64,000 nucleotides of DNA from positions 1 through 64,000 of the IMG/VR virus record IMGVR_UViG_3300046794_000491. The stretch is one strand, 5' to 3'. The notes under the pieces were generated by a model. That model worked only from the letters and a program-made list of their open reading frames with translations. It was not told the origin of the DNA and searched no databases. Shown here in pieces: positions 1-64,000 of this stretch. This DNA is from a virus. The position numbers and the translations under genes were made by a program. Positions within the stretch are counted from its first letter, which is position 1. Each line of letters starts with the position of its first letter.

Positions 1-1992
1 CGCGGCCAGGGCGGCGGTCTGCACCGAGTTCGCCGCGAGCTGCGTGGCGGTGACCGAGTTCGCCGCGAGCTGTCCCGACGTGATCGTGCTCGCCGCGATC
101 TCGTTCGCTGTGACAGAACCGGCCGCGAGTTTCGCGGTCGTCACAGCGCCGGCCGCGAGCTCGGAGGTCGAGACCGCGCCTGCGGCGATCTGCGTCGCGG
201 TCACCGCGTCGGTCGCAATCGCCGCCGTGGTGACGCTGCCCGCGACGAGGTTGGTGCTGTCGACCACACCGGTTTTCAGGGCCTCGATGGAGACGACGTC
301 GACCTGGAACGTTCCGGCGACCGACGCCTGGTTGTTGAAGTTGAGCCAGACGTACGGCGCGATGTACTTCGTGTCCGCGTGCACGACGCCCGGGGACCTG
401 GGGTCGTTGTTCGGGCCCGCAGAGCCGGACGAGCCCGTAAGGGCGCGGCCCTTGAGGTAGCCGATAACGGTCACCCAGCCGTCCGCCGTGGCAACGGTCT
501 TGCCGGACGCTGCCACGTAGTACTGGCTGGTCGGGGAGTTGGCGCCGTCCCTGTTGACCAAGGTGACGCCATCGGCGCCGATTCCGAGGGCGCCGACATA
601 GACAACGTCGGCAGTGGCGGGCTGGGAGGTGGCGCGGACACGGGCCGCGATCCGGTACAGGACGTCTGGGTCGTACGCCAGTTGTGTGTTGCCGCGGATA
701 CGGATGAAGCCCCGGGCCTCACCAACGTCCCCACCGGTCGTGGCGTCCGTGACCCCGGTCAGGTAGGACCATGTGGCGCCCGTGCCGGTCTGCGTGACCG
801 TCCACGCCGTGGGGTCGCCCATCGAGTCGACCCACCGCTGGCTTGCGGTGTCGGCCAGGGCCCCCGTGAGCGCCGTCATGCTGACGGCCTGCGCGGCGAT
901 CTTGCCCGCGGTGACGGCTGCCTGGCCGATCTTCGCAGCGGTCACCGCAGCGTCGGCGATTTTCGTGGAGTCGATCGCGAGGGCCGCGACCTTCGCCGCG
1001 GTCACGGCTTGGTCGGCGAGGGCGAGGGCGGTGACCGCCTGGTCGGCGATCTTGCCCGCGGTGACGGCCGCCTGGCCGATCTTCGCAGCGGTCACCGCAG
1101 CGTCGGCGATCTTCGCGGAGTCGATCGCGGCCACCGCGACCTTCGCTCCGGTGACTGCCTGATCGGCGAGCGCGAGCTCGGTCACGGCGCCGTTGGCGAG
1201 CTTGGACTGAGTGACAGCGTTCGCGGCGAGCTTCTCCGAGAGGACCGCGCCGTCGGCGAGAGCGGTGGTCCCCACCGCGCCGGCCGCCAGCTTGGCCGCG
1301 GTCACCGCGTCGTTCGCGAGGAGCACCTCGTTGATCGAGCCCGGCTTCACCTTGTCGCTGGTGACCGCTTCCGCGGCGAGCTTCGCCGCGGTGACTGCCT
1401 CCTCGGCGAGCTTGACGTCCGTGATGATGCCGTCGATCAGGTCTTGCCCGACGGCCTGCCGGGGCTGCCCCTGCACCGCGGTGGACGGTTCGCCGACGAG
1501 CGCCGCGGTGTTCGCCGCGACCAGGCGCACCCACACCAGGGCATAGCCCTCGATGTGGACGGTGGCCGTGCCTCCGGTGACGTCGGTGATCGTGGCTATC
1601 TGCGTGGCCGCGTCCGGCGTGAAGTCCGCGGCAGTGCCGACATGGACCTGGATCAGGGAGAAGTCGGAAGGAGGCGCCTCGGCGTCGTCCCATAGCCCGT
1701 CCCAGCCGATGATGAGCCCGGCGAGGGCCGGTTCGACGGTCGGGGCCGTCGGGGTGGGAGGCGGCAGCGTGTTGAGCGGGTCGGGGACGACGGCGACACC
1801 GCCGTCCGCCTGGACACCGACGGAGCCCTTGAGCGTGCCGTCCTCGTCGTAGATGTCGAGGGCCCCGCCCTCGATCGACGCGTAGTTGAGCTGGTTGGGG
1901 CGCTCAAGCGCTGCCAGCCGGTCTTCGATCTCCTTGAAGTAGCGGGCGAAGGCCTTCGCCTTCTCGCGCTCGTCCAAACGGAAGGACGACAC
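1..1992 (-). CDS. Tail fibre / minor tail protein, C-terminus beyond the window
   Basis: The reading frame is open from 1992 to the left edge, so the protein is partial. The chosen GTG at 1992 has GGGAGG six bases upstream; an in-frame GTG at 2010 is possible. The product starts with a helical segment (FRLDEREKAKAFARYFKEI), then a beta-rich domain, then many short repeats built on A-V-T-A-x-K-(I/L)-A, for example DAVTAAKIGQAAVTAGKIA. A second globular region (about codons 370-520) is followed by more repeats. Repeats of this kind are typical of trimeric phage fibre shafts, so a host-contact role at the tail tip is inferred from repeats and from position after the other tail genes. The receptor-binding end is not visible. 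Confidence 0.75.
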   Translation of the reverse strand, partial: MSSFRLDEREKAKAFARYFKEIEDRLAALERPNQLNYASIEGGALDIYDEDGTLKGSVGVQADGGVAVVPDPLNTLPPPTPTAPTVEPALAGLIIGWDGLWDDAEAPPSDFSLIQVHVGTAADFTPDAATQIATITDVTGGTATVHIEGYALVWVRLVAANTAALVGEPSTAVQGQPRQAVGQDLIDGIITDVKLAEEAVTAAKLAAEAVTSDKVKPGSINEVLLANDAVTAAKLAAGAVGTTALADGAVLSEKLAANAVTQSKLANGAVTELALADQAVTGAKVAVAAIDSAKIADAAVTAAKIGQAAVTAGKIADQAVTALALADQAVTAAKVAALAIDSTKIADAAVTAAKIGQAAVTAGKIAAQAVSMTALTGALADTASQRWVDSMGDPTAWTVTQTGTGATWSYLTGVTDATTGGDVGEARGFIRIRGNTQLAYDPDVLYRIAARVRATSQPATADVVYVGALGIGADGVTLVNRDGANSPTSQYYVAASGKTVATADGWVTVIGYLKGRALTGSSGSAGPNNDPRSPGVVHADTKYIAPYVWLNFNNQASVAGTFQVDVVSIEALKTGVVDSTNLVAGSVTTAAIATDAVTATQIAAGAVSTSELAAGAVTTAKLAAGSVTANEIAASTITSGQLAANSVTATQLAANSVQTAALAA
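896..1135. repeat. Direct repeat inside the tail fibre gene
   Basis: Bases 896-985 and 1046-1135 are nearly identical, offset by exactly 150 bp (50 codons), so the reading frame is kept. Mismatches are few (for example ggctg/ggccg). It looks like a recent in-frame shaft duplication. Confidence 0.85.
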
Positions 1993-2066
1993 CCCAGCCC
2001 TCCCATCCACTGCGATCCACGGCCGCCGGGAACTCCGGGGCAGCGGGAGAGTGGAAGGAGGGAGGG

Positions 2067-2081
2067 GTTAGCGTCTCGGGC
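2067..2081 (-). promoter_or_regulatory. Late-gene gap motif, copy a
   Basis: Minus strand reads GCCCGAGACGCTAAC, the full consensus GCCCGNGACGYWARC. It lies between the stop at 2085 and the tail fibre start, 56 bases before GTG 2010 and 74 before GTG 1992. Function unknown. Confidence 0.6.
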
Positions 2082-2084
2082 AGG

Positions 2085-3284
2085 TCAGCCGTAGAAGTCG
2101 GAGCGGGTCAGCGACAGGACCGCGGTGCCGGCGGCCGGGTCTATCTCCTCGCCCACGATGCGATGCCAGATGGCGAGCTCGCCCACCCACGGCACTTCGA
2201 CCTGCACAAGGATGCGGTCGCCGAGCGCCCACGAGCCGAGCGGCGCGTTGGGGTGGTGGCGGATCGCGATGGACGGGATCGTGAGCTGCTCCGAGTGTTT
2301 GGCGCGCTGCTTTTTGCCGTACGAGGTCAGCGTTCGATGGTTCGCCGTGGACTTGTAGGTGACGATCTTGGCGCGCCGGATCCGCTTGTCGTCCACGACG
2401 ACGCGCACTCGGGCGGTCTTCGCGCCGGAGCCCTTGCCGAGGACGTAGATGTTGTTGGTGAAGTAGTCGCCCTGCCCGCCGGGCGTCGCCAGTTCGATGA
2501 TGTTCTCGCCTTGGGCGAATCTCAGGTCGTGACGGGTCCTGCCGAGCCGCTTGGTGCCCAGGTCGATGTGGTGAAGGATCTTCTCCTTCGTGCCGTCCCA
2601 GTAGTGCCGCTCCAGGTAGTCGGCCTTGGCCAGGCTCATGACGTCGCTGATGACCTGGCCGCAGTCCGGGCTGTCCCACCACGCGAGTTCCCACGGGTCC
2701 TCGCCGTTGGACGCGCCGAGTTTGTGGCCGGACATGTGCTTGTCGAGGGTGATGCCGAGCTTGCCCGCCTGGTAGTCCTGCAAGTGGTCCCAGATGTGCC
2801 GGACGACGGAGTACGCGTCCCACCGGTCGGAGATCTTGTCCTTCGGCCGCTTCGGCATCTTCCGCTTGGGACTGGTGTGGTCGATGTAGCCGTCGTGGTT
2901 CTTGTCCTTGCCGTCGTACGCCCACTTCTGGGGGATTTTGGAGCCGGATCGGATCGTGTCCCCGAGGTAGGGCATCCCGGCGGGATAGGCGGTGTAGCCG
3001 GCGCACGTCACCTTCATCGCCTGGCCCTCGTAGGCGATGTTCGTGACGATTCCGCCCCACCGGATGTGCCCGTTGAACTCCACGAACAGGCTGGTAGCCC
3101 ACTCGGAGATGACAGGCAGCCCGTCGGGCTTGGCCATCAGCCGCATGTACTCCGGCTCGATCGTGCCCGTCATCTGCCCGGGCCCGTTCAGCTCACGGCG
3201 CGGCGCGCTGTCGGCCTTGAAGGGAACATCCCAGTCAAGGAAGTCGCCCGTGAGGGTGCGCATTGCTATGTACCGCCAGCCCAT
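2085..3284 (-). CDS. Minor tail protein, possibly Gp37-like
   Basis: A 399-residue protein whose ATG shares one base with the TGA of the gene before it (TGATG), which implies translational coupling. It carries WGGIVTNIAYEGQAMKVTC and an AGYTAYPAGMPYLGD stretch, resembling the siphovirus ReqiPepy6 Gp37-like tail proteins of actinobacterial phages, which sit at the tail tip and often bind or process peptidoglycan. Family assignment rests on remembered motifs only. Position between the distal tail gene and the fibre fits a baseplate or hub role. Confidence 0.6.
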   Translation of the reverse strand: MGWRYIAMRTLTGDFLDWDVPFKADSAPRRELNGPGQMTGTIEPEYMRLMAKPDGLPVISEWATSLFVEFNGHIRWGGIVTNIAYEGQAMKVTCAGYTAYPAGMPYLGDTIRSGSKIPQKWAYDGKDKNHDGYIDHTSPKRKMPKRPKDKISDRWDAYSVVRHIWDHLQDYQAGKLGITLDKHMSGHKLGASNGEDPWELAWWDSPDCGQVISDVMSLAKADYLERHYWDGTKEKILHHIDLGTKRLGRTRHDLRFAQGENIIELATPGGQGDYFTNNIYVLGKGSGAKTARVRVVVDDKRIRRAKIVTYKSTANHRTLTSYGKKQRAKHSEQLTIPSIAIRHHPNAPLGSWALGDRILVQVEVPWVGELAIWHRIVGEEIDPAAGTAVLSLTRSDFYG

Positions 3285-4252
3285 CAGGCGCTCACCGGCT
3301 CCTGCGAGTAGGTCACTTCAAGGGAGAGCACCGTGGAGGCGTCCGCGCGGAGCACGCCGGTGATGGTGTCCGTGCCGATGCCTTCCACGTCGATGTCGAG
3401 CATCGTCCCGCGGGTGGCTGGGTCGAGGAGGAACTTGTGCCCGGTCTGGACGGCGAGCCTGCCCGCCTCCACGGCCCCGTACGGCATGCCGACGCCGTGT
3501 TGGTCTCCCAGGGACACGCGGAGCTGCCCGCGGGCCTCCGTGGTGTCCGGGTGCAGCAGGCCCGTGATGTGGACGTGCACGGCCGCGTGCGTCGCCCACT
3601 CCGGAATCTTCTCCGTCCACGTGGCGCCGAGCGGGAACGCTTCGAATGTGTCGGTGATCAGGCCGACGTCGTCCGGCGTCGTCCACGCCCCGTACATGTA
3701 GCGGACGAAGGAGAGCGTGCGCGGCCGCACCATCTGCCGTAGGTCCGTGACCATCGGGGCGGTGATGACGCTCGTGGACGCCGGGATGTCAACGCGGGCG
3801 AGCGTGATGGCCGTGGAGTCGCCATCGACGTCGAGGATGCTCGTGGTGCCGGGCGGCACGTCGGGGATCACCCGGGTGAACACGTACGGTCCGACCTCCG
3901 GGTCCTCCGGGGCCGGCCACGTTTCTCCGCCGTACGGGTCCTCAACCCGAACGATGATCAGGTCCGAGCGGCCGCCGTCGGAGCTGGTGGGCTCGATGCC
4001 CACCGGATCGAGGGTGGGGTTGCGGGCCGCGTACGACTGATCGCCGCCGCCCGCGGCCGCGCGCCGCTTGGCGACCATCGCGCCGGGGCCGACCTGAACG
4101 CCGGCACCCGGCACGTCCAGCGCGGTCACGAGGAGATCGGCCGGGGCGATGACACCCTCACCACCGCTCGCGGCGGTCTCCACGATCAGCCGGAGCGTCT
4201 CCTCGGACGCCGCGGTGTTCTCGACAAACCACGGGATGCCATCCCACGTCAT
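3284..4252 (-). CDS. Minor tail (baseplate) protein
   Basis: A 322-residue protein with a good ribosome site (AAGGAGAGG) just before ATG 4252. It begins MTWDGIPWFVENTAASEETL and contains GAGVQVGPGAMVAKRR and a DLIIVRVEDP segment, a pattern common in actinophage baseplate proteins downstream of the tape measure gene. The C-terminal third is beta-rich and ends VLSLEVTYSQE. It is coupled to the next gene. No catalytic motif was seen; a structural role in the tail tip is inferred. Confidence 0.6.
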   Translation of the reverse strand: MTWDGIPWFVENTAASEETLRLIVETAASGGEGVIAPADLLVTALDVPGAGVQVGPGAMVAKRRAAAGGGDQSYAARNPTLDPVGIEPTSSDGGRSDLIIVRVEDPYGGETWPAPEDPEVGPYVFTRVIPDVPPGTTSILDVDGDSTAITLARVDIPASTSVITAPMVTDLRQMVRPRTLSFVRYMYGAWTTPDDVGLITDTFEAFPLGATWTEKIPEWATHAAVHVHITGLLHPDTTEARGQLRVSLGDQHGVGMPYGAVEAGRLAVQTGHKFLLDPATRGTMLDIDVEGIGTDTITGVLRADASTVLSLEVTYSQEPVSA

Positions 4253-4300
4253 GGGCCTCTCCTTCTCCGTACGGACAAGGGAGGTTGGCCGGGCGAAGCG

Positions 4301-4315
4301 CCTAGTGTCGCCGCC
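4301..4315 (-). promoter_or_regulatory. Late-gene gap motif, copy b
   Basis: Minus strand GGCGGCGACACTAGG, a weaker match (GACACTAG core), 48 bases before the ATG at 4252. Confidence 0.4.
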
Positions 4316-5365
4316 TCACCACCAGGTGAAGGCGTCGCGCCAGTTGATTTCCACCCGGGGGCCGTCCCACTTCAGGTCGGATGACCGCGTGTAGGACAAG
4401 GTCGCCGACCAGTACCCGGGCGGGATGTACATCTCCGCCAGGCGCGGACTGTGCCGCGTCAGCTTGTCCGCCACCGATGACGTGGACGACCCCTTGGTGT
4501 GGGTCACCTGCCGCGACCACGGGCGGGGATCGATCGTGACGTAGTCGCCCGACGCGATGGTCATGGACAGCTGCACTGACCACAGGTCCGGCGTGAACGT
4601 GACCTTCGGGTTCTTGCACGGCCCGTGAATCACGATGTAGGGGAAGGTGGTGGTCTTGCCGAGCTGCGGGACGGTAGCCGACTTGTTCGATGGGTGCTGC
4701 CAGAACTCGGACAGGTCCCCCCTCCGGCCGGGGCGCGGCGGCCGCCCGTGCATGAGGTAGTCCCACAGCTCGACGTGCTTTTCCGTCTGGTCGTAGAACC
4801 GGTCATCGACTGCCACGAAATCGGCGACCACGGGCGTGTAGCCCTGCCTGGTGAGCCGGGAGTGGGAGACGGCGAACTTCCTCGGCCGCCCGTACAACTG
4901 CCGTGAGCGGCCCGCGGAGTGGTGTATCAGCCAGCCGACGCGGCCGCTCCTCGCGCGGACGGAGTCGCCCCGCCACACCTGCCGCAGCAGGTCCACGCCG
5001 TCAGAGCCCCACACCGCCGGCCCCTGATCCTGCTTCTTGTAGAGCGCCATCGCCATCTCGATGTCGGTCCAGTCGCCGACGCGTTCGCCGCGTGTCCACG
5101 GGCGCATCGGCCAGTGCCGGTCAACGGGCCCGTCCACGCCGTCCACGCCCAGTTCGAACGTCACAGTGGCGTTCCGCTGGTAGTCGCGGCCCAAGCGGAT
5201 GCCGTCCTCGCCCGGGAGCGTCGCGTCACCCACGTCGGCGTCGGCGAACGACACGTCGGGCTCCGTCAGGCAGTAGATGCCCGATGACTCACGGCCGAAA
5301 GTCAGTGAGGCGCCCGGGTAGTTGTCGTGCGGGGAGTAGCCGAGGAGCCATTCGCCGTCACGCAT
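4316..5365 (-). CDS. Distal tail protein-like minor tail protein
   Basis: The ATG at 5365 overlaps the tape measure stop by eight bases (ATGCGTGA) and has GGAGG nine bases upstream, so a longer frame reaching 5443 is rejected. The 349-residue product begins MRDGEWLLGYSPHDNYPG and is beta-rich. First gene after the tape measure is the usual place for the distal tail (Dit) protein that joins the tube to the tip complex; the assignment is positional. The message then enters a gap holding motif copy b. Confidence 0.6.
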   Translation of the reverse strand: MRDGEWLLGYSPHDNYPGASLTFGRESSGIYCLTEPDVSFADADVGDATLPGEDGIRLGRDYQRNATVTFELGVDGVDGPVDRHWPMRPWTRGERVGDWTDIEMAMALYKKQDQGPAVWGSDGVDLLRQVWRGDSVRARSGRVGWLIHHSAGRSRQLYGRPRKFAVSHSRLTRQGYTPVVADFVAVDDRFYDQTEKHVELWDYLMHGRPPRPGRRGDLSEFWQHPSNKSATVPQLGKTTTFPYIVIHGPCKNPKVTFTPDLWSVQLSMTIASGDYVTIDPRPWSRQVTHTKGSSTSSVADKLTRHSPRLAEMYIPPGYWSATLSYTRSSDLKWDGPRVEINWRDAFTWW

Positions 5366-8300
5366 TGGGGTCACCTCCCTGGCGTATGCGGCGCAGCTCA
5401 AACATTGCGTCCTCCAGCGCGGTTCCGGTCGATGCCACGGCACCGATGTTCAGGTTGAGGTCGCCACCGACGAGCGCACCGGCCCCCTGCGGGACGGAGG
5501 CGCGTGGGGCGACGGATCGGGTGGTGGCGCGGACCATGGACAGGGCGCCGTTGGCGAAGGAGCGCAGCGCGCCTTGGCCGGGGTAGACGACCGTGCCGCC
5601 GAACATCTCGGCGACCTGGTCGAGGATCTCCTTGCTGCGCTTCCGCTTGGATTTTCCGAGCGGGACGTAGGCCTCGCCCCCGGTCTCGTCCTCCGCCCAC
5701 AGCCGCCATTCGCCCGCCTTCGCAATCTGGGCGATGTGGTTCTCGGCGCCGTTGGCGAAGGCGCGGATGCGGCTGCCCACGGCGCGGATGCCGCCCTTGG
5801 CGTAGCGGACGATGTTGCCGTTCGCGTGCGTCGAGACCACGGACGGCTTGCCCTGCTCGCTGTACTTGACGGTGACGTGCACGGTCCGGCCGGTGAGGTT
5901 GTTGATCTTCCCCTGGATCGCCTGCACCTGCTGGATGGGCGTCTTGTTCGGCGCGGTGATCTTCACCGTCTTGCCGTGCGACCCGTCCACCGTCTTGATC
6001 TTGTAACCGAGATCCTTCAGCATCGAAAGCGCGGTCTTCGTAGGCGTCTTGACCTCGATCGACTTGCCCTTGGGCAGGCCCGCGACCTTCTGCTGGACGC
6101 TCTTCAGGTCGCCGGCGGCCTGCTTGATGATCGCCTGGACCGTGACCTTCTTTTTATCCGGCGCGGCCGCGATGTCGTCAACGAGGGCGGCGATGTCGAC
6201 GCGAGACTTGCCGGTCGGGGCGGTGACGACGACGTTCTTCGAGCCGGGGATCCGCTGGAACGAGTAGCCCAACAGCTCCAGCTGGGTCCGCGCCTCAAGC
6301 GTCGGAGACTTGATCTGGATGCCCTTGCCCGCCGGGATGCTCTCCAGCTGCGTACGCAGCCCCAGGATCTCGGCCGTGGCCTTCGGCATGCCCTCCGTGG
6401 TGATCAGCGTGCTGATCTGGTCGGGGATGAATCCCATCTGGTCCACCAAGGCCTTCGCCTGGTCCTTGGGGATGTTGAACGCGGCGGCGAGCTCCAGCGC
6501 CTTCTGCCGGGCATCCTTGGCCGCGTCACGGCTGGTGTTCATCGCCTCCGACAGAGGGATCAGGTGGTTGTCGGCGGCCTCGCGCGCGCTCGTGGAGACC
6601 TGGAGCATTCCGTCCCGCAGATCCTCAAGCTGCTGGTTGAGCTGCTGGCCGTTCTTCGTGGACGTGTTGACCAGCTTGTCGTTGCCGACCAGGGACTTGC
6701 CCCAGCCATCGGAGTGCTTGATGTTGTCCTTCATGGCGTCGTCGACCTGGAGCATCGTCTGGTTCAGCTTCGCGGTGGCGTCGTGGATCGACATGGTGTT
6801 GCCCTTGAGGGAGTCAAGGGCCGCCCTGAGCGCCTGAACCCGCTCGTCGGAGGTCTTCGTCTTGTCGTTGAAGGCTGCGATGGCGCCGCCGAGACGGGTG
6901 TAGGAGTCGACGCCCACGACGCCGCTGTCCTTCATGGCGGCCGCGGCTTCCTTGCTGTCGCGCCGCGACTTGGCCAACTCACCGTTGACGGAGCCGAGCG
7001 CGTCGGCCGCAGCCTTGTACTTCTTGCCCACCTCGTCGGGCACGAGGACGGATGCCTTGTCGCCCGCGATGTTCTTGTACTCCATGTGGGCGTTCATCAG
7101 GTCCTGCATCTTCTTGCGCAGGTCACCGACACTGCCGTCCTGCTCCAGGTAGGCGTCGGTGAGCTCCTTGAGCGACACACCCGCATTGCGCATGACGTCG
7201 ACCAGGCGCCCCTTGCCATCGGCCAACTGGGTGTCCTGGAGAAGCTGCACCGCCTGCGCGCGAACGTTCGCGTCGATGACGCCGTTGGAGCCTGCGAGGG
7301 CCTTCGCCAGGGAATCGACGCGCTCACGGTGGGCGGCCGCCGCCCGGGCGTTCTGCTCCTGCTTCGCGGCGAGCAGACCGAGCCCGATGGTGACGCCGGT
7401 GATGGCGATGCCGAGCGGCCCGCCGAGGGCGCCCGTCAGGCCGCCAAGGGCGCGGACGGTTGCCCCGTTCGCGGCGCGGATACCGCGCATGGCGCCCGAC
7501 AGCCGGCCACCCTGCGACGCGGCACCCTGGTAGGCCAAGCCGATGCGCTGCCATCCGGAGATCTGCGCACCCATCACGCCGGTGCCGAGTTGGCCGCGCA
7601 GTGTCGCGCTCATCCCGCGCAGGGAGGTACCGGCGCCACTCACGGCGATACCGAGGCGCCCCAGCATGCTCGTCACGCCGCTGATGACCTTCAGGGCGAG
7701 CATCGTTCCCAGGAATGTCGCCAGGACTGTGTTCGCCCCGGGGATGACGCTCATGAGTTTGTTGAAGACGTTCAGGAAGCCGCTGAAGGCTGCCATCAGC
7801 ACGCCGAGCCCGCTGCCCGCTTGGGACAGGTGCCCGATGGCCTCCGCCAGGTTGGAGACGAGGCTGATCAGTGCGGGGCCGATGTTGTGGCCCATGGCGC
7901 TGAAGAACGTGCCGAGGGCGGGCCCGAGTTCGGTGCGGATCTGCCGGATCAGGTCCCTGACCCCGCCGTCCTTGGCGGCCCGGCCGAAGGCCCGGAAGAA
8001 GTCGCCGACGAGCATGTTCAGCTCGTGGAACGTGCCCGCCGAGTCCTCGTAGAACTGCTTCATGGCCGCTTGGCCCGGCTTACTGTGCGCCCACCGGTCG
8101 AAGCGGGCCATCGTGCCTTCAAGGCCGTCGAGGAGGCTGTTGCCGACGTCCATACCGGCCTTGCCCATCCCGCCGAAGCCCTTGATCATGTGGAGCGTCG
8201 CGCGGCCCAGCTGGTCCGCTTTCTGCCCGGCGTGGTCGAGGAACTTCGCCAGCGAGCCCGTCTCCCGGCCCGCCTGGATGGAAGCCCGCATCCACTGCGT

Positions 8301-10493
8301 CAGCTTCTCGGCGCCCGCGCCCACCCGTTCCACGAACGGGCCGCTGGCGACCAGGAAGTCGAGGGAGGCGTGGCCCAGGTTCGCGAGCCCGTCGGTCACG
8401 TGGCCGATGACGGTGCTGCTGGTGGCCGCGATGGTCTTGAAGTCCCGGCGGAAAACGCCTGTCTGCATGAACTCCGCACCGCGGTGGGCGAGCTCGCCCA
8501 TCTGCCCGGCCGCGTCACCGAGGGTGCTTTGCAGGAGCGGGAAGACGGAGTTCGCCAGGGGCTTGATGTCGTCGGTGACCTTGGAGAAGAACCGGTCGGA
8601 GACGGCCATCTTGACCTTGCTCCAGGCCCCTTGCAGCTGGGAGACCGCGGCGACCGCCTTGCGCGCCGACGGGGCGAGCTGCTCCATCGCCTGCTTCAGC
8701 TTCTGCTGCTGCGCTGCGGTGACCTTCCCGTCGGCAGCCATAATCCGCTGCACTTGCAGCTGCTCTTTGAGAGCCTGCCCGAAGCCGGAGAAGGCGACCT
8801 TCGTGCCGATGAACGCCGTGCCGATGGCGGTGACCACGCCGGGGATCGCGCCGAGGACACCGACGGCCGGCGCGGCGGCAGACACCAGCGCGAACAGCCC
8901 CTCCACATACGCACTGAGCGCCGCGGCCGCAGGCTGGCCAAGCGCGATGATCGACCCGAACAGCGCCGCCCGCCAGCGACGGCGGCCGCCACGGCGGTTC
9001 ACGTCGGGGTTCACCGGGATGTTGATCGACAGGGTGTCGGCGATGGCCTGGCCGACGCGGAGCACGCCGCGCAGGCCGCGGGTGAACAGGCTGCCGCCCT
9101 GTGCGCTGACGCGGGCACGCACGACGGAGGTCGCGGCGCGAGAGGCGCGGCCGACGACGGTGGCCACGCCCCGCGTCAGGTCCCGGACCGCGCGCGCGGC
9201 CGGAGTGACGGCGACCCGGACGGCGCTGCGGGTGTCGCGTGCAGCGGTCGCGGTGATGCGGCGCAGGTCCCGGGCCAGGCCCGTGACGGCCGTCCGGGCG
9301 GGCTCGGTGAGCACACGCACCCGGGCGGCGACGGCGTTACCGAACGGAGAGACAGCCCGCCGAATGCTGCGGCCGAAATCGAGGACGGCGTTGCGGCTGG
9401 AGTCCGCGGCCATCCGCACACCGACCACGAACTGGGCGCGGTAGCGGGTCGCCATCCGCCGTACGGAGGTGCCGAAGTCGCGGGCGGCCTGGCGGGACAT
9501 GTCCGCGCTGACCCGGATACGGACGCCGAAGTCGCGCAGCGGCCCGAAGACCAGGCCGTCCAGCCAGCCGGGACCACCGAGGCGGCCGCCGAACGCGGTC
9601 CTGAGCGCGTCGGCTGCTTCCTCGCCGATGCGGCGCATCTGGCGCCCGATGGCCCGGATATCGATGCTGGCGATCCGTAGCCCGGCGATCCGGATGCGGG
9701 TCACCAGGGCCCGGCTGTTCGTAGTCAGGAAGTGGCGGGCCTCCTCGGCGAAGCCGCGGATCGCGTCGCGGGTGTTGGCCACGCCGACCCGCACCTTGGC
9801 GGCGAGGCTGCGTACGCGCGAGCCCTGGTTGCCGAGCATCGTCCAAAACGCCCGGGAGAATGCCTGCCCGGTGTCGCGGCCGGCGGTGACCGCGATCCGG
9901 CCCATCTCCCGTACGAACGTCCTCAGCCCGCCACGAGTCGGCTCAAGGGCGTTCCGTGTGACGACGCGGAGCTGCCGCAGCGCCACCGCGACGATGCCGG
10001 ACAGGGAGCGGCCGAACGAGCGCTCGGAGTCCCGGGCAGGGGCGACCCGTACGCGCGCGGTGCTCGCCTCGGGGTCGCGTGCCACGCGGGTGAGCAGACC
10101 CCGCAGGGATCCGCGGAGCCTGCCCACCAAGCGGCCGAGCCCACCGCCGCCACCGCTGCGGGTGCGGCCGTTGTCGTCGCTGTCGGCAAGCCGCACCGGC
10201 AGGTTGACCGACGCGCCTTGGGCGGCCCCGTCCGTCAGGTCGGACACTTCGCGGCGCAGCCGCTCCCGGTCCTCTTCGACCTTGATGCGGACCTTCGCCG
10301 TGACGCCCTTGGAGGCCTCTTCGACTGCCTGCTTCAGCTGCTTGCGCAGGCCCTTGCTGTCGACCTTGATGGCGATCTTTGCGGCCACGCCCTCGGCGGC
10401 GGCCTCCACCTTCGTGCGCAGCTCTCGGGCAAAGCCTTCGAGGCTGGCGACGACGGTGACTTCAAGGCGCCCGGCCTGCATCCCCTCAGCCAC
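5358..10493 (-). CDS. Tape measure protein
   Basis: A 1711-residue protein, the longest tail gene, placed directly after the frameshifted chaperones. It starts at GTG 10493, overlapping the chaperone stop by eight bases (GTGGCTGA). The N-terminal third is Arg-rich with repeated heptad-like segments. A hydrophobic stretch follows around residues 515-565 (AYVEGLFALVSAAAPAVG and following), with others near TVLATFLGTMLALKV. The rest is mostly helical with Lys/Asp-rich coiled segments. Length and hydrophobic patches are standard for siphovirus tape measures, which set tail length and enter the cell envelope at infection. At about 0.15 nm per residue the tail would be roughly 250 nm, an estimate from the family rule. 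Confidence 0.92.
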   Translation of the reverse strand: MAEGMQAGRLEVTVVASLEGFARELRTKVEAAAEGVAAKIAIKVDSKGLRKQLKQAVEEASKGVTAKVRIKVEEDRERLRREVSDLTDGAAQGASVNLPVRLADSDDNGRTRSGGGGGLGRLVGRLRGSLRGLLTRVARDPEASTARVRVAPARDSERSFGRSLSGIVAVALRQLRVVTRNALEPTRGGLRTFVREMGRIAVTAGRDTGQAFSRAFWTMLGNQGSRVRSLAAKVRVGVANTRDAIRGFAEEARHFLTTNSRALVTRIRIAGLRIASIDIRAIGRQMRRIGEEAADALRTAFGGRLGGPGWLDGLVFGPLRDFGVRIRVSADMSRQAARDFGTSVRRMATRYRAQFVVGVRMAADSSRNAVLDFGRSIRRAVSPFGNAVAARVRVLTEPARTAVTGLARDLRRITATAARDTRSAVRVAVTPAARAVRDLTRGVATVVGRASRAATSVVRARVSAQGGSLFTRGLRGVLRVGQAIADTLSINIPVNPDVNRRGGRRRWRAALFGSIIALGQPAAAALSAYVEGLFALVSAAAPAVGVLGAIPGVVTAIGTAFIGTKVAFSGFGQALKEQLQVQRIMAADGKVTAAQQQKLKQAMEQLAPSARKAVAAVSQLQGAWSKVKMAVSDRFFSKVTDDIKPLANSVFPLLQSTLGDAAGQMGELAHRGAEFMQTGVFRRDFKTIAATSSTVIGHVTDGLANLGHASLDFLVASGPFVERVGAGAEKLTQWMRASIQAGRETGSLAKFLDHAGQKADQLGRATLHMIKGFGGMGKAGMDVGNSLLDGLEGTMARFDRWAHSKPGQAAMKQFYEDSAGTFHELNMLVGDFFRAFGRAAKDGGVRDLIRQIRTELGPALGTFFSAMGHNIGPALISLVSNLAEAIGHLSQAGSGLGVLMAAFSGFLNVFNKLMSVIPGANTVLATFLGTMLALKVISGVTSMLGRLGIAVSGAGTSLRGMSATLRGQLGTGVMGAQISGWQRIGLAYQGAASQGGRLSGAMRGIRAANGATVRALGGLTGALGGPLGIAITGVTIGLGLLAAKQEQNARAAAAHRERVDSLAKALAGSNGVIDANVRAQAVQLLQDTQLADGKGRLVDVMRNAGVSLKELTDAYLEQDGSVGDLRKKMQDLMNAHMEYKNIAGDKASVLVPDEVGKKYKAAADALGSVNGELAKSRRDSKEAAAAMKDSGVVGVDSYTRLGGAIAAFNDKTKTSDERVQALRAALDSLKGNTMSIHDATAKLNQTMLQVDDAMKDNIKHSDGWGKSLVGNDKLVNTSTKNGQQLNQQLEDLRDGMLQVSTSAREAADNHLIPLSEAMNTSRDAAKDARQKALELAAAFNIPKDQAKALVDQMGFIPDQISTLITTEGMPKATAEILGLRTQLESIPAGKGIQIKSPTLEARTQLELLGYSFQRIPGSKNVVVTAPTGKSRVDIAALVDDIAAAPDKKKVTVQAIIKQAAGDLKSVQQKVAGLPKGKSIEVKTPTKTALSMLKDLGYKIKTVDGSHGKTVKITAPNKTPIQQVQAIQGKINNLTGRTVHVTVKYSEQGKPSVVSTHANGNIVRYAKGGIRAVGSRIRAFANGAENHIAQIAKAGEWRLWAEDETGGEAYVPLGKSKRKRSKEILDQVAEMFGGTVVYPGQGALRSFANGALSMVRATTRSVAPRASVPQGAGALVGGDLNLNIGAVASTGTALEDAMFELRRIRQGGDPNA

Positions 10494-11315
10494 TGACTTG
10501 CACCATTCCTCTCCTGGCAGCGGCCGCCAACATCTTGCGGTGACCGGTCATGGGCGGCGGCTGCTGCTGCGCGCGCGGGCTGTTCCCCTGGGGAACAGCG
10601 GCGGCCTCGGTGAGGGCCGACGGTCGGTTCACCGTCAGCGGTTCACGGCGGCGCCTGTCAGCGGCGAGCAGCGACACTTCCTCGATGAGCTGCGCCAGGA
10701 GTTCGTTGAGCACGGTCCAGCCGCCAACCGGCTGGGACATGACCCGGGAGCCCTCGGGCAGACCTTCAAGGAGGGCACTCAGCCGGCGGACTCCGATGAA
10801 TCCGGGCTGTCCTGGCCGGAGCCAGATGCGTCGGGCGTCGAGCTGGTGGTAGCGGGAGAGGTCGGACTCGACGTCGCTCCAGCGTTCGCGGAGGAGCCGG
10901 CCAACCCGAAGAGCTTTCCCAGATCCACGGCGTAGACCTGAGCGAGCGCCTTGGTCAGGCGGACGTAGTCGCCGATCGAGGGCCGGATCGCCTTGAACGC
11001 CCTGAACTCTTCCGAGCCGAGGAGGACGGCGTAGATCTCCTTGACCGCGGCCAGGAACTCCCGCGGCAGGCTGGCCCGGCGGAAGAACAGGTCGATGACC
11101 TCGGCAGTGGAGATCTCGCCGGAGGAGTCGATGACCTCACCGAGGAGACCGACCAGATCGAGCTCTTCGGACAGCAGGGGGTCCAGCGCGTCGGCCGGGA
11201 GCTCGGCCGGGAACAGGAACATCTCTCCGCGCAGGAGAACGGTGATGCCGTCGGGGTGCTGCACCTCGCGCCGCTCGGCGTCGAGGTCGATGTGGTATGT
11301 CGAGGTGGCGGTCAT
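10486..11315 (-). CDS. Tail assembly chaperone, -1 frameshift product (GT type)
   Basis: After the slippery heptamer at 10914-10920 the -1 frame stays open to a TGA at 10486. It encodes a new C-terminus beginning ALRVGRLLRERWSDVESDL and containing SRYHQLDARRIW. A W-x-x-[VI]-E-x-D-[LF] segment is typical of the T half of G/GT chaperone pairs. The frameshifted tail includes AVPQGNSP, encoded by a 17-bp palindrome, and ends MVQVSG where it overlaps the tape measure start. GT chaperones bind the tape measure protein and recruit tail-tube subunits during assembly. Frameshift efficiency cannot be read from sequence. Confidence 0.88.
10581..10597. promoter_or_regulatory. 17-bp palindrome (candidate parS), centre base T
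   Basis: TGTTCCCCTGGGGAACA, perfect except for its central base, inside the frameshifted chaperone extension where it encodes VPQGNS. Candidate ParB-binding site. Confidence 0.7.
10779..11315 (-). CDS. Tail assembly chaperone, unshifted product (G type)
   Basis: A 178-residue protein starting at ATG 11315 behind GGGAGG. Longer frames reaching 11444 would run through a palindromic site and lack a ribosome site. It begins MTATSTYHIDLDAERREVQ, has a helical core (LGEVIDSSGEISTAEVIDLF) and ends in a Ser/Thr/Pro-rich tail that is read only when no frameshift occurs. Position between tail tube and tape measure, and the canonical slippery site inside it, identify the G chaperone. Confidence 0.9.
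   Translation of the reverse strand: MTATSTYHIDLDAERREVQHPDGITVLLRGEMFLFPAELPADALDPLLSEELDLVGLLGEVIDSSGEISTAEVIDLFFRRASLPREFLAAVKEIYAVLLGSEEFRAFKAIRPSIGDYVRLTKALAQVYAVDLGKLFGLAGSSANAGATSSPTSPATTSSTPDASGSGQDSPDSSESAG
10914..10920 (-). other. Programmed -1 ribosomal frameshift site GGGAAAG
   Basis: Minus strand reads G GGA AAG in the G-chaperone frame (after GAT CTG), an X-XXY-YYZ heptamer. Slipping back one base gives GGG AAA GCT and enters the open frame of the T domain. This is the canonical device of siphovirus tail chaperones. Confidence 0.9.
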
Positions 11316-11370
11316 GGCTCGGGTCCTCCCGGTGGGTGTCGAAGCACCGGGAACGTAGGGAGGCCCGTCG

Positions 11371-11385
11371 GCTTGCGTCTCGGGC
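11371..11385 (-). promoter_or_regulatory. Late-gene gap motif, copy m
   Basis: Minus strand GCCCGAGACGCAAGC, full consensus, 55 bases before the chaperone ATG at 11315. Confidence 0.6.
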
Positions 11386-11401
11386 ACGCGGCCGCCGGAG
11401 G

Positions 11402-11418
11402 TGTTCCCCGGGGGAACA
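11402..11418. promoter_or_regulatory. 17-bp palindrome (candidate parS/operator) upstream of parB
   Basis: TGTTCCCCGGGGGAACA lies in the divergent gap between the chaperone gene (minus) and parB (plus), about 94 bases before the parB GTG. This position suits autoregulation as well as partition. Confidence 0.7.
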
Positions 11419-11511
11419 CGCGGCTGGATTCCGGGATGTGGCAACAGGCCCCCCGGGGCTGGCGGCTAGCCTCTATCCCGACCACATCTCTGACCTATCG
11501 GAAGGACGTCA

Positions 11512-12939
11512 GTGGCACTGAAGAGGGTCACGAAGCAGACGAAGGCGGGCAGCGTGCCCCCGCCAGCCGCGTCAGTGGAGTCCGAAGCGCCGAAGGAGCC
11601 CGAGACCCCCAAGTTCTTCGAGCTGAGCACCGAGAACGAGGGCGACGCGCTGGACATCAAGCTCAGCGACATCACGCCGAACCCGTTCAACGACAGGGAC
11701 ATCGGCGATGTGACTCAGCTCGCCGAGAGCATCGAACAGGATGACCTGCTCCAGGACATCACCGTGATGCACACCTCCGCCTTCGCGGAGCACTGGCCCA
11801 AGGAGGCCGAGGGCATCACCACCAAGTACGTCATCGCCTTCGGTGAGCGCAGGTGGCGTGCCCATCAACACCTGGGCAGGGCAACGATCGCCGCGGTGCT
11901 CAAGAACTCGGCGGCGCCGAAGATCCGCCGCGTGCTGTTCGCGGAGAACTACCACCGCAAACAGCTCTCCCCAGTCGAGGAGGCGCGCAAGTTCCAGCTC
12001 CTTCACGTAGAGGAAGGCATGAGTTACCGGGAGATCGTGAAGGAGCTCAAGCTGACCGGCCCCAACTACGTCTCCCGGCGGATGGAACTGCTGGAACTCC
12101 CGCCCGCGCTGCAAGAGATCGTCGGCACCGATGACGGGCCCGGCGTCACCCTGGCCCGCAGCATCAAGGGCCGGTTCGACGATCCGGACGAGCAACTCCG
12201 GGCGTGGGAGCTCATCAGGGACGAGGGCCTGAACATCGGCCAGGCCGTGGAGCGGATCCATGCCGCGGCGCCTGTTCCCCCGGGGAACACCCCCGCCGGC
12301 GGCCAGGACGAGACGGAGTCTGTTCCCCCGGGGAACACGGTGGACAGCTCCGAGGAGCAGCGGCCGTCTGTTCCCCAGGGGAACAGCCCCGGGAAGGAAT
12401 CCGGCGGTGACGCTCCCAAGCCCGCCGCGAAGTCCTCGTCGGCCGGGGGGAAGCCAGCGGCCGCAGACCGTCACGCGGCCCAGCGGAACAACGCCGCCGC
12501 GGACCGGGACTCTGCGTGCCGCCAACTGATCGCAGCCGACACCGTGCTCTCGCCCGAGCAGCACGATGCCCTGTTCGGGCGGACGCTGCTGGCGCCGATG
12601 CAGCAAGGCCCTGCTCGGACCCGCGCGCACAAGTGGCTGCGGGACGCCGAGACAGCAGGGTTCAACATCAACGACACCGACAGCTACTTTGAGGCTGTGC
12701 TGTCCTCCGGACAGACGGATCTCGTCAACCGGGTCGCCCTCGCTACGGCTCTCGCCGCCGGTGAGGTCCGGGCGCGCGACGGCCGCCGGCAGTGGGACAG
12801 GACCGACGCTGAACACGTCCGGCTCCTCATCGACGCCACTGGCTACGTGCCCGAGACGGCGTGGGAACGCGAGCAGCTCGTCAAGTTCGGCGTGACCTTC
12901 AACAGCGCTGACGACCCCGACCCCGACGCCATCCACTGA
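11512..12939 (+). CDS. parB: ParB/KorB-like partition protein
   Basis: GTG start at 11512 preceded by GGAAGGA. The 475-residue protein has a Lys/Pro-rich head, a ParB N-terminal domain (about 50-130) with the GERRWR CTP-binding motif at 111-116, then ENYHRKQLSPVEEA at 145-158 and a helix-turn-helix region around 168-190 (SYREIVKELKL, YVSRRMELL). ParB proteins load on parS DNA as CTP-dependent clamps and stimulate ParA. Residues 254-300 hold three copies of VPPGNT/VPQGNS spaced 16 residues apart, encoded by palindromes in the gene itself. An Ala/Ser-rich linker leads to an unfamiliar C-terminal domain of about 150 residues. parA follows after 14 bases. The parB-parA order is the reverse of the usual one. 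Confidence 0.88.
   Translation: MALKRVTKQTKAGSVPPPAASVESEAPKEPETPKFFELSTENEGDALDIKLSDITPNPFNDRDIGDVTQLAESIEQDDLLQDITVMHTSAFAEHWPKEAEGITTKYVIAFGERRWRAHQHLGRATIAAVLKNSAAPKIRRVLFAENYHRKQLSPVEEARKFQLLHVEEGMSYREIVKELKLTGPNYVSRRMELLELPPALQEIVGTDDGPGVTLARSIKGRFDDPDEQLRAWELIRDEGLNIGQAVERIHAAAPVPPGNTPAGGQDETESVPPGNTVDSSEEQRPSVPQGNSPGKESGGDAPKPAAKSSSAGGKPAAADRHAAQRNNAAADRDSACRQLIAADTVLSPEQHDALFGRTLLAPMQQGPARTRAHKWLRDAETAGFNINDTDSYFEAVLSSGQTDLVNRVALATALAAGEVRARDGRRQWDRTDAEHVRLLIDATGYVPETAWEREQLVKFGVTFNSADDPDPDAIH
12273..12385. promoter_or_regulatory. Three phased 17-bp palindromes inside parB (candidate parS array)
   Basis: Sites at 12273-12289, 12321-12337 and 12369-12385 (centre bases C, C, A) have centres exactly 48 bp apart. 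All are read in the same frame as VPPGNT, VPPGNT and VPQGNS. Confidence 0.75.
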
Positions 12940-12953
12940 ACGGGAGACCCCGC

Positions 12954-13883
12954 ATGTCCAAGACGACACTGGCTCGACACCGCCGCGAGCTCCGGCCAAA
13001 CGGACGGAACTGGCCGATGCTCCTGGCCGCGTTCATCATCACCGGTGGCAGCGCCAAGACGAGCAGCATCGTCATGCTCGGCGTGACGCTTGCCCTCCGC
13101 GGCTACAAGGTGCGCGTGTTCGACTTCGACCACCAGCGCAGCGCCAGCCACATCCTGGGCGCCATGGATGAACTGCCCGCCGGTCACGGCACCATCTGGG
13201 AGCTCATGCACGGCGCTTCGCTGGAGGAGTGCAGCGTTCCGGCCCGCTACGTCCTGACGCCTGCCGACAAGGAGGCCAAGACGGCTGCGGTGTACGAAGA
13301 GATCGAAGGCCTGCACATCGTGCCCGGCTCACGGGACGTGAAGAACTTCGACACCGAGTCCGCGCAGGACGGAATGATGCTCACGTGGTTCCGTGAGCTC
13401 TGCGACGACTACGACGGCGATGACGATGTGTGGCTGCTGGACCTGCCTGCCTCGTTGTCCAAGCTCGTGGTGTCCGCGCTCATCCCCTTCCAGGAGGAGG
13501 ACGAGATCGTGCCGCCGGTCCTGGTCACCAGCAAGGAAGAGACGGACTTGAAGGCGACGTTCGAGGAGTTGGCGGAGATGCGCAAGCAGCAGAACCAGCG
13601 CTCGCGGACCCGGAAGACTGCGCCCACCATCCGGCACATCCTCATGTGCGGGACGCCCACTCCGGGCCGCCCTGACTCCGAGGGCGAGCTGACTGTGGAG
13701 TCCATGAAGGAGACCTATGACGAGCACTTCGAGCTGCACTCCGTCCGCTGGAGTGGCGTGATCCGGCAGCAGCACCGCCGCCAGGCGCCGGTGCACGCCT
13801 TCGGCAACCGGAACGCGGCCCCCATCGAGGACTACAACAAGATCGCCACGGCGCTCGGGTTCGTGGAACCCGACCCGGCGTAG
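12954..13883 (+). CDS. parA: ParA-like partition ATPase
   Basis: The 309-residue protein has a deviant Walker A at residues 31-38 (GGSAKTSS, where the family usually has KGGxGKTT), a KVRVFDFDHQRSAS segment matching the A' region, and VWLLDLPAS as Walker B. ParA ATPases form gradients on nucleoid DNA that move ParB-bound plasmids. Loss of the first signature lysine (T30 in its place) is notable, because in the deviant Walker A family it normally contacts the partner's ATP. The gene follows parB by 14 bases and ends one base before another palindrome. Alternative: a MinD/Soj relative with another cargo. Confidence 0.85.
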   Translation: MSKTTLARHRRELRPNGRNWPMLLAAFIITGGSAKTSSIVMLGVTLALRGYKVRVFDFDHQRSASHILGAMDELPAGHGTIWELMHGASLEECSVPARYVLTPADKEAKTAAVYEEIEGLHIVPGSRDVKNFDTESAQDGMMLTWFRELCDDYDGDDDVWLLDLPASLSKLVVSALIPFQEEDEIVPPVLVTSKEETDLKATFEELAEMRKQQNQRSRTRKTAPTIRHILMCGTPTPGRPDSEGELTVESMKETYDEHFELHSVRWSGVIRQQHRRQAPVHAFGNRNAAPIEDYNKIATALGFVEPDPA

Positions 13884-13884
13884 C

Positions 13885-13901
13885 TGTTCCCCTGGGGAAC
13901 A
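13885..13901. promoter_or_regulatory. 17-bp palindrome (candidate parS) just after parA
   Basis: TGTTCCCCTGGGGAACA begins one base after the parA stop, in non-coding DNA. Confidence 0.72.
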
Positions 13902-13904
13902 CCA

Positions 13905-13957
13905 AAGGCCCGTACCGGTCGCGGAAGTCGTCATCTCCCGCGCACGGTACGGGCCTT
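13905..13957. terminator. Bidirectional terminator between parA and the tail tube gene
   Basis: A perfect 13-bp stem (13905-13917 with 13945-13957, AAGGCCCGTACCG) with a 27-base loop separates convergent genes. The stem ends TT/AA on both sides, so it can act in either direction. Confidence 0.75.
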
Positions 13958-13975
13958 GGGCTGTACGGCCACAGG

Positions 13976-14566
13976 TTACGCGGCCGGGGCGAACGCCGGG
14001 TCGTCGGTCAGCAGGTACCAGGCGTCGGCGTTGTCGCCGCCCTGTACGGCCAGACGCAGCGGAAGCACGGCCTCCTTCGCCTTCTGGAGGTCGTTCTGCA
14101 CGCCCTCCATCTGCATGGCGCGCGGCACCACGTACCGGTAGTGCTTGCCGCCGTCGATGACCTCGATGATGGCGGCGATCTCGCTGCGGCCGCCCACGCG
14201 CGGAGGCGTGAACTTGTAGTGCGTCCCTGCCGGCGGTCCGGTAACGGCGATGGTGGTGATCTCGCCGCCGCCGAAGACGGCCTGGAAGTTGTCGCCGTTC
14301 CACTGCTGGAGGTCCACCTCGATGGTGGCCGAGTCGGAGGTCTGGAACGTGCGGGACGGGTAGTCGCTCTGAGCGGACTTCACCTGCTCGAACTGCGGCT
14401 CTTCGTTGAATTTCAAACTATCTTCGGTGGTCAGGCCGACCGAGCGCCAGCCCGTGCCCAGGGCGACGGTGGCGTCTGCCGGGGCGGCGGTGCCGACGGG
14501 CGCCAGCCAGACCAGGGTGCGGGCAGGGACGACGATCTGCGTAGAGTTGGTGGTTTCGCCAGCCAT
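13976..14566 (-). CDS. Major tail (tube) protein
   Basis: A 196-residue beta-rich protein starting MAGETTNSTQIVVPARTLVW with GGAG ten bases before the ATG. It contains SVGLTTEDSLKFNEEPQFEQ and VDLQQWNGDNFQAVFGGG, features common in actinophage tail-tube proteins, whose subunits stack as hexamers. Position after the tail terminator and, apart from the inserted parBA, before the chaperones supports this. Confidence 0.85.
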   Translation of the reverse strand: MAGETTNSTQIVVPARTLVWLAPVGTAAPADATVALGTGWRSVGLTTEDSLKFNEEPQFEQVKSAQSDYPSRTFQTSDSATIEVDLQQWNGDNFQAVFGGGEITTIAVTGPPAGTHYKFTPPRVGGRSEIAAIIEVIDGGKHYRYVVPRAMQMEGVQNDLQKAKEAVLPLRLAVQGGDNADAWYLLTDDPAFAPAA

Positions 14567-14623
14567 GGCGGTGCTCTCCTCGGGCCGGGGTTAAAGGCCG
14601 GGCCACGATGGGGAGCGAGGGGG

Positions 14624-14638
14624 GTTAGCGTCCCGGGC
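14624..14638 (-). promoter_or_regulatory. Late-gene gap motif, copy c
   Basis: Minus strand GCCCGGGACGCTAAC, full consensus, 57 bases before the tail tube ATG. The TAA stop of the gene at 14625 lies within the motif. Confidence 0.6.
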
Positions 14639-14825
14639 TCACCTTCACCACGGGCACGAGGTGGGACAGAGGGACGTCGAACGCCGCCGCCACGAGCCGC
14701 CAGACGCGGTCGCGCTCCAGGAACGCGGCGATCGTCCGCCTCGTGTCGGCGCAGACCGGATGCTGGTGGCGGATGAGCCGCACCGGCTCCAGTTGCTGAA
14801 AGACGTGGACGGCGTAGTCGGTCAC
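14625..14825 (-). CDS. Small head-tail region protein
   Basis: A 66-residue protein whose GTG at 14825 overlaps the previous stop by four bases (GTGA), so it is translationally coupled. Sequence begins VTDYAVHVFQQLEPVRLI and contains DTRRTIAAFLERDRVWRLVA. Not recognised. Its place between tail terminator and tail tube suggests a small tail-completion role. The coupled start and normal codon use argue that it is real. Confidence 0.7.
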   Translation of the reverse strand: MTDYAVHVFQQLEPVRLIRHQHPVCADTRRTIAAFLERDRVWRLVAAAFDVPLSHLVPVVKVSPGR

Positions 14826-15265
14826 GGGCTCTCCTGCGGGGGGTGGATGCTGACGAGCAGCCCGAAGACCCATCGGGGCTGCCCGGTGGCCAGCGGGGAT
14901 TCGATGACCATGCCTGAGGGCCGGACGTAGGAGACGACGGGTTGGCCGGGCACTGCGGGCGCGTCGCACAGCTCCTTCGCGGCGAGAGCGCACACCAGCA
15001 GCGTGCGGCGCAGCGCCGCCGGGCCGGGCCAGCCGCCCGGGTCGCCGATGAGTTCCAGCGACACGTCCGGCTCGGTCAGCCACCTCATGTCGCGCAAGTC
15101 CCCGCCCGGGCCCGCGGAGACCCGCAGGTGCGGCCATGGCGCCTCGATCGCGCCGGAGACGTGACCGGGCCCACCGAGCACTTCCTGAACCTTCGGGTGC
15201 TCGGTGAGCCATTGCAGCACTGCGGCGACGGGGTCGGCGTCGGCGAGTGCGTACGGGTCGGCCAT
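14822..15265 (-). CDS. Tail terminator-like protein
   Basis: A 147-residue protein (MADPYALADADPVAAVLQWL) with an early helix, a beta-rich core (PHLRVSAGPGG, DVSLELIGDPGGWPGP) and a C-terminal strand ending WVFGLLVSIHPPQ. Size, fold pattern and location just upstream of the tail tube gene match siphovirus tail terminators, which cap the tube and join it to the head. No diagnostic residue motif exists, so the call is positional. Confidence 0.6.
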   Translation of the reverse strand: MADPYALADADPVAAVLQWLTEHPKVQEVLGGPGHVSGAIEAPWPHLRVSAGPGGDLRDMRWLTEPDVSLELIGDPGGWPGPAALRRTLLVCALAAKELCDAPAVPGQPVVSYVRPSGMVIESPLATGQPRWVFGLLVSIHPPQESP

Positions 15266-15268
15266 GGC

Positions 15269-15544
15269 TCAGCCGCGGGCGATGTAGCCGTTGCGGCGGA
15301 GCTGGCGGGCGTAGTCCGGCGACACGTGCACCGACTGGCCCGGGCGGTATTCCTTGCTGCCGATCCGCAGGTGGTGCGCGAGCGTCACCTTCTGCGGCGT
15401 CTGGCCGGGTCGCAGCGGCGGCCCGATGACCGTCACCGTCACCGTCTCCTCGGCGGTCTCGGGGGCCGCGGTTGTCTCGGCCGGTGTGCTGTCCACCTCG
15501 GCGGTGGAGGCGATGGGGGTGGGTGTCTTCCTGGTGTTCGTCAT
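15269..15544 (-). CDS. Small phage structural-region protein
   Basis: A 91-residue protein with a disordered Thr/Ala/Glu-rich first half and a compact C-terminal half (VTLAHHLRIGSKEYRPGQSV then YARQLRRNGYIARG). The second half resembles small proteins often seen between connector genes of actinophages, function unknown. The ATG at 15544 lies 26 bases after motif copy d. The tail terminator gene follows three bases after the stop. Confidence 0.65.
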   Translation of the reverse strand: MTNTRKTPTPIASTAEVDSTPAETTAAPETAEETVTVTVIGPPLRPGQTPQKVTLAHHLRIGSKEYRPGQSVHVSPDYARQLRRNGYIARG

Positions 15545-15570
15545 GAGGCGGAAGGGTGCCGACGGCTGCG

Positions 15571-15585
15571 GCTAGTGTCGCCCCC
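15571..15585 (-). promoter_or_regulatory. Late-gene gap motif, copy d
   Basis: Minus strand GGGGGCGACACTAGC, partial match with core GACACTAGC, 26 bases before the ATG at 15544. Confidence 0.45.
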
Positions 15586-15598
15586 TCGCCTCGGCGGG

Positions 15599-15650
15599 TG
15601 TTCCCCGGGGGAACAGGCGCCGTGCTCCCGGGGTGTTCCCCGGGGGAACA
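15599..15650. promoter_or_regulatory. Two 17-bp palindromes (candidate parS pair) in an intergenic gap
   Basis: Sites 15599-15615 and 15634-15650, both with centre G, lie 35 bp apart centre to centre in the gap between two connector-region genes, just upstream of motif copy d. Confidence 0.72.
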
Positions 15651-15652
15651 CC

Positions 15653-16183
15653 TCAGCGGCTCGCGGCGACCATTCCGGCGGCCCGGGCCATGTAGAACGT
15701 GCCCGGCGCGACCAGGTTCCCGGGATAGACGGTGCCGACCTCCGCGGCCACAACCCACTGACCTTCCGCGACAACCGTCACAGTCACCTTCTGGCCCGTC
15801 ACCACGGGCGGCAGGGTGCGGATGTTCTTGGAGATGCCGTCGGGGATCTTGTCGGCCCGGCACTCGCAGTTCTTGAGGTTCGCCACCGCGCGCGAGCTCT
15901 CATCCCGCGGGAACTTCATGTACGTCTTCGGGCCGACGCCGCGGTGGTCGCGGTCCCACTGCATGGAGTTGATCTCGAAGCGCAGGTTGTCGGGGACTTC
16001 CTGCCCGTTGGCCTGGATGTGGGTGCGCCGCATGTCGTGGTCGGCGACGGTGACCCACCGTTTCGTGGGCGGCGCCAGGATCCTCGCCTGCCGCTCGACC
16101 CTGCGGCCGATCTCCTCCACTTTCGGGGCGATCATCAGAGCGAGCCGTTCCTCCAGGCCCGGCGCGACGGTGAACTTGGCCAT
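15653..16183 (-). CDS. Head-tail connector / neck protein
   Basis: ATG 16183 (MAKFTVAPGLEERLALMI) has GGAGG seven bases upstream and overlaps the previous stop (TGATG); a longer frame to 16282 is rejected. The 176-residue product has a helical start, an Arg-rich middle (DHDMRRTHIQANG) and ends VAPGTFYMARAAGMVA. The last segment resembles HK97 gp10-like neck proteins. Assigned by position and weak resemblance. Confidence 0.6.
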   Translation of the reverse strand: MAKFTVAPGLEERLALMIAPKVEEIGRRVERQARILAPPTKRWVTVADHDMRRTHIQANGQEVPDNLRFEINSMQWDRDHRGVGPKTYMKFPRDESSRAVANLKNCECRADKIPDGISKNIRTLPPVVTGQKVTVTVVAEGQWVVAAEVGTVYPGNLVAPGTFYMARAAGMVAASR

Positions 16184-16512
16184 CACGGCACCTCCGGCGG
16201 GTTCAGGGTGGCGGTTACGGCGATGTAGTCGGCGGCGCCGTGCCCGGGCACCCCCCTTGGCAAGGCGGTGACCACGGTCCACATGCGGGTGCCGTCCCCG
16301 ACCATGTCGCCGGGCTGCATGTACCCCGCGGACGGGTCAACGCGCAGCGTCCACGACCCGTCAGCTTGCTTGATGGCGGCGCCAGGCCACGTGCCCCTCG
16401 GGGTGGGGCGCGCGTCCGGGGGCGGCGGCACCGGCACGCCGTGCGCGTCACGCCCCCAAGGATGGTCCAGCACATACACCGTCAGGTCACGGTCGGGCAG
16501 GACAACAGCCAT
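16183..16512 (-). CDS. Head closure / stopper-like protein
   Basis: A 109-residue protein starting at ATG 16512, two bases after the hydrolase-like gene's stop, and coupled to the next gene by TGATG. It reads MAVVLPDRDLTVYVLDHPWG and contains SAGYMQPGDMVGDGTRMWTV, a short beta-barrel pattern. The size and location fit a head-tail stopper. It is not in a separate transcription unit. Confidence 0.6.
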   Translation of the reverse strand: MAVVLPDRDLTVYVLDHPWGRDAHGVPVPPPPDARPTPRGTWPGAAIKQADGSWTLRVDPSAGYMQPGDMVGDGTRMWTVVTALPRGVPGHGAADYIAVTATLNPPEVP

Positions 16513-16514
16513 GC

Positions 16515-17150
16515 TCAGCCCGCCCCAGACGTGACGAGCGCCGCGGCGATGCCCGCGTTGACCGCGGCGATGTAGTTCGTGAAGGCGGTAGTGGTGTTCT
16601 TCCGGTTGGCGCGGGTCATGTCCCCGTTGAGGAAGAACAGCTGCCGCTGCGCGTTGCTGAGCTCCAACTGGACGCCCATGCCCCGGGTGTTCCGGTTGGC
16701 GATGTTCGTCGGGTCGTTGGCGTTGATCTCCTCGCTGGCGATCTGCACCACGAATCCGGCATCCGCGAGGGCCTCGCCTATCTGGTCCCGCAGGTTGAAG
16801 TCGAGCCCGCCCAGGAACGTGGTCGGCGTGGTCCCGGACGCGCCGTGCCACGAAATGATGTGGGAGGCAGCCTTCGCCATGAGGAGGGCCTGCGGCTCGT
16901 CGTACCGGGTCGAGGTGATGTGCAGGTCGCTGTTGGAGCCTGCCGCCTTGAAAGCGTCCAGCGTGTAGTAACCGTGGACGGTCCCGGCCGCCTTGTCGGC
17001 GAGCTCCGTCGTGCCCAGCTCGATGCCGCCGCCGTGGATGGCGAGGTGCAGCAGGCTGGAGAACTGCGAGATACGCCAAGTCCGCTGGTAGTCGATGCCC
17101 TCGATCTGTGCGCCGGCCATCTGCGCATACGAGTTGTAGAGGTCTGCCAT
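16515..17150 (-). CDS. Poly-gamma-glutamate hydrolase-like protein
   Basis: A 211-residue protein with a good ribosome site (GCAGGAG). Residues 39-49 read HGGGIELGTTE, 77-85 HITSTRYDE, 102 is a His in SWHGASG, 111-117 is TFLGGLD, and 156-166 is RGMGVQLELSN. Together these match the zinc-dependent poly-gamma-glutamate hydrolase family (phage PghP and relatives), with H39, E44 and H102 as likely metal or catalytic ligands. PghP enzymes cut the gamma-glutamyl capsule polymer. The gene sits among connector genes, so the product may be a virion or neck protein. Whether it is active on poly-glutamate, peptidoglycan peptide or another substrate is unknown. Confidence 0.78.
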   Translation of the reverse strand: MADLYNSYAQMAGAQIEGIDYQRTWRISQFSSLLHLAIHGGGIELGTTELADKAAGTVHGYYTLDAFKAAGSNSDLHITSTRYDEPQALLMAKAASHIISWHGASGTTPTTFLGGLDFNLRDQIGEALADAGFVVQIASEEINANDPTNIANRNTRGMGVQLELSNAQRQLFFLNGDMTRANRKNTTTAFTNYIAAVNAGIAAALVTSGAG

Positions 17151-17174
17151 GGCTCCTGCCTGTTCGGGATCGGG

Positions 17175-18050
17175 CTACCAGTTGCCGTAGCGGCGGTAGG
17201 GGCGGCCGCCATACGGCCATGGGGTGGCGGGCGCAACCGCGATCGGCCGGTACAGCCGCTTGCGGTAGTCGCCCAGAGAGTCCAGCGTCGGCAGCGCTCC
17301 GGCCTGTCCCGCGACAGGCGACGTCTCGTAGCTGATCGACTGGCCCTCGGCGGACACGGACGTTACCCGGCGGCCGCCGTTCTTCTCCCCGCCGGGGCCG
17401 TTGCGGATCCGCTCGGCGGCGTGCGCGGTGACGTAGTCCACGATCGGCTTCTCAACGGCCGCGTCCAGGCCGATGAGGAGCCGCACCGTGTACAGCCCTT
17501 CCGCGTTCTGTTCGTAGCTCACCACCTTCATCACGTCGTCCACGGGCGGCATCGGCCACGCGCGCGGGTCGGTGAGCTCGTAGAACGGCATGGGCGACAC
17601 GTCGCGCAGCGTCTTCGGGGTAGGCACGAGCGGCCGCTTCAGGTAGGCGGCCACCTCCGACTGCGCCTTGCCGATCTTGTCGCGGAAGTCCTCGCGTTGC
17701 GCCGGGGTCAGCGGCAGCGGCACGCCGAGATCGTCGGCAAGCTGCTCCGCCGAGGCGATCAGCCCCGTCCCCAGCGGCAGGTCCATGCGGCTCGTGCGGT
17801 CAGCGGCCGGTGACGCGCCCTGCTCGGGAGTGAAGGTGACGACGCACCAATACCGGCCGTCGGGCAGGTTGTCGGGGAGCGTGAACCGGTACGCGTTCTC
17901 ACCGATGCGGACGGCCGGGCCCGCGGTCGCCACCACGGTGCCGTTGCGTTCGGGCTCCGAGTGCAGGTCGATCCTGCTGACCTCGCCGCCCTCCGGTTCG
18001 GGATCCCACAGAGCCCCGCCCCAGACGGGCCGGTAGATGTACATCGCCAC
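17175..18050 (-). CDS. Head-tail adaptor (connector) protein
   Basis: The GTG at 18050 follows AAGGGAGA. The 291-residue product has an N-terminal beta domain of about 90 residues (RFTLPDNLPDGRYWCVVTFT) followed by a helical adaptor domain beginning SAEQLADDLGVPLPLTPAQ, the pattern of gp6/gp15-type connectors that bind the portal. The extra beta domain is unusual for an adaptor. The C-terminus is Pro/Tyr/Arg-rich. Confidence 0.7.
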   Translation of the reverse strand: MAMYIYRPVWGGALWDPEPEGGEVSRIDLHSEPERNGTVVATAGPAVRIGENAYRFTLPDNLPDGRYWCVVTFTPEQGASPAADRTSRMDLPLGTGLIASAEQLADDLGVPLPLTPAQREDFRDKIGKAQSEVAAYLKRPLVPTPKTLRDVSPMPFYELTDPRAWPMPPVDDVMKVVSYEQNAEGLYTVRLLIGLDAAVEKPIVDYVTAHAAERIRNGPGGEKNGGRRVTSVSAEGQSISYETSPVAGQAGALPTLDSLGDYRKRLYRPIAVAPATPWPYGGRPYRRYGNW

Positions 18051-18062
18051 CTTCGGTCTCCC

Positions 18063-18554
18063 TTACTCGCCGAGCTGCTCGCGCAGCCGGGCGACGATGC
18101 GGTCCGCGTCGTCCCGCTTGAGCTCCGCCCCGACCGGCACCAGGAGTCGGGTCGTAGGCGTGCGGTAGGCGCCCATGCCGACGTGCTCCACCAGGCGCAC
18201 CCGGGACCGGCACAGGTAGCCGTACGGCGGCAGCACCTCGAACACCGTGTCGGGGTCGGTGGGCGCCTGGCCCGTCGCCTCGTCCACGATCCGGTCCCCG
18301 AGCTCCGCGGGCATGAGCCCGTCGGGGCCAACAGGGGTTTCAGGCTCGGCAGGCTCGACCGGCGGGGCCGGAGGCTCCAGCGGCGCCACGTCCGGCGCCT
18401 TGGTCTCCGTGCCCTCGGCCGGAACTGCACCGATCTCTACGGCGTCAGAGACCGCCTTGTCCTCGGCCGGATCGGCGCCCGGCTCGATGCCGTCGGCGAC
18501 GGCCTTGTCCTCGGCCGGTTCCGCGGCCGTCTTACGGGTTCGGGCGGTTGCCAC
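18063..18554 (-). CDS. Head-region protein with disordered acidic N-terminus
   Basis: Chosen start GTG 18554 (VATARTRKTAAEP) follows GGAGGA; a frame to 18587 lacks a ribosome site. The 163-residue protein has about 90 acidic, Pro-rich, repetitive residues (PAEDKAVADGIEPG and variants), then a folded part FEVLPPYGYLCRSRVRLVEH. The E-T-K-A in TETKAPDV resembles the E-x-K-(A/S) sites of the capsid. Function unknown; it lies 12 bases upstream of the adaptor gene. Confidence 0.6.
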   Translation of the reverse strand: MATARTRKTAAEPAEDKAVADGIEPGADPAEDKAVSDAVEIGAVPAEGTETKAPDVAPLEPPAPPVEPAEPETPVGPDGLMPAELGDRIVDEATGQAPTDPDTVFEVLPPYGYLCRSRVRLVEHVGMGAYRTPTTRLLVPVGAELKRDDADRIVARLREQLGE

Positions 18555-18606
18555 GACTTCCTCCAGGTGAGCGGGGGTTGGGGCCACACCCTGACCCGGG
18601 GGGCGC

Positions 18607-18621
18607 GCTTACGTCGCGCTG
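18607..18621 (-). promoter_or_regulatory. Late-gene gap motif, copy e
   Basis: Minus strand CAGCGCGACGTAAGC, with core GACGTAAGC matching the consensus, 52 bases before GTG 18554. Confidence 0.5.
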
Positions 18622-18661
18622 TGCCGCCCAGCACGGACCGGCACAGCGCGACGATCACGCA

Positions 18662-19147
18662 TCACACGAACGTGTAGCCGTTGTTCTGCGTCACCGCCCC
18701 CGCCTCGTCAGCGAGGACGACGGCCACCGCACCCGCGCTCTTCGCCGGGGTCGTGACCTGGATCTTGCCGGAGGTGAGGATCTTCAGGTTCGTGCCCGCC
18801 GTGCCGCCGAACGTGACGCCGGAGACGCCGTCCAGGTTCGTGCCGGTGATGGTCACGACCGTGCCGCCGGCGACCGGCCCGTTTACCGGGCTGATGGCGG
18901 CGACGGTGGCCGCGGGGAACAGCTTGTCGATCACCGACTGCCGCACCACGTCCCCGGCCCGGAACTTCAGCGTCCTGATCGAGCCCTGCGGCACGCTGTC
19001 GCGGCTGTCCTTCGACACGGTGCCCTCATCGAAGCGGCGCGTGTGGAAGACGTCCGCGGTCACGACCATCTCCGGGTCCGCGGCCGCGGGCGTAGAAGGA
19101 AACGCAGCCTTGGTGATGCGGGCGCCGGCAGAGTTGTACAGGCCCAT
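18662..19147 (-). CDS. IPT/TIG-domain virion protein
   Basis: A 161-residue protein with AAGGGG before the ATG. The first 75 residues read as a beta-rich base (DVFHTRRFDEGTVSKDS). The last 85 form an IPT/TIG immunoglobulin-like domain with the signature ISPVNGPVAGGTVVTITGTN followed by FGGTAG. Ig-like domains decorate many capsids and tails and may bind host polysaccharide. Location two genes after the capsid suggests head decoration. Confidence 0.75.
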   Translation of the reverse strand: MGLYNSAGARITKAAFPSTPAAADPEMVVTADVFHTRRFDEGTVSKDSRDSVPQGSIRTLKFRAGDVVRQSVIDKLFPAATVAAISPVNGPVAGGTVVTITGTNLDGVSGVTFGGTAGTNLKILTSGKIQVTTPAKSAGAVAVVLADEAGAVTQNNGYTFV

Positions 19148-19203
19148 GAGGAGCCCCTTTCACTGGTGGTATCGAGTCGCCCGCAGGGTGCCCGACCAGG
19201 CGG

Positions 19204-19218
19204 GCTTGGGTCCCCGGC
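19204..19218 (-). promoter_or_regulatory. Late-gene gap motif, copy f
   Basis: Minus strand GCCGGGGACCCAAGC, with two departures from consensus, 56 bases before the IPT/TIG gene. Confidence 0.45.
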
Positions 19219-19226
19219 TGCGCGGC

Positions 19227-20474
19227 TCACAGGATGCGGAGGTCGTCCCACCCGTCCTTGGTGACGGAGAAGACCATCAGGCCCGGCTGGGAGACCTCTC
19301 CCGAGCGCATGGCGTACCAGTCGGAGCCGTTGTCGAGGGTCGGAGCCTGCACCCACAGACGCCCGGCGCCGAGCTGCTGCGCGCGGAAGTGGTGAAAGTG
19401 CCCGGAGATCAAGATCCTGGCGTCGGCGATGGGCTGACGGCCGAAGGTCTGCCCCCTCCACCAGTCCGCCGCCTTGTCGGGCCGCGCGTACTGATGACCG
19501 TGCGCCAGGCCCACGATGGTGCCCGCCATGTCGAGGCTGACGGTGTCTCGCCACGGCTCTGGCGTCACGAACGACACGTGCCCGTAGGCGTCGGGATTCT
19601 TGGCGTACGCGTCGGCGATCTGCGAATAGACCTCGATGCCCCAGTCGTCTTCCGGGGGGCCCACGGGGTCCTTGCCGCGCCGTACGCGGGCGTGGTTGCT
19701 GCCGCAGGTCGCGGCGACCACCCGCGGGAACGCGGTCGCCAGGCGGTCGAGGCCTTCGAACGTCAGCCGCCGGTGCACGCGCACCATCTGCGTGAGCGTC
19801 AGGTCGTTGGTGAACGCCTGGCTCGCGACGTTCTCGAACCCCTCGATGCAGTCGCCTGCGTCGAGGAAGTACGCGGAATCAGGGGTGCGGCCGATCTTGC
19901 CGAGGTCGCGGACGTGGTCCTGGAGCCGGTCGAACCGTTCGGAGACCCGGGCCACGAGATCCTTGGTGCCGCCGTCCCTGCCAACCTTCCCGGCCTGCGG
20001 GTCGGCGTACACCACGGCCAGCGCGCGCTCCGTACTCTCGGCCGGGGTGCGGGGCTTGCGGCGGCGCCGCATCACGTCGCGGATCAGGCTGTTGAGGTCT
20101 TCCGCGGACGCCCATCCCGGAGTTGAGGGCTCGATCAGGTAGCGGCACCTCCACACGGGCCGGGTGACGGCGTCCTCGCCCTGGGCGTCGCGGTGCCATG
20201 CGGCCGGGTCGTGGCGGGCTTCTACCAGCCGGACCCGGTATCCCTCGGGCACGCTCAGGCCGAGTTCCTCCACCCGTTCGCGCCAGCCGAGTTCGTCTTG
20301 CCCGGGCGCCTCGGCGGCCGGCGCAGTGACGAGCATCGACCCGCCGGGTTCGTACCGCACGCCGGGTTCCCAGCCCTTCGGGGCCGCGGCCGTGGGACGA
20401 GTGGTCTCCGGCGGGGTGGTCTGCTCCGCCGAGGCGGGCGCGAGGAGCGCATCGAGATGTTCGTCAAGGCTCAT
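19227..20474 (-). CDS. Metallophosphoesterase
   Basis: ATG 20474 overlaps the preceding stop by four bases (ATGA). The 415-residue protein has a Pro-rich head and a calcineurin-like phosphoesterase core: YADPQAG, FLDAGDCIEG, CGSNHAR, GLAHGHQY and ISGHFHHFR. These supply the expected Asp, Asn and His metal ligands. Such enzymes act on DNA or nucleotide phosphodiesters. In actinophage late operons their substrate is not settled. It might process DNA at packaging or degrade a nucleotide signal; both are guesses. It lies between capsid and decoration genes and is coupled to a small HTH-like gene. Confidence 0.8.
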   Translation of the reverse strand: MSLDEHLDALLAPASAEQTTPPETTRPTAAAPKGWEPGVRYEPGGSMLVTAPAAEAPGQDELGWRERVEELGLSVPEGYRVRLVEARHDPAAWHRDAQGEDAVTRPVWRCRYLIEPSTPGWASAEDLNSLIRDVMRRRRKPRTPAESTERALAVVYADPQAGKVGRDGGTKDLVARVSERFDRLQDHVRDLGKIGRTPDSAYFLDAGDCIEGFENVASQAFTNDLTLTQMVRVHRRLTFEGLDRLATAFPRVVAATCGSNHARVRRGKDPVGPPEDDWGIEVYSQIADAYAKNPDAYGHVSFVTPEPWRDTVSLDMAGTIVGLAHGHQYARPDKAADWWRGQTFGRQPIADARILISGHFHHFRAQQLGAGRLWVQAPTLDNGSDWYAMRSGEVSQPGLMVFSVTKDGWDDLRIL

Positions 20475-20740
20475 CGCGGGCACCGGCATCCGTTCGAGGC
20501 GCCGCGGCGCCGGTGCCGTGCCACGGACGGGGCTTGCACGGGATGCCCGTTGCTGGTCAGTACGTCAGCGATCCGCGTGGAGGTCACCGCCGGGGCCGCC
20601 ATCAGCTCGTTCAGCTTGCCCGCTGTGTCGGCGTCGAGACAGGCCAGGATGATGCCGACTGTGCAGCGCGCGCCGCGGGGTCGCTCAGGCTCGTCCATGA
20701 GCTGCGTGAGGGCCGTGCTCAGCCCATCGGTGTCTGCCAC
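20471..20740 (-). CDS. Small HTH-like protein
   Basis: GTG 20740 (VADTDGLSTAL) is preceded by CGAGGA at five bases; ATG 20761 is the alternative. The 89-residue product has two helices then TSTRIADVLTSNGHPVQAPS followed by VARHRRRGASNGCRCPR, a helix-turn-helix-like pattern with a basic, Cys-containing tail. Possible DNA binding. It is translationally coupled to the metallophosphoesterase, which suggests the two act together. Confidence 0.65.
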   Translation of the reverse strand: MADTDGLSTALTQLMDEPERPRGARCTVGIILACLDADTAGKLNELMAAPAVTSTRIADVLTSNGHPVQAPSVARHRRRGASNGCRCPR

Positions 20741-20796
20741 GGCAGTCCTCGCTCTCTGCATGTGGGTGCGGGGCCGGACCGTATGGCCCGGCCCCG

Positions 20797-20811
20797 CGTT
20801 ACGTCGCCGTC
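20797..20811 (-). promoter_or_regulatory. Late-gene gap motif, copy g
   Basis: Minus strand GACGGCGACGTAACG, core GACGTAAC, 56 bases before GTG 20740. Confidence 0.45.
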
Positions 20812-20842
20812 AGTGGGGCCCGCCCAGCGGGCCCCTTCCGGA

Positions 20843-22144
20843 TTACACCGGGGTGGTCCACGAGCCGATGACGAACGACTCCGGACGGGAGACCTCCAGG
20901 GCGAGACGCTCGTCCGCGCGGAAGGTGAGGACACCGCGTTCGAAGTTGTCCGAGTTCTCGCTGGAGACGGTCACGGAGACGTTCTCGCGGTCGTAGATCT
21001 GCGCGCCCATCCCAAAAGAACCCAGAAGGTACTTGTCGTCCGGCATTGCGGTGGTTTCGACCACGTTGACGCGCCACACGCGCTTCTGGGCGCCGACGGC
21101 GACCTGGAGCGCGACACGGAACGCGCCGTTGTTGTCGGTCTCGACCTCCACCTGCTCCCACATGCTCGGGGAGAGGACGACGCCGGTCGGCTCGTACTCA
21201 GCCAGGAGCGCCTTGGTCATGGCCCGGCGCATCTGGATGGAGAACTTGTCGGTGTTGGCGCCGATGTACTGCTGTACGCCCGGGGTGTTGAACAGGCCGG
21301 TGATGGACTGACCGTCGCCGCCGATGGAGTGCAGAAGGTCGTAGTCCTCGGCGAACTTGATGCCCTCGATCAAGCGGCTGTTGATGAACTGCTTCAGCCG
21401 CGGCTCGTCCGAGAGGATGTTCTTGTGGCCGTCGAGCATGTGCGCGATCTCGGCCACCGGGAACGAAACAGGCTGGAGGGTCAGCTTCGAGCGGGGCGCC
21501 CGGCCGAACACGTCGGTGTCGGCTCCGGTCGGCGCGGACGTACCGTCGGCCGCACGACGCTCCGGGACCTGGGCCGCGTTGTTGACCCACCCGGTCTCGC
21601 GGATGCCCTGAAGGATCGCGTTCTTGGTCGTGGCCTTCGGGAACAGGTCGCGGATGTGCATCTTGCGGCGCTGCGCCTCGGTGATGCCGAGATCCTCAAC
21701 GCCACCCAGGGCCGGGTGAGTCTGGGTACCGGCCGACAGGGAGAAGATCGACTTCCCCTCCATCTCGGCGCGGATGAACGGGCGGTCCTTGAACTGGCCA
21801 CGGGCCGCAGCCTGGTAGGCGTCGGACTCGACGAACATGTCGCCGAGCGACTTCACCTCGGTGTTGGAGCCGGAGGAGCCGCCGTAGTACTGGCCGGCCG
21901 CGGACCGCCCCTCGGGGGCGTCGAGGTACTGGCCGAGAGCTTCGGCGCCGGACGCGGCCTCGATCAGGCTCTTGATCTCCTGGGCGTCCTTGACGGACTT
22001 GACGTACGCGTTGCGCTGCTCGGTGGAGACGACGAACGCGCCGTTCTCCTCCTTGAACGTGCCTGCGATGCGCTCAGCCTCGGCAGACTTCTCGTTGAGC
22101 TGCTGCTTCAGCGAGCGAAGCAGATTCTTGTCGGTGGTAGGCAT
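20843..22144 (-). CDS. Major capsid protein, HK97 fold
   Basis: ATG 22144 (MPTTDKNLLRSLKQQ) follows AGGAG; a frame to 22204 is discounted. The 433-residue protein has a coiled-coil N-terminal segment (delta-domain-like, about 1-98), then K98-SLGDMFVESDAY, and a long HK97-type body (GVVLSPSMWEQVE, WRVNVVETTAMPDDKYLLGS). HK97 gp5 is cut after Lys103 before an SLG sequence, so E96-V-K98/S99-L-G here is a plausible maturation site removing the delta domain. It is the main shell subunit, and the protease gene lies immediately upstream. Confidence 0.92.
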   Translation of the reverse strand: MPTTDKNLLRSLKQQLNEKSAEAERIAGTFKEENGAFVVSTEQRNAYVKSVKDAQEIKSLIEAASGAEALGQYLDAPEGRSAAGQYYGGSSGSNTEVKSLGDMFVESDAYQAAARGQFKDRPFIRAEMEGKSIFSLSAGTQTHPALGGVEDLGITEAQRRKMHIRDLFPKATTKNAILQGIRETGWVNNAAQVPERRAADGTSAPTGADTDVFGRAPRSKLTLQPVSFPVAEIAHMLDGHKNILSDEPRLKQFINSRLIEGIKFAEDYDLLHSIGGDGQSITGLFNTPGVQQYIGANTDKFSIQMRRAMTKALLAEYEPTGVVLSPSMWEQVEVETDNNGAFRVALQVAVGAQKRVWRVNVVETTAMPDDKYLLGSFGMGAQIYDRENVSVTVSSENSDNFERGVLTFRADERLALEVSRPESFVIGSWTTPV

Positions 22145-22247
22145 TTCGGTTGCACGCTCCTGTGCTGGATGGGCGATTGCGTGCGTCGCTCGCCCGGCCA
22201 GCACCGGGACGCCTCAACGCTGAGGCGCATGGAAAAGCACGGGTGCA

Positions 22248-22262
22248 GTTAACGTCTCGGGC
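22248..22262 (-). promoter_or_regulatory. Late-gene gap motif, copy h
   Basis: Minus strand GCCCGAGACGTTAAC, full consensus, 103 bases before the capsid ATG, the longest spacing seen. Confidence 0.6.
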
Positions 22263-22310
22263 TCCCGGCCACGCGGGAACGTGGAACCGGGAGCCCGGTA
22301 AATGCGCGAG

Positions 22311-24575
22311 TCAGAGCGCGAGTTCTGCGAGGGCCGCCTTCACTTCCGCGGCGTCCAGACGCACCTTGTCCTGGTCGTCGGGGTCGCCATCGGGCTCAGC
22401 GTCGGGCCCGTCGCCGGAGTCGCCGCCGCCGCTGGTGTTCCCCGGGGGAACAGCCGTGTCCGAGCCGCCCTCGGTGTCGGCATAGGGGATCTCCGCGTCG
22501 TCCTGCGAGCCCTCGCCGCTGTCGCTGCCGTCCCCTTCGTCGGCCATGTCGTCGTAGGCGCCGGGGTCCTCCTCGTCGTCCCAGCCGTCGGTGAGGGTGT
22601 ACTTCCCCAGCCAGTCGCCGCCCGAGCCGTCGCCGCCGTGCATCTCGTCCGTCGGCATCCCCTTCTTCGACAGGGTGTCGAGGAGCTTGCCGATGGTGGG
22701 CTTCAGGTACTCAAGGTGCTCCGGCCCGGCGTCGGAGACCTGGATCAGTGCCGTGGCGTCCTCCAGTGCCCGCCCGGTCGGCTTGATGTACCGCTCCTGG
22801 GTGGCTTCGTCGTCGTCCGCTTCCCGCTCCATGCCGGATACGGGGACGGCCACGGTCGTGAGCTCCACACGGACCGGCACGCCGAGGTCGATGTCGCGGC
22901 CGGACGCGGTGTACGGAATGGCGTAGGTCTCCGTCTCCCCGTCGTCGTAGCGGGTGACGATGACGCTGTCCGGATAGGTCGCCTCCACCGTCACGAAGCA
23001 GTCGACCGGCTGCGTCGGGCCTGACTGATCGTCGTCCCGGTCGGGCGAGAACAGCGTGCGAGCGGCCTTGCCGAGCTGGTCGCGGAGCTGCTCGAAGGAG
23101 TAGGGCATGGGGGTGCTCATGATGCGCTCCGGAAGGTGTAGAGGCTCAGCGGCGGACTTGGCTTCGAGGACGATCCGCGCGGCCGACTTGCGCTCTGCGG
23201 CCGCGTGGGTGGCGGGGTAGATCCCCATGGCGTCGTGATGGCGCAGGTTGCAGTAGCCCTTGGCGTCCTGCGGGCTCATGTGCTTGCCAGCGATGGCAAC
23301 GCACCGGTCGAAGTCGCCGGGCGTTCCCCACGCGATATCCGAGGCGCCTTCGCCGTGGACGTACCAGTCACGCAGCTGCTCGGCGTCACCCTTGTTCTTG
23401 TCCCACCCGCCGGAGGCCTTCGCTTCCAGCACGATCCGCGCGGCCGACTTCCCCTCCATCGGAGGCGACGGCGGGCCCGCGGGCTCGTCGGTCGGCGCCT
23501 CTCCGAGGGGAACCTCGAACTCGTCCTCGCCGCGCACGCAGTGCAGTTGAGTGAACGTCACCGGTGTCGCCGGCACCGGATCCAGGTCGGGCATGTTGTA
23601 GCCGAGGGTGATGTGCGGGGTGAACCCGTGGTTGTCGCGCACGTGGTCGGAGTAGACCGACGTGGACAGCGCCTGCGCGACCCGCTGCCGCAGCTCCGCC
23701 AGGCCCGGCACGTCCACCGGCACCCACGTGGGTACTCCGTCCCCGCTGTCGGGGAAGCGGCCGATGCCGCCGATGCTGCCTGCCAGGGGCCCGGTGTCGT
23801 TCACGGCAGGGGTGACGATGTCGCGGAGGTCATCCGGGTGCCCGCCGAGGTCTTCCACGTCGCCGAGGTAGGCGAGCGTGATGTGCAGGTTCTCGGCCGG
23901 CGTGCCGTCGGGGTGAGCGATCTGCTCGGCCACGTCCTGCGGGACCTTCAGCGCGACCATCACGCCGCGGCCGGTCTGCTGTTCGGCGGCCTTCAGCTCG
24001 ACGGCCGACCAGGTGGCCTTACGTTCCAGGTCCGCGGCGCGCTGCCTGCTGGCTGCCTTCACTTCGATGCTGCGGGTCATCGGGTGCGCGCCATGCAGCA
24101 CGGGACTGACCTCGTACAGGTCGAGATCGTGGATGATGCGTACGCCGTCGTGCCGCTTGGAGGCGCCGCCGGGCGGGACCTTGAAGCCGATGGAGAACTG
24201 CGCCTCGCCGTTCTCGTGCCACTGCCGGACCTGTTCGTAAGCGTCGCGGCCGCGGGTGGTGCGCAGGTTGTACTGGACGGCGGCGACCAGAGCCCCGGCT
24301 TCCTGGGGCCACACTGAGCCGCCCGGGATCGTGGCGAACCGAGGGTCGCCGGGCATCCACTCCTCGATCGAGAGGACGCTGCCGACCGGTTCCTTCCAGT
24401 CGTGGTGCCATACCGGCTTCACGCGGCGCTTGGTCAGGGTGCGGGTGAACGCCCCGGGGATGATGAGGTCTTCGACATCGTCCACCACGCCCGTGACGGC
24501 GTAGATGGCGCGGACGATGCCCTTTCCGCCGCGGGTGCGGCGCAGACTTGCGGTCTTGGGCGGCGGGCTCGGCAC
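22311..24575 (-). CDS. Prohead protease polyprotein with 2H phosphoesterase domain
   Basis: GTG 24575 has AGGAGGA seven bases upstream; GTG 24611 lacks one. The 754-residue product has several modules (numbering from 24575): an HK97 prohead protease, about 18-168, with likely catalytic H57/H58 in VWHHDW and S128 in AQFSIGF; a 2H phosphoesterase, about 200-360, with H231-I-T233 in LHITLAYLG and H321-I-T323 in PHITLGY; a small His/Cys module, about 387-462 (WGTPGDFDRC, GYCNLRHH); a beta-rich module, about 487-590; and a very acidic tail. E-x-K/(A,S) sequences follow residues 173, 195, 386, 473 and 746, between modules, and KSAARIVLEAK occurs twice. Self-processing into separate products is inferred. 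The acidic tail could serve as scaffold. Confidence 0.85.
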   Translation of the reverse strand: MPSPPPKTASLRRTRGGKGIVRAIYAVTGVVDDVEDLIIPGAFTRTLTKRRVKPVWHHDWKEPVGSVLSIEEWMPGDPRFATIPGGSVWPQEAGALVAAVQYNLRTTRGRDAYEQVRQWHENGEAQFSIGFKVPPGGASKRHDGVRIIHDLDLYEVSPVLHGAHPMTRSIEVKAASRQRAADLERKATWSAVELKAAEQQTGRGVMVALKVPQDVAEQIAHPDGTPAENLHITLAYLGDVEDLGGHPDDLRDIVTPAVNDTGPLAGSIGGIGRFPDSGDGVPTWVPVDVPGLAELRQRVAQALSTSVYSDHVRDNHGFTPHITLGYNMPDLDPVPATPVTFTQLHCVRGEDEFEVPLGEAPTDEPAGPPSPPMEGKSAARIVLEAKASGGWDKNKGDAEQLRDWYVHGEGASDIAWGTPGDFDRCVAIAGKHMSPQDAKGYCNLRHHDAMGIYPATHAAAERKSAARIVLEAKSAAEPLHLPERIMSTPMPYSFEQLRDQLGKAARTLFSPDRDDDQSGPTQPVDCFVTVEATYPDSVIVTRYDDGETETYAIPYTASGRDIDLGVPVRVELTTVAVPVSGMEREADDDEATQERYIKPTGRALEDATALIQVSDAGPEHLEYLKPTIGKLLDTLSKKGMPTDEMHGGDGSGGDWLGKYTLTDGWDDEEDPGAYDDMADEGDGSDSGEGSQDDAEIPYADTEGGSDTAVPPGNTSGGGDSGDGPDAEPDGDPDDQDKVRLDAAEVKAALAELAL
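22436..22452. promoter_or_regulatory. 17-bp palindrome (candidate parS), distal copy
   Basis: TGTTCCCCGGGGGAACA lies inside the protease polyprotein gene, encoding VPPGNT in the acidic tail, 6.8 kb from the nearest other copy. Confidence 0.68.
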
Positions 24576-24628
24576 GGCGGGTTCCTCCTGGGGCTTCTTG
24601 GTGGACCGCACCGTGCCCCCGCCAGGTG

Positions 24629-24643
24629 GTTAGCGTCCTGCCG
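24629..24643 (-). promoter_or_regulatory. Late-gene gap motif, copy i
   Basis: The core GACGCTAAC matches exactly but the GCCCG part is degenerate. It lies 53 bases before GTG 24575. Confidence 0.5.
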
Positions 24644-24673
24644 TCCCCTGCGTCACAGGCCGGGGGTGGCGGT

Positions 24674-25303
24674 TCACTGCCACGGCTTGCCCTTCTTCTT
24701 GCGCTTCGGGTCTTCGTCGCCCGGGTCGGCGTTGGGGTCCGTGTCGTCCTGCTCCGCCGGGTCGGCGGGTACGGCTTCGTCTGCGGTGCCGTAGTCGAGC
24801 GAGAGGCCGCCGTCGTCCGCGGCCGCCGGGTCCGCATTCGGGTCCATGACTGTCGGGTCTGCGTTCGGGTCCGTCATCGCCGGGTCGCCGGCCGCCGGGT
24901 CGGTGGGTGCTCCGCTGCCGTCGTATGCCTGCGGGTCGCCCGCGGCCGGCTGCCCGCCGGTGCCGCCGGTCTGCGACATGCCCGCGTCGTCCACGTCGAT
25001 CGCCCACGCGTCCACGTCGGAGTACCGGTAGACCTGTCCGGTCTCGTCACGTACCCAGCCCGTAAGCGTGCCGTCCTCGGCCTTGTCGAGCCATGCTTGC
25101 TCAGCGTTGGGCCCGGAGAACGACGCGTAGGCCTGCGCAGGGTCGGTCTCGTCGCCCTCGTCGTAGGCGTCGCCCGCCCACGGGCGCGCGTCATCCTGGT
25201 GCGGCGGCTGGAGCTCGGGCGGCTGCTCGGCCGCCGGGTCCAGGCCCTGCGCGGCCGGGTCGTCGGACTGGGGCAGCGCCTTCACGTCGAATCTGTAGTC
25301 CAC
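24674..25303 (-). CDS. Acidic Pro/Asp-rich protein, candidate scaffold
   Basis: A 209-residue protein starting at GTG 25303 with a weak ribosome site. It begins MDYRFDVKALPQSDDPAAQ, where D-V-K/A resembles the capsid maturation site. A short folded centre (AWLDKAEDGTLTGWVRDETG) is flanked by acidic disordered stretches with DPNADP repeats, and it ends with a basic KRKKKGKPW. Acidic, helical-to-disordered proteins next to the protease and capsid genes are often scaffolds. The portal gene is far away (49 kb), so the usual order is interrupted. Function not established. Confidence 0.6.
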   Translation of the reverse strand: MDYRFDVKALPQSDDPAAQGLDPAAEQPPELQPPHQDDARPWAGDAYDEGDETDPAQAYASFSGPNAEQAWLDKAEDGTLTGWVRDETGQVYRYSDVDAWAIDVDDAGMSQTGGTGGQPAAGDPQAYDGSGAPTDPAAGDPAMTDPNADPTVMDPNADPAAADDGGLSLDYGTADEAVPADPAEQDDTDPNADPGDEDPKRKKKGKPWQ

Positions 25304-25329
25304 GGGGCGGAGAGTGAAGGGGCGCCCGG

Positions 25330-25344
25330 TCTTGTGTCTCGGAC
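25330..25344 (-). promoter_or_regulatory. Late-gene gap motif, copy j
   Basis: Minus strand GTCCGAGACACAAGA, partial match, 26 bases before GTG 25303. Confidence 0.45.
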
Positions 25345-25469
25345 CGTGCCTCGCCCGACGTGGAGGCGTAACTGTGCCCTCGGCTCCAGCTCGCCGAATT
25401 GCAACGAAACGGTCAAAGCACTAGACATGAGGCGAGAGCACGATGTCCGATGGGCATCGTTTTCACCAG

Positions 25470-25486
25470 ACCCCCGCCCCGGGGGT
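25470..25486. other. Short GC hairpin
   Basis: ACCCCCG and CGGGGGT pair over seven bases with a three-base loop, in the 310-base gene-free stretch 25304-25613. Nothing else coding is seen in that stretch. Confidence 0.5.
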
Positions 25487-25499
25487 GTGGGCACTTCGG

Positions 25500-25534
25500 G
25501 CGAACCCGACCGCCTAGTTCCCGGTCGGGCTCGC
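25500..25534. terminator. Hairpin terminator in the 25.3-25.6 kb gap
   Basis: A 13-bp stem with one mismatch (25500-25512 with 25522-25534) around a nine-base loop. It lies after the small membrane gene on the minus strand and probably isolates it from the acidic-protein gene. Confidence 0.6.
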
Positions 25535-25613
25535 CTGATCGGCTGTCCCAACGCGAACGGTCGCATTCATTCCTTCTGTGCCCACCATGTACCTGCCGGT
25601 ACGACCAGTCTGC

Positions 25614-25742
25614 TTACCTCCAGGCCGCGATCGCGGCAATGATCGCCACGATCAGCCCGAGGGCCGCCAGCGCGACCATCCAACGGTCAGCGGGCCGCCA
25701 ATGGCGTTTCCCCTTCTTGGGGTGCTTCTTGGGGTGGTGCAT
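25614..25742 (-). CDS. Small cationic membrane protein
   Basis: ATG 25742 is preceded by GGGAGG at eight bases. The 42-residue product has a very basic head (MHHPKKHPKKGKRHWRPADR) and one hydrophobic helix (WMVALAALGLIVAIIAAIAA), so it is predicted to insert in the membrane with the N-terminus inside. Possible holin-like or signalling role, but nothing proves it. A terminator-like hairpin follows. Confidence 0.6.
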   Translation of the reverse strand: MHHPKKHPKKGKRHWRPADRWMVALAALGLIVAIIAAIAAWR

Positions 25743-25969
25743 GGGTTCTTCCTCCCTTCGAGGTCTAGTGGACGGTAGGACACCTCTGCACATCTGCCTC
25801 CACACCACCTCCAATGAGCAGGTGTCACTACCACACCACACGCACCATGGTCTACGCCATAGGCAACGTGGTCTAAACCAACAAATCTCTAAGGGGCGCT
25901 GACCAGGAATAACGCTGCTTCAGGCAACAAACCAGTTCGCATCCGTGGTGCGATCGCGTAGCAGATAGC

Positions 25970-25981
25970 TAGGATCGGGCT
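25970..25981 (+). promoter_or_regulatory. Promoter -10 of the toxin-antitoxin pair, probably leaderless
   Basis: TAGGAT at 25970-25975 ends six bases before the antitoxin ATG, so transcription should begin at or near the ATG and give a leaderless message. The surrounding 25743-25981 gap is AT-rich relative to the window and holds a GCGATCGC palindrome at about 25950. Confidence 0.5.
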
Positions 25982-26239
25982 ATGGCTAAGACACAGTTGA
26001 ACGCGCGCGTGCCGGAGGAGCTGGCCGACGAGGTCCGCTCGGCCGCGAGTAGGGCAGGCATGGACATTGGGGACTACGTCGCCGCAGTCCTTGAGGCTGA
26101 CCTGGCGGCCGCGTCAGGAAGTCAAGAGCTGCGACAGGCTCGTGCGAACATGCACGCTGCCGCGGCCTACAAGAAGTGGCTGGCCAGTGAAAAGTCCGAA
26201 GAGGGCGCGATGGGCATGGAGGAGGTCTTCAACGCGTGA
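25982..26239 (+). CDS. Antitoxin-like ribbon-helix-helix protein
   Basis: An 85-residue protein. The first 40 residues (MAKTQLNARVPEELADEVRS then AGMDIGDYVAAVLEADLA) fit a ribbon-helix-helix DNA-binding fold, and the remainder is helical and acidic, as expected for a toxin-neutralising tail. The stop overlaps the next start by four bases (GTGA). RHH antitoxins repress their own operon together with the toxin. Confidence 0.72.
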   Translation: MAKTQLNARVPEELADEVRSAASRAGMDIGDYVAAVLEADLAAASGSQELRQARANMHAAAAYKKWLASEKSEEGAMGMEEVFNA

Positions 26240-26484
26240 CGGCGATCCCGGCAAGGTTCGCTGCCCACGTCGGCGAGACCATCAAGAACCTGGCCGGCCC
26301 TGACAAGGAGGAGCTGCACACCGCGATCCTGCGGGCGTGTGCGGACCCGATGTCGTGGCCGCAGGCCGACAAATACGAGATGGACGAGACGGTGCGCGTC
26401 ATCACGACGCGCGCCGCCATCGTCCACTACGTGATCCTTCTCGGCGCGGATCCGCACCTGTGGGTGTTCGCCATTACCGTTTGA
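26236..26484 (+). CDS. Probable RelE/ParE-type toxin
   Basis: An 82-residue protein coupled to the antitoxin by GTGA. The C-terminal half (YEMDETVRVITTRAAIVHYV then WVFAITV) has the alternating strands of RelE/ParE-fold toxins. No active-site residue can be named with certainty. RelE relatives cut mRNA on ribosomes and ParE relatives act on gyrase. The 3' end overlaps the minus-strand gene at 26474 by 11 bases. Confidence 0.62.
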   Translation: MTAIPARFAAHVGETIKNLAGPDKEELHTAILRACADPMSWPQADKYEMDETVRVITTRAAIVHYVILLGADPHLWVFAITV

Positions 26485-26707
26485 CCTCGGCCACCTGCGT
26501 CTTCTGCCGCAGGAGCGCCAGCACCGCATCGGCGTCGGCGGGGTCGAGGTTCCGGCGCGGCCCGAGGGGGCCGAGCAGCACCGGTGCGCCCGTGTGCTGC
26601 TCGACCAGGGCCCTGACGCGGCGGGAGCCGGTCACCGGGCTCCCTGCCTCGCCGGGGATGCGGACCTGGTAGGCGGAGCCGTCTTCCAGGTTTCCCGTCA
26701 CCAACAT
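26474..26707 (-). CDS. Small hypothetical protein downstream of the giant gene
   Basis: A 77-residue product with CAGGA before ATG 26707, starting 18 bases after the giant gene's stop and so probably in the same transcript. It reads MLVTGNLEDGSAYQVRIPGE and later NLDPADADAVLALLRQK, a small beta-then-helix protein. Not recognised. Confidence 0.55.
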   Translation of the reverse strand: MLVTGNLEDGSAYQVRIPGEAGSPVTGSRRVRALVEQHTGAPVLLGPLGPRRNLDPADADAVLALLRQKTQVAEVKR

Positions 26708-26725
26708 GCTTTCCTGCCTCTCTTG

Positions 26726-29700
26726 TTACCGGGTGGCGAGCAGTCCGAGGAGGAAAGCCCTCAGATCGTCATCCCTGTACCAGTCGCCGGAGAACATCGT
26801 CGCGAGCCCGCGGGCCGCGATCTGCTCGTCGGTGACCTGGTCCGCCTGGCCGCCGAACAGTCGCGCCAGCAGTACGTCCAGCGTGCTGCGCCGCGCCCCG
26901 GGCCGGCCGGTGTGGGTCCGGGTGAACCCGAAGGCCTCCTGAGCGGCCAGCAGGTCCGGGTAGTTCCGCTGAAGGTGGGCCAGCAGGGCATGGGCCGCGG
27001 TGGCGCGGCCGCCGTCGCCGAGGTCGGCAATCGTGGCCGTGCCGCTGTCTGCGTCGTACGCGCCCGCGTCACCGCTGACCGCGGTCATAAACCGCGACGC
27101 CCGGTCGGCCAGCCACTCACGCGGCACGTACTGGGCCGCGTCCGTCAGCGCCCGCGTGGCGGCCGCGTCACTGCTGTGGCTCAGCGTCAGCCGGTTCCTG
27201 CCGCCGGGGCCCATCTCCCGGACCTGGGAGAGGGTGTCGCGCACCGCGGAGGGCAGTGCCGCCGTGTACGCCTGCTGGAGCCGTTCGGCTTCCTGCTGCG
27301 CGTGCTGCGCCTCCAGCCGGGCCGCTGCAATCTCCGGAGCGAGGTCCGGCGCATTGGTGCCGGCTGCCACCGCCCGGAGGTCACGCAGGCGGGCCTCCGT
27401 CCGGTCCGCGTACCGGCGGGCGTGCCGCACGGTGCCGTGCGGGTCGTCCCCGAGCTCCGGCGCGGCCGCCGTAAGCCGGGCGATCAGATCGGCGTCCACG
27501 TCCGCGCCCGCCGCGCGCAGCGCCGCGAGGTGCCGCAGCGCCTGCCGCCCGGGCCCGCGGTCCGCAGCCCGGTCCATGGTCCAGCGCACGCCGTCCTGCA
27601 CCTGGGGCAGTTGCCCCGCGGCCAGAGTCGTCCGCGCGGCGGATCGGTACCAGCGGCTACGGCGCGCCACCTGACCGAAGCGGCCCGGGGCGGGCAGCAG
27701 TTGCGCCCAGTGCGCCACCTTCTCCGCCAGCGACATCCCGTCCCCAGGCCGGGGCAGGGACCGCGCGGCGGAGGCCATGCGGCGCAGGCGGCGCGTCTCT
27801 GGCCACGACCGGATCCGGCGGCCGAGACCCTTGCCGAAGCGGGCGATGGCCCGGCCCGTGGCCTTCACTCCGGCCGCGAGCGCCTTGAGGAACGCGGCCA
27901 CCAGCTCCACGATCCTGCGGGCGATCTGCATCAGCGCGGCCACGATGCCCGCCATGAGCCCGGGCCGCTGCCCCTCGGGCAGGTTCGCGGCGATACGCCC
28001 GGCGGTGTCATTGCGGGAGTCCGCCATCCGCTGGGCGAGCCGCGCGACGATCGCCGCACGCCGCTCCGGAGTCAGGGGGCCGTCGTCCGCCGCGGCGAGG
28101 GCATCGCCGACCGCGTCGCCAACATGGCTGCTGACCTCGTCATCGATGCGAGACGCCGCGCCACCGTCGCCCGGGACGTCGTCCGGGACGGCACTGTCGG
28201 GTTCCGGCTTGGGCCGGTTGCGCAGCGACTCCGGGATGAGCCGCAGCAGGTCGGCCGCACGCCGCGCCATGTCCTCCGGCGACTCCCCGTCCAGCGGCTC
28301 CAGGTCATCGAGCGTGCGCACCGCGGCCTTCACCGCGTCGGTGCGGGTTTGCATCGCTGTCTTGCGCAGCTCGGCGAGCATCCGCTCCCTGGCGTCCCCG
28401 GTGATGCCGGTCCCGTCGACCACGTTGACAAAGTCCTGCCGCAGCTTCCGCATCAGCGAGCGCATCGCCTGAAGGGTGAGCTGCTCGGCGATCTGCTCAC
28501 GGAGCTGATGGATGCTGCCCGGGGTGGAAGTCCCCTGGATCGCGTTGCCGATGACGGCGCGGGCCACAGCGTCGGCGTAGTCCGCCTGGAACGCCTCCGG
28601 GTCGAGGCCCTGGTTCGGGTCGCGGGCCTCGGTGTCGGGGCCGGCCGCCGGAGCTTCCGGCTCGGGCAGTTGGTACAGCGGGTCAGTGGCGGTCAGCGTC
28701 CGCTCGGAGCGCTGCCCGTCCCCGTCCTCAACGGTGAGGATTCGTATGCCGCCCGGGGCGTCAGCCACGTCCACGACGCGGTATGCGCCCATGGTGTCCG
28801 GGTTCGTCTCGTCCGGCAGGGCGATGGTGTCACCGACGCCGACTGAGCCGACCGTGCCCGGCTCGGGCCGCCCCGAGGGGGCACTGTCCGGGGCGGGCGT
28901 GTTCGGGGCTTCCCCGGTGAGCCGCGCCTGGTTGGAGGCGAACCAGGCGGCCGCCGGGCGCTCCTTGTCCATCACAGTGGTGAGCTCCGCCGCGCCTCCG
29001 CGGCCGCCCAGGATCTGGAAGTGCCGGGTGCTGCTCGGGCCACCGGCCAGGCCTTCCAGCTGAACCGACACGCGCCCGTCGCTGACATCGACGGACTGCA
29101 CCTTGCGGGTGAACCAGTCGCTGCCGTTGGTGCCCGGGCCGAACACCAGGTGATCGCCCGGCTTCAGGCCGGTCGCGGGGACGATGCGGCGGTCCGACTG
29201 CTCGCTGACCCCGCCGCCGACGTCGTTGCCGTCGTGCGGCACGGGCCGGAACGGCACGCGGGCGCCCACGGTCTGGTGGATGAAGCGGCCATCGGCGTTG
29301 GCGAGTTGGAGATCCACGGTGTTCCCGTCCTCGCTGCGGTTCGCTTCCACGACCAGCAGGCGGGACGTCTCGCCGTTGACGGGGGCCTCGATCACATCAC
29401 CGGTCTGCAAGTAGCGGGCCTCGGTGGTCATGCCGCCGTCGTCCGCCGCTCCGGCCTGTCCCGCCGCCTGGTCGAGGTGGTCAGCGGCCCTCTTGGCGGC
29501 GCGGCCCTCCGGGGTGGAGGTGTCGGCGCCCTCGCGGAGGTCATCGGCGAGCGCCGAGGCCTGGTCGGGGGTGACCGGCAGGTCCCGGCCGATGCGGGCC
29601 GCGGCCTGCTCCGCGTCCGGGTCGCTGCTGGGGGCGGTGCCCCGGTCGGCGATGGCGTCGCGCTCCTCGGGGGCGAGCTCCGGGTCCACGGTCGGGCCGG

Positions 29701-32700
29701 TCACGGGGTCCACGGCCGGGGCGGGCTCGTGGGTCGTGATCGGGTCGTTCGCCAGCGGGGCGTCCTCCGGGCCGAGGTCGGGAGCGCCACCGTCCGCGGC
29801 CGCGGCCCGCTGCATCTCCGTGTCGCTGGGCACAGCCAGCGTGTTGGTGTCGCCGGAAGTGGTGTCCTCCAGACCGAGGTAGCTGGTCTGCCCCGAGTGC
29901 TGGGCAGTCTTGACCTTGACGGTGCGGTTCCCGCGCACGAGCACGTCACCCGGCTGGATTTCACCGGCGGTGACGGGCTCCACGTGGGCGACCTTCTCGT
30001 CGGCGGGGCCGGACGAGTCGGAGCCACCCAGGACGCGCAGGTCGCGGATACTCATGGGCTCCATGCCCTGCGGGGTGGCGACGGTCGCGGTGTCGCCGTC
30101 GACCTCCTCCACGGTGCCGAGCATGTTGCCGTCCCGGTCGCCGACCACGTTGCCGGTATCGACGCGGTGCCCGTCGGGTGTCCATCCGGTGGGCCGGGCC
30201 GCGCCGCCGTCGGTGACGGTGAGGGAGCTCGGCGCGTGCGCGTCGTCGGTGCGGTCGTCGCCGAACTGCACCTGCGCAGTGCCGGCGGTCGCGCCGACCA
30301 CGACGCCTTCGCGGCCGTCGTCGTCGGTGACGGTCGAGCCGGGGAACAACCCGTTGCCGTCTGCGTCGTTGGCCACCCGGCCGGAGATCCGGCCGGTGAG
30401 GACGTCCGAGTCCGCGCCGGTCTGGAGCGAGCCGGTGTCAGAGGCGTCGCCCGTGGCACGGGCCGCCGTGGCGTCCTGCGCCACCCACACCGAACCCCGC
30501 GCGCCCTTGCCGTCCGGGGTGTCGGCGATCAGGACGCGGTACATGTCCTGAACCTTGCGGGCCTGCTCCGTCGGGACCAGCTCCGGCCCGCCCACGACGT
30601 ACCCGGCGAGGGTGCGGGACGTGCCGCGCTTGGTGATGCCGTCGATGCGGACCAGGTCGCCCATGGCGATGTCGGAGACCTTGACCCACTCGGCGGGGCG
30701 GCCGCCGACCGGCTCGGGCTCGGCCGGGGCCTCCGGCTCCGCCTGGTCTGCCGCCGCCTGCTGCGCAGTCTCGGGCTCCGGCCGCGCCGCCGGGGCCGGA
30801 CGGTCCGCGGCCGAGCTGCCGGTCTCGGGCGTGGAGCGCTGTGCGTCCGCCGCCGGGGCGTTGGTGCGGGTGTCCGAGTCCGGGCGAGGCTCCTCGGCGT
30901 TCTGCGCCGTCGTACGGGCCTCGCCGGAGGGCGTTCCCGCAGTCCGCTCGGGTGTGGCTACCGGAGTCTCGCCGACCTGGCGACCGTAGGTGTGCTCGTC
31001 CACGGGCAGGGTGATGTCATCCACGGAGGCGAGGCGTTCCACGCTGTCCCCGACGGGGATGATGAACGTATTCCCGTCGAGCTTGTGGGCGCCCACCGGG
31101 CTGTCGGCGACGGTGATGCGCAGACCCTTATGCCGCTTCTTGTTGACGGTGAACGTCGCCTTGCTGGGCTCACCGACCACGTAGCCGGTCCTGGAGTCGG
31201 TCGCTCCCGGGTAGCGGTCGGTGACCCGGCCGGCGAGGTGCACGATGTCACCCGCGCGGAGGTCGGTGACGGGGACCTTCCGCGAGTTGTCCCTGCCGCC
31301 CTCGTCCAGAAGCGTGCTGAGGAACTGCTTGGCGGCCCGGGCCTTGCTGGTCTCGTGATGCATGGCCCGCGGGTCCTCGGGCCGCAGCACGTCCAGGTAC
31401 TCGCGGATCTGGTCGGCCAGCCAGCCGGGGCCGAGGATGTACTTGTGCTTCAAGTCGGCGGGCTGGTGCTTGTAGTGCGTGGAGTCCAACCACCGCAGCT
31501 CATCGTGCAGGTGGTCGAGATCGTCCGCAACGTTCCCACTGACCGTCTCGCCACGGCCGAGGGCATCGACCAGGGCGCGAATCTTCCGGTAGCGCTCCAT
31601 GGCCGCCGGGCTGTCGTTCAGCGACTCCAGGCCGCGCAACCCTTCTTCCTCGGGCGGGAAGCCGAGACCCGGGTTCGTGTGCGAGAAGTCCCAAGCGATG
31701 TCGGGGTGGACGATGCTCAGGTCGGGCTCGCCCTGTTCCATGTCCCGCAGCACGAGATAGGCGATGGCCTGATCCCGGGTGGTGAATCTGGGCTCGTGAA
31801 GATAGGTGGCGAGGGGCAGCTCGCCTTCCCACAACTGCGGGGGCTCTTCCGTGTAGAAGCCGTGGCGGTTCGGCTCCCGCAGGTTGCCGATCAGCCGGCC
31901 GTTGCGCCAGACCTCTCCGTCCTTGTCCGAGCGGATCCTCGGCTCGGGCACGAACCCCTGCGCGGCAAGTTCCTGCATGCGTTCGGGCGATCCGAAGAGA
32001 GCACGCTCGCCCTCGTCGTCGATGGCGCGGTCCTCGCCGACCTCGTACTGCTCCATCTCCTCGGGCGTCGGAATGCGCCGACCGTCCACGGTGCCCGCAC
32101 GGCGCTCTCCCAAGGGGTGTGCGGAGTTGATGCCGTACTGGGACGCTGCGGCAGACGCCGGGGCGTCGCCCGTGGGCACCGCGCGGCCGGCGTCCGGCGT
32201 CCCCTCGGGCTGGCCCGGGCGCCCCACGCGGATGATCTCGTCCGTGGGCAGGCCCGTGTCCTCGGCGCGAGCGAAGCGGGTGATCCCCTTGTTCTTGTCG
32301 GGGATCAGGAAGGTGCGGCGCTTGGCGAGCCGTCCTGGCGGGATGAAGGGGGTGTCCGAGACGGTGATCCGCCAGCCACTGACGGGGCCACCCTTCCGCC
32401 CGATGTCGATGGTCGTCTTGATGGGCTCACCGACGATGTACCCCTGCTCCTTGCGACGCTCGGGCCCGAAAGACACATCCGCGAGTCCGGAAATCTCCAC
32501 CAGGTCGCCATTGCGCAGGCCCTCGGGTGCGACCGTTTCGGCGTCCTCCTTCTTCACCTTGGCCAACTGGCCGTGCATGTACGCGGCAGCGTCCTCGTCC
32601 CGCTGGCGAGCGTGGTTGTGGGCGAGCGGGTGCTCCGGGCTGATGGTGTCCAGGGCGAAGGAGCTGCGTTCCATAACGCGGCCGAGACTGGATCGCAGGC

Positions 32701-35700
32701 CCGTCACGCCTTCCGTCGTGTCGGGGCGGGGGAAGTTCTCGTACAGCCATTGGGCGCCGGTGAACGCATTCGCGAGGTCGTCCGCCACGTTGTCGCTCGG
32801 ACTCTGCCCGTTGTGGAGCGAATCCATAAGCTGCTTGAGAGCGGCCAGCCGCTCCTTGCCTTCGGGACTGTAGGCCGCCAGTGCGGCCTGATCCTCCTCT
32901 CGGTGGTCATCGACCGACATGAACCTGAACTCGCGTGCTTGCTCCGGGCTGATCCGGCTCACATCGCGGTAGTTGTCGTGAGCCTCGCTCGCCAGAACTA
33001 GGTAGGCCAGGGCCGCGTTCCTGCTGCTGAACCTGGGAGTGTCATGCACGCCAGCGCCCGGGAAGGGCAGCTGCGCTTCCCACTCCTTGAGCTTCTGGCC
33101 ATTGGCGCGGATGTTGCCGATGTACCTGCCCTTGTACCAGGTGTGCGGCACATGGACTTCGTCGATGCGCACCTGCGTGGTCTGCCCGGCGAGTTCAGCC
33201 GTCCGCGCCTTCGGGTCCGGACCGAACAGCAGCTTCTCCCCTTCGGGGGTGACAAGCCGCTCTACCTGGCTCCAGTGCTCAGCGAGTTCCGGCAGGCTCA
33301 GGAAGCGGCCGCCGTTCTCGTCCGGGCCCGAGTTGGTGTCGGCTCCGCTGGCGTGAGGCGCCCGACCGCCCCCGTTCCGGTCGTTGCCGCCCGAACCGCC
33401 CGCGCCGGGAGCGGTGCCACGGTTGCCGTCGCCGGGGCCGCTGAGGTGCGGGACCCCAGGCAGGCCGGGGCCACCGGCACCGCCAGCACCGTTGCCGAGC
33501 CGGTTACGGCGACGGCGGCGCCCGTCACGGTCGTCGTTGTTGTCCTCGGAGTCGTCGCGCTCGTCGGTCTGGTCGCGCTCCTCCTGGCCCTGCCCGCCGT
33601 CGCTGACATCGTCGTTGGGCGTGCTGTTGTCGCCTTCCGAGGAGCCGTCGGCGCTGTCGCTGGGGCCCGCCTCAGCGTCGCCCTCGCGGTTGCTCAGGCT
33701 CGGCAGGTCCCGATCCTGCATGTCGCGGGCGAACCCGCGAGCCGCTTCCTCGGGGGTGTCGTATCGGCCTTCACCCCTCTGGCCGCCCGGCCGCCACCAG
33801 TAGTACTCATCCGTGTCCTTGTCCCGGCCGAGAAGGCCTTCGATACGGCCGTCGACATAGATGTTGCGGGGCCCGGACACCCCCTTCTTCGGCTTGTCGA
33901 CCCAGATCCCGTTTCCGAGGTCGTCGGCCCACTCGGGCACGTCGGCATCGCCGCGGGCGCCGTCGCCCGACTCAGGCGCGTCAGGCTGCATACCGCGCCT
34001 GCTGAACGGGTCGTGCTCGCCAGGCGGCGCCATGGTGGCCGACGCCTCCAGCGAACGGGCCTGAGAGCGCAGCCCCTTGGCCAAACCGCGGTACAGCTTT
34101 TCGCGGCGGCGCCCGTCCGCGGTGCTCAGGTCCAGCGCGTCGGCCTCACTGTCGACGGCGTCAGCCGCATGCCGCATCTGCCCCGCCGACACAGGCCCGG
34201 CGTAGTACTTCGTGCCCACGTGGCGCAGGTCCGCGTCGTCGCTGCTCTCCCAGCGCTTGGCGAGATCCTGGAACTCGCGGAACTGCGCCTCAGTCAGCAG
34301 CGTGCCCATGATCGGACCCCGCTGGTCCTCCGGGCGGGTCACGCCCTGGCCGCGGGACGGGTCCACGCTGGAATCCGCCCCGTAGGCGGCCGACCAGGCG
34401 GCCCGCTCGATGGAGTGGTAGATGCCGTCCTCGCCGTCACCCTCGGAGACGGCAGCCGCCGGTGTCATCGGGCGGCCGCCGCGTGCGTCCTGTGCCAGCC
34501 ACGTGGCTTCACCCTTGGGCCCGCGAGCGCGGATCCAGGCCACCATCTCGCCGTCCCGCATGATGGCGCCGTGCCCGGCGTCCACATCGAGGTTGGCGAG
34601 CCGGTAGCCGTCCATGGTCTTGATCGGCGCGCCTTCGCTGGTGGCAGCCGCCGCCAGCCACGCGTCTTCTTCCGCGCGTCTGCCGCGGGTCTCCGCCTGA
34701 CGGACCGCTTCGGCTTCCGACATGTCCTGACCCGGGCGCTTGAGCTCGGAGAGGGCGACGGGGCGCAGTCCGATGTCGGTGGCGACCAGGGCTACGCCGT
34801 TGTCGGCGACGTGCTGGATGGTGCCCTGCTCGTCCTGCGGGGTGATCACCTCGTCGCCTTCGGCCCATGCGCCGGTGCCGGCGGCCGGGGCGTTGTCGGC
34901 CTCCGGCGCGGTCGGGGTCGGCTCGGTGTCCGCGGGCTGCGGAGTGTCCGCGGCCGCGGGAGCCTGCGGGGCGTTCGCATCGCCCGTCTCCGGGGCGATG
35001 GCGTCACCACGGAGGTCCGCCAGGTCGTTGCGGACCTGCTCGGGATCGAGCTTGACCGGGGCGTCGCCGCCAGCCGACGGGTAGCGGCCCTCGGCGATTG
35101 CCTGGTTCAGCTCGCCATCGGAGGCGACCGGCAGAAGCGGCTGCTTCTGCCCGTTGAGGCGCTGCACCTGCGCGACGCTGATGTCCTGCTCGCGCCTCTG
35201 GCCGTCGTCCTCGTACCGGGCGATCAGCCCAGGGGCGTCGACCCGGGCGACCTCGCCGGTGTGGAAAGTGCCGTCCTCCCCCTGGAAGTTGATCCGGTCG
35301 CCGGTCTTGAAGTCGTCCGGCACCCAGTCACGCCGGTACTCGCCGGTGGGCGGCTGCGTCGGGTCCTCGTCGTTGACGGCCTCGAACACCCAGCCCAGAG
35401 ACCCGGAGTCGAGGACGTCGGTAGCCCGGGTCACGGAGACGTACGCGACGCGCAGCGCCTCATCGTCGGGCATGGTGTCCCACTTGATGTTGCCGTTGTC
35501 GTCGCGCTCCGGGCCGCGGAAGTCGTCGGCGACGCGGACCCGTTCGGACTCCAGGCCCTTGGACTTGTGGGCCGTGGTCACCAGAACGTCGTGTTCCTGG
35601 GTCTCGGGGACCAGGCGGCCACCCTCGGCCTCCTCCTGCGGGTACAGCTTCGCCAGGTGCGCGTCGATCTTCTTCTGCGCGTCTTCCAGCGACAGCTTGT

Positions 35701-38700
35701 TGTCGACGCGGTGCTCGCCGCTGCGGCCGGTGCGCGCGTCCTTCCACGGAACGTTCCGCTTGCCAGGCTCGTAGTAGTAGCGGCGGGTCGCCGGGTCGTA
35801 CAGCAGCTTGCCGACGCCGTTGGTCTTGGCGTCGCCGAGCCACCGCTTCAGCTGGCCGGCCTTCGGGTCGTTCCAGTCGAGCGTGACCCACACGCGGCCG
35901 CCGACGTTCTCCGAACGCGCGGACTGCGCGCCGGACTCCATCAGCTGGTCGATCTCGTCCGGGTGCTTCTCCAGCAGCTGGAACAGGCTCTTCAGCTGCG
36001 ACAGGTCTGGGTCGTCCTTGACCGCATCAAGGATGTCGTCGTAGGCCATGCCGTTGAACCGGGCGAGCTCGGCATGATCGGTGTGCTCCCCATTGGCGAG
36101 CGCCCGGGCGGCCTGCACGAACTCCTGCAAGTCCTTCACGCCACCGGACACGGCGACCCGGCGGCCGGCGGCGAGCGCCTCCACCGCGGCGAGTGCGACA
36201 CCGGCGTTCGTGCGGGCGATGACCATGGTCTCGTCGCCCGGCTTGATGTTGCCGAGCCGCGACTTCTTCCGGTCGAAGCCCTTCAGCCGCATGCGCGTGC
36301 CCAGCAGGCGGAGGAATCGGTTGCCGACGTCGGCGACGGCCGGGCCGAACCGGAACGACTGAGTGAGGGTGGCGCGGGCGTCGACCGGCAGCTTGCCGAG
36401 GGCGTCAGCGGCGCCGCGGAAGCCGTAGATGGCCTGGTTGGAGTCGCCGACCGCGACGACCTGCACGCCCTGGTCGATGGCGCCGCGGACCACGCCTTCC
36501 ATGACGGGGTTGACGTCCTGCGCTTCGTCCCAGAACAGCGTGTCGGCGTCGATCTTGTACCCGCCGAGCGCCCACATCTTGACGATGTAGTCGAAATCCA
36601 TCGTCAGGTCTTCGTCGGCGTCACCGCGGGTGGGGTCCGAGAGGTTCGCCCACATGCGATCTGCGAGCGGCTTGACCGCGTTGAACAGGTCCCGGGCCTC
36701 TTGCTTGGTCTTGGCGCCGGTGATGTGCTGCGGGCCCATCTCGGCGTCAGCGGACTTCGCCCACGTGCGGATCATGCGCTCCGCGACCGTGGCCGCGCCG
36801 CCCGGGGACAGGTCCCGGTTACCGGCCTTGACCGTGTCGTACCAGCGCATCCGGTCGGCGATCTGCTGCGCGGACAGCTTCTTGAAGCCGTCGCGCTTGT
36901 TGCTGGGCAGGCGGTTGTTCAGCCGCTTGTCCGCGACCTTCGCGGCGTAGCTGTTCGCCGTGGAGGCGGTGAGGTTCTGCGCGTACTCGCCGCGGGCCTG
37001 CGCCTCACGCGCCTCGTTCGCGACGGACCGGTTGAACGCCAGGTAGACGATCCTCTTGCCCGGCATGCGATGCGACAGCATCTTGAGCGTCGAGGACTTG
37101 CCGGTACCGGCAAGCGCCATCACGGCCATGTTCAGGCCGCGACGGGCCGCGCCCTCGATGATGATGCCCTGCTCTTCGGTGGGCGGGTAGGACTCGTTCG
37201 CGGACGCCTCGGCGTCGATGCGCGCCCACTCGTCGTCGGAGTAGCCGCCGGGCTTGGCCGCGGGCAGATCCTCCACCCGGTGGGCCAGGCCGCGGGTCTC
37301 GGCGTCGTTCAGGCCGTACCCGGCGAGCCGGTCACGGATGACGTCACCGCGCTTCCGCGGGATCGCCTTGCCGTTCTCGTCGTGCTCGACGGTCGGCTTC
37401 CAGCGTCGCCGTTCCTCTTCGTCCAGCTCGAACTGCCGCTGCTCCAGCCGGAACCGGTAGGCGAGATCGACGGGATCGGTGGCGCCCTTCAGGGACTCGA
37501 TCCGCTCGTCGAGGGAGTCGAGCTCCTCGCCGAGCTGGTCGGCGCTCATGTCGGCTGGCGGGGTGGCCGGGACCGGGCGCACGTCGGACGGGGCGGTCCG
37601 CTGCGGCCGCGGGGCCTGCGGGGCGGTGCCGCCCGTACTCGCAGCCGGGGCCGCGGCGGGCTCCGGCGTCGGAGGCGTGGGCTGCTGGTCCTGGCGGTTG
37701 GCCTGCGGCGTGGGGCTCTGCGGGTTCTGCTGGAACTCGCCGTTGCGGGTGCGGCCAACGACGTCGATGTACTGCACTTCGCGTTCCGCGCCCTGGGGGT
37801 TCCGCAGGAGGGCCGCGCCCGGGCCGGTCGAGCGCACGAACTCGCCCTTCTGGAGGGCGTTCATGGCGTTGGGGTTGCGGAAGTGCACAGTGTCGCCGGG
37901 CTGGAAGTCCCCATCCCGCCACCCGGCGGCGGTGGACGGCGCCACACTGCCAGCGGCCGGGGCCTCGGGAGCCTCCGAGGCGGACGCCTGGTCACCCATC
38001 AGGCTGCGCCGGAACTGCTCCTGCGCCTCCCGCTCGATGCTCCCCTGCTGCGCGTCCTCACGGCGGCGCTTCTCGACCGAGACCGCGTGGCGGGCAAGGT
38101 AGTCGTCGGCGGTCCGCATGAAGTTGGACAGCGGGTCTTCCATGCCCGGGCGGTCGACGTCGTCCAGACTGCTCCGCAGGGCCTGCGCGTCGTCCTGGGC
38201 CGCGACCAGGGAACCGGCCGCGTCGTCGAAGTCGCCGGCCTCCTGTGCGGCGATGGCCGCGAACACGTTGTCGCGGAGCGAGCGGGCTGTGCCGGGCACG
38301 TCGCGGCCCCAGGTGGTTTCCGCGGCCCGGGTGACCTGACCCTGGGCTGCTTCCACGGTGGCCATGCCCGCACTCCACTCACGCGCGTTGGCGAACGGGC
38401 GCACGGTGTCGGCTTGGTTTCGGGCCGGACGGGGACGGTCTTCCTGGGGCGGCGTGGTGCGCGGCGCCGGGGGTTGCTGTGGGCTGGCGCCCGGGATGCC
38501 ATTGGCGGGTGCCGCCGGGCGTTGGACGGGCTCGGGGCTGTCCTGAGACGGGGACGGGGTGGTGTCCGTCTGGCTTTCGCCTTCGGGCGCCTCGTCGGCC
38601 GCGTCCAGCTCCGCGAGACGGGCGGCGCGCGCCTTCTCCCGCTCCTCGCCGATGGACTTGGCCCGGCGCTCGCCCTCCGGCGTGAGGACGTAGTACGTGA

Positions 38701-41700
38701 TCGAGCCGCCGCCCACGCGGGGCTTGCTCCGCTCCTCGGCGTACCCGAGCTTGAGCAGTCGGCGGAGCACGTTCGGGTGGGCTTCGATCTGCCGGCCGTC
38801 GGGCGAGCGGACCGAGTTCAGTGCGCTCTCCAGCGCTGCTGCCTGTGCCGTGGTGAGGTTCGGCTCGGCCGGGGCCTGCTGCGGGGGCGTGGTGGTGTCG
38901 TCGCTCGCGGACGGATTGCTGCTGGCCGACTCGTCACCCTGCCCGGTGGGTGTCGCGGGCTTCTCCTTGGCCTGGCGGTTCTTCGCGCGGCGCTGCTGCT
39001 CACGCTCCAGCCCGGCGTGACGCACCACGTCCGCGTCGGTGGCCTCGCCCTTCGAGATCCGCTCGGCGAGTTGGTCGGTCTCCTCCTTCAGGTCGGCGTT
39101 GTTCATGCCGAGGGCGTCCGGCTGCGCCGGGGCGGCCTGCGCACTGGACGACGTCCGAGCCAGGAACGCCTCACGCTTCGCGGCGAGCTTCTTCGCCCGT
39201 TCCGCGTCCCGGGCCTCTGTGGTGGGCCATATCCACTTCACGCGGCCCTTGTCGTCCTGCGAGATGGCAGGCGGCGCCGGGGTCTTCGGGACCAGGTTCA
39301 CGTCCCGTGCGGCGACCTGCGCAAGAACGTCTTCCTGATCGCTGGACATGGCGCGCAGTTCGGCGTCAAGGCTGTCGATCTGCTTGTTGCGCTTGGCGGT
39401 GTCCTCCTCGGTCACCGTGGGCTGCGCCTTCAGCCGCATGATCTCGTTGAGGAGGTCCAGTTGCCGGGTGGACTCGTCGAACTCGGTGGCGAGTTCGAAC
39501 GGCTTCCCGATCCGGCCGGCGGCCTGCTCGGCGGCTCGCTTCTTGTCCGCGCGCCGGTGCTCGGCGCGGTTGATCCGCTCGTCGATGTTGGCGATCGAGT
39601 TCTCGATGCGGGACAGCGGCAGCGAGCGCGGCTTGCCGTCGTGGTCGATGAGTTCGTGGTCCTCGTAGTCCTGCCAGGCGCCCGGGACCTGGGGCAGGTC
39701 GACGCGGACCGTGTCGTACCACTGGTTGCCGATACTGCGGGTGCGGACGAAGCGGGCGGTGACGTCCAGGCCGCCGACCTGGCCGATCCGGGTGGCGGGC
39801 GCATTCTCGTCGTACGGGCGGCGCATGCCGTCGGCGAACACTGCCCGCAGGGCCGTGTTCAGCGCGCGGCGGGCGTCGTCGCGGGCGTCTCCGCCCTCGA
39901 AGTCGGTGGTGCCGATACGGGCGTTGAAGTCGTCGCCGCGGGTGGTCTTGCGCTTCTCGACGGCCTTCTGGAGTTGCGCGACGTACTGCTTGGTCCACTC
40001 CTCGGCCTGCGCGGAGTCGCGGATGGCCTGCTTGAAACCCTCCTGGGAGCGCCGGTAGGCGTTGAAGCGGCCTCGCAGCCGGTTCACGAGTGGCTTGAGC
40101 TGCGCCTGCGCGATCAGGTGCGGGTCACCGGCGGTGAGGGCGCTGACCTCGTCGGCGTCGAAGGTGACGGGGCCGATGTCCTCGACGACGCGCTCGGAGA
40201 GCGAGCCGCGCATGAGGGCCCGGATGAACTTCGCCTTGCGGGCGATGGCTTCCCAGAACTTCGCGTCGGTGGACCGCTCGGTGGCGTACTGGAAGATGGC
40301 GACTTCGGCGTTGGCGTTGCCCTGCCGGATGACGCGGCCGTTGCGCTGGTCGACGTCGGCGGGCCGCCATGGGGCGTCCACGTGGTGCAAGGCAACGGCG
40401 CGGAGCTGGACGTTGGTCCCGGTGCCCATCTTGGCCGTGGACCCGAGCAAGACGGAGATCTTGCCGGAGCGGGCGTCGTTGAACAGGCGGGCCTTGGCCG
40501 CGTCGTCCTTCGCCTCGTGGATGAAACGTATCTGCTCGGACGGGATGCCCCGGGCGATCAGGAGAGACTTCAGCTCGTCGTACGTGGAGAAGTCGGTGTA
40601 AGTCTCCTCGTCCTCGCGGGACAGCTCGCTGCCGTCGTCGGCGAGGCCGGCGTCCATTTCGTCGGCTTCGGAGCCGCTGCCGGCCTTCTTCTTCCGCTTC
40701 TTGCTGCGACCCGGGTCCTTCGGCGTGCCCAGGTCGAGGAAGACGATCTGTAGGCCGCCCGGCGTCTCGTGCGGGGTGGCGTCGGTCTTGCTCGTCGGGA
40801 AGACGGCGTCCTTCGTCTCCCCGTAGATCCGCACGACGTTGTCCGCGACCGTCGGCAGCTTGTTGCCGCCGCCGAGGCTGGGGTCCAGAAGGCGCGGGTC
40901 GAGCGCGGCCATGCGGCCGTCGCCGAGGAGCTTGAGGTGGTTGTCCTCCTTCGGGTCAACGTTGCCGCCCTCAAGGCGCGCTGCGCGGATCCGAAGCCGT
41001 GCCTCGTACTCCTCCTGCGCCGGGGACATCGGCATAGTGATCGTGACGGCCTTGCCGCCGACGATGCCCGGCACGGGAAGGTCGAGGTCTTCAGCCGTCT
41101 TGACGTCGGCGAACGAACGCCACAGCCGCAGCAGCTCGGGGACGTTCTGGAACGCCGCCAGGCGCGTCTTCTCCTTGTAGGAGCCGTCAGGGCTGCGCTC
41201 GACCGCGGAGACCATCTGCGCGAACGTGGACGCGAAGTCGTCGAAGTCCAGCATCCCGAGCTCTTTGAGCAGGTCGGGGCGCAGGTAGCGCATCATCGTG
41301 TGGACTTCGGCGATGCTGTTCGCGACGGGGGTGGCCGTCGCGAACGTCACGACGCGGCCGGTGGAGGACCGCTCGCGCAGCCACTCCAGCTTCATCTCCA
41401 GGTCGGAGGCCCGGTTGGAACCGTCGATCGCCGCGACCGAGGACGGCGTGTCGAGGTTTTTGTACATGTGGGCTTCGTCGACCACGAGGTAGTCGACGCC
41501 CATGTCCTCGAAGTGCAGGCCCGCGGCGTCCTTGAGGCCGCTGAGCTTCTTGTCCAGCTTCTCCTCAAGGCTCTTGAGGCTGGCCTCCATCCGCTTGACC
41601 AGGCGGGTGTCGTTGCCCTCGCCGTCAGCGTCCTTCTGCCGGAAGATCTTTTCCCGCAGCCGCTCCACGCGGCGGCTGATGTAGTCCTCCTGGACCTCCG

Positions 41701-44700
41701 GGCGCATCTGGATCGACTCGAACGCGGTCTGCGTCAGGATGATCGCGTCGTAGTCACCGGCCGCAGCGCGGGCGATGAACTCGCGCCGGCCCTTGCCCGC
41801 CAGGTCTTCGCTGCTCGCGGTGAGGATCCGGTTGTTCGCGACGGACTCGGGGAAGATCTCCGCGAACTCGTGCCGGAACTGCTCCAGCATGTGCCCCGGC
41901 ACGACCATCGCGGCCTTCTTCACCAGGCCCAGGCGCCGCAGCTCCATGACACCCATGGCCATCTCAGCCGTCTTGCCCGCACCGACCTCGTGCGCCAGGA
42001 GCACGGACGGCTCATTGACCATCCGGGCGACGGCGGCGTGCTGGTGGGGGTGCGGGTCGAACCACTCGACCAGGCCGGGGATGGTGCGGCGCTGCCCGTC
42101 GTAGGAGCGCGGCGCCATCGAGTTGAAGTTGTCGTTGTAGTAGCGCTTGTGCTTCTCGGCGCGGTCGGAGTCGGCCCACAGCCAGTCCGTGAACGCCTCC
42201 CTGAGGAGGGAGGCCTTGGCCTGAGCGTCCTCGGTGGCGTCCTTGTCGTAGACGCTCTTGGCGTTCTCGCCGTGGCCGTCCTTCTTGGTGACGACGATCT
42301 TGCGGTTGGTGAGGATCGCCTCGGCGATCTCCAGAGCGGTGTAGCCCTTCGCGCTCCACGTGTGCGCGGTGCGCTCCGCGATGCTCTTCTTCGCACCGTC
42401 CGGGGCGTCCACCGCCCACAGGGCGCCGCCCTGCCACGACACCTTGATCCGCTGGTCGTTGAAGGTCTCGCGGAGGAACTGTTCGACCGGCTCACGGCCG
42501 ATCCAGGAGGCGCCCATCGGGGCGGCGATTTCACCGGTGGACAGGTCGGGCGGGACGACCCGCTCAAGGTGCTCGACGTTCAGGTCGTAACGGCTGTCGT
42601 CGGCCGCGGCGTGGCGGGCCTCGTCGAGCTTCTGGCGGACGTTCCCGGACAGGTAGTCCGCGGCCGTGACGAGCTTGCCGTCCGGGGCCTGGAACGCCAT
42701 CGGGTACTCGACGCCGGTGTCCGGGTCGACGGAGCGGGCCGTCAGCAGTCGCGCGATGGCCGTGTCGGCGTCGGTTCGCATGACGCGGGCGAGGCCGTCG
42801 GCGGTCAGCCGGCCGTCGGTCTCCAGCACGATCGCGAGAGCGTCCTGCGGGTCGTCCGCGTACTTCGCGATCTCCCGGTACGTGCCGAGTCGCTTGCTGA
42901 AGATCGGGGCCTTGGTGGTCTTGCCGGTGGTGTCGTCGTACTCGTCGAGCGGCGTGATGTTCGCCATCGTCGGGTCGTTGGTGAACAGGCCGCCGCGCGC
43001 CGCCTTCTTGCGGTACGTCTTCTCAACCTTCTCCCCGGTGTCCGGGTCGACGGCGGTGCGCTTCGACCACGTGAACCGGTTGATGGCGCCGAACTTGGAG
43101 TGGTACGCGTCGTACTGCTTGTTGAGCGCCTCGCGCAGCCGCTCGATCAGGGACTCGTCGGCGTCCTTGCGGTTCTCCTCCGAGAGGAGGGACTGGAACG
43201 TGTCGCGGATCGCGAGGAGCTGCCGGGCCTCGTTCGCCTGCGTCTTGAAGACGGGGAAGGGGTGCACCATGCCGTCGCGGACCTGCGTGAAGGTCCCGTC
43301 CGGTTCGGCCTGCACGTGCCCGTCGACCCGGGAGGAGCCGGGCGGCAGAAGCGTGACCCTGCTGCGGCCCTCCGTGTCGGGCTTGTAGGCGAGGCCTGCC
43401 GCCTTCGCCTCCTCGACGGTCCGCTTCAAGACTCGCTGGAGGTTGGCGATGGTCTTGCCGTCGCCGTCCACGCGCAGCTCGTTGTCACGGTTCATGCCGT
43501 GGCCGACCGCGAGCCTGCCGAGAACCTGCTGCGGGTTGTCGTGGAAGTAGCTGTTGTAGAAGACAGGCGGCTCGGCCTGCTCCGGCGGCGTGTCCGCCTT
43601 GGGCGGGTTCTGCCCCGGCAGGGCGTACGTGGGCAGGGAGTGCACCCACATCGGCGGGTCGTTCTGCGTCCGCTCCGACGGCCGCTTGACCTCACCCTTG
43701 CGGTTGCGGCCCGATGTGAACGACTTGCTCTTGTCGCGGCGCCGGAAGATCAGAAGGTCTGTCATCACCGACGTGCCCGCGGTGCGCTGGTGCGCGCCGG
43801 ACGGCAGACGGATCGCGCCGACGAGCTCGGCCTTTTCCGCCATCTCCATACGGGCGGCTTCGCTGCGCCCGCCGTGGCCGTCCATCGTCAGCGCGGACGT
43901 CACGACCGAGACCAGGCCGCCACCACGGGTCAGGTCCAGGGACTTGAGGATGAAGTGGTTGTGGATGGAGTGGCCACCCTTGTTGTGCACCAGGTCGGGC
44001 ACCTTGTACCGGCCGAACGGCACGTTGCCGACCGCCGCATCGAAGGTGCCGTTGGGGGCGCGGGTGTCACCGAAAGACTCATGCCGGACTTCGGCGTGCG
44101 GGTAGAGGGCCTTCGCGATGCCCGCGGTGATCGAGTCGACCTCGACACCGGTCATGTGTGTGCCGTCGGGCGCGTAGCCGATGAAGTTGCCGACGCCGGA
44201 TCCGGGCTCCAGCACACTGCCGGCGTCGAATCCGAGGTCGGTCAGGGCCGACCACATCTGCTGCACGATCTGCGGGTCGGTGTAGTGCGCGTTCAGGGTG
44301 TTCGCGCGGGCGTCGTCCCACTCGGCATCGGACAGCAGGCTCCGCAGCCGCTTCGCGAGCGGCTGGAACTGCGCATCCGGCTGCGGCTTGAAGATCTGGG
44401 GGACCGCGCCCCACCCGGAGTACCGGGCAAGTTCCTGCTGCTCGGCCCCGGTCGCGGGACGGTTCTCGTCCTGGAGCCGGCGCAGGATCTCAATGGCGGC
44501 GATGTTCGCCTTGGCCCGGTTGACCGGGCTCGACGGAACGAGGGTCTTCCCGTCGGCGGGCGGCTCGTAGGCCGGAGCAGTCGCCTGCTGCTCCGGCGTG
44601 CCGAACGCTACGGGAGCGGAGGCAGCTCCACCCGCGGCATGTCCTTCGTCTCCGTCCCCGGATCCTTCGGCATCCCGTACACCATGTCCTGAAGCACCCG

Positions 44701-47700
44701 CTCCCGGGCCCGCATCCGGACCGACTTCAGCTCGCGAGCCCGCGCCACCGCGTCCGTCCCCTCCCGCAGCGGAGGAGCCCACTCCTCCGTCAGATCCTCG
44801 ATCTGCTGCACGATCTCGTCCGACCGCTCCCGGGCGAACTCCTCGAACGCCTTGTCCGTCGGGAACCGATCCACTTCCCTGGCCCGGTACGTCTTCCAGA
44901 ACGTCCGAACGAGATCCACGTACGACACTGTCATTGCTCCTCTTGTGCTGTTCGGACAGGGCCTGTCGAGCGACGCTCACGTTCTCACGCGCCAGGCGCA
45001 GGAACTCGGCCGCATGGGCGTGGTCGCCGCCGCGGCCGCGCAGCGCGCGCTGCATGCCGTCGAGCGCGTCCTGGAACCGGCGGATTGCCTCCGACGGCTC
45101 GATGTCACCGCGCTTCAGCGCGTCCACGGCGTCTCCGGCAGGCGCCGCTAGGTCGAGCGCAGCGGGCGCACCGCGCAGCTCGGTCAGACTGTTGACGACC
45201 GGGCCGAGCTGCTGCTCTGCCAGATCGAGCGCTTCCACGATGTGGTGGCTGGCGGCGGTGACGGCCAGGGTGGGGCGCTGCTCGCCCGGGGCGTCGTCCT
45301 GCGGCTCCGTAGGCACGTCGGACGCGGCAGGGGGAGCGGGCGGGCGCTCGCTGTCGTGCTCGCGCACCAGGTCCGCGAGGGCCGCCTCCTCGGTGAGGAA
45401 CGGCTTCTTGGAGCTGTAGCGGGTGCCGTGACCGAGCCGGTTCCACGTCCAGCGACCCGCAGAGCCCTGGAGCGTGGCGTCGTCCTGGTTGTCGCCATCG
45501 ACGGCGGCGGGGCGGTGGCCCGAATCGTTGCGCGCGCCGAGCTGGACGCGGGAGAGCTGCTGTGCGTACGCCTGTCCGTCGCGGCGCTGGGCCTCGGCGA
45601 GGATCGCTGTCTTCTCAGCCTGGGCGCGGGCCTTCTTCGCCTGGTCGCCGGAGGACAGGGTGTCAGACCAATCCTGGTCGGCCTTCGCGTAGGCGGCGTC
45701 GAGGTCCTCGCGCGACACCTGCGACCAATCCCGCTGCTCGGGCGCCGCCTGCGGGGCTGGCTGCGGGGCGTCGGGGTTCGGGGTGTTGGCGCGGTTGCCC
45801 GCGTATGGGGTGCCGTCGGGGCGGGTGATGTCCTTGAGCGCGTGGGAGTGGGTGCCCTGCTCGGCGCGCACGAGCACCGACCCGGAGTCCTTGTTCACGG
45901 CCATGACCGAGCCGACGCCGTCAGGAGAGTTGACCTCGTCGCCGGTGTTGGGGAAGTCTCCGTCCGGCGTTGCCTGGGGGGCGTTCGGCGCCGCCGCGGC
46001 CGGAGCAGCGGCCGGAGTAGCCGCAGGGGTCGGGGCGGGCTTGTTCTGCTCCTCCTGCCGCTTCTCGTACTCCTTCGCGAAGTACGAGTCCGCGTGCCCG
46101 TGCTCGATGTCGAACCGGCCGCGGACATCGTCCATCCGGTTCCCGAATTCCTTGCGCCACCCGCCGATACGGTTCGGGTTGCGGCGGAACAGCTCGGGGT
46201 CCCACCAGTCCACCGGCTGGCCGGGCCGCGACGGCTCTTCCACCTCGCGACCGATCATCAGCGCGAACCGGCTGGCGTCCTGCCGCGACTTGAAGCCCTG
46301 TCCTGCGCTGCCGGTGAAGCCGATGCCGCGGCCGTCGTAGGCGCGGACGACATTGAAGTTCTCCGGGCCGCGCTCGATGACAGCGAACGCGAAATGGTCC
46401 GCCAGAGTGATCTTCAGGTCGCGGTTGTTCGCGAACTGGCTCAGCCGCTCCTTGGTGTGCGCGTCGAACGAGGGGTCGCCGCCGTTCTTCCAGTACTCGC
46501 GCAGCTCACCGGTGGTGCTCGGCTTCCTCGTGCGTCCGTCAGGGGCGGTGTTGGTTCCAGGACCGACGTGGCCGACGCCGATGTTCTGCGCGGGCGCGCC
46601 GGTGGTGTTGGCGATGTTCTGCGCCGCCTGCACGAGGGGGTTGGGCCGCTCGGCCGGCGCCGGGGCCGGGGGCGCGGCGGGGGCGGGCGTCGCAGGCGCG
46701 GGGGTGCGCTTCGCGGCAGCGCCCTCACGCTTCTTCGCGGCCTTGTCCGCGAAGGCCTTCTTCGCCTCCTCGCTGGCCTGGCGCACCATGGCCTGGCCCT
46801 CGGTGGACTCCAGGCGCTTGTGGAAGTCCGGGGCGTCCCAGTCGAAGGGCTTGCCGTCGCTCTGCGCGGCTTCCAGGCGGTTGGCGAAGTCGAGGGCCTC
46901 GCCCTTGCGGTCCGACATGGCCAGGCGGACGCCGCTGTTGGAGACGATGACGGCGTACCCGGACTTGCGCTTGCCGTCCTTCTCCACGGTCATCTTCGCC
47001 ACGACGAACGTGCCGCCGCGGGAGAGCTGCGGCTTCTCCAGCTTGTCGAACAGGGCGGCGGTCTCCTTGCGGTGCCGCTCCTGCTTGGCCTTGTCGGAGG
47101 TGACCGGGACCAGGGTGCCGCTCTGCCAATGCTGATGAACGTCAGCGAGGGTGTTGAAGCGGCGCTGGCCCTTCCCGGCGGCCGACTTGCTGCGCGAGCC
47201 CGTGGTGCCCGGCTGCTGGCCGGGGGTCTTGTAGACGGTCTCGCGAGTGCCGTCGGGGCGCCACGCGCGCGGGACAAGCGGCTGATCGTTGGCGAGCTTC
47301 CTCTTCGGCGCCGGGATCGGCTTCTTGCCGTGGCTATCGAACCGCTCGTAGGCGAAGTTCAGCGCGTCGGCGAGGTTCTGCGCGTAGCGCGCGACATCGT
47401 CCTGGCCGTCGTTGTGGGCGAGCTCCGCGAGGTGCTCGGCGTCGTCCGCGGACCACGACAGCTTGTCGACCTCGGTCGGGTCGAAATGATCATTCTTGTC
47501 GTCGCCGACTTCGAACGGTGCCTCGTCGCCGCTGAGCCAGCCGAACAGCTCCTCGTACAGGTCGCGCGCTTCGGCGTTGTTCCAGTCCTCAGGCCAGACG
47601 CCTTCGAGGTCGCCGAAGTAGTCGACGCTGAGGTCACGCAGCGCACGGCGGGCATGGCTGGTGTCCCAGAACTGGCTGTTGTGGTCGTTCACCTTGGGGC

Positions 47701-48448
47701 CGGCGGCGCGCAGCGCGTCACCGTTGCCCATCACGTGCTGGTTGTGGATGGCCGCGCCACGGTGGTCGGCGCCGCCTCCGGTTATGGACAGCAGGTCGGG
47801 GAAAGAGCGCTGCGGCGCGTTGCCGCGCTGCGTGGCATTGCCTACGCGGTCGCCGTTCTCGTCCTTCGGGTTGGCCATGACGCGGCCCTGCGGGACCAGC
47901 AGGGGGTCATCGTCCTGGTTCGGGTCGTCGGGGCCCGCGCCGTGGTCCTGGCCCTCGATGTCCTGCCCGATCGGCTTGCCCTCGTCGTCATGCGTGTGAG
48001 GCTCGTCGGGGGTAAAGCCGTTGTCGCCCGGGTCGTTCTCGCCGTGGTCCTCGCCGTTGTCGTCCTTCGCCGGGTCGTGCGCGGCGAATCCGTTGCCGCG
48101 GTTCTCGTCGCCGAAGCGCCGCTCGTCCTCGTCGCGGACCTTCTGTTTGCTCTTGGTCGGAGCGGAGCCGTCCGGGCGGGCGACCATGGTCAGCCGGGCC
48201 GCGTTGATGCGTGAGCGCTCGTGCGTGGCCAGGTTCTCCACCAGCACATCGCGGCCGCCGAGAGCGCGCAGCACGCGGGCCATGCCGCCGCCCCACATGC
48301 GGGCGATACCGCCCGTCTCCACAAAGCGGCCCTTGGAATCGCGGGGGTGCAGATCCGGGTTCCAAGTGCGACGCAGCCTCTTGGTTTCGAGGCTGGCGAG
48401 GATGCGGTCTGCGGCGCTCATGATCGGCATGCGGCGGACCATGCACAC
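26726..48448 (-). CDS. 7240-residue polyvalent anti-restriction/helicase protein
   Basis: One frame is open for 21.7 kb. Start is GTG 48448 or ATGs at 48442, 48430 or 48421. An HPRDSKGRF segment near residue 34 is common in phage virion proteins. Modules include a methylase-like domain near 1410-1480 (VLEPGSGVGNF, then NVPFG in place of NPPF); an SF2 helicase (AHEVGAGKTAEMA near 2150, VVDEAHMYKN near 2320, ATATPVANS near 2370, QRNGRVIRQG near 2700); a winged-helix segment near 3215-3265; an SF1/UvrD-like helicase (ALAGTGKSST near 3777, WDEAQD near 3975, SVTRATD near 4334); tandem repeats and beta-barrel segments from 5050 to 6400; and a helical C-terminus. P1 DarB and other polyvalent phage proteins combine such domains and are injected with DNA. 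Injection is inferred. Confidence 0.85.
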   Translation of the reverse strand: MCMVRRMPIMSAADRILASLETKRLRRTWNPDLHPRDSKGRFVETGGIARMWGGGMARVLRALGGRDVLVENLATHERSRINAARLTMVARPDGSAPTKSKQKVRDEDERRFGDENRGNGFAAHDPAKDDNGEDHGENDPGDNGFTPDEPHTHDDEGKPIGQDIEGQDHGAGPDDPNQDDDPLLVPQGRVMANPKDENGDRVGNATQRGNAPQRSFPDLLSITGGGADHRGAAIHNQHVMGNGDALRAAGPKVNDHNSQFWDTSHARRALRDLSVDYFGDLEGVWPEDWNNAEARDLYEELFGWLSGDEAPFEVGDDKNDHFDPTEVDKLSWSADDAEHLAELAHNDGQDDVARYAQNLADALNFAYERFDSHGKKPIPAPKRKLANDQPLVPRAWRPDGTRETVYKTPGQQPGTTGSRSKSAAGKGQRRFNTLADVHQHWQSGTLVPVTSDKAKQERHRKETAALFDKLEKPQLSRGGTFVVAKMTVEKDGKRKSGYAVIVSNSGVRLAMSDRKGEALDFANRLEAAQSDGKPFDWDAPDFHKRLESTEGQAMVRQASEEAKKAFADKAAKKREGAAAKRTPAPATPAPAAPPAPAPAERPNPLVQAAQNIANTTGAPAQNIGVGHVGPGTNTAPDGRTRKPSTTGELREYWKNGGDPSFDAHTKERLSQFANNRDLKITLADHFAFAVIERGPENFNVVRAYDGRGIGFTGSAGQGFKSRQDASRFALMIGREVEEPSRPGQPVDWWDPELFRRNPNRIGGWRKEFGNRMDDVRGRFDIEHGHADSYFAKEYEKRQEEQNKPAPTPAATPAAAPAAAAPNAPQATPDGDFPNTGDEVNSPDGVGSVMAVNKDSGSVLVRAEQGTHSHALKDITRPDGTPYAGNRANTPNPDAPQPAPQAAPEQRDWSQVSREDLDAAYAKADQDWSDTLSSGDQAKKARAQAEKTAILAEAQRRDGQAYAQQLSRVQLGARNDSGHRPAAVDGDNQDDATLQGSAGRWTWNRLGHGTRYSSKKPFLTEEAALADLVREHDSERPPAPPAASDVPTEPQDDAPGEQRPTLAVTAASHHIVEALDLAEQQLGPVVNSLTELRGAPAALDLAAPAGDAVDALKRGDIEPSEAIRRFQDALDGMQRALRGRGGDHAHAAEFLRLARENVSVARQALSEQHKRSNDSVVRGSRSDVLEDVPGQGSGSVPDGQGVRGVRPGAVGRDRAADRGSDGGVGSSAAGGDGRGGAGSRAEVGPDAGPGAGASGHGVRDAEGSGDGDEGHAAGGAASAPVAFGTPEQQATAPAYEPPADGKTLVPSSPVNRAKANIAAIEILRRLQDENRPATGAEQQELARYSGWGAVPQIFKPQPDAQFQPLAKRLRSLLSDAEWDDARANTLNAHYTDPQIVQQMWSALTDLGFDAGSVLEPGSGVGNFIGYAPDGTHMTGVEVDSITAGIAKALYPHAEVRHESFGDTRAPNGTFDAAVGNVPFGRYKVPDLVHNKGGHSIHNHFILKSLDLTRGGGLVSVVTSALTMDGHGGRSEAARMEMAEKAELVGAIRLPSGAHQRTAGTSVMTDLLIFRRRDKSKSFTSGRNRKGEVKRPSERTQNDPPMWVHSLPTYALPGQNPPKADTPPEQAEPPVFYNSYFHDNPQQVLGRLAVGHGMNRDNELRVDGDGKTIANLQRVLKRTVEEAKAAGLAYKPDTEGRSRVTLLPPGSSRVDGHVQAEPDGTFTQVRDGMVHPFPVFKTQANEARQLLAIRDTFQSLLSEENRKDADESLIERLREALNKQYDAYHSKFGAINRFTWSKRTAVDPDTGEKVEKTYRKKAARGGLFTNDPTMANITPLDEYDDTTGKTTKAPIFSKRLGTYREIAKYADDPQDALAIVLETDGRLTADGLARVMRTDADTAIARLLTARSVDPDTGVEYPMAFQAPDGKLVTAADYLSGNVRQKLDEARHAAADDSRYDLNVEHLERVVPPDLSTGEIAAPMGASWIGREPVEQFLRETFNDQRIKVSWQGGALWAVDAPDGAKKSIAERTAHTWSAKGYTALEIAEAILTNRKIVVTKKDGHGENAKSVYDKDATEDAQAKASLLREAFTDWLWADSDRAEKHKRYYNDNFNSMAPRSYDGQRRTIPGLVEWFDPHPHQHAAVARMVNEPSVLLAHEVGAGKTAEMAMGVMELRRLGLVKKAAMVVPGHMLEQFRHEFAEIFPESVANNRILTASSEDLAGKGRREFIARAAAGDYDAIILTQTAFESIQMRPEVQEDYISRRVERLREKIFRQKDADGEGNDTRLVKRMEASLKSLEEKLDKKLSGLKDAAGLHFEDMGVDYLVVDEAHMYKNLDTPSSVAAIDGSNRASDLEMKLEWLRERSSTGRVVTFATATPVANSIAEVHTMMRYLRPDLLKELGMLDFDDFASTFAQMVSAVERSPDGSYKEKTRLAAFQNVPELLRLWRSFADVKTAEDLDLPVPGIVGGKAVTITMPMSPAQEEYEARLRIRAARLEGGNVDPKEDNHLKLLGDGRMAALDPRLLDPSLGGGNKLPTVADNVVRIYGETKDAVFPTSKTDATPHETPGGLQIVFLDLGTPKDPGRSKKRKKKAGSGSEADEMDAGLADDGSELSREDEETYTDFSTYDELKSLLIARGIPSEQIRFIHEAKDDAAKARLFNDARSGKISVLLGSTAKMGTGTNVQLRAVALHHVDAPWRPADVDQRNGRVIRQGNANAEVAIFQYATERSTDAKFWEAIARKAKFIRALMRGSLSERVVEDIGPVTFDADEVSALTAGDPHLIAQAQLKPLVNRLRGRFNAYRRSQEGFKQAIRDSAQAEEWTKQYVAQLQKAVEKRKTTRGDDFNARIGTTDFEGGDARDDARRALNTALRAVFADGMRRPYDENAPATRIGQVGGLDVTARFVRTRSIGNQWYDTVRVDLPQVPGAWQDYEDHELIDHDGKPRSLPLSRIENSIANIDERINRAEHRRADKKRAAEQAAGRIGKPFELATEFDESTRQLDLLNEIMRLKAQPTVTEEDTAKRNKQIDSLDAELRAMSSDQEDVLAQVAARDVNLVPKTPAPPAISQDDKGRVKWIWPTTEARDAERAKKLAAKREAFLARTSSSAQAAPAQPDALGMNNADLKEETDQLAERISKGEATDADVVRHAGLEREQQRRAKNRQAKEKPATPTGQGDESASSNPSASDDTTTPPQQAPAEPNLTTAQAAALESALNSVRSPDGRQIEAHPNVLRRLLKLGYAEERSKPRVGGGSITYYVLTPEGERRAKSIGEEREKARAARLAELDAADEAPEGESQTDTTPSPSQDSPEPVQRPAAPANGIPGASPQQPPAPRTTPPQEDRPRPARNQADTVRPFANAREWSAGMATVEAAQGQVTRAAETTWGRDVPGTARSLRDNVFAAIAAQEAGDFDDAAGSLVAAQDDAQALRSSLDDVDRPGMEDPLSNFMRTADDYLARHAVSVEKRRREDAQQGSIEREAQEQFRRSLMGDQASASEAPEAPAAGSVAPSTAAGWRDGDFQPGDTVHFRNPNAMNALQKGEFVRSTGPGAALLRNPQGAEREVQYIDVVGRTRNGEFQQNPQSPTPQANRQDQQPTPPTPEPAAAPAASTGGTAPQAPRPQRTAPSDVRPVPATPPADMSADQLGEELDSLDERIESLKGATDPVDLAYRFRLEQRQFELDEEERRRWKPTVEHDENGKAIPRKRGDVIRDRLAGYGLNDAETRGLAHRVEDLPAAKPGGYSDDEWARIDAEASANESYPPTEEQGIIIEGAARRGLNMAVMALAGTGKSSTLKMLSHRMPGKRIVYLAFNRSVANEAREAQARGEYAQNLTASTANSYAAKVADKRLNNRLPSNKRDGFKKLSAQQIADRMRWYDTVKAGNRDLSPGGAATVAERMIRTWAKSADAEMGPQHITGAKTKQEARDLFNAVKPLADRMWANLSDPTRGDADEDLTMDFDYIVKMWALGGYKIDADTLFWDEAQDVNPVMEGVVRGAIDQGVQVVAVGDSNQAIYGFRGAADALGKLPVDARATLTQSFRFGPAVADVGNRFLRLLGTRMRLKGFDRKKSRLGNIKPGDETMVIARTNAGVALAAVEALAAGRRVAVSGGVKDLQEFVQAARALANGEHTDHAELARFNGMAYDDILDAVKDDPDLSQLKSLFQLLEKHPDEIDQLMESGAQSARSENVGGRVWVTLDWNDPKAGQLKRWLGDAKTNGVGKLLYDPATRRYYYEPGKRNVPWKDARTGRSGEHRVDNKLSLEDAQKKIDAHLAKLYPQEEAEGGRLVPETQEHDVLVTTAHKSKGLESERVRVADDFRGPERDDNGNIKWDTMPDDEALRVAYVSVTRATDVLDSGSLGWVFEAVNDEDPTQPPTGEYRRDWVPDDFKTGDRINFQGEDGTFHTGEVARVDAPGLIARYEDDGQRREQDISVAQVQRLNGQKQPLLPVASDGELNQAIAEGRYPSAGGDAPVKLDPEQVRNDLADLRGDAIAPETGDANAPQAPAAADTPQPADTEPTPTAPEADNAPAAGTGAWAEGDEVITPQDEQGTIQHVADNGVALVATDIGLRPVALSELKRPGQDMSEAEAVRQAETRGRRAEEDAWLAAAATSEGAPIKTMDGYRLANLDVDAGHGAIMRDGEMVAWIRARGPKGEATWLAQDARGGRPMTPAAAVSEGDGEDGIYHSIERAAWSAAYGADSSVDPSRGQGVTRPEDQRGPIMGTLLTEAQFREFQDLAKRWESSDDADLRHVGTKYYAGPVSAGQMRHAADAVDSEADALDLSTADGRRREKLYRGLAKGLRSQARSLEASATMAPPGEHDPFSRRGMQPDAPESGDGARGDADVPEWADDLGNGIWVDKPKKGVSGPRNIYVDGRIEGLLGRDKDTDEYYWWRPGGQRGEGRYDTPEEAARGFARDMQDRDLPSLSNREGDAEAGPSDSADGSSEGDNSTPNDDVSDGGQGQEERDQTDERDDSEDNNDDRDGRRRRRNRLGNGAGGAGGPGLPGVPHLSGPGDGNRGTAPGAGGSGGNDRNGGGRAPHASGADTNSGPDENGGRFLSLPELAEHWSQVERLVTPEGEKLLFGPDPKARTAELAGQTTQVRIDEVHVPHTWYKGRYIGNIRANGQKLKEWEAQLPFPGAGVHDTPRFSSRNAALAYLVLASEAHDNYRDVSRISPEQAREFRFMSVDDHREEDQAALAAYSPEGKERLAALKQLMDSLHNGQSPSDNVADDLANAFTGAQWLYENFPRPDTTEGVTGLRSSLGRVMERSSFALDTISPEHPLAHNHARQRDEDAAAYMHGQLAKVKKEDAETVAPEGLRNGDLVEISGLADVSFGPERRKEQGYIVGEPIKTTIDIGRKGGPVSGWRITVSDTPFIPPGRLAKRRTFLIPDKNKGITRFARAEDTGLPTDEIIRVGRPGQPEGTPDAGRAVPTGDAPASAAASQYGINSAHPLGERRAGTVDGRRIPTPEEMEQYEVGEDRAIDDEGERALFGSPERMQELAAQGFVPEPRIRSDKDGEVWRNGRLIGNLREPNRHGFYTEEPPQLWEGELPLATYLHEPRFTTRDQAIAYLVLRDMEQGEPDLSIVHPDIAWDFSHTNPGLGFPPEEEGLRGLESLNDSPAAMERYRKIRALVDALGRGETVSGNVADDLDHLHDELRWLDSTHYKHQPADLKHKYILGPGWLADQIREYLDVLRPEDPRAMHHETSKARAAKQFLSTLLDEGGRDNSRKVPVTDLRAGDIVHLAGRVTDRYPGATDSRTGYVVGEPSKATFTVNKKRHKGLRITVADSPVGAHKLDGNTFIIPVGDSVERLASVDDITLPVDEHTYGRQVGETPVATPERTAGTPSGEARTTAQNAEEPRPDSDTRTNAPAADAQRSTPETGSSAADRPAPAARPEPETAQQAAADQAEPEAPAEPEPVGGRPAEWVKVSDIAMGDLVRIDGITKRGTSRTLAGYVVGGPELVPTEQARKVQDMYRVLIADTPDGKGARGSVWVAQDATAARATGDASDTGSLQTGADSDVLTGRISGRVANDADGNGLFPGSTVTDDDGREGVVVGATAGTAQVQFGDDRTDDAHAPSSLTVTDGGAARPTGWTPDGHRVDTGNVVGDRDGNMLGTVEEVDGDTATVATPQGMEPMSIRDLRVLGGSDSSGPADEKVAHVEPVTAGEIQPGDVLVRGNRTVKVKTAQHSGQTSYLGLEDTTSGDTNTLAVPSDTEMQRAAAADGGAPDLGPEDAPLANDPITTHEPAPAVDPVTGPTVDPELAPEERDAIADRGTAPSSDPDAEQAAARIGRDLPVTPDQASALADDLREGADTSTPEGRAAKRAADHLDQAAGQAGAADDGGMTTEARYLQTGDVIEAPVNGETSRLLVVEANRSEDGNTVDLQLANADGRFIHQTVGARVPFRPVPHDGNDVGGGVSEQSDRRIVPATGLKPGDHLVFGPGTNGSDWFTRKVQSVDVSDGRVSVQLEGLAGGPSSTRHFQILGGRGGAAELTTVMDKERPAAAWFASNQARLTGEAPNTPAPDSAPSGRPEPGTVGSVGVGDTIALPDETNPDTMGAYRVVDVADAPGGIRILTVEDGDGQRSERTLTATDPLYQLPEPEAPAAGPDTEARDPNQGLDPEAFQADYADAVARAVIGNAIQGTSTPGSIHQLREQIAEQLTLQAMRSLMRKLRQDFVNVVDGTGITGDARERMLAELRKTAMQTRTDAVKAAVRTLDDLEPLDGESPEDMARRAADLLRLIPESLRNRPKPEPDSAVPDDVPGDGGAASRIDDEVSSHVGDAVGDALAAADDGPLTPERRAAIVARLAQRMADSRNDTAGRIAANLPEGQRPGLMAGIVAALMQIARRIVELVAAFLKALAAGVKATGRAIARFGKGLGRRIRSWPETRRLRRMASAARSLPRPGDGMSLAEKVAHWAQLLPAPGRFGQVARRSRWYRSAARTTLAAGQLPQVQDGVRWTMDRAADRGPGRQALRHLAALRAAGADVDADLIARLTAAAPELGDDPHGTVRHARRYADRTEARLRDLRAVAAGTNAPDLAPEIAAARLEAQHAQQEAERLQQAYTAALPSAVRDTLSQVREMGPGGRNRLTLSHSSDAAATRALTDAAQYVPREWLADRASRFMTAVSGDAGAYDADSGTATIADLGDGGRATAAHALLAHLQRNYPDLLAAQEAFGFTRTHTGRPGARRSTLDVLLARLFGGQADQVTDEQIAARGLATMFSGDWYRDDDLRAFLLGLLATR
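44608..44934 (-). CDS. 108-residue gene overprinted inside the giant gene
   Basis: In the +1 frame relative to the giant gene, ATG 44934 follows GAGGAG and encodes MTVSYVDLVRTFWKTYRARE, then KAFEEFARERSDEIVQQIED, then RELKSVRMRARERVLQDMVY. It reads like a normal helical protein with GC-rich third positions. The giant frame over the same bases yields low-complexity Gly/Arg/Ser/Asp sequence. The most natural reading is that this gene is the original coding frame here and the giant frame crosses it. No function recognised. Confidence 0.68.
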   Translation of the reverse strand: MTVSYVDLVRTFWKTYRAREVDRFPTDKAFEEFARERSDEIVQQIEDLTEEWAPPLREGTDAVARARELKSVRMRARERVLQDMVYGMPKDPGTETKDMPRVELPPLP

Positions 48449-48456
48449 CGGGGATG

Positions 48457-48471
48457 GTTAACGTCGCGGGC
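48457..48471 (-). promoter_or_regulatory. Late-gene gap motif, copy k
   Basis: Minus strand GCCCGCGACGTTAAC, full consensus, upstream of the giant gene: 8 bases before GTG 48448 or 35 before ATG 48421. Confidence 0.6.
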
Positions 48472-48501
48472 TCGAATTTCGGCCGCGGGCGGCGGAGGCT
48501 G

Positions 48502-48714
48502 CTACATGGTCTCGGTGAGGATGTGCAGCAGGAACCAGATGGAGAATCCGCTCCAGCCGACCGTGAATGCGGCTCTGCCGAGTTTCGAGGTGCGGGTACG
48601 GAACAGTCTTCGTACGTTCTCGCTCAAGGTGTCGTCGTCTTTCCGATTGATCAGCGCCCACGTTTCGTACAGGGCGAATGCGGCAGTCCACGCGGACCAG
48701 ATCATCCAGCTCAC
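48502..48714 (-). CDS. Small membrane protein
   Basis: A 70-residue protein whose GTG at 48714 overlaps the nuclease stop (GTGA). Two hydrophobic segments (WMIWSAWTAAFALYETWAL and RAAFTVGWSGFSIWFLLHIL) flank a charged loop (NRKDDDTLSENVRRLFRTRT). The topology allows a hairpin in the membrane. Such proteins occur in late phage operons as holins or exclusion proteins; no direct evidence for either. Confidence 0.62.
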   Translation of the reverse strand: MSWMIWSAWTAAFALYETWALINRKDDDTLSENVRRLFRTRTSKLGRAAFTVGWSGFSIWFLLHILTETM

Positions 48715-49085
48715 GGCGTTGTCTCCTTGGTCTCCTCGGGGGGTGCAGGCAGGGGGCGGGCGCCGTGCCCGTCGTAGGGGGCAGCAATGCCCGCGTCGAT
48801 CAGGTCCGTGTTCAGGCACGCGCCGTCGGCGGCCGAGACCGTGGCGAGCCATCGGCCGTACTTCTCCCGGGCGTGGGTCTCCACCACCAGCTCGGGGCCG
48901 TGCTCGGTGAGCCATTCGGCCACCCACGCCTTCGCGGCCTTGCCCTCCGGGGCGTTCTTCTCGGGGGCGTTCAGGCCGTTGAGGCGGAGCCGCTGCCGGG
49001 TGCGGATCGTGAAGCCGAGGTCGAGGTCAACGTCGAGGGTGTCGCCATCGACCACGCGAAGGACTGTGGCGGGGTAGGTGTTCAC
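48711..49085 (-). CDS. Staphylococcal-nuclease-like (SNase) protein
   Basis: A 124-residue protein, GTG start overlapping the portal stop (GTGA). Motifs VVDGDTLDVDLDLGF, LNGLNAPEKN and KYGRWLATV, then LIDAGIAAPYDG, match the SNase OB-fold with its Asp-rich Ca-binding loop, catalytic Arg (R in RLNG) and Glu (in APE). SNase enzymes are Ca-dependent phosphodiesterases cutting DNA and RNA. Lack of a signal peptide and its place after the portal suggest action in the cell or in the virion during head assembly. Confidence 0.8.
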   Translation of the reverse strand: MNTYPATVLRVVDGDTLDVDLDLGFTIRTRQRLRLNGLNAPEKNAPEGKAAKAWVAEWLTEHGPELVVETHAREKYGRWLATVSAADGACLNTDLIDAGIAAPYDGHGARPLPAPPEETKETTP

Positions 49086-51550
49086 GGCAGGTCACGCCCT
49101 TCGGTGCGGTACCGCAGGCGGCAACGGCAGTTGATGGTCAGGTGGAGCGGGGCGAGCTGATCGCCGGGGAACCGCATCGGGTAGCCGTCCACGTCGAACG
49201 GCCTGGTGACCGGCAGGGTGGTGCCGTCCACGGCCTCATGTGCGGGCCGTACGCGGTCGTCTCCGCGGGTGACCCAGGTGCGGACGATGCCGGGGCCGAT
49301 CGCCGCGGCGGTGGCCTCCGCGGTGCCGTTGACGGTGGCGACGGCCGCGGTCTCGGCGGCGCTCGCTATGGCCTTGGCTGCCATGTCGCCGAACGCGGTC
49401 CGCGCGAGCGCCACCAGGTCGTCAATGTCGTCGGCCGCCAATTGCCCCTGCACCAGGAGCGTGGTGACGCTGTCGAGGAAGCCGCGGGCGATGCTCTCGG
49501 CGGCTGCCACGGCGTCGAGGACAGCGGCGGTGATGCGCGGCGAGGCCTCCGGCGGCGGCTTGGGGGCGCCGAACGCGTCGGCGGTGCGCTGGGAGACGGT
49601 GGCGGCGATGCGGGCCAGGACCCGGGCGAGCGCGCCGGTGATCTCCTCCATCCACCGGTCCGTGCCGACGATGCGCGCCACGTCGAGCGTGGTGTCTCCG
49701 CCGCGGATGTCCGATGGGTCCTGCGCACGCCAGAACTTGGTGCCCTTGCGTGTCTTGGGGGAACGCAGCCGGGCGGCGATCACGCCGTCCTGCCGGGCGA
49801 ACAGGGCCTCAAGGGCGAGGGCTATCGCCTCTTGCGCGCGGTCGAAATCGTCGTCGGTGACCTCGAACGAGGGGCCGTCATCATCCGTGCCGGACAGTGC
49901 CTTGGTTTGCAGGCCTCGGGCGTCCTCCACGGCGGCTGCGGCCTCGCCCGGGGCGGGCGGCAGCTCGTTGGCGGTGCGGGCATCGGCGACCGCGGCCGCG
50001 GCTTCCCCGGCGCCGGCGGGCTGCTCGATGCCGGTGCGGGCCTGCGAAACCGCGGCGGCCGCCGGGCCGTTCGTGTCCGGCAGTGCGCCGGGGCCGGCGG
50101 GCTGTCCGCCTTCGGCGCGGGCCTGCGCGACGACGTCGGCCGCCGATCCGTCCGCCTGCTGCTGTGTGGGGTCGAGCGGCGCGTTCGGTCCGCCCATGCC
50201 CGGGATGGCGCCTGCGCCGCCTTGTGTGGGGTCGCCGTTGCCTTGGATGCCGAGCGCCGCGGCGTCCTCCGGGCGCAGCGGCACGGGCGCCTTCTGCGGG
50301 CTGATCCACAGGGCGCGGGAGTGCGGGTTGTTGTAGGCGGGCATGCCCGCGCGGCGCCGGTACTCGTCAATGGAGATCAACCCGGCGTCGAACTCGGATC
50401 GGGCTTCCTCGCGGCGCTTGCGGCGCGGCAGCTCCAGCGCCTGAACCGTCGAGGTGTTGTAGCGGATCTTCAGATCCAGGTCGCCGACGTCCCCGGCGAA
50501 CGCGTCGCTGATCAGCGCAAGGTGGCCGAGCTCCGTGTGAATCCAGAACCCGTACTCTTCCTGCTCGGCGTTGTCGAAGGTGCGGCCGGAGGCGTTACCG
50601 GTGACGGACTCGGGGACACCGAACGCGCCGAGGATCTCGATCTTCGCGTTCTGCGAGGCATGCTCGTAGGCCATCTCGCGCGGCTTGGTCGCAAGGTCCA
50701 CGTAGTTCATGCCGCCAGGGCCTGCGCCGACGACGGAGACGTGCCCGGCGTACTGGGAGCCGGGCAGGAACCGGGCCTCCAGTCGGTCCATGTCCGAATC
50801 GGTGAGCGAGCCCGTGTCCACGGCCACGATGCCGCCGGGCCGTGCGTCGTTGCGGATGAACGCCACGTTGTACAGGCGGGACAGGTGGTCGAGTTCGATG
50901 CTGATCCCGGCGGCTTCCAGCGGCGTGACACCGGAGAACGGATCGGTCGGGTGAGGCTTCCTGATCCAGCGCACCCGCTCCGGATCGAGCTCACGGACGT
51001 GCCCGTACAGGGTCGTGAACTCGAAGTGCTTGATGTACTCGCCCTTTTCGTCGGGCACGGGGATGACCCGGTCCGGCGGCAGCAGGTCGAGACGTGTGAT
51101 GGTGCCGCGGTTGCTGCGGGTCACCTCAACGAACGCGCCCCGCTTGGATAGCAGGATCTGCGCGGACAGCCGCTTACGGAGCTGCGCCCCCGACTCCATC
51201 GGGTTCGCGTGCGGCCCGTTCAGGACCCGCAGAAGCGGATGGTCCTCAATGACTTCCTCGAACTCGCCGTCTTCGGTCAGGCCGCGCCCGATCTCCAGCG
51301 GAAGACGGGCGGCGTGCTCGCCCATCGTGTCGATGGCCTTGTAGACCCAGATGACGCGTTCGTATCCCTCGGTGACCACCCGGCCGAGGTCCCAGCCGTC
51401 GGCGCGGCCCTCGGTGCCCCACACGTTGGTCGTACCGGCGTAGGTGGTGGAGGTGTAGCCACCCGTCCACGTGATCGTTTTCGACTCGTCCGGCTGCGGT
51501 CCTGGGGTGACCAGTGAGCGCAGCGCGGGAAGCCAGCGGCGTCGGGCCAT
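49082..51550 (-). CDS. Portal protein fused to a MuF-type domain
   Basis: ATG 51550 (MARRRWLPALRSLV) has GGAGG at six bases; a frame to 51589 is discounted. Residues about 30-420 carry the HK97-type portal fold (AAGISIELDHLSRLYNVAFI, GGMNYVDLATKPREM, GVPESVTGNASGR). A linker follows with three repeats of about 24 residues, AAAAV-x-x-AR and variants. The last 250 residues form a helical MuF-like domain ending DDRVRPAHEAVDGTTLPV and LTINCRCRLRYR. Portals form the 12-mer ring through which DNA passes; MuF domains are minor capsid proteins often linked to toxins or ejection. Fusion of both in one protein, with a Q-T-K/A before the MuF part, suggests possible proteolytic release. Confidence 0.85.
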   Translation of the reverse strand: MARRRWLPALRSLVTPGPQPDESKTITWTGGYTSTTYAGTTNVWGTEGRADGWDLGRVVTEGYERVIWVYKAIDTMGEHAARLPLEIGRGLTEDGEFEEVIEDHPLLRVLNGPHANPMESGAQLRKRLSAQILLSKRGAFVEVTRSNRGTITRLDLLPPDRVIPVPDEKGEYIKHFEFTTLYGHVRELDPERVRWIRKPHPTDPFSGVTPLEAAGISIELDHLSRLYNVAFIRNDARPGGIVAVDTGSLTDSDMDRLEARFLPGSQYAGHVSVVGAGPGGMNYVDLATKPREMAYEHASQNAKIEILGAFGVPESVTGNASGRTFDNAEQEEYGFWIHTELGHLALISDAFAGDVGDLDLKIRYNTSTVQALELPRRKRREEARSEFDAGLISIDEYRRRAGMPAYNNPHSRALWISPQKAPVPLRPEDAAALGIQGNGDPTQGGAGAIPGMGGPNAPLDPTQQQADGSAADVVAQARAEGGQPAGPGALPDTNGPAAAAVSQARTGIEQPAGAGEAAAAVADARTANELPPAPGEAAAAVEDARGLQTKALSGTDDDGPSFEVTDDDFDRAQEAIALALEALFARQDGVIAARLRSPKTRKGTKFWRAQDPSDIRGGDTTLDVARIVGTDRWMEEITGALARVLARIAATVSQRTADAFGAPKPPPEASPRITAAVLDAVAAAESIARGFLDSVTTLLVQGQLAADDIDDLVALARTAFGDMAAKAIASAAETAAVATVNGTAEATAAAIGPGIVRTWVTRGDDRVRPAHEAVDGTTLPVTRPFDVDGYPMRFPGDQLAPLHLTINCRCRLRYRTEGRDLP

Positions 51551-51551
51551 G

Positions 51552-51914
51552 TCACTCCTCCCCGCCGCACACCCACACCGCGACGGCAAGCAGGGCGGCG
51601 AACAGCAGGGACCACGGGTTCACGGAGTACGCCACCGCGGTGATCAGCATCAGGCCGGCGGAGAGAGCGCCGTAGCCGCCTACCAGCCGGATCAGGCGTG
51701 GCACGGGCGGTGTGGTCTGAAGGACTGCGCCGCCTGCCGTGGCGGTGAGGAGCCCGATCAGGAGCAGGGCCACGGCCGGTGATCCCATGGACAGGGCTCC
51801 CAGCAGGCCGACCGTTCCGGCGCCGACCAGGAAGAGGCCGATCAGGTCGCGGGCGAGGCGTCGCCGCGGTGCCCGATGGCTGGGGAGCGGTGGGGGCTGC
51901 GTTGGAGGATTCAC
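51552..51914 (-). CDS. Four-helix membrane protein
   Basis: A 120-residue protein starting at GTG 51914 (no strong ribosome site). After a Pro/Arg-rich head come four hydrophobic segments (LIGLFLVGAGTVGLLGAL, AVALLLIGLLTATAGGAV, GGYGALSAGLMLITAVAY, LLFAALLAVAVWVC). The stop lies just before the portal ATG (TGACATG), so the two are coupled. Phages often carry membrane proteins near lysis or exclusion genes. Placement before the portal is not enough to assign either. Confidence 0.6.
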   Translation of the reverse strand: MNPPTQPPPLPSHRAPRRRLARDLIGLFLVGAGTVGLLGALSMGSPAVALLLIGLLTATAGGAVLQTTPPVPRLIRLVGGYGALSAGLMLITAVAYSVNPWSLLFAALLAVAVWVCGGEE

Positions 51915-51940
51915 GCGGCGGACCGTAGGAAGGCCGCCGC

Positions 51941-51955
51941 GCTTGCGTCGCGGGC
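51941..51955 (-). promoter_or_regulatory. Late-gene gap motif, copy l
   Basis: Minus strand GCCCGCGACGCAAGC, full consensus, 26 bases before GTG 51914 and adjoining the TAG stop of the small gene at 51955. Confidence 0.6.
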
Positions 51956-52116
51956 TAGTCGCCCACGTCGATCACCGCGTACGCGATGCCGAGCCAGGCC
52001 AGGACGGCGACGATGACGGCGACGGCTGCGGCGGCGCGGCCGTCCCCGCCTGTGTCGCGGTAGGTGAGGCCGCCGGAGATCGCGCCGCAGGCGAGACCAG
52101 CAAGGAAGACGCGCAT
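51955..52116 (-). CDS. Small membrane protein (53 residues)
   Basis: ATG 52116, encoding MRVFLAGLACGAISGGLTYR and later AVAVIVAVLAWLGIAYAVID, then a TAG at 51955-51957. One or two hydrophobic helices around a Gly/Asp turn. The gene lies in line with the phage operon between two other genes and has TAGGAA upstream, so it is plausible though short. Function unknown. Confidence 0.5.
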   Translation of the reverse strand: MRVFLAGLACGAISGGLTYRDTGGDGRAAAAVAVIVAVLAWLGIAYAVIDVGD

Positions 52117-52128
52117 GTGGGGGGGTTC

Positions 52129-52578
52129 CTATCGGGCAGGGCGGGAGACGCCGGAGACGTAGGCGCTGATGCCGCGCCGCTGGATCTTGCCGCCCGGGAT
52201 CAGCTTGGCGTTCTTCGGGCGCTCGGGAACCTTCCGCTTGGCGCGCACCGCCTGATCGCCGCCGATGAGGTGCCGGTTGTCCATGAGGGCCTCGCAGTCC
52301 CCGCCGACGACGTCCTCATAGGGGCGACGGCAGGCCCGGCAGTACACCTCCAGCGCATCGACGCGGGTGGCGGTGGGGGTCGTAAACGAGCCGCGGAAGT
52401 CGGCTTGCTTCGCCACCCGGGCCTCAACCTTGATCTCCGCGGCGACGATCCACACGTGCGCGCGGGTGTCGGTCTGGACCGGCGGGGCGGCGGCCGGCGG
52501 GGGCGCGTCCAGTGGCTCATCGAAGATGTTGGCGAAGAGCCCGAGCTCTAGTTGGTCGCGTACTACCGCGGTCGTCAC
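52129..52578 (-). CDS. Cys-containing hypothetical protein
   Basis: GTG 52578 has GGAGG eight bases upstream. The 149-residue product has a Pro-rich linker, a strand-rich core (HVWIVAAEIKVEARVAKQAD) and a cluster VYCRACRRPYEDVVGGDCEA that could bind zinc, then a basic Lys/Arg-rich tail. Not recognised. It is the rightmost gene of the late block. Where a terminase would normally sit, the sequence passes into the accessory region. Confidence 0.6.
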   Translation of the reverse strand: MTTAVVRDQLELGLFANIFDEPLDAPPPAAAPPVQTDTRAHVWIVAAEIKVEARVAKQADFRGSFTTPTATRVDALEVYCRACRRPYEDVVGGDCEALMDNRHLIGGDQAVRAKRKVPERPKNAKLIPGGKIQRRGISAYVSGVSRPAR

Positions 52579-52613
52579 GTGTGCGTCCTCCGGTACCTCA
52601 GTGGCCCCCCTGC

Positions 52614-52630
52614 GTCAACGTCTCAACGTC
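52614..52630 (-). promoter_or_regulatory. Late-gene gap motif, copy n (tandem half copies)
   Basis: Minus strand GACGTTGAG followed by GACGTTGAC, overlapping by one base: two imperfect copies of the GACGYWARC core, 35 bases before GTG 52578. Confidence 0.4.
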
Positions 52631-52693
52631 ATATGGACGGAGTGAGCGCGCTGGGCGTTACACCTCGTCACTGCGGGGCGGGGATGAACGCAG

Positions 52694-52721
52694 AAACCCC
52701 CGCCCGGGGGGCAGGGGGTTT
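52694..52721. terminator. Terminator after the acetyltransferase gene
   Basis: AAACCCCC (52694-52701) pairs with GGGGGTTT (52714-52721), a strong GC stem with T/A ends. It follows the GNAT stop at 52747 on the minus strand and separates the accessory block from the late genes. Confidence 0.65.
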
Positions 52722-52746
52722 GAGGAGGAGGGAGGCAGGCGGCGGG

Positions 52747-53613
52747 TCAGAGCTTGGCCACGCTGACGAACCCCAGTGAGCGAAGGCCTTCGGCCTGGCA
52801 CAGCCGGTCCGAGGCGCCCCCGATCTCGGTCTGCAAGAGCTGGTAGTCAGCGCCGTGCGTGGCTCCCCATGCCATAGCGGCGCGCCACAGGGCGCGGCCG
52901 TGGCCGTGGCCGCGGTGCTCGGGCAGAACGCCGAAGTACTGCGGCAGGAGCCGGGTTGCCCCGGCCGAGTCGGGCATGGTCTCCATGGGGCCGATCGCCC
53001 CTACGACGCGAGCTCCGTCGGTGGCAGCCAGGACAGGGCCGACGGAGCCGGTCTGCATCTGGCTGTGGAGGAATGCGAACCCGTCGCTGGTCAGCCGGTC
53101 GGCGAACGCGGCGAACGTCTCCCGTGTCGGCTGTGGCAGGACGTCCACCGCGCGGATGGGGCCGGGCTGGTCCTCGATCCTGGGGTGGGTGAATGGCTTC
53201 AACTGGACTCGGGTGACCGTGGTCCCGGCCGGTGGCGTCTCGTCGGGGCCGTGGAAGGTGACCACCCGGGCGGTGGAGACGCGATGGCCGGCGGTGAGCT
53301 TGGCGGCCAGGCTTGCGGCTTCTTCAGCGGCGGGCCCGTAGGTGTAGACCGTGAGGGTGCCGCTGCCGCGGGTGCGCAGCGTGGGGATCAGAGTCCGGGC
53401 GGTGGTGTGCTCGATGTGCTCGGGCAACACCGTTTCATCCTTCGTCTCGGTCCAGCGCTGATCCTTGTCGTAGGGCAGGAACGTGCCGGTTCCGGCGACG
53501 CGCTGCACGTCATCGAACAGGGCCGGGGCCAGGGCGTCGGGGTGGACGGGGCCGATCGTCGGCACGTACGGCACCTGGATCACGGGGTGCAACCAGTCCC
53601 ACAGCAAACGCAT
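52747..53613 (-). CDS. GNAT acetyltransferase
   Basis: A 288-residue protein. The C-terminal half carries the acetyl-CoA pocket, YFGVLPEHRGHGHGRALWRA (R-x-x-G-x-G), and ends with ASDRLCQAEGLRSLGF. The N-terminal 150 residues are a second, degenerate GNAT-like or substrate-binding domain. The gene is last in the rSAM cassette, beyond a terminator. It might acetylate the modified peptide or be unrelated; context only. Confidence 0.75.
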   Translation of the reverse strand: MRLLWDWLHPVIQVPYVPTIGPVHPDALAPALFDDVQRVAGTGTFLPYDKDQRWTETKDETVLPEHIEHTTARTLIPTLRTRGSGTLTVYTYGPAAEEAASLAAKLTAGHRVSTARVVTFHGPDETPPAGTTVTRVQLKPFTHPRIEDQPGPIRAVDVLPQPTRETFAAFADRLTSDGFAFLHSQMQTGSVGPVLAATDGARVVGAIGPMETMPDSAGATRLLPQYFGVLPEHRGHGHGRALWRAAMAWGATHGADYQLLQTEIGGASDRLCQAEGLRSLGFVSVAKL

Positions 53614-53644
53614 GGGGCCAACGCTACTCGTCTGCCACGCACGG

Positions 53645-53679
53645 CTCGGGCCCCGGCGCGGAATACGTCGGGGCCCGAG
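53645..53679. terminator. Terminator after the peptide precursor gene
   Basis: A perfect 11-bp stem, CTCGGGCCCCG at 53645-53655 with CGGGGCCCGAG at 53669-53679, around a 13-base loop, lies just downstream (minus strand) of the precursor peptide. It could leave more precursor mRNA than later genes. Confidence 0.75.
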
Positions 53680-53702
53680 TGATTGTTACCGGTTGCGACC
53701 GG

Positions 53703-53906
53703 TTAGTGCGGGTTGTCGTCGCCCGCGTTGCAGCTGCACTTCGCGCTGTCCATGAGCGCGTCCATGTTGGTGATGCCGGTGATCTGGGTGACCGGCTGGA
53801 CGGGGACGGGGGCCGGTCGTGTGAAGTACGGCAGGCCTTCGCCCTGGGTGGGCCCGTCGTCCGGGAGCGGGCGCCTGGGGGAGATCTCGACTGCTACAGC
53901 GGTCAT
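53703..53906 (-). CDS. Candidate RiPP precursor peptide
   Basis: The 67-residue peptide from ATG 53906 starts two bases after the radical SAM stop (an overlapping GTG at 53912 is possible). A Pro-rich leader (MTAVAVEISPRRPLPDDGPT, then PVTQITGITNMDALMDS) precedes a small core, AKCSCNAGDDNPH, with two cysteines two residues apart and an Asn-Ala-Gly-Asp-Asp run. Precursors of radical-SAM-modified peptides have this layout. The family is not one I can name. A terminator follows directly. Confidence 0.72.
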   Translation of the reverse strand: MTAVAVEISPRRPLPDDGPTQGEGLPYFTRPAPVPVQPVTQITGITNMDALMDSAKCSCNAGDDNPH

Positions 53907-53908
53907 GT

Positions 53909-55024
53909 TCACCCTGCTTTCTTCTGTCCGTGCTGGCAGTAGCTCGCCAGCGGGGCTTTCGCCTCCTGGTAGTGCTTGGCCAGGGGCCTGCATACGGTGC
54001 AGGAACCGGAGAGCGTGCAGCCTGAGCAGCCTCCGGTGCGAAGCATCAGGCGGTCCGCGATCGCGCCCAGTCGGGCGAGGCCCTCGATTCCCTCTTGGGG
54101 GAGGCTGATCTGGTCGTCGCGGCCGATTTTGCAGATGGACACCAGGCCGTGCGGGTCCATGTGGAAGAAGGTGTGTCCGGCGTTGCAGCCCGTGAACTGC
54201 TTCCGCATCCGCAGGTGTTCCTTGGACTGCGCGGTGAGGACTTCCCCGCCCCCGTAGATGGTGGGGGTCATGTTCGTGTAGACCTCGCGCTCCACACCCC
54301 ACCGGTCGCAGAGGTCGATCATCGCCTGTTCTTCGTGGGCGTTGTCCTCGGTGACGATGACGCTCATGCGCAGCGGCAGCCGGGCCCGCCGGGCGGCGTT
54401 CATGCCCTGGACGAACAGGTCCCAGGCGCCTGCGCGCTGCGTCAGCTCGTCATAACTGGCCTTCGTCGCGCCGTACATGGAGACCGTGACGCGGTACGGC
54501 GGGCACTCCTCGAAGAGGCGCAGCAGGTTCTCGCGCCACAGCAGTGAGCCGTTGGTGGAGACCGTGAGCATCATGCCGAGCTCGAACGCGTGCCGGTACG
54601 AGCGCATGAAGTCCTTGTCGACGACTGGCTCACCGCCCGTGATCTGAAGCCACAGCACCCCGGCCCCGGCCATGGTTTCCAGGCAGCGCAGCTTGTCCGC
54701 CAGCGGCATGCCGCTGTTCACCTTGAGCCCGAGATAGCAGTGTTTGCAGGCGTAGTTACAGCCGAGGTTGACCTCCCAGCTCGCTTTCGAGTAGCCCCAG
54801 GGGGACGGCTGCCGGACGAGCAGGAAGTCACCCGCCGGCCGCCCGGCCGTGTCCATGCCCCACTGGTCGCGGACGGCGTGGGCCAGCCACGCGGGTGCGG
54901 GCTGGGCAGGGTCGTGGGCCCGCAGCTCCTCATAGTTCGCTTCGGGCAGGAGAAGGCCGTCTTTGTGGCCGGGCCGCAGGAGCAAGTGCTGTTCTAGGAA
55001 CGGGCTCGCGATCAGGGTGTACAC
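53909..55024 (-). CDS. Radical SAM/SPASM-type peptide maturase
   Basis: A 371-residue protein, GTG 55024 preceded by GGAGG. C89-x3-C93-x2-C96 (NLGCNYACKHCYLG) binds the SAM-cleaving 4Fe-4S cluster, and QITGGEP follows at 127-133. The C-terminal part has further cysteines (TGCNAGHTFF, SICKIGRD, GGCSGCTLSGSCTVC, SYCQHG) typical of SPASM auxiliary clusters. Such enzymes make thioether, carbon-carbon or other crosslinks in peptides. The first 80 residues may bind the leader. The start overlaps the preceding gene by 13 bases. Confidence 0.85.
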   Translation of the reverse strand: MYTLIASPFLEQHLLLRPGHKDGLLLPEANYEELRAHDPAQPAPAWLAHAVRDQWGMDTAGRPAGDFLLVRQPSPWGYSKASWEVNLGCNYACKHCYLGLKVNSGMPLADKLRCLETMAGAGVLWLQITGGEPVVDKDFMRSYRHAFELGMMLTVSTNGSLLWRENLLRLFEECPPYRVTVSMYGATKASYDELTQRAGAWDLFVQGMNAARRARLPLRMSVIVTEDNAHEEQAMIDLCDRWGVEREVYTNMTPTIYGGGEVLTAQSKEHLRMRKQFTGCNAGHTFFHMDPHGLVSICKIGRDDQISLPQEGIEGLARLGAIADRLMLRTGGCSGCTLSGSCTVCRPLAKHYQEAKAPLASYCQHGQKKAG

Positions 55025-55647
55025 GAGGCCTCCAGGGGGCTTGAGCTGTCACGGAGTTCGGGCATGTCGACCAGCGTCACGTCCACCAGGGACGCGGCGA
55101 GCTGGGAGCCGACCATCCACCGGGCGCGCGCGGAGCTGAAGAGAGCCACGTCCCGCGCGCCGGGAATCGGGGGAGGGCCGGGCAGGTACATCTGGCCATA
55201 GACGCCGTCGAGAATGACCCGGCCTGCGCGTACCGCCACGACGTTGTCGCGCAGGTGCGGGCACAGGCGAGCCGCTACGGCCGCGCACGGGGCGCATACC
55301 GGCGGGTGCGTCGTCACCTCGTCCTCGGGCCAGCCTCGCTCACCGTCGGCCCGGTGGTCTTCCAGCAGCCACAGCCAGCCGAGTTCGTTGCGGTCCGCGG
55401 GGCCGCCGCACACCTGGCACAGGAGCCGCCGCATCGCGCGTCGCTGCCGGGGCCCATGGACCTTGCCGTACTCGGGGCGGCCCGCCCCCTGCTTCAGCGC
55501 CCACGGCTGCCAGGACACCCCCGTCGTGTCGCGTGGCTGCCCCGCCAGGATGATGCCGTCTCCGGCCTGGAGGACGCGGGGCATCGGCTTGTGCTCGCCG
55601 CTCCAGGCGGTGATGTACGGCACGGAGGTTCGCGCGTGGGTCTTCAT
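55012..55647 (-). CDS. Zinc-finger-like hypothetical protein of the rSAM cassette
   Basis: A 211-residue protein with CQVCGG and later CAPCAAVAARLCPHLR, two Cys clusters that could hold zinc. A helical stretch includes LGWLWLLEDHRADGERGW. The end overlaps the maturase start, so the two are co-expressed. No family recognised. A role in binding precursor or DNA is possible. Confidence 0.6.
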   Translation of the reverse strand: MKTHARTSVPYITAWSGEHKPMPRVLQAGDGIILAGQPRDTTGVSWQPWALKQGAGRPEYGKVHGPRQRRAMRRLLCQVCGGPADRNELGWLWLLEDHRADGERGWPEDEVTTHPPVCAPCAAVAARLCPHLRDNVVAVRAGRVILDGVYGQMYLPGPPPIPGARDVALFSSARARWMVGSQLAASLVDVTLVDMPELRDSSSPLEASCTP

Positions 55648-55720
55648 CTCTCATCTCACTCGTGGCAGGGCGTGACGGGTAGTGGGACCGGCCCCGGGCA
55701 GCAGACACCGCACGCAGAGA

Positions 55721-56314
55721 TCAGGAGATCGTGCTCAGCACTGATCCGAGGAGTGTTTCGTGAGGCGCGGGGCCGGGCTGGTAGTGGTCGAGCAGGTTCC
55801 GCAGGGCCTTCGGCGGAACGAGCCGGTCACCGCGGCAGGGGCGCAGCCAGTAGGGGCCCGGCGGCTCTGCCGCCGTCATCACGGGTAGGGCGACGTGGTG
55901 CGGGCGGCCGAGGCACGATGCGTACCGGTGCGGCTCCCACTGCTCGCTGGTGCCGGGCGGTACGAACCAGATGAGCCACGACCGTTGAGGGTCTTCGATC
56001 ACTGGTCCGCACGCGTCGGGCTGTTCGTTGCCGTTGCCCTGGATGCCGTCCATGGCCTTTATGGCGGCGTACGCCTGCGGGCCGCTCGCCGTGACGACGA
56101 CGTCGAAGAAGCGGCCGCCTAACGGCAGTTGCAGCACCCGCTGGTGCTGTAGCGCCATCAGGCTGCGTACGCGGGCGGCCAGGTCGCCCATGTCCGGGGC
56201 TACGGATCGGGGGACCATGGGCGCGGTGCTCGTCGGGAAGCGGACAGGGGCCGCGTCCGGCAGTTCCCGGATCGGGTCGAGCTCCCTGCGGGGCAGCTGC
56301 TGGGCGAGACTCAC
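55721..56314 (-). CDS. Hypothetical protein of the rSAM cassette
   Basis: GTG 56314 overlaps the GHKL stop (GTGA), so it is coupled. The 197-residue protein has a Pro-rich head, a compact core (RFFDVVVTASGPQAYAAIKA, SWLIWFVPPGTSEQWEPHRY) and PVMTAAEPPGPYWLRPCRGD near the end. Streptomyces genomes often carry relatives next to HTH regulators and ATP-binding proteins; function not established. Confidence 0.6.
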   Translation of the reverse strand: MSLAQQLPRRELDPIRELPDAAPVRFPTSTAPMVPRSVAPDMGDLAARVRSLMALQHQRVLQLPLGGRFFDVVVTASGPQAYAAIKAMDGIQGNGNEQPDACGPVIEDPQRSWLIWFVPPGTSEQWEPHRYASCLGRPHHVALPVMTAAEPPGPYWLRPCRGDRLVPPKALRNLLDHYQPGPAPHETLLGSVLSTIS

Positions 56315-56895
56315 TCCGCCTTCTCCCCCCAGCTCGGGGGAACGAGCGCTTTGACGGTCTTGCCCACGACCATTCCGTCGCCGTCTCGCTTCTCGTCCCA
56401 TGACAGTTCGGCCCGGTAGTGCTTCACCCACCACAGCCCGCGGCCGTTGGGGTGGTCGGCGGAGGTCACCGCAGCGAAGTTGGGGAAGTCGGGGTTGTCG
56501 TCGTCCACCTCGATGAGGAGTTCTTCCGTGTTCGGGAGCACCGTCAGCCGCAGGCCCACGCAGCCGTCGCTGAACGGGTTGCCGTGATTGGCGGCGTTGT
56601 CCACGAGCTTGTCGGTGATCCGCGCCGCCACGTCGACGTTCCCGGGCCAGCGGGCGACAGTGAGTCGAGGGCGCACCCGCAACCGGGCGTTGGGGCCGGC
56701 CGCCGCGTTCGCCAGCAGCTTGGTTTCCCACCTGTACCGAGGCATCTCCTGCTCCTCCAGCGGCAGGAGGAGCACCGTGGAACTCACCGGGTGTGTCTCG
56801 GCTGCGAGTTCGGCGGCCTCGCCGGGCGGAGCATCGGTCCTGGGCGCTTCCGCGTCGCGTAAGGGGGAAGCTGTGTGCTGCGTTGGCGGGTTCAC
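56311..56895 (-). CDS. GHKL ATP-binding (serine-kinase-like) protein
   Basis: A 194-residue protein starting at GTG 56895 with GGGAG upstream. It has the ATP-lid motifs of the anti-sigma-factor-like kinase family: ITDKLVDNAANHG (N box), IEVDDDNPDFP (G1-like) and NGRGLWWVKHYRAELSWD (G2). In Streptomyces such stand-alone HATPases act with regulators of development or antibiotic genes. Divergent from the HTH regulator at 57131. Confidence 0.72.
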   Translation of the reverse strand: MNPPTQHTASPLRDAEAPRTDAPPGEAAELAAETHPVSSTVLLLPLEEQEMPRYRWETKLLANAAAGPNARLRVRPRLTVARWPGNVDVAARITDKLVDNAANHGNPFSDGCVGLRLTVLPNTEELLIEVDDDNPDFPNFAAVTSADHPNGRGLWWVKHYRAELSWDEKRDGDGMVVGKTVKALVPPSWGEKAE

Positions 56896-57026
56896 GGGGG
56901 ACTCCCAGATTCACGATTGTGCACGGTCGGACACTCTCAGCGAGCGCTGTCACGAGCGTTGCAATCGTGTGTGGACGGATCTACCCCCATACCGCCCCCG
57001 GCCTTTGGAGAGAAGTTGACGGTTCT

Positions 57027-57057
57027 CCTCGGACTTTCCTCGGACTTACCTCGGACC
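57027..57057. repeat. Three 11-bp direct repeats before the HTH regulator
   Basis: CCTCGGACTT occurs at 57027 and 57038 and as CCTCGGACC at 57049, one DNA turn apart, between divergent genes. A TTGACG at 57016 could be part of a promoter. Likely operator for the regulator or its partners. Confidence 0.55.
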
Positions 57058-57130
57058 CGGTAAGTAACGTCTGTAGAGGGCACCTTGATTGGGACAGCGT
57101 TCTACCGTCGGATCAGTGACGTGCCGTCTG

Positions 57131-58477
57131 ATGACCGGGGAGGAAGCCTTGTTGTTCTTCCAAAGCACCCTCAAGTTACGCGGCATACGCACCCCCGACG
57201 ACTTCCTCCCGGAGTACCGGAAGGCAGCCGAACGGCTCGAACTGAGGGACGTGGATCCGGCCCCGAAGACCATCGAAGGATGGATCTACGAGGGGCGGAA
57301 GCCGCAACGGGCGTTCCGCCCGGTCATCGCCGAGATGCTGGGCTACAGCATTGAGCAGCTGTGGTCTGAAGTCCCGGAGGGCACCACGCTGCACTTCGTT
57401 TCGCTGGCAGGCGCGTCACCGACTGCACTCCATGCCGAGCTCGGCATGGACCTGATCGAGATGAAAAGGACGGGCGCGATGGCAGTGCGACGCGCGAAAG
57501 ACTTCCTCCTCGGGGCAGACCGCGAGCGGGTGGGCGACGACACGCTCGGCGTGCTCGACGACGAGGTGCGGCGCCTGGTCGCCGAGTACCCCCGTGTCCC
57601 CCTGTCGACGGTGTGGCCCGACCTGCTGGAGACCCAGGAACAGGTCTTCCGACTCCTGGAGGGCGGCAGAGTCCGGCCGTCGCAGCTCCGCGACCTGAAC
57701 GTCGCAGGCGCCATCCTGAGCTTCCTGGTCGCCAAGGGGTTCAACGACATGCAGGACCCCCACGAGGCCATGACGATGACCCGGGTCGCCGCGGCCTGCG
57801 CCAGGGACGCCGAACACCCCGGGCTCATCGCCCTCACCGAGGGCCTCAAGTCGCTCATCGCGTACTGGGCGCAGCGACCCGAGGATGCGTACCACTACGC
57901 CAGTCAGGGCGCTGAGACTGCCGCCACCCTCCAGGGAACCGTGGGTCTGTGGCTGCTCGGCCTCCAGGCGCGCGCCGCCGCGGTGCTGGGCGACGAGGAG
58001 ACCGTGCATGCCGCGAACCGGCAGGCAGCGGACCGGCGAGAGACCGTCGTGCCGGACGACCTGGATGGGCTCGGCGGCCTGTTCACCTACGCCCGGGCGA
58101 AGCAGCTCTACTACTCGGTGGAAGCCCAAGCGCTCCTCGGTAACGGGGGCGTGCAGCTCGCCGCCCAGGCCGAGGAAGCCGTGCAGGGCTTCAGCGACCC
58201 CACCGCCCCGGACTGGGCGTTCGGCGACCTCGCAGGCTCTCAGTGCGATCTCGCGCTCGTCCGGCTCTACAGCGGAGACGTGGACGGAGCGGCGGCCGCC
58301 ATCCGTCCGGTGCTGAACCTGCCTGCCTCCCACCGCAACAACGGGATCATCGTCTCCGCCATGCGCGTCAGGAACTCCCTGACCGCCGGCCCCGTGCGGA
58401 CGGCCGTCGCCGCGCGCGATCTCCGGGCGGAGATCGAGGCGTTCCCGGCCAGCCGGCCCGCGCTGCCCCGCGGGTAG
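57131..58477 (+). CDS. HTH/TPR-type transcriptional regulator
   Basis: The start is taken at ATG 57131 (MTGEEALLFFQSTLKLRG); TTG 57089 is an alternative. The 448-residue protein has an XRE-like N-terminus (TPDDFLPEYRKAAERLELRD, then IEGWIYEGRKPQRAF), then helical repeats (AYHYASQGAETAATLQGTVG, AQALLGNGGVQLAAQAEEAV) resembling TPR motifs. Such Streptomyces regulators often control adjacent peptide or secondary-metabolite genes. A GNAT gene follows after nine bases. Confidence 0.65.
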   Translation: MTGEEALLFFQSTLKLRGIRTPDDFLPEYRKAAERLELRDVDPAPKTIEGWIYEGRKPQRAFRPVIAEMLGYSIEQLWSEVPEGTTLHFVSLAGASPTALHAELGMDLIEMKRTGAMAVRRAKDFLLGADRERVGDDTLGVLDDEVRRLVAEYPRVPLSTVWPDLLETQEQVFRLLEGGRVRPSQLRDLNVAGAILSFLVAKGFNDMQDPHEAMTMTRVAAACARDAEHPGLIALTEGLKSLIAYWAQRPEDAYHYASQGAETAATLQGTVGLWLLGLQARAAAVLGDEETVHAANRQAADRRETVVPDDLDGLGGLFTYARAKQLYYSVEAQALLGNGGVQLAAQAEEAVQGFSDPTAPDWAFGDLAGSQCDLALVRLYSGDVDGAAAAIRPVLNLPASHRNNGIIVSAMRVRNSLTAGPVRTAVAARDLRAEIEAFPASRPALPRG

Positions 58478-58486
58478 AGTCCGGGC

Positions 58487-59038
58487 ATGTACCCGGTCAC
58501 TCGTTCCAGCGCACGCCTCGACCTGCGAGAACTCGCCATCGAGGACGTGGACGCGGTGCTAGCCATCTACGGCAGCCCAGAGGCGACGGAGCATCTGTCG
58601 TTCGAGCCGCGTACTCGTGAGCAGGTTGGGCAGATCGTGGCCCGGTCCATCGCCGCCGCCACGGCGACGCCCCGCACGGAGTACGCGCTCGCCGTCATCG
58701 AGCGAGAGACGGACGAGCTGATCGGGTTCGGCCGCCTGGCCATCGACCCCCACCAGCAGCGCGGAGCCACCATGGGTTTCGCGCTGCGCCCGGATGCGTG
58801 GGGCGTGGGCTACGGCGTGGAGACGGTGCGGCTGCTGCTCGCCGTCGGCTTTGACGACTTGGGCCTTCACCGCGTGTGGGGCGCGCGGTCCCCGCTCAAC
58901 GAGGCCTCCGCGAAGACCATGACGGCCGCCAGCATGGTCGAAGAGGGGCTGATCCGCGAGCACGTGCTGAAGGCCGGGGCGTGGCGTGACTCCGTCGTGC
59001 ATGCGATCCTTGATCGCGAGTGGCGGCCCGCCTTTTGA
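58487..59038 (+). CDS. GNAT acetyltransferase (RimJ-like)
   Basis: A 183-residue GNAT protein (RLDLRELAIEDVDAVLAIYG, GFALRPDAWGVGYGVETVRL, SMVEEGLIREHVLKAGAWRD). The order of strands and the VGYG turn resemble RimJ/RimL family N-acetyltransferases. Probably cotranscribed with the regulator. Substrate unknown. Confidence 0.75.
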   Translation: MYPVTRSSARLDLRELAIEDVDAVLAIYGSPEATEHLSFEPRTREQVGQIVARSIAAATATPRTEYALAVIERETDELIGFGRLAIDPHQQRGATMGFALRPDAWGVGYGVETVRLLLAVGFDDLGLHRVWGARSPLNEASAKTMTAASMVEEGLIREHVLKAGAWRDSVVHAILDREWRPAF

Positions 59039-59063
59039 ACGCCGATGGAGGCGGGCCGCACGA

Positions 59064-60236
59064 TCATCCGGCCGTGTCGTGTCCGCCGAGTGGCACCTTG
59101 GACAGCGGGTCTTCCTGAAGATGAGTGTGGGGCCGGTCGTACACCGTGTCCGCGGTGTGGGAGTCCGTCGCCCAGCGGCCGCGCCGGTTGCGTTCCCGTA
59201 GCGGCACCCCGGCGGCGATCATGTCCGTGTTGGCGCCTGCGCGCAGCGAGTGCGCCCGCACCTTCTTCCCGCCGATGTAGGGGATGCCTGCGAGCTCGGC
59301 GTACCGCTGTACCCGCTCGTTGAGGGCGCCGCCCTTGAGGTGGTCACCGCGGCGGGTGGCATTCGCCCGGCCCTTGAGGTTCCCGGCTACCGTCAGCGCC
59401 CGGAACAGCGGCTGATCGGGGCCGTCCGCGCCGAGCTTCTTCAGCACGGCGAGCCACGCCTGAGCGCGGGCGACGATGCGGAGGTCTTCCCGGTCCTGGA
59501 TGAACTCCGTTGCACCCTTGGACTGCCGGTCGGTCTTGGACGTCGCCGTGGTGACGACGAGACCCATCGGCGTCACCTTCACGTGCTTGACGAGGAGGTC
59601 CGCCAGCTCCACCCGGCGGTGCAAGTTGGCGTAGGCGAGGGCCAGCAGGAAGGCGTCCCGGATGCCGATGTGCGTCGACTCGTCGCAGTGCTCCATGCAG
59701 CGCAGCAGTTCCGCGAGGGTGAGCGCCGCGGCCCGATCGACCTCACCGCCGGCCCCGGCCCAATCCTTGCGCCACAGGCGGATCTTCCCGCGTACGCGCG
59801 AGGGATCGGGGCGCATGCCCTCCGGCTGCCAGTTCCAGAGGCGGCTCATGTACTGGCCGACCGTGTCCGGCTTGAAGTCCCCTGCCCGGCCGCGGCGGAT
59901 CAGGTGCAGGCCGTACGCGGTGTACGTCGCCGTGGTGCACGGCCACGCGATCCGCGGCGGGTGTTGCTGGGCGCACCACTCCTCGAAGGCGGCCACGGTG
60001 GAGTCCCGGTTGATGAGCGTGTTCTCGGCGAGGTCGGGCTCATCGAGCTCCGCCTTGTCCTCGGCGGAGATCCGGAAGTCGGCTTCGGTCCACGGCGGCC
60101 GCGCATCGGCGCGCGGCGGCATCTCGCCGGGCCCCAGCATGGTGTGCTGGTTGACGAGGTAGCGCACCGGCTCCGCGTCGGCCGCGGTGACCAACTCGGC
60201 TTCGTAGACCTCCAGATCGGCGCTGCCCGCGGTCAC
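59064..60236 (-). CDS. Tyrosine recombinase (integrase-like)
   Basis: The start is GTG 60236, overlapping the previous stop by four bases (GTGA). The 390-residue protein has an N-terminal SAM-like half and a catalytic half with LHRRVELADLLVKHV (first Arg), HSLRAGANTDM (H-x-L-R) and GRWATDSHTADTVYDRP (W and Tyr nucleophile). These are the R-H-R-W-Y signatures. No att site was found. It may integrate the element, resolve multimers or circularise the genome. Confidence 0.85.
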   Translation of the reverse strand: MTAGSADLEVYEAELVTAADAEPVRYLVNQHTMLGPGEMPPRADARPPWTEADFRISAEDKAELDEPDLAENTLINRDSTVAAFEEWCAQQHPPRIAWPCTTATYTAYGLHLIRRGRAGDFKPDTVGQYMSRLWNWQPEGMRPDPSRVRGKIRLWRKDWAGAGGEVDRAAALTLAELLRCMEHCDESTHIGIRDAFLLALAYANLHRRVELADLLVKHVKVTPMGLVVTTATSKTDRQSKGATEFIQDREDLRIVARAQAWLAVLKKLGADGPDQPLFRALTVAGNLKGRANATRRGDHLKGGALNERVQRYAELAGIPYIGGKKVRAHSLRAGANTDMIAAGVPLRERNRRGRWATDSHTADTVYDRPHTHLQEDPLSKVPLGGHDTAG

Positions 60237-60577
60237 CGCCCATCCTCCCCGTCCTGGGCGCCCGCAATGAACTGCTCGGCCCAGGGCTCGAACTCCGCCG
60301 CGAGGTCGGCGCGCGGGTTGGGCGCGGGCGGCATCATCTTCAGCATCGGCCACGTTTCGACGGGGTGCTCGACGCGGCCGAGGTGCGCGAGGCGGTCCGC
60401 CGGCGGGACGGGCGTCTCTTCGCGCGGCGTGGCCCGGGGCTTCCAGGTGGGTTCGGTGTGAGCGAAGTGCTCCGCGCGTTCGCGGAGGGCTTCCTTGAAG
60501 GCCGGGTCTGCCGAGGTGCCCATCGGGCCGAGTGCGGGATGCTCCTCGGGCTGCTGCGGGCTGCTCTGGTCGGTCAC
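60233..60577 (-). CDS. Small protein coupled to the recombinase
   Basis: A 114-residue, Pro/Glu-rich protein (MTDQSSPQQPEEHPALGPMG, ADLAAEFEPWAEQFIAGAQD) sharing a GTGA overlap with the recombinase. It may be a directionality or accessory factor, but the composition does not look like a DNA-binding excisionase. An 11-bp inverted repeat lies just upstream. Confidence 0.6.
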   Translation of the reverse strand: MTDQSSPQQPEEHPALGPMGTSADPAFKEALRERAEHFAHTEPTWKPRATPREETPVPPADRLAHLGRVEHPVETWPMLKMMPPAPNPRADLAAEFEPWAEQFIAGAQDGEDGR

Positions 60578-60595
60578 TGCGTCCCCTCCCCTAGG

Positions 60596-60625
60596 TACCG
60601 GCTATTCCAGGCAGAATAGCCGGTA
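60596..60625. repeat. Inverted repeat upstream of the recombinase operon
   Basis: TACCGGCTATT (60596-60606) and AATAGCCGGTA (60615-60625) are exact inverted copies with an 8-base spacer, 18 bases before ATG 60577. Candidate operator, recombination core or terminator in the divergent gap. Confidence 0.6.
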
Positions 60626-60691
60626 AGGCCACACTAACCAGGGGTGTTTGACGGCGTGTCGGGAATTGAGCCGAGTTTCATCGTGATTCAC

Positions 60692-60720
60692 CTGACACTC
60701 ACATGGGCGCGTCCTAGACT
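60692..60720 (+). promoter_or_regulatory. Promoter of the 60.8 kb operon
   Basis: CTGACA (60692-60697), 17 bases, TAGACT (60715-60720): a good sigma-70-type match followed by three repeats and a ribosome site before ATG 60767. Confidence 0.6.
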
Positions 60721-60722
60721 GA

Positions 60723-60755
60723 GCTGAGTCTTAGCTGATTCTCGGCTCATGTCTG
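60723..60755. repeat. Three 11-bp repeats in the leader of the 60.8 kb operon
   Basis: GCTGAGTCTTA, GCTGATTCTCG and GCTCATGTCTG repeat at 60723, 60734 and 60745 with 11-bp period. They lie just downstream of the -10 box, where a bound repressor would block transcription. Confidence 0.55.
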
Positions 60756-60766
60756 TGGGAGGCCAT

Positions 60767-61369
60767 ATGCGATTGATCCTGGAAGCCGACGACGAAAGCC
60801 CGCTCGCCGCGGCGCTCATCGACGCGGCCCGCCTCCCCGGCACCGCCGTCACTGTCGGCGATCCGGTCTGGACGCCGGAGCGCGCCGACCGGTTCGTCAA
60901 CGAGGTCTCCACGCCGGGCCGCCGGCTGCTGCGCGCGGCCGCCGAGGGGAACGGCCGGGTCGACGGCGAGCGATTCCGCGAGCGGTTCGGGGAGCGGGCG
61001 CTGCACGGCCCGTCGGCCGCCATCACCAAGGCCGTCAACCGCGGTATCCGCGAAGGCTGGTTGCCCGAGGGCGCCGAGCTGCCGCTCACCTCCACCTACG
61101 ACGGCCGCTCCTCGTGGTCCAAGACCGACGGATACCGGCTCCCCGCCCATCTGGCCGCCATCTTCCGCGACGCCTTCGACCGGGTCTCCCCGGTCAGGGC
61201 CGCGCCGCTGGCGGACGTCATCGACCACCTGGCCGACATCTACGAGCAGGGCGGCCGCGATCCCGAATACGCGCGCGAGCGGGCCCAGGCCTTCCTAGAA
61301 ACACACGCTGACGCACTCACCGAGTGGGCCTTGGCCCGCGCCCGCACAGAGACAAGGACGGACGCATGA
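60767..61369 (+). CDS. Hypothetical protein with winged-helix-like core
   Basis: The chosen ATG 60767 has GGGAGG upstream. The 200-residue product (MRLILEADDESPLAAALIDA) has a basic middle (RRLLRAAAEGNGRVDGERFR, SAAITKAVNRGIREGWLPEG) and YRLPAHLAAIFRDAFDRV. This could be a winged-helix fold and is common in actinophages, function unknown. First gene of the operon and coupled to the next by ATGA. Confidence 0.6.
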   Translation: MRLILEADDESPLAAALIDAARLPGTAVTVGDPVWTPERADRFVNEVSTPGRRLLRAAAEGNGRVDGERFRERFGERALHGPSAAITKAVNRGIREGWLPEGAELPLTSTYDGRSSWSKTDGYRLPAHLAAIFRDAFDRVSPVRAAPLADVIDHLADIYEQGGRDPEYARERAQAFLETHADALTEWALARARTETRTDA

Positions 61370-61965
61370 CCCGCCAGACCGCCGCCCCGTTCGACCACAT
61401 CAGCCTCAACCCCACGCACGTCACCCTCGGCGAACTGGTCCGCCGCATCGAAAGCGGCATGCTCGACCTGGACCCGCCGTACCAGCGCGGCGATGTCTGG
61501 GACGTGGACCAGCGCATGGCCCTCGTGCAGTCGTGGCTCCGAGGGCTGCCCGCCGGAGTGGTCATCCTCGCCGACCGCTGCAACGACCGGTGGGTGAAGG
61601 CGCACGGCGGGAAGGGCCCCTACGACACGGGTGAGGCGCTTTGGGGGTGCGTGGACGGCAAGCAGCGCTTCACCACGGCATTCATGTGGCGCAACAGCGA
61701 GTTCGCCATCCCCGCGTCGTGGCTGAAGCCGGAGAACGTCGTGACGACCGAGGAGACGGAGGACGGCCCCTACGTCCGGTTCAGCGGCCTCAGCGAGCAG
61801 GGCGTGCGGTTCACGGACCGGTACTGCTCGCTCCTGATCGCCGAGGCCAAGGAGTGCGCCACGCTGGAGGAGGAGGCCGAGCTGTACCTCCTCGTCAACG
61901 GTGGCGGCACCCCGCAGACCGACGAGACCATGGCGAACGCTGCACGCGTCGCTGGAGGGGCCTGA
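61366..61965 (+). CDS. DUF262 (ParB-like nuclease) domain protein
   Basis: A 199-residue protein from ATG 61366. It has the DUF262 signature: ELVRRIESGMLDLDPPYQRG, VWDVDQRMALVQSWLRGLPA, and CVDGKQRFTTAFMW. In GmrSD-type type IV restriction enzymes DUF262 is the nucleotide-using half, followed by DUF1524 (HNH) in the same protein. Here only the DUF262 part is present, so it is not a complete GmrSD enzyme. It might be a nuclease, a decoy for host restriction or a regulator. Confidence 0.7.
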   Translation: MTRQTAAPFDHISLNPTHVTLGELVRRIESGMLDLDPPYQRGDVWDVDQRMALVQSWLRGLPAGVVILADRCNDRWVKAHGGKGPYDTGEALWGCVDGKQRFTTAFMWRNSEFAIPASWLKPENVVTTEETEDGPYVRFSGLSEQGVRFTDRYCSLLIAEAKECATLEEEAELYLLVNGGGTPQTDETMANAARVAGGA

Positions 61966-61966
61966 C

Positions 61967-62113
61967 ATGGTCGACGCACAGAGCACCACCCCGTGGCGCT
62001 GTGAGGTGGCGTGGCACGCCCACACCGACGAGCAGCGGGGCGCGACCTGCCGCCCCGACAGCATGCTGCACCCCGATATGGCCGCCGCGGCGGCCGCAGA
62101 GAGCGAGCGATGA
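61967..62113 (+). CDS. Small Cys/His protein (48 residues)
   Basis: ATG 61967 is preceded by GGAGGGGCC and starts just after the DUF262 stop. It encodes MVDAQSTTPWRCEVAWHAHT and ends in Ala/Glu-rich sequence. C-x-x-x-x-H-x-H-x-x-x-x-x-x-x-x-C spacing might bind zinc. Function unknown. Confidence 0.5.
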   Translation: MVDAQSTTPWRCEVAWHAHTDEQRGATCRPDSMLHPDMAAAAAAESER

Positions 62114-62114
62114 C

Positions 62115-62582
62115 GTGACCGTGACCGACGAGAACCTGAGCCACTTCGAGTTCGACACCGACCCGTTCACCGGGGCGGAGCTCGCGGCCATCACCGCGTA
62201 CCGCAAGACGATCAGCGGCATCAGGGACATGGTGGAGGGCACCGACCCGCAGGAGCTCATCCGTCTCGGCGCCGGCCTCGAAGCGCCGGGCGCGCGCCAC
62301 CTGCTCACCCATCTCGCCAACGGCCTGAACACCTGGTACCTCGCGCTGGACACGGCGCTCGCCGAACTGCTGACGTGCACGGCCGAGTCGACCACGTACA
62401 GCGTGGCGGTCAAGCGGTTCCTCGGCGCCGAGTCGGGCGCGTACCACCAGGCCCGGCACGAATTCGAGTACGCCGTCACCGTGTTCGTGCTGGGTCTTCG
62501 CACCGGGCCGACCGGCAGCTACCCGCCCTTGACCGTCGCCCTGAACCTGCCGATGCAGAGCCTTGCGGGATACGACGGCTGA
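62115..62582 (+). CDS. Hypothetical helical protein
   Basis: GTG 62115 (or 62121) begins VTVTDENLSHFEFDTDPFTG. The 155-residue product is almost all helix, with an EAPGARHLLTHLANGLNTWY motif and RHEFEYAVTVFVLG. It lies one base after the previous stop. No family recognised; a nucleotide or protein binding role is conceivable. Confidence 0.6.
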   Translation: MTVTDENLSHFEFDTDPFTGAELAAITAYRKTISGIRDMVEGTDPQELIRLGAGLEAPGARHLLTHLANGLNTWYLALDTALAELLTCTAESTTYSVAVKRFLGAESGAYHQARHEFEYAVTVFVLGLRTGPTGSYPPLTVALNLPMQSLAGYDG

Positions 62583-62656
62583 CCTTCCGATCCATCTGGG
62601 AGGGCGCGGCGCACGAGCGAGCGCCGCGCCTTCCTGCTCCCGAAAGGACACCAGAC

Positions 62657-62734
62657 ATGGCCGGACGCTGCGCGACCGAAGCCCGGGTACCGGGGCACCC
62701 TGTGCGCCCCGACGAGCCCGGCCAGGAGGCGTGA
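62657..62734 (+). CDS. Possible 25-residue micro-protein
   Basis: ATG 62657 has GAAAGGA eight bases upstream and encodes MAGRCATEARVPGHPVRPDE plus five residues. It ends just before GTG 62736, so it may exist as a coupling peptide. Coding evidence is weak because of length. Confidence 0.3.
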   Translation: MAGRCATEARVPGHPVRPDEPGQEA

Positions 62735-62735
62735 C

Positions 62736-63308
62736 GTGTCGTTCCGTATCAGTGAGAAGGACGTGGACCGCTACCCCGGTCTGCGTGCGAAGTGGGAAGC
62801 GGCCAAGGAGGCGAATGCGCCCTTGCCGAAGCCCAAGTCGAAGCGCCAGCGCGAGCCGAAGGCCGAGGGCGAGAGCGGCTCGGCGTACATCGAGTGCGAC
62901 ATCGCCGCGGAGGTGAGTGGCGCCCGGCACTGGGTACTGCCGCTGCCGGACATCGACCTGATCAACGCCAACGAGGTGCGGGGCTGGCACTGGCGCAAGG
63001 AGCGGGAGGTCGCCGCGGCGATACGGGCGGCCGCCGCGAAGGCCGCGCGCGACGCCAGGGTGCCGCTGCTGGAGCGGGCCCGGGTGCTGTACCTCGTGCA
63101 CCCGACGGGACGGACGCGCATCTTCGACCCGTCAAACTGGGCTCTGTCGGCGAAGGCCGCCGTGGACGGTCTGTCGGACGCCGGGAGCTTCAGGGACGAC
63201 AACGCCCGCATCGTGACCGGCGTGGACCCGCGGGCGGGCAAGCGCATCACCGGGGCCCGCATCAGAATGACGCTGGTCGTCATCGACCAGGGGGAGGAAC
63301 GATCGTGA
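62736..63308 (+). CDS. RusA-like Holliday junction resolvase
   Basis: The 190-residue product has the RusA-type core: LPDIDLINANEVRGWHWRKE, then RIFDPSNWALSAKAAVDGLS, then GSFRDDNARIV. The aspartates in FDPSN and DDN are the likely metal ligands. RusA enzymes cut four-way junctions and help phage DNA replication or recombination. Extra 65 residues at the N-terminus are Lys/Glu-rich. Confidence 0.75.
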   Translation: MSFRISEKDVDRYPGLRAKWEAAKEANAPLPKPKSKRQREPKAEGESGSAYIECDIAAEVSGARHWVLPLPDIDLINANEVRGWHWRKEREVAAAIRAAAAKAARDARVPLLERARVLYLVHPTGRTRIFDPSNWALSAKAAVDGLSDAGSFRDDNARIVTGVDPRAGKRITGARIRMTLVVIDQGEERS

Positions 63309-63910
63309 AGACGCCGATGGGGCGCAGGCCTGTACCGCAGGACATCGGGACGCCTGCGAGTCGTACCGTGCATGGAGCGCCGGTCGTTGTGGACGGCGGG
63401 CTTGTCCTCGGCTACCGGGACGCCACTTTCATCAACAAGCCCAGCCTCGGTGACCACCAGGGCCACGCCGTGGTCTTCACGCACCGGTACGCCGTGGGAT
63501 CCGGCATGGAGGGAATGGCGGCCGCATGCGACCCCACCCGCATCCTCATCGATGACGGAATGCTGTTCGCCACCCCCAGGATCACGAACCCGGTCGCACG
63601 GTGCAAGCGACCCGCGTGCCGCGCACTGCTCGCCGAGGCTGACCGGCAGCACCGGGACTTGGAGCGCATCCGCAGCTACTACCGGCTGGAGGAGCGGCAC
63701 GGCATTTGTGTCGGGCTGGGGCTGCGGGTCCGGCACGTCGGCCGGCCCGGGGTCATCATCGACACCGCGGAGCAGCTGCTCGTTGTCCGCCTGGATGACG
63801 AACCGAAGCTCGTGAGGGCGCACCCCACGGCGAGCTTGGAGTACGAGGGCCCGGACGGCTGGGTGCGGGCCGTGCCCGTGGACAACCCGGCCTCCCCCGC
63901 CGCGGTGTAA
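63305..63910 (+). CDS. Hypothetical protein
   Basis: GTG 63305 overlaps the resolvase stop (GTGA). The 201-residue product (VKTPMGRRPVPQDIGTPASR) is beta-rich, with RCKRPACRALLAEADRQHRD, LEERHGICVGLGLRVRHVGR and VVRLDDEPKLVRAHPTAS. The two near-adjacent cysteines suggest a metal site. Not recognised. A terminator follows the stop. Confidence 0.6.
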   Translation: MKTPMGRRPVPQDIGTPASRTVHGAPVVVDGGLVLGYRDATFINKPSLGDHQGHAVVFTHRYAVGSGMEGMAAACDPTRILIDDGMLFATPRITNPVARCKRPACRALLAEADRQHRDLERIRSYYRLEERHGICVGLGLRVRHVGRPGVIIDTAEQLLVVRLDDEPKLVRAHPTASLEYEGPDGWVRAVPVDNPASPAAV

Positions 63911-63947
63911 CGAATCCGCTGGTCACTCCGTCTATCCCGTGCACACG

Positions 63948-63974
63948 GCCCCCTGTCGCCTTGCGGCAGGGGGC
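63948..63974 (+). terminator. Terminator of the 60.8 kb operon
   Basis: GCCCCCTGTCG (63948-63958) pairs with CGGCAGGGGGC (63964-63974) with one G-T wobble and a five-base loop, 38 bases after the last stop. Confidence 0.75.
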
Positions 63975-64000
63975 TCCGTTCTGTGGAGGGCTGGAGCATG

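Follow-up and report, generated by a model that had tools for sequence, protein, structure and literature searches.

A 17-bp odd palindrome, TGTTCCCC-N-GGGGAACA, recurs nine times in the 64,000-nucleotide stretch of viral DNA analysed here (the window), and three of its copies lie in frame within the linker-coding region of the adjacent parB gene. We consider it very likely from sequence evidence that this palindrome is a parS, the loading site of the neighbouring ParB. Computation here established the sites themselves, DNA-level selection on them, the conservation of their positions and their co-divergence with ParB. The window comprises positions 1 to 64,000, most of the 65,975-base virus record IMGVR_UViG_3300046794_000491. 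Its head and tail genes are similar to those of Streptomyces plasmid records of 125-133 kb that bear phage head and tail genes, nearly all of which are circular; this likeness makes it most likely that the window is part of a Streptomyces phage-plasmid, and the phage probably lives as a plasmid. Both parB and parA sit among the late structural genes; the neighbouring tail-tube gene (13976-14566, minus strand) and tape-measure gene (5358-10493, minus strand, named from its size, place and counterparts) are read from the other strand.

The 475 aa protein encoded by parB (11512..12939, plus strand) comprises ParB_N and HTH_ParB domains, a linker and a C-terminal domain starting at about residue 317. 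Its CTPase-type ParB_N domain (residues 49-146) matches PF02195 with an E-value of 1.9e-8 and 34.7 bits against a cut-off of 26.3, and its HTH_ParB domain (residues 151-248) matches PF17762 with 22.4 bits against a cut-off of 22.6 in one search and with 25.8 bits, above the cut-off, in a second. The CTPase-type motifs GERRWRA and ENYHRKQLSPVEEA align with Noc structures, Spo0J being also among the matches, and an ENxxRxxLSPxEEA motif is present besides GERRWRA. The interdomain linker (codons 251-316; 12262..12459, plus strand) contains three of the palindromes, and residues 252-316 are predicted to be coil by an AlphaFold model built from three sequences, which has low overall confidence (mean pLDDT 45) and was used for predicted coil only. 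Gene order is parB then parA, with the adjoining parA (12954..13883, plus strand) encoding a 309 aa ParA-type ATPase that matches AAA_31 (E 1.5e-11), CbiA (E 2e-8) and a ParA-like PHROG. Judged by its domains, the neighbouring ParA and the repeated palindromes, the locus is in all likelihood a type-I HTH-ParB ParABS partition system. The ParA (12954-13883) reads TGGSAKTS where the deviant Walker A motif KGGxGKT stands, with the signature lysine replaced; GGSAKT is invariant in the five ParAs compared, and the signature lysine is absent from this ParA family.

Both arms of the palindrome are perfect in each of the nine copies, and the centre base is free, being A, C, G or T. A scan of the window allowing one to three mismatches returned no degenerate copies. 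Chance expectation in the window at up to three mismatches is 0.26 copies, against nine observed, and none of 100 shuffled sequences reached nine. All copies are confined to 12 kb around parB-parA. The three in the parB linker, TGTTCCCC C GGGGAACA at 12273..12289 (codons 254-260) and 12321..12337 and TGTTCCCC A GGGGAACA at 12369..12385, have their centres (12281, 12329 and 12377) spaced at exactly 48 bp and share one reading frame, which gives P-VPPGN-T, S-VPPGN-T and S-VPQGN-S, as an earlier note on this DNA had described. The remaining six copies are spread over 10.6-22.5 kb. One lies about 0.1 kb upstream of parB (11402..11418), a place kept in relatives, and another right after the parA stop codon (13885..13901), a place kept in several relatives. 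The copy at 10581..10597 falls in an open frame of the minus strand, a short way upstream of the tape-measure gene, and a copy is present at this place in all related phage-plasmids compared. Two copies 35 bp apart (15599..15615 and 15634..15650) lie in or between head and tail genes, and the last (22436..22452) lies near the 3' end of a minus-strand gene (22311-24611) encoding a fusion of a prohead protease domain with a 2'-5' RNA ligase-like domain. The earlier note had placed the same peptide at 10581 and 22436, and in minus-strand frames these copies indeed read VPQGNS and VPPGNT; those at 11402, 13885, 15599 and 15634 were missing from its list. The array it singled out is real but belongs to a wider constellation of sites surrounding parB-parA. 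Most window copies are within or adjoining parB-parA, or inside genes.

The codons of the in-gene copies are improbable given the peptide that they encode. With the linker peptide fixed and the codon usage of neighbouring genes applied, the chance of drawing exactly the codons seen is 1.4e-4 to 2.6e-4 per site; among 200,000 recoded linkers, 62 contained one site and none contained two. In the phage-plasmid branch, Val is encoded by GTT at 11/11 in-gene sites versus 10/133 positions elsewhere in the same parB genes, and Gly by GGG at 11/11 versus 22/139. The last base of the codon preceding the site is T for the window, G001 and G002 (half-site TGTT...) and at one of two S. pseudogriseolus sites, and C for MBT27, pSCL2 and WZ-12 (CGTT...); even this silent position therefore tracks each genome's version of the palindrome. 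Among relatives the peptide changes while the palindrome and its place remain, VPPGN in the window being replaced by VSNGN in pSCL2 and WZ-12, FHAGK in CLI2509, FPAGN in pSLE2 and VLKEN in the locus L052. Homologues thus display the opposite of a conserved peptide with unconserved DNA arms: the arms change together, the peptide follows and the palindrome stays. Selection acts at the DNA level on the in-gene palindromes, in agreement with the earlier proposal that the DNA site rather than the peptide is selected, and codon choice together with co-divergence supports its further suggestion of a double role, with one stretch serving as linker of the protein and as a likely target of ParB. In CLI2509 and S. 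albidoflavus plasmids (L039 4697, L042 4694) the in-gene copy has GCGGGA; a perfect palindrome there would create an in-frame TGA stop, and GCGGGA keeps the frame open.

With linker borders taken from the alignment, the linker between the HTH and C-terminal domains makes up about 15% (8-19%) of the gene and holds 21 of 24 in-gene sites; the other three lie within ~20 codons of the gene's end, and folded domains are free of sites. Neither the related genomes and lineages nor these site counts are independent samples. In most lineages the first in-gene site is found directly past the last HTH helix, and in the distant parA-parB loci L045, L046, L048 and L049 palindromes also lie beyond the HTH domain. 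The branch comprising NBC_00536, BV286, G011 and G012 has no in-gene site, and the array is therefore dispensable. Linker copies of the window branch, as well as the copies at 10581 and 22436, share the phase x-V-P-x-G-N or an equivalent. The alternative phases of the palindrome would read C-S-P-G-E or F-P-x-G-T, and another phase is used in a few distant plasmids (the second site of pSLE2, NBC_01304); the V-P-x-G-N frame is probably the one that yields a harmless flexible peptide. The 48-bp phasing reported previously is exact in the window but unconserved in relatives, where spacings of 45/45, 51, 87, 69+48 and 63 bp occur. These are mostly multiples of three, so that reading frame is kept and distance is not. 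Helical phasing at 48 bp was rejected on these grounds, and the regular spacing at 48 bp and 45 bp would most simply be explained by the reading frame.

Every ParB lineage carries a palindrome of its own, on which most copies within a genome agree, with G001 mixing T and C at the outer pair. The half-site is TGTTCCCC in the window, G001, G002, S. pseudogriseolus and BV286, CGTTCCCC in MBT27, TGTTCCCA in NBC_00536, CGTTTCCA in pSCL2 and WZ-12, and TGTTGC(A/T)C in L053, and L052 has a looser half-site, GTTCNC, in six copies versus 0.05 expected; more distant plasmids carry GTTTCAC-GC-GTGAAAC, TTTCCCGCGGGAAA, TATTCCG-N-CGGAATA and others. Relatives with diverged ParB proteins have symmetrically altered palindromes upstream of parB, in the parB linker and after parA, and many members conserve places at about -0.95 kb, at -0.1 kb, at codon ~250 and just past parA. 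The ParB of L052 has the recognition helix VAGR instead of VSRR, paired with the looser palindrome GTTCNCNNNGNGAAC, whose copies at 1469, 1520, 3797, 8894, 9748 and 10652 form the same constellation of places, including one in parB near codon 255 read VLKEN. Ser188 as a one-residue explanation of half-site base 8 was ruled out by G012, which combines Ser with A8. Residue 186, which is Tyr or His with C8 and Gln or Thr with A8, offers only a lead as a possible determinant of this base.

Across the records compared, the palindrome follows ParB rather than the phage backbone. Four records with the same backbone (W06-W09: S. zaomyceticus, 11x1, S. anulatus and NBC_01220) encode no relative of the window ParB, and GTTCCCNNNGGGAAC has no copy in these whole records; a fifth, NBC_01278, encodes a distant ParB and carries a different palindrome, TCTTTACG-N-CGTAAAGA. 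Conversely, pSCL2, WZ-12, CLI2509 and pSLE2 share nothing but parB-parA with the window over the compared stretches, and carry related palindromes around and within parB. A search of IMG/VR with the NBC_00536 variant of the palindrome matched 111 stretches; among the 80 matches listed, at least two copies were found in two contigs only, both of which encode an NBC_00536-like ParB.

This double dissociation decides against the palindromes being scattered operators or stoperators of a phage immunity repressor that fall in parB by chance. Such a repressor would account for a number of perfect palindromes scattered through the genome of a phage that is presumably temperate, and one of them does lie upstream of parB, where promoters are likely; however, the palindrome varies along with ParB, occurs also on linear plasmids whose compared stretches share parB-parA alone with the window, is missing from same-backbone phage-plasmids without a window-type ParB, and lies mostly within or beside parB-parA or inside genes. 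We therefore rejected this reading as highly improbable. Even less credible, to the point of being practically negligible, is that the VPxGN peptide is selected, for instance as a linker motif or interaction site, with the palindrome as a by-product. The same peptide does occur three times in ParB and in two other proteins, but for this peptide the codons used at the sites are improbable, the third position of the codon in front (T in the window and G001; C in MBT27, pSCL2 and WZ-12) follows the genome's outer pair, and the palindrome is kept with VSNGN, FHAGK, FPAGN or VLKEN, or in copies outside genes. Improbable codons and peptide turnover led us to reject this explanation as well.

If the palindromes are parS sites, ParB would nucleate at their cluster; its dimers would bind them through the HTH domain, close as CTP-dependent clamps and, by analogy with the family, slide over the surrounding kilobases; ParA would then move the ParB-DNA complex, and the prophage plasmid would be inherited. 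We infer binding, clamp loading and partition in this way, together with an advantage of linkage, whereby a parS within parB would keep the centromere with its reader when the cassette is exchanged. ParB might instead bind the sites mainly to regulate its own operon, parB-parA, or to silence late genes, with partition as a lesser role. Such a role would suit the copies upstream of parB, in parB and past parA, and those in late virion genes, which are read from the other strand; ParB-type proteins such as KorB repress transcription. Yet plasmids that have no virion genes close to the locus show this layout too, and at least three identical sites around the operon match the partition loci of SCP1 (PMC13245405); we regard a mainly regulatory role as unlikely. 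That ParB is also a silencer, with clamps loaded in parB and the virion genes repressing the late operon in the prophage state, is a doubtful addition to partition, and it is similarly doubtful that partition and late-gene control would be one system. The site constellation extends from the tail genes to the head genes, which are encoded opposite to parB-parA.

A parS within the gene of its own reader has precedents. B. subtilis spo0J carries parS within the gene, where the site is read V-P-R-E-T in the linker; it resembles the window in having parS inside the ParB gene, in the linker, and differs in being chromosomal and in having a 16-bp even palindrome without a central base, with a single in-gene copy and the others near oriC. 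The canonical chromosomal parS is a 16-bp site, TGTTTCACGTGAAACA, without spacer, unlike the 17-bp odd palindrome with a free centre base described here; the window half-site has G1 as in parS, C6 as in the Noc site NBS (PMC7383237) and one extra central base. On the S. coelicolor plasmid SCP1, parS1 lies inside parB1 and was recoded synonymously by its authors (PMC13245405, NAR 2026); ParABS1 and ParABS2 have three identical inverted repeats per parAB operon, of 13 bp and 15-19 bp, and specificity between closely similar parS is strict (PMC13245405). SCP2 ParATS has an 18-bp parS within parT, the gene for its centromere-binding protein (PMC12260392, PNAS 2025), and the in-gene parS of both plasmids were established by ChIP-seq and BLI (PMC13245405, PMC12260392). 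Like SCP1, the window has a type-I HTH-ParB on a Streptomyces extrachromosomal replicon and identical repeats around the operon, at least one inside parB, a layout found here in the copies at 11402, 12273/12321/12369 and 13885. SCP1, as published, is in contrast a conjugative linear plasmid with one in-parB1 site and no reported in-frame array of three, and the window differs further in its parB-parA order, 17-bp site and copies in virion genes. SCP2 shares with the window a parS inside the coding sequence of the centromere-binding protein, but ParT has no CTPase domain and one site, whereas the window ParB retains ParB_N and CTPase-type motifs. The linear plasmids pSCL2 (S. clavuligerus, L024) and WZ-12 (L025) encode ParBs 32-33% identical to that of the window, and their palindrome, CGTTTCCA N TGGAAACG, lies upstream of parB as well as twice or three times in the linker, where the frame is that of the window; they have no virion genes near the locus and a changed half-site, and their sites are known from sequence alone. 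In-gene parS are thus already known from SCP1 and SCP2; what is new is the triple array in one frame, the presence of copies in virion genes and the co-divergence across the family.

If this reading is correct, ParB linker codons would be a recurrent home of the centromere in Streptomyces plasmids and phage-plasmids, and the segregation module would carry its own target within its reader, swappable as one unit. The ParB/parS family would form a natural series in which half-site and recognition helix change together, suited to tests of how centromere specificity evolves. A parB of this kind expressed elsewhere would bring parS along and titrate ParB, a titration that the SCP1 authors had to avoid.

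One relative of the window complicates the association of palindrome and ParB. G003 is about 80% identical to the window in DNA over the structural genes and has, at the par position, a different ParA and a protein that lacks any Pfam ParB domain, in a cassette with three copies of its own 27-base palindrome; no relative of the window ParB was found in this record, which may be a fragment. Its structural genes nevertheless contain two perfect window-type sites (L065 1513 and 12796; G003:C1:48012 and 59295), and three more with one mismatch occur at G003 6025, 16186 and 32260; simulated sequence of G003 length had none at zero or one mismatch. These sites may be decaying relics of a par cassette swap, or could possibly be served by another reader. 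The shorter records G004-G007 have one or two sites each, with no ParB detected. Exchange of the par cassette at this backbone position fits the linkage idea, although it is no proof of it. Within the late operon of these related phage-plasmids the par locus is a hotspot of exchange (window 10779-14566; L065 2522-4323; L036 25591-27425; L034 29848-32001; and L035, L037 and L038), occupied by a window-type parB-parA, by a distant ParAB with TCTTTACG-N-CGTAAAGA, by nothing, or by either of two cassettes of ParA and a non-Pfam partner with CGTGTCTC...GAGACACG palindromes.

Follow-up and report, generated by a model that had tools for sequence, protein, structure and literature searches.

The prohead protease of phage HK97 is a small single-domain protein that leaves the capsid together with the delta fragments of the coat protein, and the residues at the coat junction are Lys/Ser-Leu-Gly (slash, point of cleavage). 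Prohead proteases are usually regarded as coat processors. According to the accessible part of one report, a 104-residue N-terminus is removed from the HK97 coat (PMC9024508). In phage P1, the accessible portions of the sources describe a 30-residue N-terminal capsid-targeting signal on DarB, a protein of a methylase-helicase type family (PMC9024508, PMC12810830, PMC5512222), and cutting of DarA by the prohead protease (PMC9024508, PMC12810830). Enzymatic domains have also been described as fusions to head proteins. The available text of Iyer et al., 2022 reports NudE-like domains, thought to be packaged, fused to MuF, portal and a capsid-processing serine peptidase (PMC9503650), and that of Iyer et al., 2017 reports 2H domains fused to MuF or portal (PMC5512222).

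Here we examine a head protease gene in a stretch of 64,000 nucleotides of viral DNA (hereafter the window; IMG/VR record IMGVR_UViG_3300046794_000491, positions 1 to 64,000). The locus resembles HK97 in its S78 protease domain, in the position of the gene adjoining that of the coat, and in the Lys/Ser-Leu-Gly coat junction. However, this type of protease also carries a 2H or NUDIX domain, a His/Cys module, an alpha/beta module (Cmid) and an acidic part, with an E-x-K motif at most of the borders. Predicted cleavage sites at borders, the exchange of 2H and NUDIX in one slot, and a motif shared with the coat distinguish it from the fusions of Iyer et al., as far as those are set out in the available text (PMC9503650, PMC5512222). 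Like the Dar system of P1, in which the head protease trims an internal protein, the locus encodes a giant SNF2-bearing putative effector with a short leader near the head genes, but the P1 cargo is made from separate genes, whereas the small enzymes of the window lie on the protease chain itself.

Two annotated phage proteins are more directly comparable. A protease, a His/Cys module and a 2H domain also occur in one chain in phrog_18402 (Gordonia phage Tiamoceli gp18), although this protein gives no match to phrog_80 (the S78 group); its 950 amino acids hold two E-x-K/(A,S,T) motifs, both behind the 2H domain, against a mean of 0.8 after shuffling. Streptomyces phage Gilgamesh gp52, annotated ‘hydrolase’, resembles the window protein in having the protease, a similar site pattern and the same C-terminal part, but a NUDIX domain (Pfam 5.1e-16) occupies the slot held by 2H in the window and the His/Cys module is absent. 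NUDIX and 2H fusions to head proteins, as well as a protease-2H chain, are already known; for a cleavable, swappable cassette, our search of the open-licence PMC literature found no account of repeated cleavage sites bracketing exchangeable modules.

A protease polyprotein and its relatives

The polyprotein gene has the acidic-protein gene on one side and the HK97-type coat gene on the other, and lies downstream of the genes for a 7,240-residue protein and a portal-MuF fusion (Table 1). Scans with a protease alignment located at least 79 related loci in viral contigs (from the best 80 of 145 confirmed places) and 18 in bacterial genomes. Among these, Streptomyces genomes together with related viral contigs form a group that shares one layout, consisting of the protease, a 2H or NUDIX domain, the His/Cys module (present or absent), Cmid, the acidic region and the tail, with motifs at most borders. 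The host of the phage seems to be a Streptomyces-type bacterium. For comparisons of conservation, 37 listed proteins were reduced to 35 distinct ones and then to 32 by dropping exact duplicates and sequences of ≥95% identity. This set omits L011, which is near-identical to the window protein, and L090, which is open at its contig end; L101 was removed by the identity filter and is included in the tree and gap comparisons.

Table 1. Positions in the window of the polyprotein, its domains and candidate sites, and of neighbouring head genes.
Feature	Position	Strand	Basis or comment
Major capsid protein, HK97 fold family	20843..22144	-	Phage_capsid 8.6e-28; downstream of polyprotein
Coat junction site E96-V-K98/S, before SLGD	21848..21859	-	K98 numbered from MPTTDK
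Protease polyprotein	22311..24575	-	754 aa, GTG start (24575); homologues align over most of length
C-terminal octapeptide past last site, residues 747-754	22314..22337	-	Sequence, homologues
Site E744-V-K746/A	22335..22346	-	E 30/32, K 29/32 homologues; P2 fixed V
Acidic low-confidence region, residues 641-737	22365..22655	-	Sequence; pLDDT < 50
Alpha/beta module (Cmid), residues 475-640	22656..23153	-	In 32/32 non-redundant relatives; model
Site E471-A-K473/S	23154..23165	-	E 31/32, K 31/32; P2 nearly fixed A
Site E461-R-K463/S	23184..23195	-	E 28/32, K 32/32; six P2 residues
His/Cys helical module, residues 389-458	23202..23411	-	phrog_6439; helical in model
Site E384-A-K386/A	23415..23426	-	Lineage-specific; E 12/32, K 12/32
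Site E374-G-K376/S	23445..23456	-	E and K 32/32; nine P2 residues
2H phosphoesterase domain, residues 201-360	23496..23975	-	Pfam 2_5_RNA_ligase2 5.5e-13, Foldseek, alignment
Site E193-L-K195/A	23988..23999	-	Lineage-specific; K 12/32
Site E184-R-K186/A	24015..24026	-	E and K 32/32; P2 = R, Y, H or L
Site E171-V-K173/A	24054..24065	-	E 31/32, K 32/32; P2 fixed V
Peptidase_S78 prohead protease domain, residues 16-172	24060..24530	-	Pfam 1.5e-12
Acidic neighbour protein	24674..25303	-	D-V-K/ALPQ near start; P3 not conserved
7,240-aa polyvalent protein	26726..48448	-	SNF2, Helicase_C, UvrD matches
Leader end of 7,240-aa protein, L-E-T-K/R	48377..48388	-	N-terminus comparison
Portal-MuF fusion	49082..51589	-	Phage_portal 1.7e-39; Phage_Mu_F 1.4e-5 (below cut-off); PHROG portal over 51-831
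Site L-Q-T-K563/A-L between portal and MuF	49898..49909	-	After four AAxxVxxAR repeats

The protease domain matches Peptidase_S78 (PF04586) with 48.4 bits against a curated cut-off of 21, and the front of the chain falls in phrog_80 (head maturation protease), although the equivalog cut-off of TIGR01543 is missed (44.6 versus 59). Residues H58 and S128 are invariant in all 32 homologues and are probably the catalytic residues. A PDB search for relatives of this domain gave no solved structure at E values up to 5. The 2_5_RNA_ligase2 match likewise passes its curated Pfam cut-off, and several unrelated enzymatic domains therefore share one chain (S78 and 2H, with NUDIX in relatives), as is characteristic of polyvalent proteins (Iyer et al., 2017). 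Cmid is matched in PHROGs by three families, each of which recognizes one member out of 35, and its weak Foldseek match in BFVD is to a ‘Prohead protease’ (E 5.6e-3). PADLOC found nothing.

A full-length AlphaFold2 model built with 15 sequences has low overall confidence (mean 56, pTM 0.30). It contains folded units at approximately residues 18-157, 203-357, 392-450 and 491-570, with segments of pLDDT < 50 between them. Seven of the eight E-x-K sites are predicted to fall in these low-confidence separating segments, and the eighth (746) sits in a C-terminal helix whose block mean is 59.

Candidate cleavage sites, the coat junction and module exchange

The 754-residue polyprotein carries eight E-x-K/(A,S) motifs, after residues 173, 186, 195, 376, 386, 463, 473 and 746, whereas shuffled versions hold 0.31 on average and none of 10,000 shuffles reaches eight. 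The initial annotation had listed the motifs after 173, 195, 386, 473 and 746 and placed them at module borders. All five are present, but three others (186, 376 and 463) had been missed; most borders, though not every one, carry the motif. At six positions (173, 186, 376, 463, 473 and 746) the Glu and Lys are conserved in 28 to 32 of the 32 homologues, with P2 variable at three of these.

The motif is also concentrated where modules meet in the homologues. There are 207 E-x-K[AST] in the 32 proteins (2-8 per protein), compared with totals of 2-18 for 13 control motifs, although because the homologues are related these counts describe conservation rather than independent trials. The regions outside mapped domains make up 29% of residues and contain 203 of these motifs, and three of the remaining four sit at the margin of a domain hit. 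The linkers lying between protease and Cmid have 235 lysines, of which 180 belong to an E-x-K/(A,S,T), compared with 4 of 369 lysines inside domains. E-x-K is followed by a residue other than A, S or T in 31 cases. Motif numbers in the Streptomyces group are mostly 5-8 per polyprotein within the range of 2-8 (one member, L036, has only two), and run from 1 to 4 in ten distant polyproteins that were counted. At site 173, which directly adjoins the protease fold, V-K is conserved without the Glu in three distant relatives. An E-x-K/(A,S,T) near the protease start in distant relatives was left unused, as it may be just the first strand of the fold.

The same signal is found in the coat protein. 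The motif E-V-K98/SLGD stands exactly where it had been noted, after K98 and before SLG, and the polyprotein gene thus lies next to an HK97-fold coat with an E-x-K/SLG junction; by analogy with HK97, removal of the coat N-terminus is predicted. A pattern search recovered the delta junction E-x-K/(S,T)LGD in 35 of the 37 group loci. The junction in L031 reads IEEK/SFGD, which brings E-x-K/(S,T) to 36 of 37, and the contig of the remaining locus (L090) ends without reaching the coat gene. Within the group, the P2 residue of the junction may be V, I, A, Y, Q, E, F or M. Outside the group, P3 is Glu in L044, L050, L102 and L104 and another residue in L041, L047, L074, L099, L100 (where P1 is also Arg), L103, L105 and L106. 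Strict Glu is therefore a feature of this group, and the sequences are suggestive of a link between Glu at coat P3 and a higher number of polyprotein sites.

Between the same kinds of sites, and in the same slot, 18 of the 32 proteins carry NUDIX and 14 carry 2H; none of the group members mapped has both. The NUDIX box is intact in 18/18, as are the paired HxT motifs in all 15 aligned 2H domains. One 2H-bearing protein (L031) nonetheless clusters with the 18 NUDIX proteins on both the protease tree (support 98/99) and the Cmid tree (97). Supported branches of the Cmid tree place it inside the NUDIX set and force two changes between 2H and NUDIX. The protease tree gives this nesting less support (86/70), and a single change is enough in 7% of its bootstrap trees, such that a swap within a conserved frame appears likely rather than certain. 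Presence or absence of the His/Cys module requires 7-8 changes on the trees. At the DNA level, L014 and L101 agree at 2005 of 2058 aligned bases, and one clean in-frame gap of 168 bp, which deletes 56 codons of this module, sets them apart.

From these patterns we consider it probable (approximately 0.72) that the protein is a self-processing head polyprotein with exchangeable cargo, cut at E-x-K sites by its own S78 protease. The polyprotein would be built into the prohead, where the S78 protease would cut after the Lys of Glu-x-Lys/(Ala/Ser/Thr), a hydrophobic or small residue usually preceding the Glu of this consensus. The same signal would direct cutting at the delta-domain junction of the coat, at K98. 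Cleavage of the polyprotein would release the protease, a 2H phosphoesterase of ~20 kDa, a 77-residue His/Cys module and a C-terminal piece composed of the alpha/beta and acidic parts. Since slot one would hold 2H or NUDIX and slot two the His/Cys module or nothing, the polyprotein would act as a carrier with exchangeable cargo. The initial annotation had proposed that a single protease releases itself, a 2H phosphoesterase, a His/Cys module and an acidic tail, and the comparisons support this proposal well, given the conservation and placement of the sites, the motif at the coat junction and the exchange of modules between sites. Both that the sites are cut and that the protease of the same chain cuts them are predictions drawn from sequence.

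If this reading is correct, the protease gene is a cargo carrier as well as a source of coat processing, and candidate virion effectors in these phages could be read from sequence through a legible cutting code. The motif, and the availability of Gilgamesh as an isolated phage of Streptomyces lividans, make the idea directly testable.

The motif in other head proteins

The acidic neighbour does contain the D-V-K/A that had been pointed out near its start, and K/ALP is conserved where found, but P3 varies among D, E, S and A across relatives; we did not count this protein as a substrate.

The 7,240-residue protein is probably DarB-like, as judged by its SNF2 match, and we read a methylase part in its sequence at a place where Pfam gives no match. 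N-termini were compared for the window, L108-L127 and Gilgamesh, a total of 22, or 21 distinct because L122 and L127 are the same sequence from two collections. The leader varies in sequence and ends with (hydrophobic)-E-x-K just before a conserved WNxxLHPRD in 21 of the 22, the exception being I-Q-T-K. In 11 cases the leader is followed by Ala, in nine (including the window) by Arg and in two by Val, and thus the P1′ rule of the polyprotein fits in half. Among the 22 records searched for the giant protein, only that of L036 gave no match. Cutting inside the 7,240-residue protein of the window was considered and rejected, as E-x-K/(A,S) occurs twice in its interior, compared with 3.4 on average after shuffling.

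In the portal-MuF fusion, the linker consists of 2-5 AAxxVxxAR repeats followed by (E,Q)-x-K/(A,S,T) in all 20 readable cases (19 distinct, L133 and L135 again being one sequence from two collections); three of 21 loci lack a readable linker. L, I or V precedes the site in 19 of the 20. P3 is Glu in 12 and Gln in eight, namely the window and seven others of the 2H type. This site is therefore looser than the Glu of the polyprotein, and the window portal does not pass the E-x-K test.

In Gilgamesh, a broader set of proteins was scanned. The 105 proteins covered (genes up to 106, from 156 annotated features) contain 25 motifs, compared with 13.8 expected. The polyprotein gp52 has six against 0.45 expected (Poisson P 8e-6, uncorrected for 105 tests), and the 4,624-residue gp48 has a single motif, located at residue 26 where its leader ends. 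The coat has three against 0.5 expected, at K56 and K127 in addition to the junction, with K127 beyond the junction; the motif is thus not sufficient by itself.

Taken as a whole-head code, one protease would mature the coat, split MuF from the portal, trim the leader of a DarB-like protein of 4,000-8,000 residues and release its own exchangeable nucleotide-hydrolysing enzymes. We propose this extension tentatively, and rate it as having rather less than an even chance. If true, the head would possess a permanent system for loading and releasing cargo, and recombination between sites could add new early effectors to it.

We also considered a capsid-targeting helix shared by the polyprotein (AARIVLEAK) and the AAxxVxxAR portal repeats. 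The window polyprotein contains two instances of [AS]A..[VI]..A[RK], versus 0.02 in shuffles, but NUDIX-type polyproteins, that of Gilgamesh included, contain none. In a weight matrix built from 44 distinct portal 9-mers, AARIVLEAK is outside the 20 best window 9-mers, and the best 9-mer of the Gilgamesh polyprotein scores 11.0, level with unrelated proteins. These scans covered 63 (pattern) and 60 (weight matrix) of the 105 Gilgamesh proteins and, for the weight matrix, 18 window proteins. The matrix result and the lack of the pattern in NUDIX types led us to discard this resemblance as evidence.

Possible fate and function of the putative cleavage products

The freed pieces could remain with the DNA and be ejected with it. 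It is plausible, at odds somewhat short of even, that once freed the enzymes are retained in the capsid, pass into the host and act there on nucleotide or RNA-end substrates. Such delivery would fit because the catalytic residues are conserved, two hydrolase types exchange, and the giant neighbour has a leader. If the cargo-carrier reading is right, the exchange of 2H for NUDIX at the same place would suggest that nucleotide-type substrates are a target common to both early in infection.

The main rival to delivery is loss of the pieces after cutting. They might leave the capsid, as the HK97 protease and delta fragments do, or be degraded, with the enzymes acting in the producing cell before assembly or serving as mere spacers. 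The P1 protease, in the accessible part of the source, is only weakly detected in virions (PMC9024508), in agreement with such loss. However, spacers would hardly be expected to keep every HxT pair and NUDIX box intact, and the leader of the giant neighbour, which also ends with such a site, argues indirectly against loss. Overall we regard cutting without delivery as unlikely.

The activity of the 2H domain bears on what might be delivered. Its two motifs, H231-x-T233 and H321-x-T323, occur in a 2H fold, and the assignment, which a profile search could have overturned, is borne out by Pfam, PHROGs, a PDB profile search and Foldseek. It had been speculated that, since 2H enzymes include the anti-CBASS phage protein Acb1, the domain could act on cyclic nucleotide alarm signals, which would make it an Acb1-like nuclease of cyclic oligonucleotides. 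Acb1 is of the same superfamily and is a Foldseek match (8.3e-5), and the available text of Iyer et al., 2017 proposes that phage 2H domains could degrade host nucleotide signals (PMC5512222). Yet four other structures rank above Acb1 by fold, with drCPDase (5h7e) first at 2.4e-8, followed by 1iuh, 4qak and 1vdx. In a PDB search with a profile of 15 2H domains, 5h7e scores 3e-9 and Acb1 is absent at E values up to 1. An Acb1-like role is accordingly improbable in our estimation, and the domain looks most like the LigT/drCPDase-type phosphodiesterases, as judged by sequence and modelled fold, although it falls short of the TIGR02258 cut-off (RNA 2′,3′-cyclic phosphodiesterase, ThpR/LigT equivalog; 36.2 bits versus 65.7).

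Finally, the chain could be an uncleaved fusion in which the repeated E-x-K are helix caps or docking peptides, as might be suggested by short predicted helices that overlap some of the sites or terminate there (191-199, 378-387, 465-474 and 742-753) and by the two linker peptides that fit the portal-repeat pattern and would suit docking, but we consider this highly improbable in view of the failed weight-matrix test, the variation of residues around E and K at several sites, and the presence of the same signal in all 36 group coats that could be read (of 37 loci) at the junction where HK97-type coats are cut.

Protease and giant effector, probably in a single chain

The giant reading frame of the window, which encodes a polyvalent protein with helicase-type domains, has counterparts in relatives that range in length from 3,917 to 8,178 aa. 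In one related locus (L088), a long frame headed by an S78-like protease also carries matches to SNF2-type helicases, suggesting that protease and giant effector may be joined there within one polypeptide. The protease assignment comes from BLAST only; Pfam gives no S78 match there at E values up to 0.01. S78 domains head frames of more than 2,800 aa at two other loci (L043 and L049).

Features of the window and of related loci
Feature	Location	Strand	Observations
7,240-aa open reading frame	Window 26726-48448	-	SNF2, Helicase_C and UvrD matches
Two small overlapping genes	Window 25982-26484	+	Strand opposite to enclosing head gene block
Four tandem AAxxVxxAR repeats	Window 49916-50143	-	Portal-MuF linker
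Gilgamesh gene annotated ribosome modulation factor	L005 7732-7941		Small; immediately ahead of protease gene
S78-like protease heading open frame	L088 7980-16463		At least 2,828 aa; BLAST only
Protease-2H chain, then kinase-like stretch	L106 7944-10436		PI3_PI4_kinase 2.5e-5, slightly short of curated cut-off
Tiamoceli gp18, phrog_18402	L009 4750-7602		His/Cys module and 2H domain in tandem
Brevibacterium phage Cantare gp12	L006 5869-7179		His/Cys module within a separate protein

Further cargo and carriers

The kinase-like stretch that follows the protease-2H chain of L106 is a possible third type of cargo. Tiamoceli gp18 lacks a match to phrog_80, the S78-group head maturation protease; its cargo is similar, and the protease that carries it seems to belong to a different family. 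In Cantare gp12, the sequence LLSELETK/A, with the proposed cut between K and A, stands after the His/Cys module.

Repeats and small genes in the head block

Portal-MuF linkers of relatives carry two to five AAxxVxxAR copies, with a cleavage-like lysine site at the end. A scan of 63 Gilgamesh proteins shows this pattern in the portal only; in a scan of five proteins from the window, it is also present twice in the protease polyprotein.

The first of the two plus-strand genes bears a weak likeness to CopG antitoxins (0.0049, below the cut-off) and the second has no match; they could possibly constitute a toxin-antitoxin pair. Because the gap preceding the protease gene of the window is just 98 bases, there is no room at this place for a counterpart of the Gilgamesh ribosome modulation factor gene.
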